Shown: piece by piece, positions 1-64,000 of the stretch
Position numbering within the stretch: the first letter of the stretch is position 1
How the letters are laid out: the number at the start of each line of letters is the position of its first letter
From: Acridotheres tristis
Lineage: Eukaryota > Chordata > Aves > Passeriformes > Sturnidae
Length of the DNA: 64,000 nucleotides
Direction of reading: 5' to 3'
Assembly (NCBI GenBank): GCA_037013685.1
Contig: CM072891.1
Coordinates: 20,994,501-21,058,500, forward strand
Made by a program: the position numbers and the translations under genes
Notes under the pieces: model-generated
The model's database searches: none
What the model was told of the DNA's origin: nothing
Seen by the model: only the letters and a program-made list of their open reading frames with translations

Positions 1-3000
1 TCAAAGAGTAATAAGGACAAGAACACAGGTCTTTTTCATGAAGAATATCATCTATCAGAATTGGAGAAAATACTTCACACAGAGCAAACCTAATCAGTCA
101 CTCTTTTCCATGCTCCTAAAACACTCATCCTGACAATATTTAAATATTATTAATTTTATACACTGTGTAAAGGCTGTGAACATGTCTACTGAACTTGAGT
201 ATGTAGTTACATGTTTGCAGGGCTGTTGCCTGCATGCAGGCTCCCAGCACAATGCTCAGTTCCTCCTACTTGGTGCAGAAACTCAAAACTTCAGCTGCTG
301 CTGTATATTCCCATCCTTCTCCCATGCCCTTTCTCTCCTCAGGCACATGAATAATATTTAAAATTAGTAAAATCTACACAAACAAACAAAGTATATCAGA
401 TCGTGCACCTCTCTCACAATTTTTTAAAATTCCATTATTTCTTTGGCATATAGGCAAAGCAGGTTCAGTTATGTCTCATCTTGACAAATGCAGGGACACA
501 GAGGAAAGCTCTGTGAGCTGGTGGGAATGCTCACTGGAAGAGCACACCCTGTGCAAGCCAGTGGGTGCAAAACACTCTGAGGTTATGGCACTGGGTTAGC
601 ACTGCCATTAGGCAAACCCAGCATTCACATTTTCCTACAATGATTCAGTGTTTGTAGCTCTGTTCGTGTTCAAAGTACTGTATAAACAGGAAGGCAATAT
701 CCTTTCTAGGTAGTCAGCCAGCAAGGTAATTTGAACCAAGGTCATGTGTAGTAAAGTGACAGAGGCAGTACGACAGCGCCTGTCCCTGCTCCCAAATCCC
801 AGAGACCACAGCCAGAAGTGTCCCACACTTCTCACACTGGCAGGAATATCTCCTGCACAAGGAGTTCCCAAACCATGGAGGTGCTCACAGAACACAACTA
901 TTGGAATGGCAGAAATGAAAGGAGATGGGAAAGTGATGGCTAGGAGAGGATGTGAGGGATGGCACAATTAAAGTTTTTTCCAAATATCATCAGTTAAAAC
1001 TTTATGAACCATTTTCTACATGGAAATCAATTATTAGAATATCCAACAGTAACTCAGGATGACAGCAAAATGACAGCTAGATATCAAGAATGTTTGCATT
1101 CAACTCTTTGGGGTATAAATAAGATAATAGTGATATATCAGAACTAATAAAAAAGGTCAATGATTTAACAAAAAAAAATTAAATCAAAATTCACAAAAGA
1201 TATTTAAACTCTATGAACAAAAGAAGACAGATCCATGTAAAGTATAAATCATTCTCGAGGCCTATCCATGTAATTGTGCAGTACAAATAAGGAATACTAA
1301 GGAAAAATGGTTCATAACTCGACCTTATAGACTTGCCTTACCCGGCTGAATGGGATTCAGCTTCGGCTCATACTATTCATTTGACTATAACCTTCTAATG
1401 CTCCTAAATATTTACTGATGTTTATCAGCACAGAACCTCACATGTTTATACACATGAAATAGTTTGAAACAGCTATGTTCATTAACAGTTGAAATCTAAG
1501 ACTTAAGTCTTCCCACAATGTGAATTTTGTATACATGAAACATATGAAGGAGAAGGCAAAAAAAAGATATTACAAGAATGATCTGGGTAGAAGCGAAACT
1601 ATATATCAAATAAAAGATCTTTTGCAAGGAAAAACAACACTCAATTTGCGAAGTATTATTATGGTTATTATGACCATTATTCACACACCAGGCTGCTAAT
1701 GGGAAGCAAGTCAGTGTATCTGAAACAATATAAGTGCTTTCCAACCACATCTGTAAACCAATCTAAAAGGGAAGTTGCCTGAACTTACACACAAATACAA
1801 CAAATATTACAGCACTCATACAAGCTAATTTTGGCAAGAAGAAGTGGCAAACACTGCCTGTGAATGCCGGGACCAGCTCAGCACCGATAAGGTCAACAAC
1901 TGAATTTTTTTGAGCAGTCTTGGCACAGACATTAATACTTGAAATTATAATGTTTGGCAGGCTCACTGTCCCATTCCCAGTGTCCCACATCAGTTTCACC
2001 GGCTGTGCAGAGCAAACGACTATGATAACACTGTCTTGGAAGACAGTGTAGCAGTGGATCCCTTTTTTCAAGCAAAAAGAATCAGTGACAGCTGTCTGTT
2101 TTGGTTTAATTGATATCACGACTAAAAGAAGAATAGTACATCTACAGAATCTGGTTTTCTGTGATTTCCATTCTGTTCCATCCTCAGTTCCTCCTGTCTT
2201 GCAATTCCTTCAATTTATTAAACACTCCCACTGAAATATTTCCTGGTACCTCCTAAGTGCTGCATCCTATTTTCCCATACACTTCAGTATCCTCATCCTC
2301 CTGCACTGCTCCAGCCCCTCTTTTCTAAGTCTGCCAATGGTGTGCAAGAGGCAGCTGCCCACTGTCAAATTAATTCATTAATTAATACCAATCAGTGGAT
2401 TCAAAAAGCATCGAGGGAGAAGGGCCAATAGATATACATACGTCTGACCTGTTTACTTTGTAGGAAAACAGGCTAAGGAATTGCCCTTCTCTCTAACCGC
2501 ATTTTTTTTTCATCCCCAAAACTACAGTTGTTACTATCCAATTGCATCAGGGAGTGTCTCCTTGACAGTAGAAACATGAGAGTACTACAGAGCTGTTGCA
2601 TAACACTGAATTTTAACTCATGCGAACAGAACGATCCATAGATATCATATCACACAAGAAGAAATAAGCACTGAGCACGAGTATTGGAGAGGTAGCAAAA
2701 TAACCTTGAAAAATCAGAAGAATTAAGGTAACAATATAACAGCAGAAAGTTGTTTCAAAAAAAATTCCACAGACATCAATGAATACAGTTCTCACACAAT
2801 AACCGCTGGTGTACAATCTCTTTGGGTGATATAATTGTCACACATTCTTCTTCACATGTATGGTGTGCTTCAGAGACTATTAAAGGACACTGGGAATTTG
2901 TCTGAGAGACTGCAGTGACACACGAACTCAAAGGCACAGGACAGCTTCTACATTTTATCTGCGCATAACTTCGGAAGGTTTAATCAAGACACATAACCCA

Positions 3001-4610
3001 CACAATACCAAACTTCATTGAAAATTTCCACTTTTATTAACTTGAAAATTAAAATCTCTGCTCCTTGAAGGTGTGGACAGCAAAGCAAATATAGGAAAGC
3101 CATGAAGTAGGCATTAAGCTAGCTAACACAACACCAGGGGGTTACTTGGCTTCAGGGAAAAATTATGTTTCCTGGGCTTCCCTGAACCTGCTAACCTTGT
3201 CAACCGTAATCTGATGACACTGTAAATGTTCTCGGAATTCTGCAAAGGCATTCTCCAAAAATAAATCTTACCAATTTCTGAACATTTTGAAATGTAATTT
3301 GTCATAATACTTAGCTTTCACAAATTTTAGACAACCCAAAAAATGCAAATGTAACATTATTAATACAGCTCCAAACTGCCCATTTATCATCCTGGCCAGC
3401 CACTCTGGTACTTCTGAAAAGAATTCCAACCATATGCTCGGCCAAGATGAAATCTCCTTTTCCATTAACATTTCACAAGAACCAAACCAATACAGTGATT
3501 CCAGCTAATGCCAGATACAGTATACACTGAGACACAAAAACAAAGGATTTATCAAAATTCACATATAAGGAGCAAGAAGCTTTTAGATGAGGAGGGATTT
3601 TTAATACTGGAGTATCCCACATCAAGGAAGAGCTTGTCAATCCTAGTCTTTTGAGCCCTGAAAGTTTCACTTCCACTTTTCCTGAACTGAAACTAAATAT
3701 AACAATTGCAGTTCCAGTAAAAAACCCCACTCTAACAAACAGTAACTAAAGAGTTTCTCAAAGTGTGCCTGAACTGAGCCTTTCTTGGGGTTTTTTCCCC
3801 CCAAAATACTGAAAAGACTTCTGAAAAAGCCAATCCCTTGACAACAAGAAATGTTTCGCTTCAGTGGGAATCATATATGATGAAAAAAGAGCAAAGTAAC
3901 TTTCGGTAACAAAGAAAAAGGGGCAAAAATATTTGTATTTACAGATCCTTAGCTGGAATGACAGAAATTTCCAACCCTTTACATACCATAATGGTATTTC
4001 ATACCTGCATGACTGGTATTCCAAGTTTCATTTGCTACAGTAGCGCCAAAAATTATAGTACTATCCTAGCTCTCCTTCCATATGGAAGCGAACAGTACAA
4101 CCCATCATTAAAACACGACCACAAAAAATGTCCGTAAAAGTCCAAAAGTTCAGGCGTGAGTTCAGGGGAGAGCACTGATGGCTTGGGAAAGGCAGTACAG
4201 GAGACAGAGACAGGTGAAAAGCAGGGACGGCGCTCTGAGCAGCGCACGGACCGAGCGCACCCAGCATCTGCCGGCACCCAGCGAGCTGGGGGACAGCTGT
4301 TCCCAGACGTGGGTGGCGAGGAGAGCTCCGAATTTTCTCCACAAATCGCCGAACACCAGCACGAACCTTACACCCGCGGCGAGGCACAAGGCGAGCCGAG
4401 TCCCGCGGGACGCGCACCCAGCGCGAGGCTCTGCGGCAGCGGGGCCCCCCGAGCGCCAGCGGAGCCCGGGTATGCGCAGGGGAGGCGACCCCAGCGCCAC
4501 CGCCGTGACAGCGTCGGGGCCGCGACCCCGGCGCCCACCGAGTCGTGACAACTCCGGCCGCCCCTCGGCCCGGCCCCGCCGGGGGCCCGCGGCGCCGCTT
4601 GCCCACCTAC
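1..4610 (-). other. Probable first intron of CARS1
   Basis: Apart from the splice donor at 4610, I see no convincing exon on either strand. The open frames here are short, lack flanking splice signals and resemble no family I know. Because the exon at 4611-4638 ends in a splice donor pointing toward lower coordinates, this stretch is most simply its first intron. The downstream exons of the gene would lie before the window. Confidence 0.5.
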
Positions 4611-4638
4611 CGTGCTCGGCGCTGGCGGCTGCTGCCAT
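4611..4638 (-). CDS. CARS1: First coding exon, candidate cysteinyl-tRNA synthetase 1 (CARS1), partial
   Basis: On the minus strand an ATG at 4638 opens M-A-A-A-A-S-A-E-H-G and meets a donor (CACG then gtaggtgg) at 4610. The exon is 28 bases long and ends in phase 1. Human CARS1 has a similarly short first coding exon ending in phase 1. The exon sits in a CpG island. The assignment rests mostly on position: in mouse the order is Cars, Tnfrsf26, Tnfrsf22, Tnfrsf23, Osbpl5, and here the next genes are TNFRSF copies and then OSBPL5 in the same orientation. CARS1 charges tRNA-Cys in the cytosol. No catalytic motif lies in this exon, so the identity is inferred rather than seen. Confidence 0.55.
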
Positions 4639-4764
4639 CCCGCTGCTGCCTCCGCCTGCCCTCGCTCCCGAGCTGATGCAACAGCGCGTCCGGAAGCCTG
4701 GCCCCGCCCGCCCTACGCTACTTCCGACGGGCCGGGTCACCCGGGCAACGGACAGCGCCTCACT

Positions 4765-5065
4765 GCCCGGCCCGGCCCCACACCGCACCGACCCGCCCCA
4801 CCCCGCACCGGCCGGCCCCACACAGCCCCTCACGGCCCGGCCCCACACCGCACCGGCCCGCCCCACACCGCACCGGCCGGCCCCACACAGCCCCTCACGG
4901 CCCAGCTCCACACCGCACCGCCCCATTTGGCACCGACCCTCCCCCTCGGGGCCCCACACAGCCCCTCACGGCACCGACCCTCCCCTCACGGCTCGGCTCC
5001 ACACCGCACCGACCCTCCCCCTCGGGGCCCCACACAGTCCCTCACCGCACCGACCCGCCCCACAC
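4765..5065. repeat. GC-rich minisatellite upstream of the candidate CARS1 promoter
   Basis: Imperfect tandem repeats of units such as CCCCACACAGCCCCTCACGG and CCACACCGCACCG recur many times with order-shuffled submotifs. The array abuts the promoter of the exon at 4611-4638 and creates long spurious proline/histidine/threonine-rich open frames. Confidence 0.75.
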
Positions 5066-5160
5066 GGCCACCTTATGACCCAACAGCACCGTGCCAAGCA
5101 AGCCCAGCTCCGAGTGTCGCCGCCCGCCTTTCCTTAAACAACTCCAAGGACAGAGACGCG

Positions 5161-5617
5161 GCCGCCAGAAAAAGGTCCCAGAGTCCGTTTTCCATGTCAG
5201 ACAGGCTTTTATTGCTTCGACATAACGGCACTGAGCAATCCCTTCAAAATCGAAACCAAAAAAAAGGATCACAATACTCTCTCAAAAACAGCAGCCGACT
5301 CTTGGTCCCCACCAGGTTTGGGCAGCGGAGCAGCGCCACGCACTAAGGGATGCCCGACCTCCTGGCGCCTAAGTGAACATCCGGCACCAGAGTTTAATAT
5401 TGCACAACTCAAAGGTAGGCAGGACATGTAAACACGAAAATAGCAGAGCCATTACATCCCTGCCGGCTCTCTGCAAGAGGTGAGGGTGTCAATTCCATTT
5501 CTACCAGCACTTTCTGACACCCTCATTTAAAGGAAGTCTGAAGACACACATATGTACAGAGGAACATTTTTGCAGTTCATCACAAATATTAATCTTCAGT
5601 TTCTACTTATAATGTTG
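5161..5617 (-). other. Downstream flank of receptor unit A
   Basis: No gene is seen. A minus-strand AATAAA occurs near 5205-5210 and could serve receptor A transcripts. From about 5474 the sequence resembles that starting at about 16679, marking the start of the tandem duplication unit. Confidence 0.5.
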
Positions 5618-5839
5618 TTACCTTTTAAAGTGTTTGACATATTGTAATATCCACATCTTATACACCTCAATGCATCCAGTAAATTAATAATACATTATTG
5701 CTTTCTCAGTCTGTTTCTCCAGAGGAGAAGCATCTGATAGAATTGCTCTCTATTCTTAGGAATAAGTAATAGTAGAATAAATAATAGAATAAATAATAGT
5801 AGAATAGTACAAAAAATAATAGAAGTAATTTTCTCAGTA
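5618..5839 (-). pseudogene. Death-domain vestige of receptor A
   Basis: Beyond the stop a second frame contains PKNREQFYQMLLLWRNRLRK, the family's conserved helix 4/5 motif (REQFYQML..W), then a stop, then a third frame resembling a LLDAL helix. An AT-rich microsatellite (about 5758-5828) has expanded between the two halves. The exon is decayed, with a frameshift, stops and the insertion. Confidence 0.7.
5758..5828. repeat. AT-rich microsatellite inside the death-domain vestige
   Basis: Irregular repeats of (A)ATAATAGAAT and AGTAGAATA lie in the middle of the decayed death-domain exon. The matching place in unit B (about 16960-16975) has only one short AATAATAG, so the array arose in unit A after the split. 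Confidence 0.75.
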
Positions 5840-5928
5840 TCATTTTCCTGTAGCTGAGCTTTTCATAAGCCGCCCACACTGCTGTGGTAGTTCTTCCTCT
5901 ATAAAGACATCAGAGGGTTCTCTCAGTT
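5840..5928 (-). CDS. Receptor A exon 9: start of the death-domain exon, prematurely stopped
   Basis: The acceptor gtttcttcttgcag opens ELREPSDVFIEEELPQQ, then CGRLMK, a recognisable death-domain helix-1/2 start. An extra base after ATGAAAA (compared with unit B) then shifts the frame into a stop at 5840-5842. The predicted protein therefore ends just inside the death domain. Confidence 0.55.
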
Positions 5929-8900
5929 CTGCAAGAAGAAACACACAGCAAACATTAGCTTGGCTTTTAAAACAGAAGGGTTTCTTTCCATAGCCCACAT
6001 ACATACTTTCCCCTTAATTTTCAGCCAATACCTGCACAGACCAAACAGCAGCAGCAAGGAAGGGTTTGGCACCTAAGAAGCAGCAGGACAAACAGGTTTT
6101 CTACTAAGGGGTCTTGAAATTAGCTAAAGGTGTTGGTGCACATCTCAGAAGTGATCGCCTAAGGCAGGGTACCATCCAGTAAAGGTGGTTTAGAGAAAGG
6201 CTTCATTGGTTGGTATGTTTCTTTGGCAGGGCTACTAAATAGGAAGTTTTAACCACTTCACTATGCTGCTGGCATAGGTTTGACACAACAAGACCACCAT
6301 TACAAAATCCATCACTTGGACACAGCACAACAATTTGCAGGGTACAGGTGGATGTGTGGGAGTTTCATGTGCTCTTCCACGTGAGGGGATATTTGACAGA
6401 GAGATCTCTCACTCTGACATACACCTCATTCAGTAGAGTAGACTATACTGCTGCAATGCAGACTTGTTTTAAAATTTCTTTCCAAAATTTGTACCGTTCT
6501 TATTCTTGAAGTCATGGCTACACTCTACTCCCATGCAGAAAAGTCATGCTCCAAAGTAAAACAGTTCACCACCAGCATTACAAATGCAGCAATAATCTTG
6601 TTTCAGCATATTTTACAATAAACTGGAAGCCTTATAGCTCTAAGCAATATTCATTAGCCTCTTTATACTACTCTGTAAGTCAACTAAAGTCAACAGGAAA
6701 TAAAAAACCAAGTCCCAAGTACTGCCAATATATGGAATACTTACCACTTGGAGAGAGATCTGTAGCAATTATCTGACTTGGTTCTTGTACCTGTAATACA
6801 AAATTGGACCATTACTCCAACAAAGCAGGGTGCTTCACTCACAATCATTTGTTACCTACTGACAGCTTGCTTTTACAGCATACACAGCAAAAAGGGGAAG
6901 GGGGACAGATCTCAGAGCAGACCTGAAAGTACTGGAGTAAAGAAAATTGCATGGTGCAAAAAACACACGACTGGCTCCAAGGCAGCATTCGCTGCTATCA
7001 CAAAAGGGTAGCTTCTGTCAGGGAGATCAAAGAGGCAGAGTAAATTAAATGAGGGATTGAAGATTTTTTTCCCCCCAAGATAGCACTTTCCATGCTTCCT
7101 ATTACATCTTTAAGGCAAAGTTTCCTCTATTGTTTTGCCTGAAAGCTCTAGGAATAGTTAAGAGCTCAACTGAAGGCATACCAACATTAGAGAAAATACA
7201 ATGATAATTTCACACAGATACAGTGCTTACAACTTGCTGGAGTTCTGCTTGGAACATTAGGGCATTCCACTGAAAAGAAGAACTCTGGGCAGGTTTTGCT
7301 GCCAATGAGGGCTTAGCAATTCTCCTCAACCATGCTGTCATACAGCACTTCCAGCTCCTGCATGGGCCAGTGCCCTGCCCAGAGACCACATTATTTTCCA
7401 CTACTTCCTTCTAGGGAAAGAAAAGGAAATACTTGAAGACATCAGATATCAGAGAAATGAAAGGAGAGCCCTTAATTTGGCAAAATTGTGGCCTTCACAG
7501 AATTAGACTTCAAATGGTTTTAGAGCCTGACTCTCCACCTCCCTGGCTGTTCTGCACCCACCAGACTGCAGGGTAAGGCTCACAAGTTACCTCCACATCA
7601 ACCACAGGAAATTTTCCTATTATTTTTACTGATGTAGATTGCTTCTTGCTCCCCCTCTGGGTACAGAGGGTAGGTACCCCTCCTAGGACAGGAGGCAATC
7701 AAATTGCCTTGCTGAGCTCTTAACAGCACCAGGGGCCTCTGGCCTAGTACTATGTCAAGGCTGATTCTCAGAACTGTTGCTACATATCCTGTCAGCTTTA
7801 TGGAAGTACACTGCCTTGGGCTGTCTGTGGCTGGATTAGCTTTCCTGGAGATTCACGAACTACAATCAGCTGAAAGAAGCTAGTGAGCACCCATGTAAAT
7901 TGCATAGCTTTTGTGAGGGGACAAAGTTGGAAGCCAGCAAGAAAGGCTCCCTTCGTTTTTGGCATTGTCAATTCATTAAACAAGCATAGCCAGCGAGTAC
8001 AGCACCAGTCAGCATGAACAGTACAAGCACGAAGCAGAGGCACATGTTTAGCATGACTAATAGTGCTAAAGCTGGCAAGCTTTAGAAATATGTTTATACA
8101 TGTGGAAAATACCTGCCCCTGAGACTTGTGTTTACTAAGGTGCAGTCCCCCTACAAGCATAAGCCAGCATGTTTTCTGCTTACACAGGGACAGTAACCCA
8201 AAGTGACACGAGCCCCTGACCAAGGGGCAAAAGCAGGGACATAAGGGAGAACCCCCCAAATATCACACAGGTAGTTGTGTATCGTTCCCACTGAAAACAC
8301 TATCTGTTTAAGGGTAGAAACACATTAAAGAAATTGATCTTATTTATACAGGACAATTCTTAAACAGGAAAACAAATGACTGGAAGAGCAGAGCACGGCT
8401 GACACTTTTGTTTCAAAATCCAGCATCAGCTATTCAAGTATCAGCAGTTGTTGGAGGCATTAGAGCAGTATGAACTCGCTGATTCTTGGGAGGAAAGGTG
8501 TGTAGTTGCCAAAATACTCGGATTCAGGACTGCATCACTGTACCACTCTCCTCAGCAAATAAGCTCTTATAGAAGCACAAGCACTCCAAGTGCAGACTTT
8601 GTACCTGCCTGTGGCAGCTCTTACATGAGAGAATTTTCCATGCACCAGCCATGCACCAGTTTATAACTGCATCATTCTACAACCACTTTATTCAAATTAA
8701 AGAGATGTTCCATTTGCCTATTCCTATGGCACAGCATTTTGACCAGGGTTTTTTTCACATTTCTTCATCAGCTTCTACAAACAGATGAAGTGCTGCAAAT
8801 CTGGCCAGGGCGTGAGGGGGAACACAACCCAACAAAAAAACCAGGGTGTGTCACATATTTGAGCCACTTACGGACCTTAAAAAAGAAAAAGAGGAAAGTT

Positions 8901-11900
8901 TAGGGCGAGCTTTTGAACATCTCTTTCAATTCTGTTTCTTCAGTCTTCAAGTATTTTTGACAAAATTAAAATGCATTTAATTACTTAATGTCTAATTAAT
9001 AACATTAGAAAAGAGTGCATATACTAGGTGGGTAATGCATGGGTGAAGGACAAGAGAAGTTGCACGGAGAAAGAAGTGCTGTACACACACTGAGAACAGT
9101 CTGGATTTTTTTCATAGTTCCTCATCAAGACTAACGTTTGTTGTGTAAAACTAAGCTCATTTTTGCCTTGTGGTGCTGGTAGGGATGGAGCTTGACTAGA
9201 GAACCTAAAGCTAGCTCACATTTACTTTATTCAGTTTTGTATTTATCTTGCAAAAAGCTAGACTAGTGATAGGTTTCTTCAGACTCAAACAGCAAGGTTG
9301 TGAAATAGTGTTTGACTACAGGATGCCAGGGTTTAACCAGCTTCAAGTTAGAACATATGCCAGCAGCCAGCCTCAACTGGATAAACCCTTTTTAGGGATG
9401 GACTTTGGGACTGGCATACTCTGAGCCCTGAACCCCTCCTCTTTTGGGACTGCTTAAGACCAAGAATTTAGACTGTCAGGTCCTGGTCTGTAGCTTGTGA
9501 CATGAGCCCAAAGCAGGAAGACTCAAGCACTTGACTGGATCAGGAGTGGTTAAGTCTTATGAACAATAATTTGTAGTCACAATGCAATGAGAGCTCAAAC
9601 ACCACCATGCAGATAAACAATAGCTGCCATCAGTTGGGGAATACACATGTGAAGCAGCAAAAACTAAATGAATTGGTCTAAAGTATCACTTGGAGACAGT
9701 CTAAAGTAAAAACCTGCAGCTAGTCCAAGATTTTTCCCCGCTTCCAAAGCATCCTGGTCAGAGGCTCTGAAATGTTTCCAGGTATTAACAAGGCCAAGTG
9801 CAGCAGACACATGCAGATATTGAATGCATCAGGCAATTGCTAATTAACATTGGACCTTGTATGAATCACAACTTGTTGCATCACAGGAACACATCCTACC
9901 AGAGATCTACAGAGAGAGAAACATGGAGGGCTGTGTATCAGGTACAATTAGACTGAGATGAAACACTTGATCCATCACATACTTACCAGACCCCCCTCTG
10001 CAACTTTATCAGTTAAGGCAGCTGAAAAACAAAAGAAGGGTCTAAGAAACCAAGGAATTGCAGCAACTAAAACATGGCTGAATTCACACAAGACATACAT
10101 GGAATAGAAAATTTTGTAGCACAGCAAAGCTTTAAAAGCCATTTAGTTTCTTTGACCTATCATGCATTTCACCACAGTACTACCCTTAGCTTCTACCAAC
10201 AACACAAACATTGTGCTAACTCTAATACAGAAAAGAGTCCTGCTTAGTAAAATGCAGACAAGATGCAGTTCAGCTGTTAAGCCACTCTTGCAACCTCCTC
10301 TCCTCCAGCTTGTGTTTCTCAGCATTGTTGCAGGCTATTGCAATACAGAAGGCAGAAATGGTCTTTACTGCAATACAATCAGTAAGACATAGTTTCAACA
10401 AACTTAGCATTTAAATCTGAGAATAATTTTCACACAAGTAGCAAAAACTATTGAATACACAGCAGTGAAAATAGAAGTTTCCAAGGAAAACAGCTCAGTT
10501 TCCACTAAAAAAATAAATTCACACAGGACTTAACAGTCACATGAAGAGGTTCAAATGACTAAAGGGTACCAATTAGTAGAAAAAAAAAAATCTCCAAAGC
10601 CAAACACAGTGAAAGTAGTTAGTGATCTAATTAGTTACTATTTTTTGCCCCATGTATCGGATCCACACACAGGTTTTTCAACTTGGCCAGTACAAGGCAA
10701 GTAGATTGGAGAATTCCTTTTTCAGGATCTTACAGTAATGTTGCTTTGAAGCAGAGACATCAGTCACCAAGATAAGAAAGCTCATTGTAAAATATTATGC
10801 ATTTATTTACCAAACAAAACTACTCTTCATTTTACATGATTCGCTAATTTCAAATCACATGCTAAATGAACTAAAGCTCACACAGGCGCCTTGTAAGGCA
10901 ACACAAGAACCAGGGAGAGCCGGAGTGCATACTCTGCCTAACTCTGGAAAGCAAATATCATGGATACTAATAAAGAAGTTACCTTTATCACGCTTCAGCT
11001 TTTTAAGAACAGCAAGAAGAACAATTAGCAAAAACAAGACAGACAGAGCCACAAAAATCCAAACAAGAGGGCTCCTCCCTGCAAAATAAGAAAAACAAAA
11101 TTAGTACTGAAACAGTTCCCCAAAAATATATTCCTTACAGTCCTAGAGAAAAACCTAGGCCCAAACCAAAACAACAACCCAGACAGTTCGTCCTGGAAAA
11201 GGCACTGGGACTCCCTAGCTCCCTGAGCATGTAAGTACTTGTTTGCACTGCACATCACGATTCCAAAGGCAGCAGGGAATTCTGCAGAGAGCTGCAATAC
11301 AACTTCTACAAGGTTTTCTGAGAGACACTTAAGGGGAGGTAAGTCTGCAAGATAAGATGATAACAAGCTTCAGGTGCTGTAGCATGGACAGTGCACGTTC
11401 CTAGCAGAAGAGTCAACATCTTTGCACTACCCATAACTTTCAACTGTGCCACCTTTGAAACTTGAAGAACCCTGGCAACACATGTAGCTTTTCACCAAGT
11501 GAAACTTAAGGTGGTTTGTCCCTTTAACACCTTTGAGAACTTGTCATTAGCAAGTGACTCCCAGACTAAAACGCAGCTGCTGTTAAATATGTTACAGCAG
11601 TTGAAAACACTGTTTTACAGACTGCCCTGATGTTATTAACCCGAAGCCACAGACCCAACAAAACAAGCTGAGTGGGATTTGTGTGCCAGACCTTGATTGG
11701 GTACGCCTGTGTCCGTAGCATCAGTGGAATTCTGCAAGATTTCTTTGCCGCCCGGATGCCTGAAGTGGATGGGAACACAAGGTTGTATCAACATTGCCAG
11801 AGCAATACATAGCTCTGCCCAGGCCTGGTTCTTTATCAGACACAGCTTAGAACCATAAGTGGGACGTGCATAAACTTTGATAGAAGTGCACCTTTAAACA

Positions 11901-14846
11901 ATCCAAGATAAGACTACAAAATAAAAATAAAAGCAAAGCAGATAAAATTCATGTATGTTAGCTTCTAAGAGCAGGGGGGCAAACAAAACCACTGAGTACA
12001 GGCATTACTCATGCACACTAAGTTTCCTTCAACAGGCAGTTCTAAATCCCAAACTTTTCAGCTGGGTGTGAGAAAGTTCATTCAAGTGTGTTTCTGGGGA
12101 AATACCAACATGAAGACAAAAAATGCAAATTTACAACCATAAGCAACAAGCACAGCGATACCCAAGTCCATGTCTTTCTAGGACTCAACATCACAGGTTT
12201 TAACACCTAAAACTTAAATGCATGAATAATGCCATTTGGTTTCAGGGCAATTACTTACAGCCTGATGATGTGTTAGCTATTGCCACAGATTGGGCCACAG
12301 CTCTAGCACTGCCTAGAAGGAAAATAGCGACTTATTCTCAAACTTACCTTGGACTGTTTCTCTCACATATTTCACAGGCCTCATCAGCACACGAATACCC
12401 TTGTTTGCACTGGCATTCAGCATCCCGTGTCCGAGTACAGGGACTCAGGGTTATCTGATCTAAAAAGAAAATATAAGTTAAAAAGTGCAAAGATTATACT
12501 CAGGCCATAAAGGCAATTTACTTTTACGTTCAATATGCTCCATGAAGACCAGGTTTTCCACATTAAAAAAGGGGAAATGGTTAAAGGTTTCATCAGGATT
12601 CATAAGGTTTGGTACCTTCTTTGCACTGTCTGCAAGGCACGCATCCCTCCAAGCCATTTGCATGGGCAGTAAAGCCTTTTCCTTCCTTGCAAGGGTCACA
12701 TTTTCCTCTCAAATGGGAAGCACTGCAGTGATCAGCAACAAAAGTACCTGTGGAAGAAGAGAAATAGCAGCAATCTCAGGAGAGCTTTAGACAGACAAAG
12801 GGGCTAAACCAGGATATTCAAACACACATTACTGGGGAGAGGTCAACCCTTCCTTGCAAATCCGTGCCACAAGAACCGAGCAGCACGGGAGAGGCAGGAG
12901 GCACATTTGCAATTGGCCACTCAGACAGGGAGAGGTGCAAAAGGAGGCATCCAGCAAGGCCTCAGCTGGGACAAGGATGAGTCACTGCAGTGGATGACAC
13001 CATGGCTGAAGCAATAGGGCATGCCCACAGAAAATTGCTTTCAATTAACTCTTTTCCTCCTTTGTCTGAATCCCACCTCAATGCACCATAAGCTTCTGAT
13101 ACTAAGGAGAGGTTTCTTCTTGGTACAAAACTTGTTAACTCTACCACACCTTGAGCATGGAGGAGAAAGCAAAACCATACTGAAGTATTGCCTACAGACA
13201 CAGAAATAGTAGAATTCCTGTAGCACTAACTAAATCACTTGACTTCAAAAACTTGATCCTCAACCACAAGCAGAGGCTTCCTGGCTCGATGCCAAAGCAC
13301 CTCTCCCAGGCATCTCCTGTTACATTAAGGGGGTCTCACTACAAACAGCACCAAGAACTCATCATAGCTCCAATCAGGCTTACACTTTCACAGGATGCAA
13401 CATAAGAAACAATAGCTATCAGCTGTAATGCTCAAAGCCTTACCTGCTTCACACAATACACAACAGAGACCTTCGTGGGGATACTCACTCTCCCCACAGC
13501 TCGCTTGGGCTCCAGGCATGGTCAGCAGCACAACCTACAGAGCAGGCAAAGAGGCATCTTGAGTGATTCATCCTCCCAGGACACGATAACCACCTTGAGA
13601 ACATGAACTTGTAAAGACTTGGAAACACATTCAGAAGTTCGTGGGAAGCCACAGAGGAAACCCAAACTAATTTCTGCTAAGTGCTCCTCACAGCAGTAAT
13701 TGCCATCACAAAACTGCGGTTAAGGCAGCACCACACAGCGGCTGATGGAATTAAGGCAACGATTGCCACACATTCCTGCCTTCATGTAAACTTGCTTTCC
13801 GTCTACTAGATCACTGCATTTGAACTGCAGGCGTCAAAGTTTCTGCAGCGCGCAAGGGATTCCTTTCTCCCTTCCCCCATTTCTAAATTCATCGGTGCTA
13901 GTCTCGCTCCAGCAAAGCTGAGGAAACGCTCCACATACAACACGTTCCACTGGCTCTAATTTTAGGCAGACGGCAAACCGAGTCATCAACAGCGCTACTT
14001 CAGGAGCATTGGGAATGATTTTTTTTTTTTTTTTTTTTAATGCAAAAGAAGCATGCAGGTCGCGCACTCGCCGGCAGCGCTCCCGCGTAGGCGCCTCCGC
14101 AGGGCGGGGGCAGGTGCTTCCAGGGAGGCGAGCGCAGGTTCGTTCATTCCCTGCGCTCAGGGACACCTGAGTCACAGCCCTCACAAGGCTCACACGAGAA
14201 AAACGTCTAGAACAAAAGCAGGAGAGGAAGGGGCGGCCGCCGAGCGCCCCGCCACTAATTGCCACCAGCGGGCAACTTCTAAACTAAAACCAAGAGGGTC
14301 CTGCTCTTTATATTCTCCCACTGGTAGACTGAAAACCTTCCCTGTAACTGTGGGGAGGTGGGATAGTTAAAGAACATGAGGACTATTAAAGAACTCACTC
14401 CTGACTTGTAACTTTTTTTTTTTTTTTTCTCCGAGGAGAGGCGGAATGCGGCAGCGGCGAGTGAGCGAGGATGCAAAGCCGTGAAATGTGCCGGCATCCC
14501 TGAAGGGCGCTGAGTTAGCGGCAGCCGCAGGCTTCCCGGGACAAACACGTGTCCGCGCCAAACACGGACAAAAAGTTCGGGAAAGTTACTAAAGTCTCTT
14601 GAAGAAGAAAGGGGAAAGAAAAGAAGAAAACAAGAAAAACCCAGAAGGGCTCCCTCCCACGAGAGCTGTAGGAAGACTTTTTGCCCCTCAAAAAGCTAAA
14701 TTTACGTTCTGGCTGCGGACGGCTGACAGCCGGCACTCACAGCGGGCAGGCGGAGGGCGAGCCCGTACCTGCAGACGGTGGCCGCGGCCGGAGTCCCACC
14801 CAACACTCACCTGCAACAGCAGCCCCAGCGCTCGCCCGGCTCCCAT
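5840..14846 (-). CDS. TNF-receptor-superfamily gene A, decoy-like (TNFRSF22/23/26 or TRAIL-receptor type), whole locus
   Basis: The model joins nine minus-strand exons: 14811-14846, 13489-13534, 12616-12747, 12348-12459, 11692-11759, 10983-11078, 9987-10021, 6745-6790 and 5840-5928. Every junction agrees in phase and the total is 660 bases, giving 219 residues plus stop. The order is signal peptide (1 to about 22), two cysteine-rich domains, a cysteine-free third domain, a transmembrane helix (about 135-157) and a tail of about 60 residues. Cytoplasmic exons of death receptors normally end in a death domain; here the last exon starts in the right place but hits a stop after 29 codons, so signalling through FADD is not expected. 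By family it should be a surface receptor for a TNF-type ligand, most likely TRAIL-like, acting as a decoy or weak signaller. The ligand is not shown by the sequence. No transcript evidence is available. Confidence 0.75.
5943..7269 (+). repeat. Inverted repeat arm 1 (contains receptor A exon 8)
   Basis: The reverse complement of this 1.3 kb stretch is found at 17096-18399 with high identity, including exon 8 and its splice sites. It covers the intron on both sides of exon 8 and stops about 14 bases before the exon 9 acceptor. Confidence 0.85.
6745..6790 (-). CDS. Receptor A exon 8: short cytoplasmic exon
   Basis: The acceptor is ttttgtattacag and the donor gtaagtat. It encodes VQEPSQIIATDLSPS in phase 0 and ends in phase 1. 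An intact copy of this exon, including both splice sites, lies inverted at 17576-17621. Confidence 0.65.
7270..9986 (-). other. Receptor A intron between exons 7 and 8
   Basis: No convincing exon is seen on either strand. Open frames at 7210-7401 and 7798-8259 lack family motifs. The lower-coordinate end (up to 7269) is the sequence repeated in inverted orientation in unit B. Confidence 0.6.
9987..10021 (-). CDS. Receptor A exon 7: short cytoplasmic exon
   Basis: This 35-base exon has a strong acceptor (cttttgtttttcag) and a perfect donor (gtaagt). In the frame set by exon 6 it encodes AALTDKVAEGGL and ends in phase 0. Small cytoplasmic exons before the death domain are usual in this family. 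Confidence 0.65.
10983..11078 (-). CDS. Receptor A exon 6: transmembrane helix
   Basis: After the acceptor ttttgcag the exon encodes RSPLVW, then a run of about 20 hydrophobic residues (IFVALSVLFLLIVLLAVL), then the basic stop-transfer KKLKRDK. This is a type I membrane anchor. The donor is gtaact, phase 1. Confidence 0.85.
11692..11759 (-). CDS. Receptor A exon 5: degenerate third cysteine-rich domain
   Basis: The exon reads HPGGKEILQNSTDATDTGVP then NQ in the frame fixed by exon 4. It aligns with the usual PGKEILQNCTxxTDTxC pattern of death-receptor third repeats, but every expected cysteine is replaced, including the one before T and the one after DT. NST forms an N-glycosylation sequon. 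The donor gtctgg is weak, phase 1. The near-identical exon in unit B has the same losses. Confidence 0.65.
12348..12459 (-). CDS. Receptor A exon 4: cysteine-rich domain 2
   Basis: This exon encodes a cysteine-rich module with SPCTRTRDAECQCKQGYSC followed by DEACEICERNSPR. CTRTRDxxCQC is the classic TNFR core (compare CTRTQNTKCRC in FAS). The acceptor is ctttttag and the donor AAG then gtaagttt, phase 2. Confidence 0.88.
12616..12747 (-). CDS. Receptor A exon 3: cysteine-rich domain 1
   Basis: After a pyrimidine-rich acceptor this exon encodes S-TFVADHCSASHLRGKCDPC, continuing through CKEGKGFTAH and GLEGCVPCRQCKE. The cysteine spacing and the GF-TAH-NGLEGC motif are typical of TNFR repeats, closest in look to FAS and TRAIL receptors. 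The donor is gtacca (weak) in phase 1. Confidence 0.85.
13489..13534 (-). CDS. Receptor A exon 2: rest of signal peptide
   Basis: The acceptor tctgtag precedes VVLLTMPGAQASCGE, and the donor follows as gtgagtat in phase 1. VVLLTM completes the hydrophobic core, and AQAS followed by C is a plausible signal-peptidase site region. Confidence 0.7.
14811..14846 (-). CDS. Receptor A exon 1: signal peptide start
   Basis: ATG at 14846 encodes MGAGRALGLLLQ and stops at a consensus donor (CTGTTGCAG then gtgagt), phase 0. Together with exon 2 it forms a hydrophobic leader. The ATG lies in a CpG-rich promoter. Confidence 0.75.
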
Positions 14847-15110
14847 GGTACTGGCCACGGCTTTGCACGCTCCCAGGCCGGGCCGTGCGGGTTTTGTAGC
14901 GCCGCAGGTGAAGGGAGTGGCTGGGCGGCCCCGCCTCTGCCGCTCCGCAGGAAATGGCCTCATTTATCTCTGCTTTTTGTGATCAGGGTGGGCAGCTCTT
15001 CAGCACCTGAGTTTCAGGTGCAGATGGAAAGGCTGTAAGGAGAATTTTTTCAGAAGTGCGTAAACGAAGTGAATGTAACTGGGTTTTCTAAAGCTCTAAA
15101 AGGGTTCTCA
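14847..15110 (-). promoter_or_regulatory. Promoter of receptor A
   Basis: GC-rich sequence immediately upstream of ATG 14846 contains a GC box (GAGGCGGGGCC) and a TTTCCTGCGG motif. From about 14862 to 15110 it differs strongly from the matching part of unit B, although both sides are nearly identical between copies. Confidence 0.6.
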
Positions 15111-16539
15111 CGTTTCTCCTCAGCAGTTATTCCTCCCAGAGAAATAAACTTTTTGGCCGTGATTTTCCTTGAAAATACTTTTCATTTCCCATGTAACTGG
15201 CATGTAGGAACATTGACCTCCAGATACTGAAATTGGATTGAAATTGATAGTATATGGATTCATAGGCTGTTCCTTTTGGGATTACTTTTTAATCCTCTGC
15301 GGCAGCAGCCCTAAACTTTGGAAACTCTTCTCCTGCTGATGCTTAATTAACTTGTATGGGTTGATCGTTTCTTTCACTGAACTGCTACTCTTGTGGTAAC
15401 AGCACTTATTTTACTTAACTGCATTTAGAAGTCTCAGTGAAATCCCTGTGAGTGCATAGTTCAGTAAAATGGAAATAACCCAAACAATTTCCTGCACTCA
15501 CATTTACACCTGCTGAAGGCTTCCTGCTCGCCACTGCTCTCTTTGGTTCAGGGGAGCTTGAGTTGTTTGGTTTTTTTTCCTTGGGTTATTGTTTGGTAAC
15601 CATTTCCCAAAGCCAGGATGCAGTTGTACCCAAGGGATGTAAGCAGCTCTAGAGAAGTGGAGAAGCTCCTATCCATAACTCAAACACATGGTCCCAAAGC
15701 AGGATGAGTCTGATGAGGAAGGCTGTGCTGACAGGCTGGAGATGTGCTGACTTGCTGAAGCATTCAAAGGAGAGATCACTGGATGTGTTTGCACAGCTTT
15801 ACATCCAAACACTTGGATGTATAGGAACTTCGAGGCAAACACTTTGAAGCTGCACGCAGGACTTGGCACAGCCTGGCAGGCAGAGGTAACAGCCTCTCAC
15901 TGAGTTTTACACCACATATGGCACAGGTCAGACTTCCTCAGAAAAGGTGACTAGGATGACATCTTTCAAAAAGGCATTCAGTGTGGATCACTAATGTTGA
16001 TATTTTTCAAGGATGAAGAATACTTTGGTTTTCTGCAGACTTTTGCTAATAACAAAGCCACTCTCACCCTTTTCTATTTGTGATCAGTTTCCTGAATGTC
16101 AGCTTCCAGATACTGCCTGTTCATATCAGAGAGCTGCAGTTCTCTCTGTGGAACAATCTATTCACTATCCTCAAGTCCTTGATATAAAAGTTCCCCAAGT
16201 CCAAAACAAGTTGTTGCATTTGCATGTACAACAGTGAAAATCAAGGGAACCGCTTCTCCATCTGTGGAAGTTGCTAAAATTATAAGAGAATTTCTGTGGG
16301 AGGATGGTTTGTAAGAACTGTGCAGAAGGCAACTTTCCCCCATGAATTACAGCTGTATTGATTGTCGAGGAGTGGAAACCTTGCCTGTCCGATGAGGATG
16401 GTTGTTAAGAGCGGGTTAGCTGGTCAACAGTTAGTTGGAGTCTGCTGGCTGTGAGTAGGAAGGGACAGGTTAGGTTTAGCCGGTCATGCAGAAGAAAGAA
16501 GGAAACTCTCAAAGAGAAAGAGGGAAAGAGTCAGTGCTG
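15111..16539 (-). other. Upstream spacer of receptor A
   Basis: No gene is seen. It is about 99% identical by eye to 23280-24700 in unit B up to about 16343, then increasingly different. Confidence 0.6.
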
Positions 16540-16680
16540 TGTGGAGCTGGCTGCTTGCGAGGCAGGAATCAGGAATGGCTCAGTGCTGGGTTTGCAGGGT
16601 GCTGCCCCGCCCACCTGTGAGGGCAAGCATGTAGCTGCCTGGGGGCTGCGTTTGTGAGGATGCTGGCAAGCACAGAGCCG
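16540..16680. repeat. Short GC-rich minisatellite upstream of receptor A
   Basis: Imperfect units containing CCCGCCCACCTGTGAGGGCAAG and GCTGGCTGCTTG-like motifs are related to the larger array at 24775-25190. It forms the upstream boundary of unit A. Confidence 0.6.
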
Positions 16681-16790
16681 GGTGTCAATTCTATTCCTAC
16701 TAGTCGTTTCTGACACCCTCATTTAAAGGAAGTCTGAAGACACACATATGTACACAGGAACATTTTTTCTGTTCATCATAAACACTAATC

Positions 16791-16796
16791 TTTATT
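16791..16796 (-). promoter_or_regulatory. Poly(A) signal of the unit B death-domain vestige
   Basis: AATAAA on the minus strand lies 15 bases after the vestigial stop codon. The equivalent site in unit A has been mutated (AACTGAAG context), so that copy lost its original signal. Confidence 0.5.
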
Positions 16797-16810
16797 TTCT
16801 ACTTAAAATG

Positions 16811-17073
16811 TTATTGCTTTTTAAAGTGTTGGATATGTTGTAATAAGCCTCCATATTTTATACGCTTCAATGCATCCAGTAACTTAATAAGAGATCGTTG
16901 CTTTCCCAGTCTGTTTCTCCAGAGGACAACCATCTGATAGAATTTTTTCTATTATTAGGAAATGTAGAAATTATTATCTCAGTATCATTTTCTTGTAGCT
17001 GAATTTTCATAAGCTGCTCACACTGTTGTGGTTCTCCCCCTATAAGAGAGCCCATCAAAAGGCTCTCTCAGTA
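16811..17073 (-). pseudogene. Death-domain exon vestige of receptor unit B
   Basis: After an acceptor (cttgcag) the sequence resembles receptor A exon 9. One frame holds EQLMKIQLQENDTEI, typical of death-domain helices 2-3. After a one-base deletion a second frame holds FYQMVVLWRNRLGK and then LIKLLDALKRIKYGGLLQHI, ending HFKKQ and a stop at 16811. This copy keeps more of the domain than unit A, but has at least two frameshifts and no upstream coding exon in the right orientation. It is the clearest evidence that the ancestor was a death receptor. Confidence 0.8.
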
Positions 17074-17095
17074 CTGCAAGAATTCTTCTCAGTAG

Positions 17096-18399
17096 AATGC
17101 CCTGTCTAATGTTCCAAGTAGAACTCCAGCAAGTTGTAAGCACTGTATCTGTGTGAAATTATCATTGTATTTTCTCTAATGTTGGTATGCCTTCAGTTGA
17201 GCTCTTAACTATTCCTAGAGCTTTCAGGCAAAACAATAGAGGAAACTTTGCCTTAAAGATGTAATAGGAAGCATGGAAAGTGCTATCTTGGGGGGAAAAA
17301 AATCTTCAATCCCTCATTTAATTTACTCTGCCTCTTTGATCTCCCTGACAGAAGCTACCCTTTTGTGATAGCAGCGAATGCTGCCTTGGAGCCAGTCGTG
17401 TGTTTTTTGCACCATGCAATTTTCTTTACTCCAGTACTTTCAGGTCTGCTCTGAGATCTGTCCCCCTTCCCCTTTTTGCTGTGTATGCTGTAAAAGCAAG
17501 CTGTCAGTAGGTAACAAATGATTGTGAGTGAAGCACCCTGCTTTGTTGGAGTAATGGTCCAATTTTGTATTACAGGTACAAGAACCAAGTCAGATAATTG
17601 CTACAGATCTCTCTCCAAGTGGTAAGTATTCCATATATTGGCAGTACTTGGGACTTGGTTTTTTATTTCCTGTTGACTTTAGTTGACTTACAGAGTAGTA
17701 TAAAGAGGCTAATGAATATTGCTTAGAGCTATAAGGCTTCCAGTTTATTGTAAAATATGCTGAAACAAGATTATTGCTGCATTTGTAATGCTGGTGGTGA
17801 ACTGTTTTACTTTGGAGCATGACTTTTCTGCATGGGAGTAGAGTGTAGCCATGACTTCAAGAATAAGAACGGTACAAATTTTGGAAAGAAATTTTAAAAC
17901 AAGTCTGCATTGCAGCAGTGTAGTCTACTTTACTGAATGAGGTGTATGTCAGAGTGAGAGATCTCTCTGTCAAATATCCCCTCACGTGGAAGAGCACATG
18001 AAACTCCCACACATCCACCTGTACCCTGCAAATTGTTGTGCTGGATGTCCAAGTGATGGGTTTTGCTTGTGGGGGTCAGCCTAGCAAAGTGGTTAAAACT
18101 TCTTCTTCAGTAGCCCTGCCAAAGAAACATACCAGCCAATGAAGCCTTTCTCTAGACCACCTTTACTGGATGGTACCCTGCCTTAGGCGATCACTTCTGA
18201 GATGTGCACCAACACCTTTAGCTAATTTCAAGACCCCTTAGTAGAAAACCTGTTTGTCCTGCTGCTTCTTAGGTGCCAAACCCTTTCTTGCTGCTGCTGT
18301 TTAATGCAGGTATTGGCTGAAAATTAAGGGGAAAGTATGTATGTGGGCTATGGAAAGAAACCCTTCTGTTTTAAAAGCCAAGCTAATGTTTGCTGTGTG
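17096..18399 (-). repeat. Inverted repeat arm 2 (opposite orientation to arm 1)
   Basis: This is the reverse complement of 5943-7269. It sits between the death-domain vestige of unit B and an LTR-like insertion, so part of the old receptor B 3' half is flipped here. Short indels and substitutions relative to arm 1 are visible near both ends. Confidence 0.85.
17576..17621 (+). pseudogene. Inverted stray copy of receptor exon 8
   Basis: The same 46-base exon as 6745-6790, with intact acceptor (tattacag) and donor (gtaagtat), lies on the plus strand. It is opposite to the receptor genes and cannot be spliced into either. Confidence 0.8.
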
Positions 18400-18502
18400 A
18401 CAGAACACAACACAACACACATCAGAGGGCTCTCTCAGTTCTGCAAGAACAATTAACAAGCCAAGAACAATAAACCCAAGCCAAACAGAGCCAGAATAAC
18501 CC

Positions 18503-19115
18503 TGTCCTGGTTTGAAAGACAGGTGTCTGCCAGGGAAAGCAGGGCCCTCCTTTGAAATGGAGAAAATAAATCCTCTCCTTCTGAACTAATATAATTTTGA
18601 AATTAAGGGGCTCTCAGGAAAAGATATGAGGATAGGAATAACCGTTCTTTACTAGTATATATATAAGGCAAATAAATAACAACAAGTCTGGAATTAACAA
18701 GAAACAGAGCAGTAATCCAGTTCTCTCAGCCGCAGGCATTTTTACCTTTGGTGCAGTTACAGTTAGAGCCAGCTCCTGATGGGCAGGTACGATAGTCCCC
18801 ACGTGGCTGCAGGGACGCTGGAGTGATGGTAGCTCTGTCCCAGACAGGAAGGGATGGAGGAGAGGAGGGACGCTTGTAAACAGCAAGCTGAAAGCGGGAG
18901 GGCATTCCAGCAGGGTAGGAGTGTGGGGTCCAACAGCAGAGAGGCAGCTCCTGGCGTTGGAGGGTAGTGTTACCAGCGACCGTCCTTCTCCAAAGCCAAG
19001 AGCGAGCAACTGCCCCCCATCACTCTGTTTTTCCCTGCTTTGAATCTCGGGGCATCCCCCTCCCACCTCTGAGAGAAATACTCAAGAAAACAGGCAGTTT
19101 ATCCTGCCCTAGTCT
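18503..19115. mobile_element. Probable passerine LTR insertion in receptor unit B
   Basis: It begins TGTCCTGGTTTGAAAGACAG, which I recognise as an end of a songbird endogenous-retrovirus LTR, followed by the AT-rich and then GC-rich body typical of that group. The stretch is absent from unit A. The far end and target-site duplication are not clear, and no retroviral coding sequence is visible. It replaces the region where receptor B exons 6-8 would be expected. Confidence 0.55.
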
Positions 19116-19146
19116 CAAGGACTAACCATCAGTGCTTCTTAGCATG

Positions 19147-19223
19147 TCAATGGGAAAAAAACTTCACAGGCAAAGAGGAAAGGAAAAACAAACCCCCCAC
19201 AAACCCAAAAAGAGCTCTTGTCC
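19147..19223 (-). CDS. Receptor B terminal exon: diverged hydrophobic anchor and stop
   Basis: The acceptor tttgcag is shared with receptor A exon 6. In the fixed frame it reads GTRALFGFVGGLFFLSSLPV, then KFFSH and stop. Parts of the DNA still line up with the receptor A transmembrane exon (a tccctgcaaa border, agagct and acaaacc blocks), so this is probably a strongly diverged version of that exon rather than an unrelated one. The short hydrophobic tail with no cytoplasmic part suggests GPI attachment or a minimal anchor. Confidence 0.55.
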
Positions 19224-22200
19224 CTGCAAAGTAAGAAAAACAAAATAAAATTAGTACTGAAACAGTTCCCCAAAAATATATTCCTTACAGTCCTAGAGAA
19301 AAACCTAGGCCCAAACCAAAACAACAACCCAGACAGTTCGTCCTGGAAAAGGCACTGGGACTCCCTAGCTCCCTGAGCATGTAAGTACTTGTTTGCACTG
19401 CACATCACGATTCCAAAGGCAGCAGGGAATTCTGCAGAGAGCTGCAATACAACTTCTACAAGGTTTTCTGAGAGACACTTAAGGGGAGGTAAGTCTGCAA
19501 GATAAGATGGTAACAAGCTTCAGGTGCTGTAGCATGGACAGTGCACGTTCCTAGCAGAAGAGTCAACATCTTTGCACTACCCATAACTTTCAACTGTGCC
19601 ACCTTTGAAACTTGAAGAACCCTGGCAACACATGTAGCTTTTCACCAAGTGAAACTTAAGGTGGTTTGTCCCTTTAACACCTTTGAGAACTTGTCATTAG
19701 CAAGTGACTCCCAGACTAAAACGCAGCTGCTGTTAAATATGTTACAGCAGTTGAAAACACTGTTTTACAGACTGCCCTGATGTTATTAACCCGAAGCCAC
19801 AGACCCAACAAAACAAGCTGAGTGGGATTTGTGTGCCAGACCTTGATTGGGTACGCCTGTGTCCGTAGCATCAGTGGAATTCTGCAAGATTTCTTTGCCG
19901 CCCGGATGCCTGAAGTGGATGGGAACACAAGGTTGTATCAACATTGCCAGAGCAATACATAGCTCTGCCCAGGCCTGGTTCTTTATCAGACACAGCTTAG
20001 AACCATAAGTGGGACGTGCATAAACTTTGATAGAAGTGCACCTTTAAACAATCCAAGATAAGACTACAAAATAAAAATAAAAGCAAAGCAGATAAAATTC
20101 ATGTATGTTAGCTTCTAAGAGCAGGGGGGCAAACAAAACCACTGAGTACAGGCATTACTCATGCACACTAAGTTTCCTTCAACAGGCAGTTCTAAATCCC
20201 AAACTTTTCAGCTGGGTGTGAGAAAGTTCATTCAAGTGTGTTTCTGGGGAAATACCAACATGAAGACAAAAAATGCAAATTTACAACCATAAGCAACAAG
20301 CACAGCGATACCCAAGTCCATGTCTTTCTAGGACTCAACATCACAGGTTTTAACACCTAAAACTTAAATGCATGAATAATGCCATTTGGTTTCAGGGCAA
20401 TTACTTACAGCCTGATGATGTGTTAGCTATTGCCACAGATTGGGCCACAGCTCTAGCACTGCCTAGAAGGAAAATAGCGACTTATTCTCAAACTTACCTT
20501 GGACTGTTTCTCTCACATATTTCACAGGCCTCATCAGCACACGAATACCCTTGTTTGCACTGGCATTCAGCATCCCGTGTCCGAGTACAGGGACTCAGGG
20601 TTATCTGATCTAAAAAGAAAATATAAGTTAAAAAGTGCAAAGATTATACTCAGGCCATAAAGGCAATTTACTTTTACGTTCAATATGCTCCATGAAGACC
20701 AGGTTTTCCACATTAAAAAAGGGGAAATGGTTAAAGGTTTCATCAGGATTCATAAGGTTTGGTACCTTCTTTGCACTGTCTGCAAGGCACGCATCCCTCC
20801 AAGCCATTTGCATGGGCAGTAAAGCCTTTTCCTTCCTTGCAAGGGTCACATTTTCCTCTCAAATGGGAAGCACTGCAGTGATCAGCAACAAAAGTACCTG
20901 TGGAAGAAGAGAAATAGCAGCAATCTCAGGAGAGCTTTAGACAGACAAAGGGGCTAAACCAGGATATTCAAACACACATTACTGGGGAGAGGTCAACCCT
21001 TCCTTGCAAATCCGTGCCACAAGAACCGAGCAGCACGGGAGAGGCAGGAGGCACATTTGCAATTGGCCACTCAGACAGGGAGAGGTGCAAAAGGAGGCAT
21101 CCAGCAAGGCCTCAGCTGGGACAAGGATGAGTCACTGCAGTGGATGACACCATGGCTGAAGCAATAGGGCATGCCCACAGAAAATTGCTTTCAATTAACT
21201 CTTTTCCTCCTTTGTCTGAATCCCACCTCAATGCACCATAAGCTTCTGATACTAAGGAGAGGTTTCTTCTTGGTACAAAACTTGTTAACTCTACCACACC
21301 TTGAGCATGGAGGAGAAAGCAAAACCATACTGAAGTATTGCCTACAGACACAGAAATAGTAGAATTCCTGTAGCACTAACTAAATCACTTGACTTCAAAA
21401 ACTTGATCCTCAACCACAAGCAGAGGCTTCCTGGCTCGATGCCAAAGCACCTCTCCCAGGCATCTCCTGTTACATTAAGGGGGTCTCACTACAAACAGCA
21501 CCAAGAACTCATCATAGCTCCAATCAGGCTTACACTTTCACAGGATGCAACATAAGAAACAATAGCTATCAGCTGTAATGCTCAAAGCCTTACCTGCTTC
21601 ACACAATACACAACAGAGACCTTCGTGGGGATACTCACTCTCCCCACAGCTCGCTTGGGCTCCAGGCATGGTCAGCAGCACAACCTACAGAGCAGGCAAA
21701 GAGGCATCTTGAGTGATTCATCCTCCCAGGACACGATAACCACCTTGAGAACATGAACTTGTAAAGACTTGGAAACACATTCAGAAGTTCGTGGGAAGCC
21801 ACAGAGGAAACCCAAACTAATTTCTGCTAAGTGCTCCTCACAGCAGTAATTGCCATCACAAAACTGCGGTTAAGGCAGCACCACACAGCGGCTGATGGAA
21901 TTAAGGCAACGATTGCCACACATTCCTGCCTTCATGTAAACTTGCTTTCCGTCTACTAGATCACTGCATTTGAACTGCAGGCGTCAAAGTTTCTGCAGCG
22001 CGCAAGGGATTCCTTTCTCCCTTCCCCCATTTCTAAATTCATCGGTGCTAGTCTCGCTCCAGCAAAGCTGAGGAAACGCTCCACATACAACACGTTCCAC
22101 TGGCTCTAATTTTAGGCAGACGGCAAACCGAGTCATCAACAGCGCTACTTCAGGAGCATTGGGAATGATTTTTTTTTTTTTTTTTTTTTAATGCAAAAGA

Positions 22201-22998
22201 AGCATGCAGGTCGCGCACTCGCCGGCAGCGCTCCCGCGTAGGCGCCTCCGCAGGGCGGGGGCAGGTGCTTCCAGGGAGGCGAGCGCAGGTTCGTTCATTC
22301 CCTGCGCTCAGGGACACCTGAGTCACAGCCCTCACAAGGCTCACACGAGAAAAACGTCTAGAACAAAAGCAGGAGAGGAAGGGGCGGCCGCCGAGCGCCC
22401 CGCCACTAATTGCCACCAGCGGGCAACTTCTAAACTAAAACCAAGAGGGTCCTGCTCTTTATATTCTCCCACTGGTAGACTGAAAACCTTCCCTGTAACT
22501 GTGGGGAGGTGGGATAGTTAAAGAACATGAGGACTATTAAAGAACTCACTCCTGACTTGTAACTTTTTTTTTTTTTTTTTCTCCGAGGAGAGGCGGAATG
22601 CGGCAGCGGCGAGTGAGCGAGGATGCAAAGCCGTGAAATGTGCCGGCATCCCTGAAGGGCGCTGAGTTAGCGGCAGCCGCAGGCTTCCCGGGACAAACAC
22701 GTGTCCGCGCCAAACACGGACAAAAAGTTCGGGAAAGTTACTAAAGTCTCTTGAAGAAGAAAGGGGAAAGAAAAGAAGAAAACAAGAAAAACCCAGAAGG
22801 GCTCCCTCCCACGAGAGCTGTAGGAAGACTTTTTGCCCCTCAAAAAGCTAAATTTACGTTCTGGCTGCGGACGGCTGACAGCCGGCACTCACAGCGGGCA
22901 GGCGGAGGGCGAGCCCGTACCTGCAGACGGTGGCCGCGGCCGGAGTCCCACCCAACACTCACCTGCAACAGCAGCCCCAGCGCTCGCCCGGCTCCCAT
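19147..22998 (-). CDS. TNF-receptor-superfamily gene B, tailless decoy-like receptor, whole locus
   Basis: The model joins six minus-strand exons: 22963-22998, 21639-21684, 20766-20897, 20498-20609, 19842-19909 and 19147-19223. All phases agree and the total is 471 bases (156 residues). An in-frame ATG at 23010 would add M-A-S-T. The extracellular part looks identical to receptor A. The last exon replaces the transmembrane and cytoplasmic exons with a 17-residue hydrophobic stretch, a basic residue and a stop (about 25 codons). Such an end could be a GPI-attachment signal or a bare membrane anchor, so the product should bind ligand without signalling, as decoy TRAIL receptors do. Whether it is expressed is unknown, and the ligand is inferred from family only. 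Confidence 0.7.
19842..19909 (-). CDS. Receptor B exon 5: degenerate third cysteine-rich domain
   Basis: Same sequence as receptor A exon 5, with the same missing cysteines and the NST sequon. It ends in phase 1, which fits the following anchor exon. Confidence 0.62.
20498..20609 (-). CDS. Receptor B exon 4: cysteine-rich domain 2
   Basis: Same sequence as receptor A exon 4, including the CTRTRDAECQC core and splice sites. Confidence 0.85.
20766..20897 (-). CDS. Receptor B exon 3: cysteine-rich domain 1
   Basis: Same sequence as receptor A exon 3, with all cysteines retained and the same splice sites. Confidence 0.82.
21639..21684 (-). CDS. Receptor B exon 2: rest of signal peptide
   Basis: Same sequence as receptor A exon 2 (VVLLTMPGAQASCGE) with conserved acceptor and donor. 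Confidence 0.7.
22963..22998 (-). CDS. Receptor B exon 1: signal peptide start
   Basis: Encodes MGAGRALGLLLQ as in receptor A, with the same donor. Unlike A, an upstream in-frame ATG at 23010 exists (GCCATGGCCAGTACCATGG), because A has CCGTGG where B has CCATGG. The start could therefore be four codons earlier. Confidence 0.72.
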
Positions 22999-23010
22999 GG
23001 TACTGGCCAT

Positions 23011-23280
23011 GGCTTTGCACGCTCCCGTGGCGCTCGGCCTGTTTCCGGAGGGGGTGTGGGGAAGTGGCTAGCTCCGAGAGGCGGGGCAGAGGCCCCGGAG
23101 CGCTGCCGACCATTCTTTGCCGCTCTGGTGCTTCCAGAAACCGCAGGAAATCTCCATTTGTATATGTGCTGCCCATTCTGATCACGGAAAGCAGAGGGAA
23201 AGGCTGTAAGCATTAGTTTTCCAACAGTGTGTAAATGAAGCGAATGTAGCTGGGTTTTCTAAAGCCTTAAAAGGGTTCTC
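23011..23280 (-). promoter_or_regulatory. Promoter of receptor B
   Basis: A GC-rich promoter differing from that of A over about 200-260 bases. It includes GC boxes (GAGGCGGGGC on the opposite strand) and a kappaB-like decamer GGAAATCTCC at 23146-23155; the corresponding A sequence is GGAAATGGCC. Flanking sequence on both sides is nearly identical to A. Confidence 0.6.
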
Positions 23281-24774
23281 ACGTTTCTCCTCAGTACTCC
23301 TCCCAGAGAAATAACATTTCTAGCCATGATTTTCCTCGAAAATACTTTTCATTTCCCATGTAACTGGCATGTAGGAACATTGACCTCCAGATACTGAAAT
23401 TGGATTGAAATTGATAGTATATGGATTCATAGGCTGTTCCTTTTGGGATTACTTTTTAATCCTCTGCGGCAGCAGCCCTAAACTTTGGAAACTCTTCTCC
23501 TGCTGATGCTTAATTAACTTGTATGGGTTGGTCGTTTCTTTCACTGAACTGCTACTCTTGTGGTAACAGCGTTTATTTTACTTAACTGCATTTAGAAGTC
23601 CCAGTGAAATCCCTGTGAGTGCATAGTTCAGTAAAATGGAAATAACCCAAACAATTTCCTGCACTCACATTTACACCTGCTGAAGGCTTCCTGCTCGCCA
23701 CTGCTCTCTTTGGTTCAGGGGAGCTTGAGTTGTTTGGTTTTTTTTCCTTGGGTTATTGTTTGGTAACCATTTCCCAAAGCCAGGATGCAGTTGTACCCAA
23801 GGGATGTAAGCAGCTCTAGAGAAGTGGAGAAGCTCCTATCCATAACTCAAACACATGGTCCCAAAGCAGGATGAGTCTGATGAGGAAGGCTGTGCTGACA
23901 GGCTGGAGATGTGCTGACTTGCTGAAGCATTCAAAGGAGAGATCACTGGATGTGTTTGCACAGCTTTACATCCAAACACTTGGATGTATAGGAACTTCGA
24001 GGCAAACACTTTGAAGCTGCACGCAGGACTTGGCACAGCCTGGCAGGCAGAGGTAACAGCCTCTCACTGAGTTTTACACCACATATGGCACAGGTCAGAC
24101 TTCCTCAGAAAAGGTGACTAGGATGACATCTTTCAAAAAGGCATTCAGTGTGGATCACTAATGTTGATATTTTTCAAGGATGAAGAATACTTTGGTTTTC
24201 TGCAGACTTTTGCTAATAACAAAGCCACTCTCACCCTTTTCTATTTGTGATCAGTTTCCTGAATGTCAGCTTCCAGATACTGCCTGTTCATATCAGAGAG
24301 CTGCAGTTCTCTCTGTGGAACAATCTATTCACTATCCTCAAGTCCTTGATATAAAAGTTCCCCAAGTCCAAAACAAGTTGTTGCATTTGCATGTACAACA
24401 GTGAAAATCAAGGGAACCGCTTCTCCATCTGTGGAAGTTGCTAAAATTATAAGAGAATTTCTGTGGGAGGATGGTTTGTAAGAACTGTGCAGAAGGCAAC
24501 TTTCCCCCATGAAATACAACTCTACTGATTACCAGAGTGGGGAAATAGCCTTACCTGTCCAATGACGGTGGGTGTTATAAAAGTGTGGTTTAGCTGTCCA
24601 TCAGTTAGAGTAGGAGATGGAATGTGCTGGCTGTGCTGTAAAGAGGAAGGGACATGTGGTCGTGCCGGGGACGGTCAGGTGGCCGGTTACGGGACAGGTT
24701 AGGTTTAGCCGGTCATGCAGAAGAAAGAAGGAAACTCTCAAAGAGAAAGGGGGAAAGAGTCAGTGCTGTGTGGA

Positions 24775-25190
24775 GCTGGCTGCTTGTGAGGCAAGGAAGG
24801 AGTCCGTGTAGGGTTTTGGGGCTGGCTGCTGCCCTGCCCGCCTGTGAAGGCAAGCAAGGAGGAAGCAGCCAGTGCTGGGCTCTGGGCCGGCTGTGCCGTG
24901 CCCGCCTGGGAGGGCGAGTGGGGGCAACCGTCAGTGCGGGGCTGATGAAGGGGCTGACTGCCCTGCCCGCCTCTGAGGGCAAGCAGGGCGCGGCCAGTGC
25001 GGGGCTGATGATGCAGGTGACGGCTGCCCTGCCCGCCTGTGAGGCAAGGAAGGAGTCAGTTCCAGGGTTTTGGGGCTGGCCGCTGCCCACCTGTGAGGGC
25101 AAGCCGGGCGCGGCCAGTGCGGGGCTGATGGTCGGGCTGGCCCGCCTGTGAGCCAAAGAAGGAGTCAGTGCTGTGCAGCCAGCTGCCCGT
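24775..25190. repeat. GC-rich minisatellite upstream of receptor B
   Basis: About five to six imperfect units of roughly 70-85 bases share CCCTGCCCGCCTGTGAGG, GGGCGCGGCCAGTGCGGGGC and GGAAGGAGTCAGTGCTG-like blocks. It is an expanded relative of 16540-16680 and generates spurious long open frames on both strands. Confidence 0.75.
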
Positions 25191-25217
25191 GATGAAATTC
25201 AAACTGCTATTGCTGTT

Positions 25218-25790
25218 TGTCCTGGTTTGACACTAAAAACATCTTAAGGAAGCGATTTTTTTCTGAGAGGGCAGCTAGATTTCCTTTATGTCGGACAAAA
25301 ATCAATTAGTGATACTTTTTGCTTAAATGATTAAACCATTTTTGTATTTGTTTTCAACGGTTAAACCAATGGAAAAAAAATGGATAGGCCTCTGTGAAAT
25401 TCATATTTTAAAATGAACAAACTTCAGGAAAGCTCTTTTTCCTTTCCGGCTTCAGTACAGGGAACAGCCTGGCCTGGCCCCTCCGCGCTGCCGGGCCGAG
25501 GGAGGGGGGCCCGTCCCGGCAGGGCTGGGCCCCAGCGATTGCTAAAGCAGGGAAAGGGGAGGGAGGAACCATCGGCCGCTGAAATCTTGGCTGCTTCCCC
25601 CTCCCTCCTCCTCCGCCAGCGCTGCAGAAATGCAGAAATGCCGCTACTAACACCTTGGGAACGGCTCCGGGCAGGGGCTCAGTGATGCCGGGCACCGCAA
25701 AGGAGCCGGGTTTCCCCCTCCCGAACAGAATACAGCCGAGCAACACACTACTATTTCTGCCTGGTCCCTGCTAAGAGCATAGTCCAGCAT
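25218..25790. mobile_element. Possible LTR with CpG-rich core
   Basis: It starts TGTCCTGGTTTGACACTAAA, again a songbird LTR-type end. AT-rich sequence and then a CpG-rich block follow at about 25430-25700. I cannot define the far boundary; the element may extend into the AT-rich DNA after 25790. An alternative is an independent CpG island. Confidence 0.45.
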
Positions 25791-26922
25791 TCCATCATAG
25801 CATAAAAAGTATGATCTTACGGCTAAAAAACCTTTGTATCATAAAATAATTCCCGTCTGCGGCCCGGAAAAAAATAATAAAAATCACATAGCCATCTGCA
25901 GACCGAGGCAAAATATTAACTCTCTCACTGCCCAGAATAAAATTTACAAACACTTTGTTCTCTCTCCTGAGTGAAAGAAAAGAACCAAAATAAAGATAAG
26001 CACAAAACCAACATAAAAATCCCGAGGTCAAACAAAAGAAAAAGTCAAGTCCCAGATGAAGAAAGGAAAAAAGTCGTGGACTGAAATTTTTTCAAACTAT
26101 AAAAAGGAGATTCTTGTTTCCCTATAACACATTAAAATATATTATAAGGTAAATAAATGTTTTAACTGTAAATATAAACAGAGACACTACTACTAGAATT
26201 AAAAAGTACTAAAATGACTATAATCCCATAAGTTTAAATAAATTAAAGAAAAATAAAAACTCTTGCTGCCCTCCAGGGAAGAAGAAAAAAACCCCTCTGT
26301 TTTCAAAGATGAAGAAAGCTTTTGTTTAAACTGTTATAATCCTTAAAGTGTGCCCCACAAGTTAATATAATCCTCAATAATGGTTGTGAAAAAACTGTTA
26401 GTCAAAGAAGAGATTTTTACACAATGATCAAATTTCCACTCTCACAGGCAGCTAATCACTGTGACATCGAGGCCATGAAAAACTATTTCTTGTGTAAAAA
26501 TCTCCTCTCCCAAATAAATTAGTGAAAGACTTTTTTTAAAATGATTAATTAATTTTCTGTACATTGTCAGTATAAAAGAAAAAAAATGAAGAAAAAAGGT
26601 ATTCTAAAAGTTTTATTCTGATTTTTTAAAATAGTTTCTAGTATAAAGTTTTTCTTTGTACCCTTTCAAGTTTAAGCCTATTTTGCCTTCCTCCTAATCC
26701 TATCTCACAGCAAAAAATGAATTAATAATTCTAATAAGTGTACTGACAATTTAGCCAATACTAAACCCACAACACTGTTCTAACTTATGGCCCAGGTCTG
26801 ACATTGTTGGATGCAATTTCCGGTAGATTTTCCTCTAAAAAGCGATTTAATTGTAAAATACTGTCAAACACAAACCCAAAAATAATTTGTCAGATAGACT
26901 AACGCTGAAAGTTGTGTGTAGT
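25791..26922. other. AT-rich spacer between receptor B and OSBPL5
   Basis: No gene is seen. It contains a short perfect-but-one inverted repeat at 26407-26423 and 26491-26507 (GAAGAGATTTTTACACA and its complement). It may partly belong to the LTR-like element starting at 25218. Confidence 0.5.
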
Positions 26923-28101
26923 TTTATTTCAACATATCAAGCACAAACAGATTTTCCCTAACCAGGGAATATGATGAGGAATGTACTTAAAAATTTGGGA
27001 ACATTTACATTGAAAGATAGCCCAGACTGGCACCACCACTAAGTATTTTAAGGCTGTATATATAGCAGTACTTACCACTTGGAACTACTTCAGGCCAGAA
27101 AAGAAAGGCTTAGTACTGTCTGCAGTCTAAAGAAAATATTGCAAATCTTTTAAAAATGGTGTAAAATAGGAAGACTATTAACAGGGTTGAACAATGCAGT
27201 GGCAAAGCCCTCTCTCTTTCCTGACCTTTGACAATAAAAGTGCCTAAGACCGAACACACGTACATCTACATCGCTCCCATCCTTCTCATCTACGCTGGGG
27301 CAGTGGATCTCTCTCTACAATGCTAGTGTGTGATATTATAAAACAGCCATATAGCAAATAATAACAATAATAGTAAGTGACCAGGTGTTGCAAACAGGCG
27401 TGCGTGTCTGACATCACACTCGATGGGCCACACCCAGGACAGCAGTCAGCTCCATAACCAAACGAGGAGCTCTCACTGAGTACTTCCCGTTTCCTAAAGA
27501 AGAATGGCTCTAGGAAATTGTGTATATTTACAGTTTCAGTGGAATGGAAAATAAAACACATCCTGAGGTCCCATTAGGCTGACTAAACAGATCATAACTT
27601 AATATCCCGGGGCTGGATTTTTTGGACCAAATGTGCTCCCGGCTGTAATTAAAGGCAGTCGGACAGGCACCGTGGACATCAGTTCTTTACTGCTCTCCCT
27701 CACTCCTGGAGCTATAACCCAGGCTGCCGTGACTTTTCCAAAATGTTGAGGTGATTACCATTTTGGGGTTACCAATACTGCTGGGTAATTATTAATTGCA
27801 TCAGAAAATGACAAAACATAGAAAAGAAAACAAATTGCACAATTAAAGCTACATTTGGCTTCAGCATTAAGGCCCATACAGGTTAAGAGGTCCTTGAAGA
27901 TGTACATGTAAAAGGCAAAAATGACATAATCTGCAGGAACAAAGTTTTGCAGGTTCCTAGGTCCCTTTTTGACCTCGTTTTTCCACTTCCTTCCACCTCT
28001 GCCATGTTGGTTCTAAAGTGCTTTGGTGCCTCGCTGGGCTCCTTGCGCGAGTGGCCCCCTCCTGCAGCCAGTGCTCATTATTGCTGCCAAAGGTAGTGAT
28101 T
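26923..28101 (-). other. OSBPL5: Probable 3' UTR of OSBPL5
   Basis: This follows the OSBPL5 stop codon at 28102 on the minus strand. An AATAAA lies at 26923-26928, which would give a 3' UTR of about 1.2 kb. No other exon is seen here. The exact poly(A) site cannot be fixed without transcripts. Confidence 0.5.
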
Positions 28102-28237
28102 TTATTTGAAGACATAATTAATGAAGAGTTGACACGTAAGAAAGATGCAGAGGAGAAACCAACAGCGAGAGTCCAGGAAGAAGCTGTCAGAAGAGGCCTT
28201 CCTTTGGAAGGACTTTTTGTTCAGAGAACTGAGGTTT
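28102..28237 (-). CDS. OSBPL5: OSBPL5 last coding exon: ER membrane anchor and stop
   Basis: Encodes [20 protein letters not shown], then [20 protein letters not shown] and YVFK with a stop at 28102. The hydrophobic run is the single tail anchor that holds ORP5 in the ER, ending almost as in human (FINHILK). Confidence 0.96.
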
Positions 28238-31200
28238 CTGCAAAAGAAAGTAATATGATTATTTGTGTTGTTGGAGAGAGGTGTGCCTTCATAGGTGTGT
28301 ATATCCAGAACTTCCACACCAGGAGGGACCCCTGTACTTTGGTGACACCCTCAGGGGCAGAGCAGTGTGGCCCCCCCCAGACTTTACCTCCCCCTTTTTA
28401 ACAGGAAGATTAGTGCTTTTGGCTACAGCTGGTTGGCATGGCAAAGGCACAAACCCCAAGAAATCTCTTCATCCAGCATCCACTCATAACCCTGTGAGTT
28501 TAACCTATGGCCTAACCTTCCCAAATGCAAGGCCTGCCCTGGACACCCTCAGGAGCTGAAGAGAAGCTAAAACCAGATCACCAATGACTCTGGCATCCAG
28601 AAGTGGTATAATATGTGATATCCAGAATGGACCTCGCTGAAGCCTTGGGAGGGCTGGGTAATACTCCTCACACAGAGGGGAATCAGCAGGGCTCCCTGGA
28701 GCAGAAGTAGCAGTTAACACCTCTCCACAGGAGTCTGCAGGGCAAAGCCCTCTGTCAGCAGCAGGTGTGGTTACTGCTGCCCTCAGATGGCAAACAGCAA
28801 TTTGTACAAAAACCTGGAGTTTAGTGCTTTTCACCACGAAGCCCAGTTTTTCAGACCACAACTCCACATTCCTATAGCAAACTGAGGAAGTTCCTAATAT
28901 GCTCGGCTGGAAGGGAGACCTCACATGTTCTTGACTGGCAGAGATTTATTAGCCAGGGCCTGGTCCAGCCCCTCTCAGCCAGCAGTTGTGTAACATGCTG
29001 AGGTGATGCTTTTTGCCCACAAAGGGTGTTTGTTAAGAAGAGATTTCCTCCTCACTGTTCCAAGCAGGGTGTGTGTTTGTCTTTCTGGTGTGTTGATTGG
29101 TTACTTTACCTGCAACAACTTGAACTGCACTCCTACAGCTCACAGAGACACTCCAAAGGCCACAGTAAGGATTTAAATGCCCCAAGTTACCTTTAGCCCA
29201 TTAAAATCATTGATTCATGACAGAAAATGGTTACCTGTGTATGTCCTGTTGGGCTTTCTGTAGGGATAAGACAGCTAAGTGAATTTCCTTCAGGTGATTC
29301 ATTTCTTTCCCACACTGAGTGCACAGGCTTTCAAACCCTATGGCAAAGTATTGAAGGACAATTATGTTTTGCAGCACCATTCTGATGGTAGTGATGAAAC
29401 ACAACACAGCAAGTGGGTGGCTGTGATCTAATTGTCACTGCTAGGGGGGACACTTTCAGGAGGAAACATGGGGAGAAGGAGACAGGGGACAGAATCCTCC
29501 ACCCAGAAGACCCAGGCCACTGTAACAGGTTGTGTGACTCTGGCTCAATGTGCTTCTCAGTCAGCTCTAAGGCAACAGTGCTCCTCAGCTGAGGGGAGGA
29601 GAAAGGAGTGCTCACACCTGCCCCCTCTCTCAAACATTCAGGGTCATCTCTAATAAAGGCAGAGAAAAGAGAAGCACAGCCTGTTTCCCATGTGTTGACT
29701 GGAATTTTGAACCAATTTTGCCAGGAATTGGGAAGTCCTTGTTGTAAGGCAGAACGACAAACAGCGCATATAGAGAACAGAAAAGCAGAACGTTCTCTGT
29801 GCTGCCTGTGGGCTATTGGCCCATGGTATTAACTGGACCAGAAATGTCCCAGGGCTGGCTCAAGATTTAAAGTACCAAAGGAAGGACATTAAAGCCTGAC
29901 CCAGTGACACCCAAATACTTGCCATCATCATCTGAGAGCTCCTGTACTGACTCTGGTGTTGAACAGCTGCTCTCTGTGTTCTGGCTGTGGTTGGAGGGCT
30001 GATCACTGGTTTTGCGGTGCCTGCAGTCTTTGGCAGACCTCTGTATGAAACAGGGGTAAAAAGTGACTCAGTCTAACACATTGAAGACATGTGTGTTTGC
30101 TTTAAACAAAAGAACTTTGGGTGCTGGGAAATATGTGTGAGATTGTGAAGTTTGATTGCTTTCTCAGAAACTCCTAGTAGTTGGACTCTGGCAGACACTT
30201 AAGTATATTATACACACACATCATACAGAAGCATTTCCCCAAATGACAACATTCTTAAAGACACCCATCCAAATTATCCTTCTTATAGCTTTAACTGACA
30301 CATATTATGGATGAACCTTATAGCTCATTTGCTGAGTTGTGTACCCAACTCAGACAGGTACGTAAGATAAAGTCGGAAAAGAAGAAAAAATTAGAATCAA
30401 ATTCCCCAGCAAAGATTTTTCAGAAGGTTCACGAAGGATCTAAACATCACAGAATTTTTATGCCTAGTTTCTTGACTTAGGAAAGTTTCTCCCTGTTGGA
30501 TTTCAGGGAACTGGAGTTTTTGAGCTTTCTATGCTTCCAGGCACAGACCCCCTGGAAAACACTGCACTGGACCTGAAACCTTGGAGAAGATTTTTAAATA
30601 TAAATAATGTGTTAGAAATCATAAATGTGTAGTGGGTTAGATGTGTGTATTTTCACTGGGTGACGGGTTTTAAATTTGAGGTTTTTACAGAATAGTGGTA
30701 GTTAGGGGACACGAGAATCCGTCTCAATTGCCTTTCTAATAATCCTGGCTCCAAACAGAAACAGATGAGACTGATGGCAAACCACTAATTAGTGGTGCAA
30801 AGCCCTGCTCACTCTTACATCTCCCTCTCTCTCAGATGAGTAAACCAAACACATTTATTCAAACTTCTCACTTGAAGGGCCTGAAAAGCAGTTACATATC
30901 TCAATTTCCCCACTGAATCAGAGACATTCAGATGTGAGGTATTATAAAAGGAAAGTCTATGTACATAATAAGATACAAGATTTTCAGTGTAATATGGGTT
31001 ATACTTAGCAGCTCTACATTTCCAAAGTGTGTTAGGAATGGCATGTATGGCTCCAAAGATGAAAGCACTGAAATTGGAGAATATTATCTCCATGTAAGGG
31101 AAAGGATGGAAAGACGTTTCTTGTCTTGTCTGAGAGAGAGTGAGTGATAAAGGCTGATGGCAAGGCTGAAACTGAAATCAGGGCATCTCTGCTGTGTACT

Positions 31201-34200
31201 CCAAAACCTATGGGAAGTTTTCTGCTTTGGAAACTCTGAACAGTGAAGTTCAGCTCAGTATGTGCAAAATTCACTGTCACTAACATCGAGTGGAAGTAAA
31301 ATGCCAAAATTGATAGAATGAGTCAATCAGTAATTACAATTCTTTGGAGCTAATGATGACATAATACTGCAGGTCTATGGTCACAAGATACATTTATCCA
31401 AAACAAAGCTTTCAGCCTATGCTGTGCTTACATGAAAATGCTGCAGAAAAAGGGCTGTGTATCTAAACAATCATAAAGAATATTATAATCCCCAAAACAG
31501 GCTTTTTACCTTGTGTCGTGTAATTTGATTGTTTATGCATGTTGCTTTGTGGTTTGACATCCTTGTGGATAAGTGTCTTTCCATTGTCTGAAGTATTCCA
31601 TCCTTCTCAAATTGGGCAATGTCGTTCAAAGGATCCCAAGGTCTAAGACTTTTGAGACCAAATGAAAAAACATTCATCAGAAAAGCAAGAATCCCACATT
31701 AGGTATGTTAAGCCAAATATACTAATCCCACATGTATCAGGGCAGGCAATCATCCTTGACACTAGCCAGACTTCCTAGATGCAGTGGCAGGACTAAGAGA
31801 TAGTTCCCTGCATATTTGCAGTTCCTTGCAATAAGTGAGGGGGTTCAGTCTCCAGAGGCTTTGCCCTTCTTGCCCAGGGGAGAAGAGCACAGTTGTTAAC
31901 TCTGCTTTGAACAGTGCAGAAAATCTCTGCTAAATGACTCCGCACTTGATTGCAGCAATAGGAATTTACATCAATGACACAGTGGGTTTTCCATTGCCAA
32001 GCCCTCATTTCCAGCTATTCCCAATTAGTACCATGACTATGTATTCTAGTGATGACACGAAGCTCAGAAAGGGCAAGCTCGACCTGGTTTTAGGGAATGG
32101 CAGGGCTCTAATTACAGGTCTGTAGCCCTGCTTGCATCCCTGGGAACTCAGGCAATGAGATGTGTTGAGAACTCCCAGCTCAGCACTCACTCCTCGTATT
32201 TGTAGTGCCATTCGTTGCTCCTGGCATCGTGCTGGAACAGCAGCGGTTTCCATTCCGTGCCACTTTCCCTCCGCTCTCGGGCTGCATTCCTCTGCTCCTC
32301 TTCCAGCACAAACTTTTCCTGTGTCGCCTTGTGTTGATCACCTTTGTTTATTGCACTGGTAACGTGCTGCCAAAGCCTAGGAATAATTGGACGAAAGTTA
32401 AACCACCTTAGAACCATCAATGTATTTTGCCAGCTGGAACTTTAGAGCAGAAACTTGTCAGGTCTGTTAATATTCCACCAGAACTGTCAGCTCCTAATAA
32501 GGAGTTTGGTGGAACGTCTGTTAGGGATCTCTGTAACTTTCCCTTTTGCCCCCTTCCCTTGGATGCTTGTATCATTATTAATCTATTCGATGTAGCAAAG
32601 TGAGTCTGGCCGTAAGCTCTGGTAAACAGAGAACTGGAGATTCTATACCCACAAGACCAAGATTCTCCTTTAAAAGAATCTTCTGAAGATTAAGCGATAA
32701 ATGTACTACAGTGTGCCCTGCTCTGCAGTTAACAAACCTGCTCTGTAAGTTACAAATACAGACTTAATTGCCCATAATGCTCACTGCTGTCCAAACGAAA
32801 TCTTCATGTGTTTTTATTTTCACGCAACCCCTTTCTTAACTATAAAAAGGGGAATCTTTTTAGGGTGATGTGATGCAACACCAAATTCAATGTCCACAGA
32901 GAATGCAGAGCCAGGCAGCAATTGATGTGCTGGCTTGGGATGTTGGCTGGTGCTGGCTGACCGTAGTGGAGAGGAAGCACAACTGATTTGTTTAAAGCCA
33001 GCCAGCTCCACATAACTTTGCTCAACACATAGTGTTTTTGCTCAACAACTGTGCATTATTAATTTCTTCCATTTCCTAAGTGTATTGGGTTTACATGGCC
33101 TGGTTTTTGGCAACAGGGGTGCTATAGAAGTGACTTCTGTGAAAAGCTCCAGAAGCTTCCACAACATCTGGCACATCCTGATGGCTTCAAATATGGACAT
33201 GTTGCTGGCCAGCACTGGGATGGTGGTAATGTCTCTATGATAACATACTGAGGAAGAAATCGAAAGAAAGGTTGTGACTAGAGAAGAGTGGGGTGAGAAC
33301 ATGTCAGAGCAACAACAGAGCAACCAGGGTCAGTGGTGAAGAAGGGGGAGGAGGTGCTCCAGGTGCCAGAGCCCAGATTCCTCTGCAGCCTGTGATGAGG
33401 ACAATGGTGAAGCAGCTGTGCCCATGCAGCCCACAGAGATCCACAGGGATGCAGAGATCCACCCACAGCCCCTGGAGGAGACCCACACCAGAGCTGGTGG
33501 ATGCCTAAGTGGAAGCTGGGACCCTGTGGGAGGCCCATGGAGAGAGGAGCCCACACTGGAGCAGCCTGTCTGTGAAGAACCCCATGGAAGAGTGACCCAT
33601 GTTGCAGCAGTCTGGGGAGGACTGCTGCCTGTGGGATGGGCTCACATTGCAACAGCAATGTGCTGCAGCTGCTGCTCATGAGACAGAGCCACGTTGGAGA
33701 AGTTAATGGAGAACTGTCTCCTGTGGGAGGGACTCCACAGTGCAACAGTGAAAGACTCCTCTCCCTGAGCACCAGGAGAAGCCATGGCTGATGAATTGAC
33801 TGAAATCTCCACCCTCCTGTCTCCTTGTGCCACTGGGGTAGGAGGTAAAGCCATGAAGGGAGGGGTGGGGGGAAGGTGGTTTTATGGACTTATTTTACTT
33901 CTCATTATCCTGGTCTGATATTTTTAACAATAACTTTATTTTATTGTTGAGCCTATTTTGCCCTCGATGGTAACTGATGAGTATCTTCTCACAGTCCTTA
34001 ACTCATGAACCCTTTGTTAAATTTTCTCTCCTCTGAGCAGCTGCAGAGGACAGTGAGTGAGCGACTTTTGTGGGCTGGCATCCAACCAGGGTCAAACCAC
34101 AGCACTAAATTATGTTCCAGAACTACATTTTTAGGTAACCTAGATAACCCTACAAAACCTACTGCAGACTGCATTGGAGATCTCAGCTGAGATTATGAGG

Positions 34201-37200
34201 CAGGGTTAAACAACTGTTTAATTACATTCATTCATAAAATCCTGTCATGTGGTTCAAAGTACTGCTCTGCGGATGCCAGGACTTTCCAAAATTCCTACAT
34301 CTATTTGAAGAAATTGTGGTTGAAATAACCATTCTTAACAAGATATCCAACCTCAGGATAACATCCTGCCCCTTCATAACATGCTTAAGCAGTTACAGAG
34401 ATCTCTGGAGTCCAGGCAGAATTGTTATTTTAAGCAGACAAAACATAGCCTCTACTGTTTCTCAGCCCAGGTCTATTTCAGAGCTGTGCTTAATGGAAAT
34501 ATTCCCAATAGTCTAGAAAGAAACAGGTAAATGGGTGGGTAATATGTGTCGACAAAGCAGGTCACTGCCTTTCCAGGACTGTGCTGAGGAATTACAGGAA
34601 CTCTGCTGATCAGAAGCCTGCTCCCAGGAGAGAAGCAGCAGTGAGATGCTCCCCAAGCTCTCTACCTCTCTGACTCAAAGTCCGTCTGCTCCTCAAACAG
34701 CACAATGTGGCGCTTCAGTCTCTGCCTTCGCACTTCGCTGGTTGGGTTCCAGAACGTTTCTATGTTCCCATTTTTCAGCTCATTTATAAGCACTTCTCCA
34801 TCCTGAGAATGAAAATTAAAGGAATTAATGACAATCAGAAAACCAAGGCAGAAATCAATGCTGACAAATTGAAGCTGCTCCTCGATGATGATAAGGGATA
34901 TCAGTTGGTTAGGAGGCTGCTTTCCTCCTCTAGCCAATAAAATCTCACTGAACACTTCCTGAAAGTTTCTGGAATGAACGAGACAAGGCATTGCCAGAAA
35001 CAGTGGCTGCATTTATCATTCATCAGAGTAGAAAGGGACCTGGTTGCTTCTATTAATGCTTCTGTGTCCCCAGACCTGAGTGCCCACAAAAGCCCTAAGA
35101 TACTCTTCCACCACTCTTCCTCCCACTTACCACCCAGCACATATAAACAAGATCCCCAGCTCCTTTTTCCTGAGCCTCCCTCAGTACTTTCTCTCCCATG
35201 TTCCAATATGCTGGTTCCAGGACTGATCCCAGATCCCCAAGAGACCCCCAGTGTGGGTAGGATGAGGTAGGCAGGCATTATCAAGCACCACTACATGCAC
35301 CTCTAACAAGCAAATGTACAAGCACTTGGCTGCTGCTGGGACCCTAGGACTGAGAAGCATTGGGATTTGTTTCCCTTCTTTATTCAAGTGGGTTTTTCAG
35401 GTCCTAAGGCAGAGAATTTGCCTTTCAGATGCAAGGATTTCTGTCAGGAAACTGGATGGTGTCAGAGAAAAGCCAGGAGAGCAGGCCAGTACTCCCAGTG
35501 GGGACGGAGGAGAACCAACACCGTCCCTACCCCACTGCATGGCAGCTCCCCTGTTCACAGCACACAGCTGCAAGCAGCAGCTTACAGAGCCACCCTTCCA
35601 AAGTAATTTAATTTATTTTATACATCACTACAATTTTGTGCACCACAAACTACCAGCACAAAGGTCAGGGGAGGAGGGTATAAGCAGAAGGCTGGGAGCT
35701 GAGCAGCACTCAACCTTATGGCTCAGGAGAGCCCCTGGATGACAGAATCTCATGGGTGGTGTTGGCAGGACCCACAGCCGACAAGGTAGTCCACAGCTCA
35801 GCACAACTCACCCACTGACAGGGCTCATCCTGCAGGACAGGGAGCTTAGAATGGAGCAAATCCCTTGTATGTGTCTAGAAAGGTGAAATCTCCCAACTTC
35901 AAAATGGTCATTAGCTTCTTATGTAAAAATACAGATTGCCTGACAGGACAAGTCCAGTACCAAAGGCTACACTGTGGTTAGCACCTCACCACAGCAAGAG
36001 CTTTATCCAGGCATACTTCAGCTGGCCTACTTTAAATACCTCCTTCAGATGAGACAAATCTCGTCTCAGGAATAGCAATTTCTATAGACTGGCAAGGGAG
36101 CACAGACCAACTGTGATGTGTGGTGATGTAGATGCCCAGATGTTGCTCAGAGAAATACCCAGATGTCCAGCCCAAAGCCAAGGTTCACCGCTTTTGTTTC
36201 AGGCACCAGAAGTTCCAACCAAAATTAGACTACATAATTCACTATGCAATTTTATTCTTGTTGGATTTTGGTTTGAGGGTGGCTCTGAGTGAATCACTTG
36301 TGTTTACTGGGTGCACAAAGGTGCCAGCTGCTCTGCTGACTGTTCTGAGTTGGCCACAGAGATAACATCTTCACCACGTTGGTGACCTCTGTCCCCCAAC
36401 TGATGAATAGGGTAGTAACTGTCTTCTACCATAAAGGTTTGCTGTGAAAATAATGAATTCAAAACCCTCAAGTTCTTCCCTGATCATGATCTAACTGGGG
36501 AAGTACTGAACGCACCAGATTAAACACAGCCTCAAGATCTTTGCAATCACACCTAATACACACTGTTATCTCCTGCCATCAGAGCTTGTCCTAAGTCTCA
36601 GACCACAAATACAGAACCACTTGCTTGATAGAGAACCTCCCTACTGCTCCCAGCTTCCCCAGGCTCTGGGAGTGCAGTGTTACTCCCGATGCAGATGTAA
36701 GTGTAGATGAAGTGTGAAAGACATCCAGAGGTACCTTGAGAGGTGTGGCCCAGGCTCTGCACACCTGCATGCCCTGGGACTGGCAGCAAGAGGCAGGACA
36801 GGGCCCTCCCAGCACCCATTCCAGTGCAGGGAGCCTGCCAAGGGCTGCCACTCCTCCCTCAAACCCTGCAGTCATGGGTTTGTGACCAGCAACTTCGATT
36901 ATCAGATGTTACCCAGTGTCCAGTGAGACTCGCTAGCACTTCTTCTCCACATTTAATCTTCCCCGAGATTTGATTAATGCTCGTGCTGCCACCGAAGAAG
37001 GGCTGTCAGGGGAGAAGGGAAACAGCAAATGTGGTCAGTCTAGAGAGGACTGGAAGGGGAGCCAAATACAGAGATCTAATAGGAAGGAAAGTGCAACTGC
37101 TTGGCTTCCACTATTTTCGGGGGAATGGCAGAATGAATTCTAATATCAATTCTGACTGTCTCACATTGTGCCCCCTTCCTTCTGTTTGTAATACCACAAA

Positions 37201-40200
37201 CATTGTAGCTGCAGGTGGGGAGATAAGCCTTGAGGTGCATTAACACTCGGGGTGCAAGGTCTCATGTTTATTGGAAATACACTTATTTATTGTCAGGCAG
37301 ACATCAGGATAAGTGTACGTGGACAAGTCCTTCCCACTGCTCAGAATCACAGCCTTTGCACCCTTGTCCTAAGAAAAGGAGCAGCACTAGTAGTGACTCT
37401 TCTTGCTTATGGGACAGCAACAGCAGTGTGGGCACTGCTGATGACTTCATGTGTGTCAAATCTCTAGTGTGAAGAAGCTCTGGTCAGGAGTAAAAAAACC
37501 CTCCACAAAACAAAGAAAAACATATTTCCAGAGTCAAAGAAAAAAAATTCCAGAGCAATGAAAAATTCCACCCATCTCCTGGCTGCCAAATACAGGAAAT
37601 GCCAGTGAGAGTGTGAGCAGCTCTTCTAGTCACAGAACACATCTCCTCAGACATTTTAGCAGGCACTTTCCAGAAACATTTGTGCAGAGAAACCTCTGTG
37701 TGTGTGTGTGCGAGCGTTTGTTAAATAACAATATAAACCCAAATTTCACATAACACCTATGGATAGAATAATCACATGTATCTCAAGCATCTATCTCTGC
37801 AATCCAGCAGAGAACTGGAACATATCCAAATTAAAAACAAAGCTAAGGAGTTTACCTTCAACTTCCCACAATTCTACTAAAATAGACAGCTAGGAAATGC
37901 TCAAAGCAGAGCATGTAACTATGTCATGGGGACCTTTCCGAGATATGTTTGGATGACTCATACTGTTTTCAAGCCAGAAAAGAAGCACTTTAGGCTCTAA
38001 CACCCAAGTTAGGGAAATATCCTACTGGCCTCAACACAGTACACCAGGCCTATGGGAAGAACAGACTTTAAAGACAAATATGTACAAATGTCAGGGAAGT
38101 ACATGAGGTTAAGAGTTCCCTTTGTAAGGGCAAATAAAGACAGAAAAATATTATTGCCCTCAAAAAACTCACAGTTTGCAAAAGATTACCCTAATTCCAG
38201 TGATCTCGCACATTTATATTGGCTAAGGCTGCAACTCTGAAGTCCCACAGTCTCTCAGTTCTCCTTTCATTTTGTACTCAGGCAAGAAATTGTTGGAGCA
38301 GAAGAGAAATGGATGCTCCTTAAAAAGCAAATTAAATGCCCAAGAAAAGTTACAGGTTATCACTTTCCCTCCTAAATTTTAATCCATGTAATAACAGGAA
38401 TCCTCAGAGATGTCTACATTCTGTCTGCATATCATAAATTTGCAGCACCAGGCTTTCCAGGGGAGGAACTAGCTACATGAACAAGTGAGTGCAAGATCTG
38501 CCAGTGTGACTGGAAAATTCGCTCAGAATTCACTGTAATTCAAATTCACTGTAATTCACTCAGAATTACCTGCCTGACCAGTGGGCTGTCACCTCTCCTC
38601 TAGCCCTGATAAACACAAGGTACAGCTCACCATAAAACCTGCAAGGTAAGAGTACAGATGTGATGGCTGCTCGAGATGCCCTAAGATGCCTAATTTTCCA
38701 CATCTTAATTTGCCTCCAAGTTCTTTGTACACTCACTGTATTTAGCAAGCAAAACTAATTATCCCTCCCTAAACAGAAGCCACACTGTTATTGGCAAGCT
38801 TTCAGAACAAAATCTGTCCAGGAGCTAGCTGCAGTGAAAAGTAATATAAAACTAAGGCTTCCTGGGGTCAATTTGAGTTGCACGGGGCAAAACTGACAGC
38901 AGGGTGACACCTCTCCAGGCACACCCTACTCTGGTGGTCACATATACTGCTGGTACAGAAATTATCTGCTGTGAATGGTCAAAATGCTGGGCCTGGGGCA
39001 CAGGGGCAAGCCTGAGACCCACTCAAAATAGGGCCACAATGTATCTTACCTTTAGCTTAAATTCCAGTTCTGCCCTGTGGTTAGTTTTCTCACAGTCAAT
39101 GGTAACTTTCCCTCCAAGCTCCATTGTCATGGTACCATATAAAAGTCCTGAAAGGAAAAAAAGAGGCTTAAGAGAGGCTGCAGTGGAACCAAGCTGCTTT
39201 CTCAAGTCAATTTGGCTGTTGCTGACACACTGTGAAATTAATTTCTTGGCTTAAAGTTTTGAAGAGACAGAACTGGAGGTTTCTAGGAAATGGCTGTTTA
39301 CTATAAGCATGAAGAATCTCCCCCTGAGTCCTTATTCCCCATTTATAACACCAGCTAGGAAACAGCTTGACTCACAGGTGCACCTGTGGCAAGCTGAAAA
39401 TGGGACAGGAAAAATAAAGAAAGTTGTGCCCAGCAACCTCCTTCACACTAGTGATTAAACAGCCCCAGTCAGTTCTCTCAGGGTGGTTGAAGAAGAGAGA
39501 TTTGGGATTCACCAGAATCTGGGAGACATTTATATATGTTTACCATTTGCTGAAAAGGTCTTTTGCAGAAAAAGAAAAGTTGGTAAGAAGAAGGTTTATG
39601 CACAGGAATACTGCACAGAGGGCATGATATTATGATGTTACTGTTTTCAGGTACCCAGGCCCATCTAAATATAAACTTAGAAGTCATTGTGCCAAATTAA
39701 AAAAATAGAGCAGCCACGCCCCAGCCTCAGCACACATTGGCTCCAGAGAGCAAAGCCACACAGCAGCAAGAAATACAATAGTTAGAATAACAAGGAACTG
39801 ACAAGGGAAGTCAGGAATTTCCTTTACCCTCAAAAAGCCAGTTCAATTTCAAGCAATTTCAGTGTTAACATAATAAAACATTTTTCTCTTAAGAGGCTCA
39901 GAAATGTGGTATTGTTCTTTTCATCTTATTTGCAGTGCATATATGCAGTGTTTTTCCATTTCTGCATAGTGTGAAAACTAACACTATTGGGCCTAGTTCT
40001 CTCCTGGGCTGTGCACAGGTAACCCAGAAAGAGTTCAGTGAGGATTACTGCTGTGTGCTATGACTCATGGGGGACTCTCTGGAGTTACCAGGCCCTGTGG
40101 TATCAGCTACTTGAGAGGGGAGAGCCAGTGCAAAATTATTCAGTAAGACACCTTTTTGCTACTCTCTTTGCTTCCTATATGAAGAGTCATACCTTACCTT

Positions 40201-43200
40201 TACAGTGGGCATATGGCATAGTGATTATATAGTCTTCCCCTCTGCTTAGAAACATAAGCTTTGCTTTCCCATCCAACAGAGCAGAAAGTGAGTTGCCTAG
40301 AATTTAAAAAAACATACACATTAAAAAGTTCATGTTATACTTTGTCCTTCCTCCTACTTTAGAAAAAGCATTTCCAGTTAAATGTAGTTCAGTAATGAAA
40401 GAAGAGATATGAAATGTTCATAATTCAGGACTCTGTGCAAGTCATGCACAGCTGGAGGCAGGCAATTCTAACACTCTGCTATTCTTGTTTGCTCTGGCAT
40501 TCAGCCCCTCTAGAAGAAAGAGCAGTAGATTAAACAGATCAATAGTGGGAGCTTAGAAGTTTCTCAGGTTCTCCAGTTCTCACAACTTTTCTGACTGTGG
40601 ATGATCCTAAATAACAACTGAAATTGCCAGAAGGACAGCAAAGACTATCTAAAAGTGTTTGAGCAAACACACTCAGCAGTGGATACCAATTAAGAAATGT
40701 TTGTCTAAAAAAACAGATTTCAACAGTGTTTCAAAGTCTGGAGTTGTGCTGTTTCCATGGATATTAAATGGAGGACATTTTGAAGTCTGGGGTTCAACCC
40801 TCAGGAGTCTAGGAACCACATAAAGGTTCAAATCTGTTCAGAGACTTGTGTGTTTGTTGGCTGGGTGCCAGAGTGAATGGTGTAATGTGACTCATCCCAG
40901 TCACATGAGCACATACCAGTGCATACTGACAATCTCATACATTATCCTCAGCCTCTGCCTTCTGAAAATCAGATTTTTAAAGCTCTCAATCTTTCTATCG
41001 GATTCTTTATTTATTTTAGCATTGGAGTGGTGTCACACTGAAATGGTGGAAATGGGGAAAACCCAGGAGAGCCAAGACAAGGAAGACAAGGCTATCCCAG
41101 TGATAGATTTGTCAACCATTTCTTTGTTCTTATCTCTGAACACACTCAGAGATGATTAAAAAACAAACCAAAACTGATGCCACAATATTACCTGGGAGAG
41201 GTCTAGACTTAATGCCTTACCATAAAACTTGGACCTAGCTAGAATGCTGCCAGAAATGCAGAATCCATCCTTCCTATTGCTGACATGAAAAGCTGACACT
41301 GGTGGGTGATGGGACACCTAGGATAAAAAAAGGCAGGGGTGATTTATGCAGTCTGCACAGGCCAAGCAGAGGGGGGTGCACATTAAAGGGGGAACACAAT
41401 ACATGACACCATTATGTATGAGAGCATTATACATCTAATCTTTCTCCCCCACCCTGTATTTTCTTCAACTTGTGAAAGTTCACTTTCAGAGACCTCACTG
41501 AGATCACTTTCAGACCAACAGGTAGACTGTACGGTTTTCAAGAAATAAATGAATAGTGTGGAACTTTAGTGCAGCATTTGAATAACCTCCATGAAATGCA
41601 TGCAGTGGCTGAAATAAAAATTTTAACAAAGCTACAATTATCTGATTGGATGGGGGAAAAATGTATGTGAAACTGGGAGTCCCTTTACTACAGACCACAC
41701 AGTTCTCAGATCCCTTTATTAACACTGTAAATCTCAAACTACACTTTGTCAGGCCAGATAACTTATGAGCTCTGTCCTTCATTTAATCACAAAGACATAG
41801 AGATATGCCCTTGATTTACTCCTATTAAAATCATCACAGAAAGTTTAGAAATAAAAGATGGAAGGATTTGGTTGTGTGTTTTATGCCCCTTTTGACAGGG
41901 GCAACACAATCCCCATTTTATTACCAATAAGAAAACAGTAGGGCAGAATCCCATTGAAAAGGTCTCTGTTGAGGAAGCTGATATTATGTATGGGAGACCT
42001 GCTATTACAGTTTTGAGTGCCCACCAAGCCTCACATAATTTCTGTAAATCTGCAAAGAAAAAAGATCAGCAGCCAGTTTACCCTATGTTCTGCTCTGCCT
42101 GTTTACACAGAGCTCCAGGCTTCTCTCCTAGGGTGAGAGAGTAGTGTGTTTCTATGCATGGAGGTGCAAGCAGGTTGGTGTTTGCAACACCTGAGCATGC
42201 AAACAGCAGCTTACCTGTTCTGCTATGTAAAATGTGTGACTGTTCGTCTGAGGGTGAAACCAACAGCAGCGGAATGTCTCTCCCAGAATAGGGTTGTATG
42301 GCTTTTTTATTCCCTGAAAAACCAAGTAATCAAAACCTGCTACAAATGAAGATTTGCAATCCAGTGCTACAGATGGCCACAAAACAATATGGTAGTTTTT
42401 TCTGATGTTTTAAACCAAGTCAATCACAAGAATAAAAACTGAAGAACTAGATATATACCCACCTAATCTAACTTAATCTAATATTTTCATCTGAGCCATA
42501 GATTAATCTGCTATTCTCACCAATTTAGTATTTAGTACTACCCAATCAAAGTCTTACAAGATGATCAAACTTCATTGCTGCTGCTACTATATACAGCAAG
42601 GGTATACTGATGTGGAGACATGGCACAGTGGTACTAACTGGCCTGAAAAGAGAAAGGAGTCTTGCTTTCAGCAAAGGGAAAAACCTTGCATCCCAGGGCA
42701 TGTTACTTGTTGATGACCAGTTTTACTTTCTAACGGTCCACTGCAAAGGCTCTGAGGTTGATTGCCACTATTTTGCTTTCACTGAAAAGCTGTCTGTCTA
42801 CTCTGAAACCAAAAGCAACTCCAGTTTGAAAAGTAAAGGTCAAAGTCTTCTTAGTAGTAGCAAGGCAATAAAAAAGTCAATGACTTAAGATAGCACTTTG
42901 TTAAGAGTATTTAAACTGAAGAACATGCAGAATAAAGGAAACACCATTGTTATTCTGTTCAAGCATGTGTGTGTATATGTCATGTCCAACCCAAGGGTGA
43001 CAGAGAGGCAACAGAGAAATAAAACAAAACCACAGCAGAAGATTTCAATGCCCATTACAACCCCAATTTTACCTTTGGCTTCTTATAGAAGCCGGACAGA
43101 TACCACCTCAAAACTTGCTTCATTCGGGTGTAGGGATCATCTTCAAGGACAGCCCTGCAGAACAGAACAGAAAATGTTCTTGATACTGGCCACACATCGC

Positions 43201-46200
43201 ATTAGTTTCTTACCAGTAAAATAACATCAATTTCAATCTATTTCTCCACAACTAAAGAGAAGAAACTTCTGTGCTGCTGCCAGTGAAAAAGGTGTCTCCC
43301 AGCAGAAATCTGTATTTTTAGTAACGTACATCACACAACACGAACTGTTAAAAACTGGCACCCCTTGCCCCGCATTTCTGCAAAAAAGTCCAATAAAATT
43401 TCTGGAGTGTATCATGTTTGATTGGACACTGGAGTCGGTTAATGTGGCATTGTCACTCACACTGTAACAGTGTCACAGCTAGTAGAACAGTGTGAGCCAT
43501 AAAAACAAACCTATGCCATCAAAATCAAAGATGTTTTTTGGGGTCTCTTTCGCTTTGTTTCCCTCTTTCATAAAAGATCTTTAAAGCCAATATGCTGTAT
43601 GAACTCCATCAGTAATTTGAGATTTCATGCAATACTTCAGGATGGAAGTGACTTCAAAAAGCCATCTCAACCAGCACCTCCAAACAATGCTCAAAGGTGA
43701 AGCAGGAAGTAAACCAAACCAAAGGCATTCCTGGCATTTCCAACCATTTAGTCAGATTTAGAAATCAACTTGGGTAAATGATTGCAAAATTCATTTAGAA
43801 GGATCACCCGAACCACAAATTTAACAATTTTTAATCAAAACCTCCAAACCTCTTGAAGTCTTCTTTACATCTCAGCACTGAGAACTATTTCTTTAACTTC
43901 AGATGGTGCAAATACCACAAACAAGGCTTGAAAATGATTCTGTAATTACTCAGAGAAAGTGGAATAAAAATGAGTAACTAGTGCTGCTACTAGAATATTA
44001 CACACCCTGGTTTTACAATCCACTAGATGTATCTCATTCAGAAGGCAGGTCCTATCTGGAAGCAGAACATTTCCAATTTTCTACTCTGCTGTCCCCAGCA
44101 GGCCTCTCTCATCAATGATTTTAAAAGATGTTTCTTATTTGTTCATAAACCATTACAATTATATTGCTTTGAGGAACAGAAGTGCTTATCAATTTTGGTT
44201 GCTCTCTGTCCTATTCCCCTGTGTACATGGGTCACCAGGAGGTGGCACAGCTCTGCTGTGCAAAACTCCAAGGCATTGGCTGAATTCCCATCAGTTCCAG
44301 CCAACAGTGGCAAGCGTGTCCATATGCAAAGGTGGGTTTGTCTGGAGTTTAACTCCTCCTTCCCTGCCCCTCAGTGGCAGCAGTCTGTCTGTAAAAGTCA
44401 CTGCAGCTGGTGCTTGATCTGTGTTGAAGCCAGTGACCTCGGTATTGTTTGGGAGCCTTCCTGGCACACACAGAGATATTTTCACAAATAAAATGCCCAG
44501 GTCAGGCCCACCCTGTGTGCTGCTTACTGGGAGAGCAGGTCGGCATGGTAGTAGTAGTCGGAGAGTTTGTTAAGGAACGAGCGTGGCTCCAGGATGAAGG
44601 TGGGCAGCACCACCCGAGACAGGTCCATGCCAGGCCGCAGCTGCTTCAGCAGGATCCACATCAGGTTCTTGTTCTCCTCAGAGACGGTTTCTGTCTGAGA
44701 CGACTCCCCTGTCTACAAAGGCAAAGAGAACTTTAGGGCAGAAAGAGGAAAACCATTCCTTGTGGGGGCACTTCTCTGGGGGCCCAAGCTCACCAGGTGC
44801 AACGCTCACCTACAGCACTGCAGAGAGACAGCAGCCATGTCTCAGCAGAAATGAATCCCCAGAGCAATCAAGCGAGTGGTGCAGAAAGCCCTGCATGTGT
44901 GTGTGAAGGCTGGCACAAGGCAGGAAGCACAGCAGCACCTCAGGGCTGTCATGGGCCAGCATGGGCCAGCATTAGCCAAGGGGACTCTGCACTGCAGATC
45001 CTCAGGAGGTGTGGACGTGCCCAGAACTGTTACAGCATCCCTGGTGCATGCACAGAAGCTCCTCTCAGACTCATTCTCCACAACTGAGAGATTATAAGAT
45101 TCGCTAGGATATATGTAGAAAAATATGTAGGAGGCAAACAAGTAATCAACAGAGAACAGAAGCAGTCCTCCAGCTTCTAGACAACACAAACTGCTGTGTC
45201 AATATGGCAAGGGCCCTACTGCCAGGCGAGAGGCACAAAAACTCCAGCACCTGCCAATGCTGCTTGGAGCCCTTTGCAGTAGAAGTGTAGGTAAAAAAAG
45301 ACAGGTATTATGCTGTGGTTTCAGCCCTGTGTAGTTCCTATGCATTCAATGGGTCAATGAGATGTGCAGCATGGAGGAATGGGCCTTTCACACCACTGGA
45401 GAAGGTATATTAAACTAAATTTACAAACAAAAGAGCCATTTTAATGCATCCTAGGTATCACAGTTTAACAGTCAAAGAGAATACTTAGGCTTTCTACTGA
45501 TTTTAGGCAAGAGATTACTATGAGAAAAAGGGCACTTTTGGAATGAACTTTGGTTTGGGAGATGACATAACACAGCACAACAGGATTTCAGGTGATATAA
45601 ATCACAAAACATTCTTTTTCACCACCTGAGCATTGCCACCATGTTGGCTCCCAATCAGCCCTACAGTCACAAGAAGTTTACCAGTCCTACAGGGCTTGCA
45701 GGCTGAGGGAATTTCAAACTGAGGAACAACAAAGCTGTTACTGTAATTGCTTTCCCATTTTTGTACCATTCTTCTTTTGACAGTCTGATGCAATACACAC
45801 CTTGAACCTCCAAGGAGAAATGGGAGACCACAGCATCACCTAAGGCTTACAATGCACATGGGTCCATCAGTAATCTCATTATTTGTCCAGATTCTCAAGT
45901 GTGTATGTACTGTCAATATAAATTAATGCCACGTTGAAATTGCTGGACAAAATGTTACTCAGAATCAATCACTGCACACAGGATGGACATAAGCACAAAA
46001 AGAAGAAGGTGCAGGAATGTGTGAATAACCTCAAATAATAACTCTTTTTATAACTTGTTAAAGCTACAAGATTGAAAAAATGGGGGGTTTTTCTGTTAGC
46101 AATCTACCTACTGAAGTGTCTGTTTTGTGTTCTAGACCAACTTTTGCAATCTCGAAGGTCTTCTGACCCCTGTCTCTGCCTTCACATCCCAACTGCAAAC

Positions 46201-49200
46201 AAAGCAAAACTGGAACACCAAATGCACAAACACCTTCCTAGAGCACAATGATGCACCTACCCACGTGCACACCTTTAAAATGACCCTCAAAGCCAAGCTG
46301 AAAATTTAACAGTGTCAGTTTGTGACCTTTGTCCTACTGTACACACAGGGTGAGGCCAGTTTGAGTTTAAGATGATGACTGACATTACTATTGGCATGTG
46401 CTTACCTTGATACATCCTCCACTCAGGGGAGCTATATCATTGCACAAAACCTATTTCTTTCTACCTTCCTTTCACCAGTGAATTCAGACTCAACAGCCAG
46501 TCCTATCTGTGTGGCGAGGTGATGACAGCCCCACCTCTTGAAGAAATCTTACAAAATACCCATTGGCCAAGGCCACGTGGCAATTCTTTTTGGAAGCCCA
46601 TTGGATGCTACCTGTGCCTGAGCAGACACACTACAGAGAGCCTTATTTAATGCCACACGAAGTGTCACTCTCCAGCAGAAATGCAGTCTTTTTCACTTGG
46701 TTTGTAGTGCATTTTTTTCTTATTTTAATGTAAAACTGCAGCGATTTCTCTATTTCTCTCACACACACTCATGTACACGTATCAGTGTAGCCTGTAATGT
46801 TTGTTTGAACACCAAAATATCAGCCTGCCCTACCACCACTTCTAGGACAAATCTGTCATGTGAAGAAAGGTCACTTCAGAATAGGCAGCTGACAGAAATT
46901 AAGTTTGCTTTCATTTTGCTGCTGCGTAGTTAGTCATCTATATTCAAACTCTCCTGTTTGAACCCAGTTACCATTTGCCTGTATGCAAGGGGATTTGAGG
47001 CAAAAAATGCACTAAAGAGAAGCTAGGTGAAGCTAGGATATATTTGACTATATTTTTTTTGGTCAATATTAGTCGTACACTTTCAGGAAAACATTTAAAG
47101 AAAAGTGTAAGAGGCTGGTGAAGGGTCTGGAGCACGAGGCCAGAGTCTGGAGTGAGGAGCAGCTAAGGGAACTTGGGTGGTTTAGCCTGAAGAAAAGAAG
47201 GCTGAGGGAAGCCCTTATCACTCTCTAGAACTACCTGCAAGGAGGTTGCAGAGAGGTGAGTGTTGGTGTGGTCTCCAGGTAACAAGTGATAGAAGAAGAG
47301 GAAGCAGCTTCAAGTTATGCCAGGGGAAGTTTAGATTGGATATTAGCAAAAATTTCTTCACTAAAAGGATTGTCTGGCATTGGAACAGGCCTGGAACAGA
47401 TGGTGATGGAGTCACCACCTCTGGAGGCACTTAAAAGCCATGTAGATGTGGTACTGAGGGACATGGTTTAGTGGTGGACTTGGCAGTGCTGAGTTAATAC
47501 TTGGACTTGATCTTAAGGGTCTTTTCCAATGTAAATCGTTCCACAATTCTGTGACTCTAAGAATAAAAGAGTTTTCCAGCAGTGCATTTCTTTGAAGCAC
47601 CAACAAGACATCAGCTTCATTTTTCAAAGCAGTAGGCAAGCAAGTGCTCAGAGCTGGGCTCCTCTGGTGCCTGCTCAGACTGATTCTCACACAGCACACT
47701 TGGCTGCCCCAGCTCTCTACCACTGCCCTCAGAGGTGTCACAGTGACATTTAGCTAGCAAGGCTCTTATGTGGAACAGAAATGCATCCTCCTGCTGTTAA
47801 ATGCCATGAGAAATGGCTTATCAGATAAACAAATGATATTTAGCAATCAAGTGGCTGAAATGCTCTATTCAGACACTAAAATAAGGATCTTCCATGCATA
47901 ATAAAAAAGGGAAGTGTCATATTTTGTATCACACAAGGACTGAGTACCCTAATTGGCCAGGACACATGCCCAGGATAATAATCCTCCCTCCTGCTGGCTC
48001 CACAAATGTGCCAATGCTGTGCAGATCTTTAATGCAATAACTGATTAAAGCAACCACTGATGCTGGAAACACACCGAAGCACAGTAGCAGAGCTGCTGTT
48101 CATAATGCAGAATTATTAAAGCACATGATAACACCACATAATTTAGCAGAAAACTGTGCTTTGTTTTATCTGTAAAACACAGGAACTCATAAAGTTGGCT
48201 GTTACCTGCCATACAGCTAAATGGCTGAATGACAAATACTATGAACAGATATGTTTTAACAGCAAAGGCAGCAATCAAGATTTTTGTTTTCTTACCTCTC
48301 CAAATTCTTCATACACTTGTTCAATATAAGTGGTCCCCTTCCTTCCTGGAGAGACCTCTCCCTGTATTTCTGACTGATCACTCTCGCTTTCATTTGTCTT
48401 CCGGCTGCTCTCATGTGCTTCATTCTCTGACTCCTCTATGTTGTCTCTCTCTGACTTGTCTGAAAAAGCATCATTGTCCAAATGGTGGTTGTTCTCCAGG
48501 GTTGATTCATTCAACCTGAAACACACAGTTCATTACTTGCTTCAGCTTGATTTACAAAGTCACATTGCTTAAGGCTTTTTAAACACAGTAAAAACACCCC
48601 CAGGACTCAGAACAAGGTGTGTAGACCAGGACAGTCTCAGACATTGATTTCCTTAATAACAAAGGTTTTATCACAGAAAGCATTAGATATTTTATATCAA
48701 AATTTTCCCCTCCAAACTGCGCTTTTCAAAATGTGCCAGCTCCATTTACCCACCCTTACATAGCCCTGCTGCTGGCTCTGGATCCCACAAACCAGAGGGA
48801 TACAGAGCAAGTGCACACCCACAACTCTACACTGCTGATTAGAGAACCAAAGTATCCATCAGGAGAGATTCTTCCCTTTACAGAACCCAATCAGTGAACT
48901 GCAGCACATATGAAAAATATGACGTTATGGGATACATTTTCTTTTCAGTGCTATTGCTATTTTATTTCAACAGAGGGTGGTCCTAAGTCAGCCCTACACT
49001 AGAAAAGACAAATTTAAAAACTAATAGAAGCGAGTATTTTCTCACACACATAGCCCTTCTTCATCCACCAGGCTAACTTGGGGACTGTGCTTCCCCCAGA
49101 TGATGCTGTTTGGAAGAATAGAGTTGAAAGCATGGAGTGGACGGTTGCATGTGAGAACTCCTAAATTCTAACAGCATCTAAGAGAAAGCATGAAAGGTGT

Positions 49201-52200
49201 AACAAGCTTCATGCTCAGTGATATAGATTTTACAGAATACCAAAAATTCTCTCTCAAGTAACCTATAGCATCTCCATTTGAAAAAGCAGATGTAGTTCAT
49301 ATGACAGATGGCAAATAAGATTACACAGGTCAGAGGTCAAGTGCTGAAAAGTATTCACTAAAAGCACTTTTTTCAAATGGTATCTATCATGGGAAACAGT
49401 TTTCCTTATTCACAAATGTCTGCAGACACATTACCTCTTCCATGGCCTGGCCTAACTCCCATTTGCTGAATTTCTCAGCTTGTTCTTCCTCCGAAAATTT
49501 CTTAACTGGAAAATTGCTCTTGGATAGAGCAATAAAAAAAGATTCCCAGCTATACAAAGCATTTCAGAGGATCTAAACAGGCCCTGGATCTTGAAGAGTT
49601 TTGTAACTTCCTGTAGTCTGTCTTCCTGTCCAAGATTTCCCAGTACATGGGAATGTTCTGTCAAGTGTCAAGCTGCTCAATGATGGGCATTTTCTCAGGC
49701 CATTCTGGCCATGTTTCAATTTTTATTAAGGATGAAAGCTGAAAGTTCCCACCCCCTTCTTATTTTCTATTTTAAAAAGATAATTAGACATTACTAGGTA
49801 GAGTCAGATTAAATTAAAAAAAAAAAAAAAGCAACAGAAGAATCAGAACACGGAACTGGCATCAGCTTTTCAGAAGATATCAACTTCCAACTATGCACTG
49901 AAATAAACTTATGATTTTTAACTTGCCCAGCAAGTCACATTGTGACAGCCACAGCTCAGTTTCTGGCAGAGCCCAGTTTCTAGAATTCTTTTGGAAGTGT
50001 CATCTACAGCTTTCTGTGCCTTTAGAAAATCATTCTTTTAATTCCATTTCTAAATATATGTACATCTGCATATATATATTTACATATACAGTGTTCATAG
50101 GTACAAACCACAAGACTTTAAAATTGATAGCTGTACTGTACAATAAAACTAAGATCATAAATCAGAGTCAATGACCAGCACTAATAATTTGCTATCAGAC
50201 ATTATGTGTCTTCATTGTTTTAGTGCCAGGATATTAATTGTCTTTTTCAGCCAGCAAGCAGCAAATGTAATGACTGGTACCTAAATACACTGGCGACACA
50301 GATTACACACACATGAATTTAAAATAGTAAAGCAGCAAAAAGATCAGGAGAGAGCTGTCTGGAGAGATCATCCCACGGTTCCTCAACACAGCTGTTTCCT
50401 GGATGGTATGTCCAGGAAAATATTAGTTTTGGATCATTTAAATACCTAATTTATTTCTTAACTTTTCAATGGTCAAGTAAACACGTGAGTGTTGTCTGTG
50501 GTTGCTTTGCTCCCTTTACCTAGTGAAAGTCTTCTCCATGGGGAAAAAATACTTGAAAGAACAGTTCATTATAAGGCTTTTAGTTCATGGTTGATAAGTA
50601 GCACTTGTTTCTATTTCACAAGTGTAAGAAGAGCAAGTTTTCCATTGTCAACTGCCCCACATTTGGGAAATATCTGAAGTTTAATGGAACAAATTACTCT
50701 TTTCTTAGTTTTCTCTCACTACCACCACCAACCTCCACCCTAGTATTTTTTAAGGATTTCAGATTTTGTCCAAGAGGGAAATCAGATTTATATGAAAGTC
50801 CACTCAACTGTGCACAGATTACCCACCACCACAAACAAGGCAAGACTTGATACATCCAGAGCCATGGAACTCTGGGGAACCAAAGGGAAAACAGATGCTT
50901 CTCCTTCTGAGGATCAAATATGAGATGCTGAAGTGCAGCCAGGCTCTTCCTCCAAAAAGAATCGCCACTGAGTATGTGTGATATGCTAAAAACAAAAGCC
51001 ATGCCATGAGCTTGGCCAAGCAATCAATGTGAAGACTTCCCAGGGGCTTCCAATGAGATTTGGACCAAACTCCAAAAGCTATGCTAAAAGTCAACACTGG
51101 ATTTCCACCACAAACGTGGGTAACCTGGCATTTTTCATGACTAATTTACTGTTTCAGCATATTAGAGTTCTCTTACAGCAGTGCTTTATTCCCTAAGTGG
51201 CATCCTTGGAAACATCAGTTGGTGACCAGGACTTCTTGGGGTCTGATACTGCTCTTCTACGCAAAGCAAAGAAAAAACTTTGGTTCTTGCAAACAAGTAA
51301 CCAGCCAGATTCCTGGGGCTGCTGGAGATAAGACATGGAAGCCACAAGAAATACAACTTCATATTAAAAAGAAGAGAAACTGGTGGCCTAAAAGTCTCTT
51401 GTCTAAAATCACTGATTTACACAAGTACTTAAGCCTTTGATTTACTCACACAGTTCTCTCTCATTTTTATATGCTACTAAAGACATGGATTTTAAAATCA
51501 CTGTATAATCTTGATTTGTTTCCCAGCACGAAAGGAGCAAAGCAGCCAGCAGACACATGCAACTTTGGCTCAACAGAAAATCTGTGTTTGCCAGCTCCCA
51601 AGGGGGTTTTGTTCTCCCTATAATATCCATCATCTTCTCTTACTTTTTCTGTTCTTGACAGAGTAGTTTGGCTAATTTGAAGATAGAGTTAAATGTAATT
51701 AACTGGCCCCCTAACAACTGCATGCCAATTTAATTGGTAAGATTCCCTGTAGGGAAAGCATTTAATTAGAATGATTGAATCCCTGTGAGGAAGCCACTGT
51801 CACTGGCAAACCAAAAACACTTTGCTCAGCACTTGAACAATTTGGGTTTTGCATTCTCCCTTATTTAAATGTTCTTCATTCCTTCAGGGATGACAGCAAG
51901 TCATCCTCCTATCCCGTAACCCTCAAACTCCCCTGGGCTTTAAGCACTGGGTAGTTTGGGTACACATTCCCAACAGTGGTAAGACTCAGAAAGGAGAGTG
52001 TACTGTCCGTTCAACCACATGCTGAACACCCAGCTTGAACCAGACTCAGCTAAAATTTGAGCCTATAAGAAATATCTGATTGCAATTGTAGGTACTCTGT
52101 CCTGCTGAAAACTCTACCATTTGTGCTACTACTACCAAGTCCCATATTTCAAGGGGGCTTTTAATGTTATACAACTAAGAGGTGAAATAGAGGCATCACT

Positions 52201-55200
52201 TAAGCAGCATTCACACATAATATTCTGAAGAAATACTTCACTACAGTTTTAACCCTATCTTCTGCATGGGCTTACAGTAGCCATGGGTTTGCCTGAATGT
52301 TCTCAGTGCCACAGGCTCCATTTTTATATTACGTGCATTTCTGTACACACATCCATCAGCAAAAAAACCAAGTCCACTGCATTCTTGAATTCATTATCAC
52401 AGTCAGCACAGAGACTCCCAGGCATAAGGAAAGTATCATGAAAGAAGCCCATGAGCACAAGTACTAGGGCACATGATGTGGTAAGATATTAGATTTCCTT
52501 TTCTTCTCCCACTGCTTTTCAGTAAAGCTCCTCTTCAAACTCTAGATAAAACCCTGAACAGCAGGACTGGAGAACACATCCTGGGATCACCAGAACCTAT
52601 CAGGGCAAAGGGCAGACTGAAATGCTGCAACCCATTTTGGTCCCATGGGGTCAGAGATACCGTCACGCTCTGAAGAGAACTCAGACCCCTGCTGTTGCTG
52701 TAACAGAGACCAAGAAAATCTCTTAAAGGTGAGGTCCTGCTCTGCAAGGCATCATCTTTGCAGACTGCAGGAGTTGCTACCCTAGAAACTGCATAACTGA
52801 TGGTGCATTGCTGTGAGCTCTAAAAGTCACACTCCAAACAGCAGAACTAGAAATAGACACTACTTCCCCCAGTTCTCACTCCAAAGGCCAAATGTCTATA
52901 CCAGAAGGATTTCTGAAGTTGCTTATTCAGCTATAAGCAACAGAAAGGCCTAGGGCTTTTTACTGTGTAGAGAGCTTTGATGTTCCAAAATGCTGCACTA
53001 ATATCAGGAATATGAATAGAAAGGAGGCTGTGGGGACTCTTTTCCCCTTACGTAAAAATGTATCTGATTCATCGAGGGAGAAATTGGACACCCCTCAAAA
53101 CCCCTGTAGAGAGAGAAAGTAATTATAAAACGAAGGATGCAGTGTGTGCACTCTGCCGACTATGACACAGTATTACTAGGGAAGAGTACACGTTATTAAC
53201 AAATAGATCAGACTCAGAGCCATATGTGCTAGCAACACACAGCCATTGTTAGTGACTGTGTCTGTGTAACTGCAGCAGCTAGATTCTGCAATCTCCACTC
53301 AGGCAAGCCATTTTTCATGCTGGCATCCCCAGACACCATTTTGGCCCAAGCAGGGGACAGAAGAAAGTCGTTTATGTACAAACAAACAGAGCTGAGATTT
53401 CCCCCAGCCCATGTGTTCAAGCATTAGGTGGCAACACCAAGCCCATATATTAATGAGGGATGAAGCAGAGGTACATATAAGCTGGTTTTTAAACAGATTT
53501 CCTCAGACTCTGCCTAGACTGTGCTAAAGTTTGATCCATATGACACCTCTCTATGCATTAAGGAGTAGCAGCCCCATCTTACTGGAAGAACTCCTGGTCT
53601 GACATAGCACTGCTGTGCAAGAGGTGGTTGAGCCCTGCATGTGCAGAATCACTGGAGCAGTTCACTTCTCCATCCTTCCCCTGCTTGGAGGCACTGAGCC
53701 GGAAGAGGCTGGAGCAACGCAGGGCAAGTTCCAAAGCATCCAGCCAGCATCGGCCTGTGAAAACAAAATGAATTATTTAAGCACAGCAGAGTAAATAACA
53801 CAATTCATGCATTGCTTCTCTAAAGCTTCTTGCCTGGGAGTATAGCTCATTATCATTACAATTCAGGAAGTCGCTGTGTAGAATATATTTTTTATATATA
53901 TAATCCCTAAGTTATCTAGCCAGGAATGGTGTGTTTTAGTGGCTGCATGAGTAATATATCTGCATGGGTCATACAGTGGGAAGCTCTCCCCCACTCCCTC
54001 TTCCCTAATAATATCTCCTTCTAATCCCCCACAGTTTGTTCACATCCCCTTGGCCCATTGTGATTTAGTCCAAGATGCAGGGAATCTGTGCAGGTATGGC
54101 GCTTCCACACCACCCAGCATATCATGTCTGCAAGTGATACACTCCCCAAAACACATTCACCAACCACTTGGCATCCCCATCTCACACACTTCCCAATGGT
54201 AGGGAGATACCAGGGCACTGAGCTGTGTGGGAGAGGTGCTTGCTTACTCTGGGATCCCTGAACCACAGCCTGCTCAGGGGTCCCATGCTGGCTGCAGCGT
54301 TGCAATAACCACCATTCCAATCAAGATCTAGGATGGTCAATATGTGACAGAGTGATTGAGACTAGAGGAAGTTCCCAGGCTGTTCATTTTCCCTCTTTCT
54401 CTGAATTTTAAACTTTTTTTTTTTTTTCATTCCTTCTCTCTGCCTGGTCCATTAGATAATCTGGGTGGAGTATCATTTTTTCTTATCTTGCCACAGAAAA
54501 ATCTTTACCTGAAGGGTCTTTTTTGCAGAAAAGCATGGCACAGAGCCAACACAAACTGCAGTTCCTATGCACAGCCACACTGGATTTCCTTATGGTCTGC
54601 ACAGGTCCAGACAGCGAATGGAAAGCACAGGAATCCAAGCTGACCCTTGGCTCCTTTTGCAATTATCCATACAAGGCTACAAAGCTATAGGTTAAAACTC
54701 AACCACCACAGTGCTGGAGCTGCTGTACTCTGGAAGCACCTGAAAATAACCTGCTTCTGTAGTGCAGTCATTAATGAGGCCAGGGCACCTGCAAATTAGC
54801 TGAACACTCGAGAATTGAAGTATTAAGCGAGTTATACTCTAATTTCAAGCTTGTAAAACAGAGCTCTTCATTACACTTCTCAGAATACATTTCACAATAA
54901 TTAGAAGTGTGATTGAGAGACATTGAAGGAAACAATGGATTTTGCTCTAGCAATGGCAAGTCCTGCAAAACAGGTTTCCCTGGACCTCATTCATTCCTGG
55001 TCCCATTTGGCAAAATTTTCCATTAGATTCTTTTCTATCACACAGCATCAAGCACATGCATAAATCTCTCTGGGATCCTGCTGCTCTCCTGGGCAGAATT
55101 CCCATCAACTTCAATATGACCAAAATTTGGCTCTGTAAGATCAATAAGAATTTTTAAAAAATTTAGAACATGTATATAAAGAAATGTTTATAAATTTGAG

Positions 55201-58200
55201 TGGCTTTCAGTGCTTGCTTTGATACAGAGCTGCAACCAGTAAAATAATATCTCAAATCTTTAAAGTATTGCACTTGAACATTTAGCCACAAACATTGCAG
55301 AGCCTCAGTCATTTATTCTAATTTTATTCAATAAATTCCTTCAGCATCAGCTTATGATTTAATAATAACATCACAAATAATGGTTAATAAAAGATTAGAA
55401 AGATTGAATGCTGTTGAAATTTATTTCACACTACTTTGTATTTAACAAATATTCTTGCATTAAGGCTTTACAGGCAGAGATTTATTTCCTTCTCACTGTG
55501 TGGAGGATTTGCATGGATAACCCATTAGAGTTAATGGCTGCACTGAGCACAAATCCACCTCCTCCTACAAATCCCTCCTCCCCCAAACCCACCACTATGC
55601 AAATCTCTTTCAGGCTGTGCCACGCAAGGGAGCACACTCCTGCTCAGGCTCCCTGCCTTGACTCTCTTCTGCCTTTAAATTTGCTTTTCTTTTCCAGTTC
55701 CGCAGAGTGAGAGCTGTGTGATGTGACATTTGGAAATGCTGCATATGTCAAGATATTTTTGTATTAACTAGACTGTTAAAATCAGGTGCTTTGACAGGTA
55801 GGTTGATCCGTAGCAGCATGAGCCCTTTGAGGCAGCACAGAGGCCATCTCCTCAGTGCTTTGCAGCTCTCATGGACACTCATTCTCTTATGATGTTTGAG
55901 GCAAGGGTGGCCTCCAAGCCTCCCTCAGACATCCATTTTCCTAGGGATGTAGCCAGAGCAGCCCATGCTGGCCATAACCCATGGGCAGCTCTTTTACCCC
56001 CATCCCACTGCCACAGGTGTTCACTGCTACTGACGTGACCTTACAGGCTTGGTCAAAAATTTGGGGTTCACCACATCACCAAAGGAAATTTCTACACAAT
56101 ATATCCATCTCTTTAGATAACTCCCTGGGAGGTGTTACGAGAAACTTGAATATTTTCTGAAGCCTTATTCAAGGAGCCTAAATTTAAAAAAAACCCAAAG
56201 CATTGAATATTCATTTTAATAGTCCCATGCAGATATACATAGCTTTAGAAGAACTTGCTGTGCATCAGCAGTCAGCATTCCTTGTGCCCTGCAGCAAACA
56301 GAAATGGCATCAGTGCACACCCTTGTTTTCATTTCTAACAGAAACTGAACTGAAGGGATGCAGAGCATCCCCAAGCCCAGAAATGGGCCTTCAGCCATCA
56401 GGTGGTGCTGTGAATCCAAACAAACACATGTCACTGACCCATATGTAAAATACAGACTTACTTCTGCAAACAAAAAGGTTACATTCTCTGCAAGTGACTG
56501 GTGTGTTAATTACAGCATAAATCCATAAAATTATACTCTCTCAATTACAGGGATTGCAAACAAGATAAACCTGTTTCCTTGCTAAAGGCCTATATGAAAT
56601 GTTTTTACATCTGTTTTTACATCATTTTCTATTGAGCTGTATTCTTCTGGATTGTGAAGGTGATACAAAAATGCTAGCATTTGGATTACTTAATTGCTTA
56701 CCTGACAAGTCTACTCAGTCCCTCAGGAACTGCAGAAGGGGAGAAATGAATGTGGTCACATAATAAAAGGCTGCCACCTACAGTCATGGTACTGCATGAA
56801 GGCTTCATGGCTACCTCAATTCTCACATGTTCTAATTTTGAGTGGGTGACTCAAATAGGGTTTTTTGTATCCAGGGTAATTAGATCAGAAAAGAATGTAA
56901 GATGTGGGTTCCTTCAGAGTGGAATGGCAGCCCAAAAGGGTGCATATGAAGGAAGCAAAAAAAAAAAAAGTTACAATAATATTCTTTTAGAAGGTTTAGA
57001 GCTGTAAAAAACCGCAATCAATTATCAGTTATAATTTTTCATGAACTGTGGCTTAAACTGAGCATATGTTTAAATCCTAAAGAAAAACCCAGAAGCATAT
57101 TGTCAGCTTGTGGCAGAATCTCCCCACAAGCTTTTAAGCTCTTCTCAAATCAAATTATATAGAAACAGAGAATTGTTAGCATTGGAAAATACCTCTAAGA
57201 TCATCAAGTGCAACTGTTAACCCAAGACTGCCAAGTCCACCATTAAACCATGTTTCAGAGTGCCACATCTGCATGTCTTTTAAATACCTGCAGGGATGGT
57301 GACTCAGCCACTTCCCTGGGCATCCTGCTCCAGTGCTCATCCACTAAGCAGGTCACCTTATCATACAACGAGATCAGGTTGGTCAAGCAGGACCTGCCTT
57401 CCCCAAACCCAGGCTGGCTGGTGCTGATCCCTTGGTTGTCCTGTACATGCTTTGAGGCGCAAACAGGAATCACCATGGCTCCTTGCAGGACGCTTCCTGC
57501 GTCACCAGGGCACTGCTGGCACCATGAAGAAACCCGAGGGCTGAATAGCAGCAGGCATAGGCTTTTTTTTTTCCACAGACAAAAGGAACTACTAAAACCA
57601 AGAGACAAAAATAATTTATTCTCCCTCTTGGATGATACCTCTAAATTTTAAGTTTTCTGTTCTGTTCTGCTTGGATGTGCTTTTCCGTTGTGCTTGGGTG
57701 ATGAAGACAAAACAGTCCGATTCCAGCTGGGGACTCAAGGACAGTATCTTTAAACTTCAAGCCCTAAGCATAAACAACGTGAAGGACACACAAGCAAGCA
57801 AGGAGGATGAAACTTCCCTATTTGATAGTTGACTCCTGCATGCAAATGGACTGAAACCTATAAAGGTGTGAGAACTCGTGACCAGCCCCTCCTTTGCTTC
57901 CATCTTGGAGCCATCCAGGCAGGGGCCACGACTGTGGCACTTATATTGCTAGAGTGTGGCTTTTGTAGGCCTTTCGTAGGCCTCATAATAAATACCCATT
58001 TTATTCTCCTTAACTCTGTGTGTAGCCTCTGTTCCAGCTCCTCAAGGCATCAGGAAAAAAATAATTGAAACAACAGAAGGTGCTTATGCTGCTAATCTAG
58101 GTTCAGTTCAAAGAAAAACTTGAGTCTGTCCTAGTCTTTGAAGAGATCTATAAAATTACAAAAATATCTCACAGGACAGAAACAGGCAGCACTGAAAACA

Positions 58201-61200
58201 CTAAGTTATTCAGTTTTGAAATTCTTTGCACTCACCTAGAACCACTCATAATCTGATGTGCCAAGTCTATCTGCCACATTTTGCAGCAGCTGGTCACGGA
58301 GGACACAACCAATGTTCTCTCAGCACTCACCAGAAAGAAAGATCTGCTCTAGATGGAATCACACCATTACACACAGAAGTATAAGTCTGGGACTATACTT
58401 CTTTTCCACTGCATTCCTGTAGCTACAGAACACCTGGGATGAATCTCTTGCCAATTAAGACTTCAAAAGGCTCACACTGAGCAACCACACATTCCTCAAG
58501 AGAGGCATCGCTAAGGGAATATTATTCTTCTTGAATTATTAAAGTCCTCCAGCTTTGGCCTCATGCCTCACACTTACAGATAGATGCTTTTAAAAATCAA
58601 CCTGAAGTAGACTGTCACCTGGAAACGATGAATTCTTGCTCAAGTGCACACAAATCAGGAATCGTGAGGAAGAGGCTGATTTGGTTCAGTCAGTGAACAT
58701 TAAGGTCATCGTGTTCAGCTGACTGCTTATTTTGCTGTGCCACTTGGGTGCCTGCCTGCATGATTTCTTGCACTTTGGCTGTCAAGATGCAAGAACGTGA
58801 GCTCTCAATTAGCTGCAGCTGCAATTTATGCAGTGAACTTAATGAAATCTTGTTGCAAAAGCCTGGATTTTAAACCACTGTGGAAGGCCTAAGGAATATG
58901 AAACAAAGACATAAAGCTAAAAAGATATTCTATTTTCTCCAGAGCTGCCAGGACCCAGAAATATATTTAATTGTTAACTTGGTTTCAGATTGCAATCTTC
59001 CTTGTGTTTCTTTGCTTCTGTGCGTGACCCTTATTTCAACAACCTAATTTCCTCCCCAGATGAGAGCATCAGTTCGGGAGGAAGGGCCATATGCCTAGAA
59101 AAGAAACAACATCGTAAGCCAGACCATCAGGATTTCCACACAATTGCATCCACATCAGGGAGTGGTGGCTACCCAAAGCACATCTTAAGGAGAGGGCAGA
59201 CACAAGGAATAAACGTAAATGTGGTTTACAATTCCACTGTTAAGATTTTAACCCTTGGTAATCTGCCACTTAGAATTCCATTAGTCGGAATACGCCCTGT
59301 GGCAGCAGTGCCCATGGCAAAGTGGAGATCCTCACAGTGAGATCTAAGCTTAGGATGCACCAGTTAGACCTCAAGGGCAGCCCCAGAATGGTCTGGGCAG
59401 GAAGCTTGGGATGGATTTAACCTATTGATTTTAAGTCACTCCTCAACATTAATCTGAAATGCATGCACAGTCACTGGTTTGGAAAAAGCACTCTTCTTTG
59501 AAACTGCTATGAAAGAAAGACCCTGCACTTGTTCAGGTTGAGCCCTGTAGGCTGACATGACCTTTCCAGAGGCTGATGTTTAAAACATATCAAAAAGCAA
59601 ACTGCTGCTCTGGTCTGTGAATGTGAAATCTGCTGTATCTGGGCAGTGGTTCTGCAGATTGTCCAGAAGTCAGGATCTTAAATCCTACCAACAGTCAGTC
59701 ACAGATGGTACAGCAGAGGGACAAAAGGGGATTCTGAAATGCTGAGAGAAAAAGTAGGCCATGTAGCTGCTGATCATGATATAGTTGCCTGGATAGCTGA
59801 ACTGTACATCTAACATATGCTGCAACTCAGTATTTCCCAGCTAGTCAGAGGCCTCCACGAATGATATTTGCCAAATGCTCTGCTGTTCATTTTCTAATAC
59901 TAACATGGGAGACTGTGTTAAGAAGAACACAGCCAGGACACCTACTCAGAGATTCTGTAGATTCATGCAGCGCTGCACCACAGGGGAAGATGTGAACACA
60001 CTACAAATACGCACAAGGGCTCAGATCCCACCTGCCCCATTTGTCTCAGCTGGCTTAGCTCATTTTACCTCAATCTCCTGTCTCTCTTGCATCCTCTAGG
60101 TTTGTGCAGTGTGTTAAAGAAATGAAACAAATTCGGGCAGCCCCTTTTGGAGATGCTTCTTTACGCCAAGTGAAGCAATGTAACAGTCGAAAACCATTTC
60201 AGTCATGTCTTCTGAGTTGAAAATCAAACGGTATAAAGTGCAAAGTACAAGCCTTAATTTCCAACAGTTTATACAGAATTCTTTAAATGTAGCAGTTTCT
60301 GCTCCTTGTGTCCTTGTCTGCATATATTTTACATGACCTACTGACATTAATACTCTCTCCAAGTCACTCATCTCCAAGTATGACACTCATATGTTTGGCC
60401 ATTTGTCAGGACATGTATTTGTGAGGAAGCTGTTCTTCTCTCATGTCTGGAGATTCACATCCTGCCCTTCCTACACAAAGTATATGGCCATTTTCCACAG
60501 CTAACTGACCTCAGCTGTGAAGTCAAATACTCTCATTCAGCTGGAAATTACACCATTTTTCATGCTAATATTTCTGGTGCAATTCAGTATCAATTTTTTT
60601 GGTGAGTCCACTGCTAAATGGACAGACCCAAAGCTTCAGCTTTCATGATCACCTCATCATACTCAGAATCTACTCTGCATAATGTGGGTGCTCCAAACCT
60701 GTGCAGGTGGCTCTAGGGCACTGCTGGTGCTGTTCAAGAGCTTGTATTTTGTCTTGAACCAAAGGCCCCAGTTACTTTACACATTTAGGATATTTGACTG
60801 AGGGGCACCTCAGTTCCTCAGCTCCTCCTTCCCTTGATCACATTAGCTTTCCATCTAACATTAGGACTCTACTGGAGAGAAGCAGCAACGAAAAGGAAAA
60901 TCACACTAAGCTGAAAGTAATTCTGTTTTGATCGGCCTGGCCTCTGCATGCTTCCAAAGGATCTTGGCCAACATCTTGGCTTTCAAAAGATGTTCCAGGA
61001 ACTCACTATTTTAAGCTCTTTTAACACTGGAGACACGTAATTAATTCACTGGGCAGAAAACTTCCCACAGGCATTTCAACACTGAAAATTCTCACATGCC
61101 AGGCATGGTCCCTTTTGTGCTTTTCCACCACATGTTGTATGACCCAGACAGAGAGATCACAGCTAGAAAAGTCTTACCTCTCATGCTCTCTTGGGAGCTA

Positions 61201-62877
61201 TTGCTACCTTAGGAGCCTTAATGGGTAAGGTTAATTAGAACAAACCTAAATTTCTTCTAGTCCTGGTAACTGGCCTACGGCAGACATCGTAAAAAAGAGA
61301 GAGTAGAAGCTCAGCCACAGGTCTCTTTGCCAGGCTGCCTCTATGGTTTAATCATTAATAATTAAATTAGTGGAAAGGCAATCACATGGGTGTCTAAGGA
61401 AATAATATTTTATAAAATCTGGATTGACAGACGGTTGTTGAAGCTATAGCGTTGCCTAAGAAGTCTGTGGGACTGCTCTGTAGACCTCTTCTGTGATCTC
61501 TGTGTATAACCAAGGCTTGAAATGCCTCTAATTTAGCAGCTCTACCCTACAGTCTATTTTTCCTACAAAAGACTATTGCATCAATCTATTTCTTTCTAGG
61601 CAGGTGATACTTGGAGCCAGGTTAGAATCCTGCATTCCTTTACACAAATAAGCTACAAAAGCATAATATTTTAGGAAATAGATGTGTTTCTATGGGTCTA
61701 TATAAATTTTGCTTCTTTTCATATAGTTTCACTGCACTGATATCTGTGAGCAGGTTTCAGTGTCAAGATGGTGTCCCTCACCATGAACTGTCCTCTTTTC
61801 ACTTCAGGAGGAAAATAGCACAGAAGTCTGCAATAAAGGAAGGTTTCCTCCTATTCTAAGTGTCATATCAAAGGTGCATTTGCATTGTGTCATTTCCATC
61901 CATTAGGAAAATGTAAAACCTAATCACTGAAGCAGAAGGACACTACTTTCAAAGTCCATTTTGCTCCATAAGAAGTCCTTATGTCCCTATAGTTACTCTA
62001 GAGAGACCCAAAGGAGCATATGGGATAGATGAGCCTTCCTTGGTGGGGTAGGTGAAAAATATCTGTAAAATGAACAGCCTGGGTTAATTTGCTATGAAAA
62101 AAAATTTAGAATAGTTTGAAGGTCAAATGGAATGAAAACATGGTTTTAATCTTCTTAACTACTTACAAATCACTGATATTTTAGGTCCGCTGAAGTAATT
62201 TACAGAGATTTTCACATAGCAAGCTGGCATGTCTGTTATACACTGACCTAAATTTACCTTCCATAATTTTGCAAATTCCCAGAACGGTATTTTACATGTG
62301 GAGTCACCAGCATCTGGGCCTGCTATACTGCAAACTACAGCACAAATAGTTCACAGCAAAATTCAGGTGGCTGAAAGACATCTACAGACAGCTCTTCAAT
62401 ATTACCATGCCAGTTTCCTCTAACAGATCCCTCCCTCGAGTAAGATGTAGGTAGATAAGACAATGAAGTCTCTGCTGAACTGAGGACACAGAGCCCTTTC
62501 CATATCAGTTTTGGGACTGACCCCTTCCATCCCCGAGTTTATATTGACTTAGTGGCTTTCCCCAATTAGAAGTCTAGGTCTTTCTTCCATACACATGGCC
62601 AGAGAGGTGGCTGTTCAGTGAGGGCAGTGAAATGCACCAGAAGCCTGCTTGACCTAATTCTGACCATTGCTAAGAGCAGCATTTCAAGCTGGGTGACCCA
62701 TCATTTTTTCCTTTATACACTTTTAACAACCTATTTTCTTAACTGGCAGGAAGTATGCTATCTGGAGAAAGCAAACAAATCTCCAAACTTACCATCTGAT
62801 TCGGAGGCTGCTCTGAAAATCAAGTAGCTGCTAGGAAGAGGCTGAGTGATCGAACCAACATTTTCTCCCTTTGGGCC
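28102..62877 (-). CDS. OSBPL5: Oxysterol-binding protein-related protein 5 (ORP5), 3' two-thirds of the gene
   Basis: Sixteen minus-strand coding exons join in phase to 2046 bases (681 residues plus stop), corresponding roughly to residues 200-879 of human ORP5. They encode the end of the PH domain, an acidic/serine linker, the complete lipid-transfer (ORD) domain with the EQ-VSHHPP signature, a charged C-terminal linker and a final hydrophobic helix. ORP5 is anchored in the ER by that helix, binds plasma-membrane phosphoinositides through its PH domain, and exchanges phosphatidylserine for PI4P at contact sites. The last residues ([16 protein letters not shown] then INYVFK) distinguish it from OSBPL8. 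The first exons, including the PH start, lie above 64 kb. One intron has a GC donor. Confidence 0.96.
29235..29337 (-). CDS. OSBPL5: OSBPL5 exon: C-terminal coiled helix
   Basis: Encodes [20 protein letters not shown] then [13 protein letters not shown], matching the cysteine pair and helix before the membrane anchor in human ORP5 (CPRCRKEARRLQALHEAILS). Phases 1 to 2. Confidence 0.92.
29923..30040 (-). CDS. OSBPL5: OSBPL5 exon with a GC splice donor
   Basis: Encodes [20 protein letters not shown], then [19 protein letters not shown], matching the low-complexity linker of human ORP5 (SDQPSGHSQATESSGSTPES). The donor reads GATG then gcaagt, a GC-AG intron; no GT donor keeps the frame. Confidence 0.9.
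30041..31509 (-). other. OSBPL5: OSBPL5 intron
   Basis: Non-coding sequence between the exons at 29923-30040 and 31510-31648. No repeat family or additional exon was recognised. Confidence 0.8.
31510..31648 (-). CDS. OSBPL5: OSBPL5 exon: conserved PWDPLND tail segment
   Basis: Encodes [20 protein letters not shown] followed by a basic, less conserved tail ([18 protein letters not shown], then NQITRHK). An upstream AG (ctcaaaag) was chosen because it preserves the length of human ORP5; a second possible acceptor lies six bases further in. Confidence 0.92.
32191..32376 (-). CDS. OSBPL5: OSBPL5 exon: end of ORD domain
   Basis: Encodes [20 protein letters not shown], then [20 protein letters not shown] and WKPLLF...WHYKYE. 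The KATQEK-LEE-QR helix is a hallmark of ORP5/ORP8. Confidence 0.96.
33081..34101 (+). mobile_element. Passerine-type LTR, about 1 kb, in an OSBPL5 intron
   Basis: It begins TGTATTGGGTTTACATGG and ends GGGTCAAACCACA. Between them is the long series of GTGGAGGAGACCCACACC-like, GTGGGAGG and CACTGGAGCAG repeats that I recognise from a common songbird ERV LTR. It lies antisense to OSBPL5 in the intron 32377-34665. No internal retroviral genes or partner LTR are seen, so it looks like a solo LTR. Target-site duplication is not evident. Confidence 0.75.
34666..34802 (-). CDS. OSBPL5: OSBPL5 exon: ORD domain C-terminal part
   Basis: Encodes [20 protein letters not shown], then [20 protein letters not shown] and DFESE. 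The first few residues are variable between ORPs; the rest is conserved. Confidence 0.95.
34803..36912 (-). other. OSBPL5: OSBPL5 intron
   Basis: A 2.1 kb intron. Open frames at 34974-35742 show no domain and lack splice support. Nothing further was recognised. Confidence 0.8.
36913..37002 (-). CDS. OSBPL5: OSBPL5 exon: ORD domain
   Basis: This 90-base exon encodes [20 protein letters not shown] then [10 protein letters not shown]. Start and end are both phase 0. Confidence 0.95.
37003..39049 (-). other. OSBPL5: OSBPL5 intron
   Basis: A 2 kb intron. It holds a short TG dinucleotide run near 37697-37710; nothing else was recognised. Confidence 0.8.
39050..39147 (-). CDS. OSBPL5: OSBPL5 exon: ORD domain
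   Basis: Encodes [20 protein letters not shown] followed by [12 protein letters not shown]. The acceptor is a strong pyrimidine tract (tttttttcctttcag). Confidence 0.96.
40198..40296 (-). CDS. OSBPL5: OSBPL5 exon: ORD domain
   Basis: Encodes [20 protein letters not shown] followed by [12 protein letters not shown], continuing the ORD beta-barrel; phases 1 to 1. Confidence 0.96.
41221..41317 (-). CDS. OSBPL5: OSBPL5 exon: ORD signature VSHHPP
   Basis: Encodes [20 protein letters not shown] then [12 protein letters not shown]. With the preceding EQ it forms the OSBP family signature EQVSHHPP; the paired histidines contact the PI4P headgroup. Confidence 0.97.
42215..42313 (-). CDS. OSBPL5: OSBPL5 exon: ORD domain, PYNPILGE motif
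   Basis: Encodes [20 protein letters not shown] followed by [23 protein letters not shown] is invariant in ORPs and forms part of the PI4P-binding pocket. Confidence 0.97.
43073..43154 (-). CDS. OSBPL5: OSBPL5 exon: ORD domain
   Basis: Encodes [20 protein letters not shown] followed by GFYKKPK. The upstream CA plus the first G restores Q at the junction. Confidence 0.95.
44528..44712 (-). CDS. OSBPL5: OSBPL5 exon: start of ORD lipid-transfer domain
   Basis: Encodes [20 protein letters not shown], then [20 protein letters not shown] and [11 protein letters not shown]. This is the N-terminal lid and first strands of the ORD domain, almost identical to mammalian ORP5. Confidence 0.97.
44713..48295 (-). 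other. OSBPL5: OSBPL5 intron with CR1 fragment
   Basis: A 3.6 kb intron containing the plus-oriented CR1 end at 47110-47559. No other element or exon was recognised. Confidence 0.8.
47110..47559 (+). mobile_element. CR1 LINE 3' end, plus orientation
   Basis: The sequence follows the CR1 3' consensus: GGCTGGTGAAGGGTCTGGAG, AACAAGTGATAG, TTTAGATTGGATATTAGCAA, GGACATGGTTTAGTGGTGGA and the terminal GGTCTTTTCCAATGTAAAT with an ATTCTGTGACTCTA tail. It is a 5'-truncated, non-coding copy in the OSBPL5 intron before the exon at 48296. Confidence 0.85.
48296..48515 (-). CDS. OSBPL5: OSBPL5 exon: acidic linker
   Basis: Encodes LNESTLENN, then [20 protein letters not shown], then [16 protein letters not shown]. 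This serine/acid-rich stretch precedes the lipid-transfer domain, as in human ORP5 (DAFSDKSER...GTTYVEQV). Confidence 0.94.
48516..53582 (-). other. OSBPL5: OSBPL5 intron
   Basis: A 5.1 kb intron with no recognised exon, RNA gene or clear repeat; it includes a poly(A) tract near 49818-49831. Confidence 0.75.
53583..53754 (-). CDS. OSBPL5: OSBPL5 exon: PH-domain last helix and linker
   Basis: Begins [20 protein letters not shown], the C-terminal helix of the PH domain, and continues into a variable linker ending MSDQEFF. It enters in phase 1 and leaves in phase 2. Confidence 0.94.
53755..62792 (-). other. OSBPL5: Large OSBPL5 intron
   Basis: A 9 kb intron splitting the PH domain. It contains the CR1 fragment at 57160-57480. 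The scattered open frames are short and match nothing I know. Confidence 0.75.
57160..57480 (-). mobile_element. CR1 LINE fragment, minus orientation
   Basis: Read on the plus strand it shows the reverse of a CR1 3' region: GGAAAATACCTCTAAGATCATC, GTCTTTTAAATACCTGCAGG, GAGATCAGGTTGGTCAAGCA and GGTTGTCCTGTACATGC. It is 5' truncated; the higher-coordinate end is not sharply defined. Confidence 0.8.
62793..62877 (-). CDS. OSBPL5: OSBPL5 exon: end of PH domain
   Basis: Encodes [20 protein letters not shown] then FRAASESDG, matching the PH-domain C-terminal half of ORP5. The acceptor is catttccag and the donor gtaagttt. It begins in phase 0 and ends in phase 1. Confidence 0.93.
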
Positions 62878-64000
62878 CTGGAAATGCACAGAGACAGAAA
62901 GACGTAAGGCATGGAAGCTGCAATGGACTGTTCAATGTCTTCCCACCCTTTCCAGGCAGAGTGTGCATGTTTGTGATAGGAAAGAAGGCAGAAGCAGATG
63001 GAGTAATTTGGAGAGACTCATTAGTAATCATGGTAATTGCTTCTGCAGCTCCAACGCAGTAATGAGCTCCTATGAAAATGGGGCTTGGTCTAACCTCTGC
63101 TCAGCCCAAAATCTGCTATGTTTATTCTGATATGCAGGAGTGGAAAGATCTTATTGCTGTCACTTGGGACAAAAGCAGTCAAACCTCTGTGCAACACCAG
63201 AAGGAATTGCTCCATGAGGGGCACGTGGAGTCTGCTTGCAGCCAGACACACTCACAGTGAAACGCCCTTCACATGCCACCTCAAAGGCAGCAGAGCCACA
63301 CCTTGGGCTGTGAGTGCCTCCAGCAGACAGGCAACAGCAGCTCTCCTGGAAGTAAACAAAGGGGAAACTCCATTCTGAGTCTGTGGGAAAGGTGAAGCAG
63401 GGAAAACCACAGATTGAGGACCAAAGGTCCCCCAGCATGAGCACATTCTACTGGGTTGTAGTCCTTCATCTTTAAATCCAGAGAACCCTTATGCTGTGGT
63501 GCCTGGGTGACAGCAACTTCAGGCTTTCCTCATTTTGTGCTGCCTTTAGTTTAGAAGCCGTGGCAAAAAAAAAGTGTCTTGTAAGCATCCTGCTACCATG
63601 TTTTCAGCATGACCCTCCAGAAATGATGCCCAGGGAAGCAGAGTCCATCCTGGATGAGATACTTCTTTGAGCAGAACCACAGGCTCCCTCCTTGATCTCC
63701 TCATTGTTTCCTTCTCTTCTGAACTCCAGAAGATGCTAAGAAAAAGCAGGTCCTGTATACAGTGATGACAGCTTCATATTCTTCATGGTATGGACTTTGT
63801 GCCATAACTTGACAGAAATAAATAGAAATCCCTCCTCCTCCTCCAGTGAATTTTCAAATTTAAAAAAGTGACCTAGCCTACTCCAGCTTCTTCTCTTCCT
63901 CACTTTGTAAGAAATAACAGAAAAGCAGACCCTTTTTCAAATATGCGGACGTTATGTCAGGGCAGAAAACATTACCAATACTCGCATGACTACTATGTCA
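62878..64000 (-). other. OSBPL5: OSBPL5 intron, continuing beyond the window
   Basis: The exon encoding the preceding part of the PH domain (the human sequence there ends SVWAVK) was searched for and not found before position 64000, so this intron runs out of the window. Confidence 0.7.

Follow-up and report, generated by a model that had tools for sequence, protein, structure and literature searches.

Two TNF receptor superfamily (TNFRSF) genes lie head to tail on the minus strand of the window analysed here (the whole stretch of DNA, 64,000 nucleotides from Acridotheres tristis), flanked on one side by what is probably the first exon of CARS1 and on the other by exons of OSBPL5/8 type. We put at about 0.6 the probability that they are duplicates of a TNFRSF23-type receptor whose death domain was broken in both copies, with copy 1, the one nearer CARS1, kept as a decoy-like receptor; copy 2 lies farther from CARS1. 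The proposed event is a lineage-specific tandem duplication of an avian TNFRSF23-type death receptor sited between CARS1 and OSBPL5, and recent gene conversion between the copies would have left identical tracts. The sequences show that the family's usual form bears a death domain, that this domain is broken in both copies and that the extracellular halves are intact and identical. The 225-residue receptor of copy 1 would bind its TNF-family ligand but set off no cell death, thereby acting as a decoy or dampener. Copy 2 would amount either to a remnant or to a decoy that is soluble or short. The initial annotation made the right observation and read it reasonably as decoy-like; the correction is that this is a death receptor with a broken death domain, not a member of an inherited decoy cluster. 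The pair offers a sequence-level example of how a decoy could originate, the binding half being kept while the death half decays, at a locus where decoys may have arisen independently in rodents and songbirds.

The receptor pair and its neighbours

The flanking genes are represented by two features.

4611..4638, minus strand: probable CARS1 coding exon 1 (MAAAASAEH plus one G), with ATG, GT donor and phase 1, inside a G+C-rich island
31486..42409, minus strand: OSBPL5/8-type exons encoding a sterol-binding domain, with Oxysterol_BP above the Pfam cut-off

CARS1 is recognisable in the window through its first coding exon only. The end and phase of this exon match mammalian CARS1 starts (MAGSSAEH, MAGAAGGEQG), the first residues of which often end in ...AEH or ...EQ ahead of the next exon. 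The named proteins in the CARS1 protein search (best 120 of 1,467 matches) included no bird. The gene had been called likely, and this resemblance to mammalian starts makes it probable, not proven. G+C-rich minisatellite arrays with periods of ~20, 41, 45 and 65 bp are located just upstream of the probable start (4767-5065). For the OSBPL-type exons the best solved chain was ORP8 (289.7 bits), which assigns the gene to the ORP5/ORP8 pair with the two not separated; the ORP5/ORP8 type is clear. In pig, one part of PMC12189728 lists CARS1 and OSBPL5 consecutively. Searching the whole window by tblastn with five relatives as queries (E up to 0.05) gave no third TNFRSF copy, and an Rfam search of the window returned 0 matches.

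The exons of copy 1 ahead of the death domain are as follows.

14811..14846, minus strand: exon 1, start of the signal peptide
13444..13534, minus strand: exon 2, end of the signal peptide and first cysteines
12616..12747, minus strand: exon 3, cysteine-rich (TNFR_c6)
12348..12459, minus strand: exon 4, cysteine-rich (TNFR_c6)
11692..11759, minus strand: exon 5, stalk, cysteine-free although aligned to what is the third cysteine-rich repeat in other birds
10983..11078, minus strand: exon 6, transmembrane, 100% to Sturnus P0001
9987..10021, minus strand: exon 7, membrane-proximal tail
9850..9906, minus strand: optional exon ISGRMCSCDATSCDSYK, also included in some of the other oscine models, 94.7% to Prinia P0003
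8768..8875, minus strand: alternative last exon encoding no death domain (VRKWLKYVTHPGFFVGLCSPSRPGQICSTSSVCRS, stop), followed by a nearby AATAAA
7258..7410, minus strand: cytoplasmic exon region, matching Haemorhous model P0007
6745..6790, minus strand: exon ahead of the death-domain exon

Copy 2 has the following counterparts and rearrangements.

22963..22998, minus strand: exon 1
21594..21684, minus strand: exon 2
20766..20897, minus strand: exon 3, cysteine-rich
20498..20609, minus strand: exon 4, cysteine-rich
19842..19909, minus strand: exon 5, stalk
19147..19223, minus strand: exon 6 as now readable, a diverged membrane exon to a stop (TRALFGFVGGLFFLSSLPVKFFSH)
18503..19190: putative solo-LTR-like insert in the membrane exon (TGT...ACA, 5-bp target duplication)
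17083..18399: inverted copy of 5942-7279, found by self-comparison

Exons 1-4 and the stalk are letter-for-letter equal between the copies (14846-11692 in copy 1, 22998-19842 in copy 2), with AG/GT ends where needed. Superfamily membership follows from TNFR_c6, which scored 37.2 bits against a Pfam cut-off of 29.4; the signal peptide was read directly from the sequence. The tandem pair with intact signal-peptide and cysteine-rich exons described initially is thereby confirmed.

Intact and broken halves of the two copies

Each copy carries the remains of a death domain in its last exon, visible on three-frame reading.

5602..5928, minus strand: copy 1 death-domain exon, broken by a frame change, a 54-base A/T-rich insertion and a stop codon, core Trp changed to Cys
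16795..17073, minus strand: copy 2 death-domain exon, disrupted by several frame changes, with the same Trp to Cys change

The cytoplasmic death domain usual in avian TNFRSF23 is thus found only as broken remnants. Pieces joined across the breaks scored 25.4 and 28.2 bits for Pfam Death (cut-off 22.6), and database proteins with an intact domain align to both. The core Trp, invariant in 9/9 aligned death-domain relatives, has become Cys in copy 1 and copy 2 alike. No open death domain is left in either copy, in line with the first description of the pair, but both keep the exon in pieces, which that description did not report. Some lesions are common to the two copies and others private to one, which suggests a domain impaired ahead of the duplication and subject to separate decay afterwards, an order that we infer from the lesions.

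The extracellular half of copy 1 can still be joined to an end free of the death domain. Exons 1-7 connect in frame to 8768-8875, giving 8 exons and 225 residues with AG/GT ends where required, and the best 19-residue hydropathy of the membrane helix is 3.17. Across its 675 coding bases the model contains 0 lesions, against an expectation of ~4 at the rate of the copy 1 death domain (2 in 327 bases, leaving the in-frame insertion aside; P ~0.016); with both death domains pooled (5 in 604), P falls to ~0.004. This post hoc test is based on few lesions. As read from these exons, copy 1 can still encode a clean 225-residue type I membrane receptor. The sole substitution near the gene start (14858 / 23010) turns an upstream in-frame ATG into GTG in copy 1, and Sturnus keeps that ATG.

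The terminal exon of copy 1 is 97% identical to the tail of Sturnus vulgaris P0001, and a tail of this type without death domain occurs in the predicted models of 6/23 oscine cluster representatives, Sturnus included. A tail almost unchanged between window and Sturnus, and recognisable in that many oscine clusters, would also suit a copy 1 that signals by recruiting another partner through this short end instead of acting as a decoy. The tail is only 35 residues long, and we regard a signalling role as improbable.

In copy 2, the LTR-like (solo LTR) insert probably interrupts the membrane exon. It spans 688 bases and was chosen from three TG..CA/duplication candidates, the other two having 4-base duplications; a 5-base target duplication could in itself arise by chance. 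Beyond the insert, the sequence resembles the rest of the copy 1 membrane exon (72/101 aligned bases over both flanks), and the far-flank match score was reached by 1/500 shuffles. The counterpart of exon 6745-6790 is reversed at 17576, and the copy 1 segment at 7.3-11.0 kb has no counterpart, so that ~3.8 kb is missing. The hydrophobic end that can still be read has a best 19-residue hydropathy of 1.69; a GPI anchor there is a guess. Lacking a usable membrane exon, copy 2 can at most encode a tail-less or secreted ectodomain, and it looks damaged enough for a pseudogene. Beside the inverted segment, the opening bases of the death-domain exon recur at 18419-18450 as a stray duplicate, seen by eye.

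This damage raises the alternative that both copies are decaying pseudogenes of a death receptor that has become dispensable in this lineage, the cysteine-rich exons of copy 2 having been passively overwritten from copy 1. The broken death domains are consistent with such decay, as are the insert, inversion and missing exons of copy 2 and the many oscine relatives that have no death-domain motif (16/23 cluster representatives). Against it stand the lesion-free 8-exon model of copy 1, a terminal exon common to other songbirds and the almost identical predicted protein of Sturnus. We consider general decay unlikely, though it is the most credible of the competing explanations, and favour a copy 1 kept as a decoy-like receptor.

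Relatives and the origin of the death-domain-less state

Two protein searches, the first cut at 1e-3 and the second at 1e-8 with scoring limited to the 7,996 candidates that had most words in common, yielded at least 97 distinct proteins. The best match was a Sturnus vulgaris TNFRSF23-like protein (P0001, 229 aa, without Pfam death domain), with 98% identity over the ectodomain. An ectodomain tree of 36 rows placed the window beside Sturnus (support 100/97) and inside the oscines. Two oscine rows were left out of this tree, 8/68 non-oscine birds were used, other clades were represented only by a fish receptor and one TNFRSF10B-like protein, and the positions of the long-branched rows (elephant, Peromyscus, coelacanth, Catharus) should not be relied on. 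Search and tree agree in grouping the window with bird proteins named TNFRSF23/26 and not with another TNFRSF clade, the check that had been proposed for the pair.

By a simple motif test, the death-domain motif was found in 59/68 non-oscine bird clusters and 7/23 oscine clusters (5 of the 7 complete), being absent from 9/68 and 16/23, respectively; since the rows are cluster representatives and predicted isoforms, these are not counts of losses. The difference gave a Fisher p of 8e-7, for rows that are not independent. Pfam Death was detected in chicken (P0056), turtle (P0091) and coelacanth (P0096), and a death domain is tagged in a second turtle. Among oscines, the Cyanistes model seems to leave frame inside the death domain, and the Serinus and Haemorhous models stop within it.

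Avian TNFRSF23 proteins such as chicken P0056 share with the window genes the ectodomain layout and, where the remnants allow comparison, the death-domain exon. In chicken TNFRSF23 the cytoplasmic part is long and Pfam recognises a death domain; the window differs in having two genes, a broken death domain in each and a third repeat devoid of cysteines. In this third cysteine-rich repeat, cysteines are lost in the inspected oscine models that reach it, except for two corvids (P0042, P0095) that keep two; more are kept in the other birds inspected. TNFRSF23 is alternatively spliced in chicken ovary, according to a passage of PMC3532176 citing Bridgham and Johnson 2004, and its chicken expression is tabulated in a section of PMC4694067; avian TNFRSF23 bearing a death domain, with variants, was thus already known. 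Titles and abstract openings from part of the literature on Tnfrsf22/23/26, avian TNFRSF23/OSBPL5, passerine death receptors and TRAIL-receptor evolution yielded no report of a starling-type duplication.

The position of the pair recalls the mouse cluster, in which we take the order to be Cars, Tnfrsf26, Tnfrsf22, Tnfrsf23, Osbpl5. The comparison with these tandem receptors, which lack a death domain and lie between Cars and Osbpl5, was made by gene order, and the matches listed in the two protein searches included no mouse sequence. Mouse DcR1 corresponds to Tnfrsf23 and DcR2 to Tnfrsf22, as given in a portion of PMC6826877. A further mammalian trace was found in the African elephant (Loxodonta) CARS1 model P0189, in which TNFR cysteine-rich repeats (residues 1-78) are joined to CARS1. 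This piece was most similar to quail TNFRSF23-like (53%), followed by kiwi (50%), chicken (49%), coelacanth (49%), a fish hematopoietic death receptor (44%), Sturnus (43%) and Peromyscus TNFRSF10B-like (34%); its best solved match was TRAIL-R1. It suggests that this afrotherian has a TNFRSF23-like gene next to CARS1, drawn into the model by read-through or by faulty joining during annotation. A CARS1 model that opens with cysteine-rich exons indicates that the neighbourhood exists in a non-rodent mammal, a chimeric model of this kind speaking for adjacency and not for function.

The neighbourhood shared with the mouse cluster and the elephant exons joined to CARS1 are what favour a decoy cluster inherited from the common ancestor of birds and mammals, one of the two origins put forward initially. 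That origin is contradicted by the death domains of most non-oscine birds, two turtles and the coelacanth, which make the state without death domain a derived one, and by the differently broken remnants in the window. It would further require separate gains of the domain in birds, turtles and coelacanth. We treat an ancient shared cluster as ruled out by these relatives and remnants, with a negligible residual probability.

The other origin put forward, that decoys arose twice at one site, fares better. Its bird side is supported by the relatives with death domains and by the remnants, and its mammalian side is made plausible by the elephant piece with ~50% identity to avian TNFRSF23. Separate duplication and loss in the mouse cluster and in the window is the best reading. 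A receptor doubled, with both death domains lost, would mean that the mouse decoy site has yielded decoy-like receptors a second time, and such an independent second origin is probable from these comparisons.

More tentatively, and with somewhat less than an even chance of being right, songbirds may have repeatedly made decoys of the CARS1-OSBPL5 death receptor. An isoform with a conserved terminal exon free of the death domain would have come first, followed by independent erosion of the domain in several lineages; in a starling lineage a second gene copy would have been gained, and gene conversion would have preserved identity between the ligand-binding halves as the signalling ones decayed. 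If this is true, one chromosomal site yields decoys convergently, in songbirds as in rodents. Intact and broken versions of one receptor are spread across bird genomes, making loss of the death domain and its causes testable over a large clade.

The term TRAIL decoys, used initially for the receptors of the mouse cluster, can be applied to the pair only tentatively. With a family profile, the best solved ectodomains were those of TRAIL-R1/R2 (70.9-60.8 bits), with HVEM (61.0) and CD27 (60.4) close behind. A single window-based query instead ranked CD27 first, and CD27 and NGFR above TRAIL-R1, while the nearest solved death domain, both to the family profile and to the turtle member, was that of TNFR1. 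The ectodomain is accordingly a likely relative of the TRAIL receptors; the death domain may or may not be one. The anatomy of a TRAIL decoy, an intact cysteine-rich ectodomain with no functional death domain, is present in the pair, and it is by this anatomy that the label can be suggested. Human TRAIL-R3/R4 (TNFRSF10C/D), whose locus and origin are separate from those of the CARS1-OSBPL5 receptors, offer a comparison for how such genes may work, as membrane-bound receptors without a functional death domain. They are described as membrane-bound and as proteins that 'lack a functional death domain' in the relevant part of PMC6826877.

Near-identical tracts between the copies

Self-comparison gave 99.5% identity over 3.8 kb (11049-14874 vs 19195-23026), 96% for 15020-16434 vs 23191-24608, 87% for 16462-16629 vs 24691-24856 and 96% for 5942-7279 vs the inverted 17083-18399; the 3' piece of the pair is 82-86% identical. 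Homology of this extent, 3.8 kb at 99.5% and further segments at 82-96%, is not due to chance. Three tracts stand out.

11097..14857: longest near-identical tract, 3,761 bp, with 1 substitution and 2 poly-T length differences
15435..16346: 912-bp perfect tract in the 5' flank, common to the copy 2 flank
6447..7246: 800-bp perfect tract, inverted in copy 2

These tracts sit within flanks of ~80-98% identity (windows up to 250 bases). The pattern fits several recent gene conversions between the copies, as we infer from the alignments, and homogenisation during assembly could also be its source. In that case an assembly artefact, either a retained haplotig or a consensus borrowed between paralogues, would account for the identical tracts if not for the whole pair. 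Such an artefact might leave a single substitution in 3.76 kb, as here, along with poly-T length differences and perfect tracts of 800 and 912 bp. Alleles, however, would not show 84% identity in the death-domain region, nor would an inversion, an insert and the absence of ~3.8 kb from one of them set them apart; nor would they have promoter-side blocks of 145 and 164 bp that BLAST leaves unmatched. The window contains no N. With identity ranging between ~80% and 100% along the pair, and with inversion, insert and deletion separating the copies, a retained haplotig is unlikely. We judge an artefact of either kind to be rather unlikely, slightly less so than a signalling copy 1, and prefer gene conversion between true duplicates.

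The two unmatched blocks (14875-15019 and 23027-23190) lie at the 5' ends of the near-identical genes, and the copies may accordingly differ in regulation. Upstream of copy 2, a 65-bp tandem repeat (24824-25048) overlaps the stretch related to 16462-16629, which lies upstream of copy 1; it may have helped the duplication.
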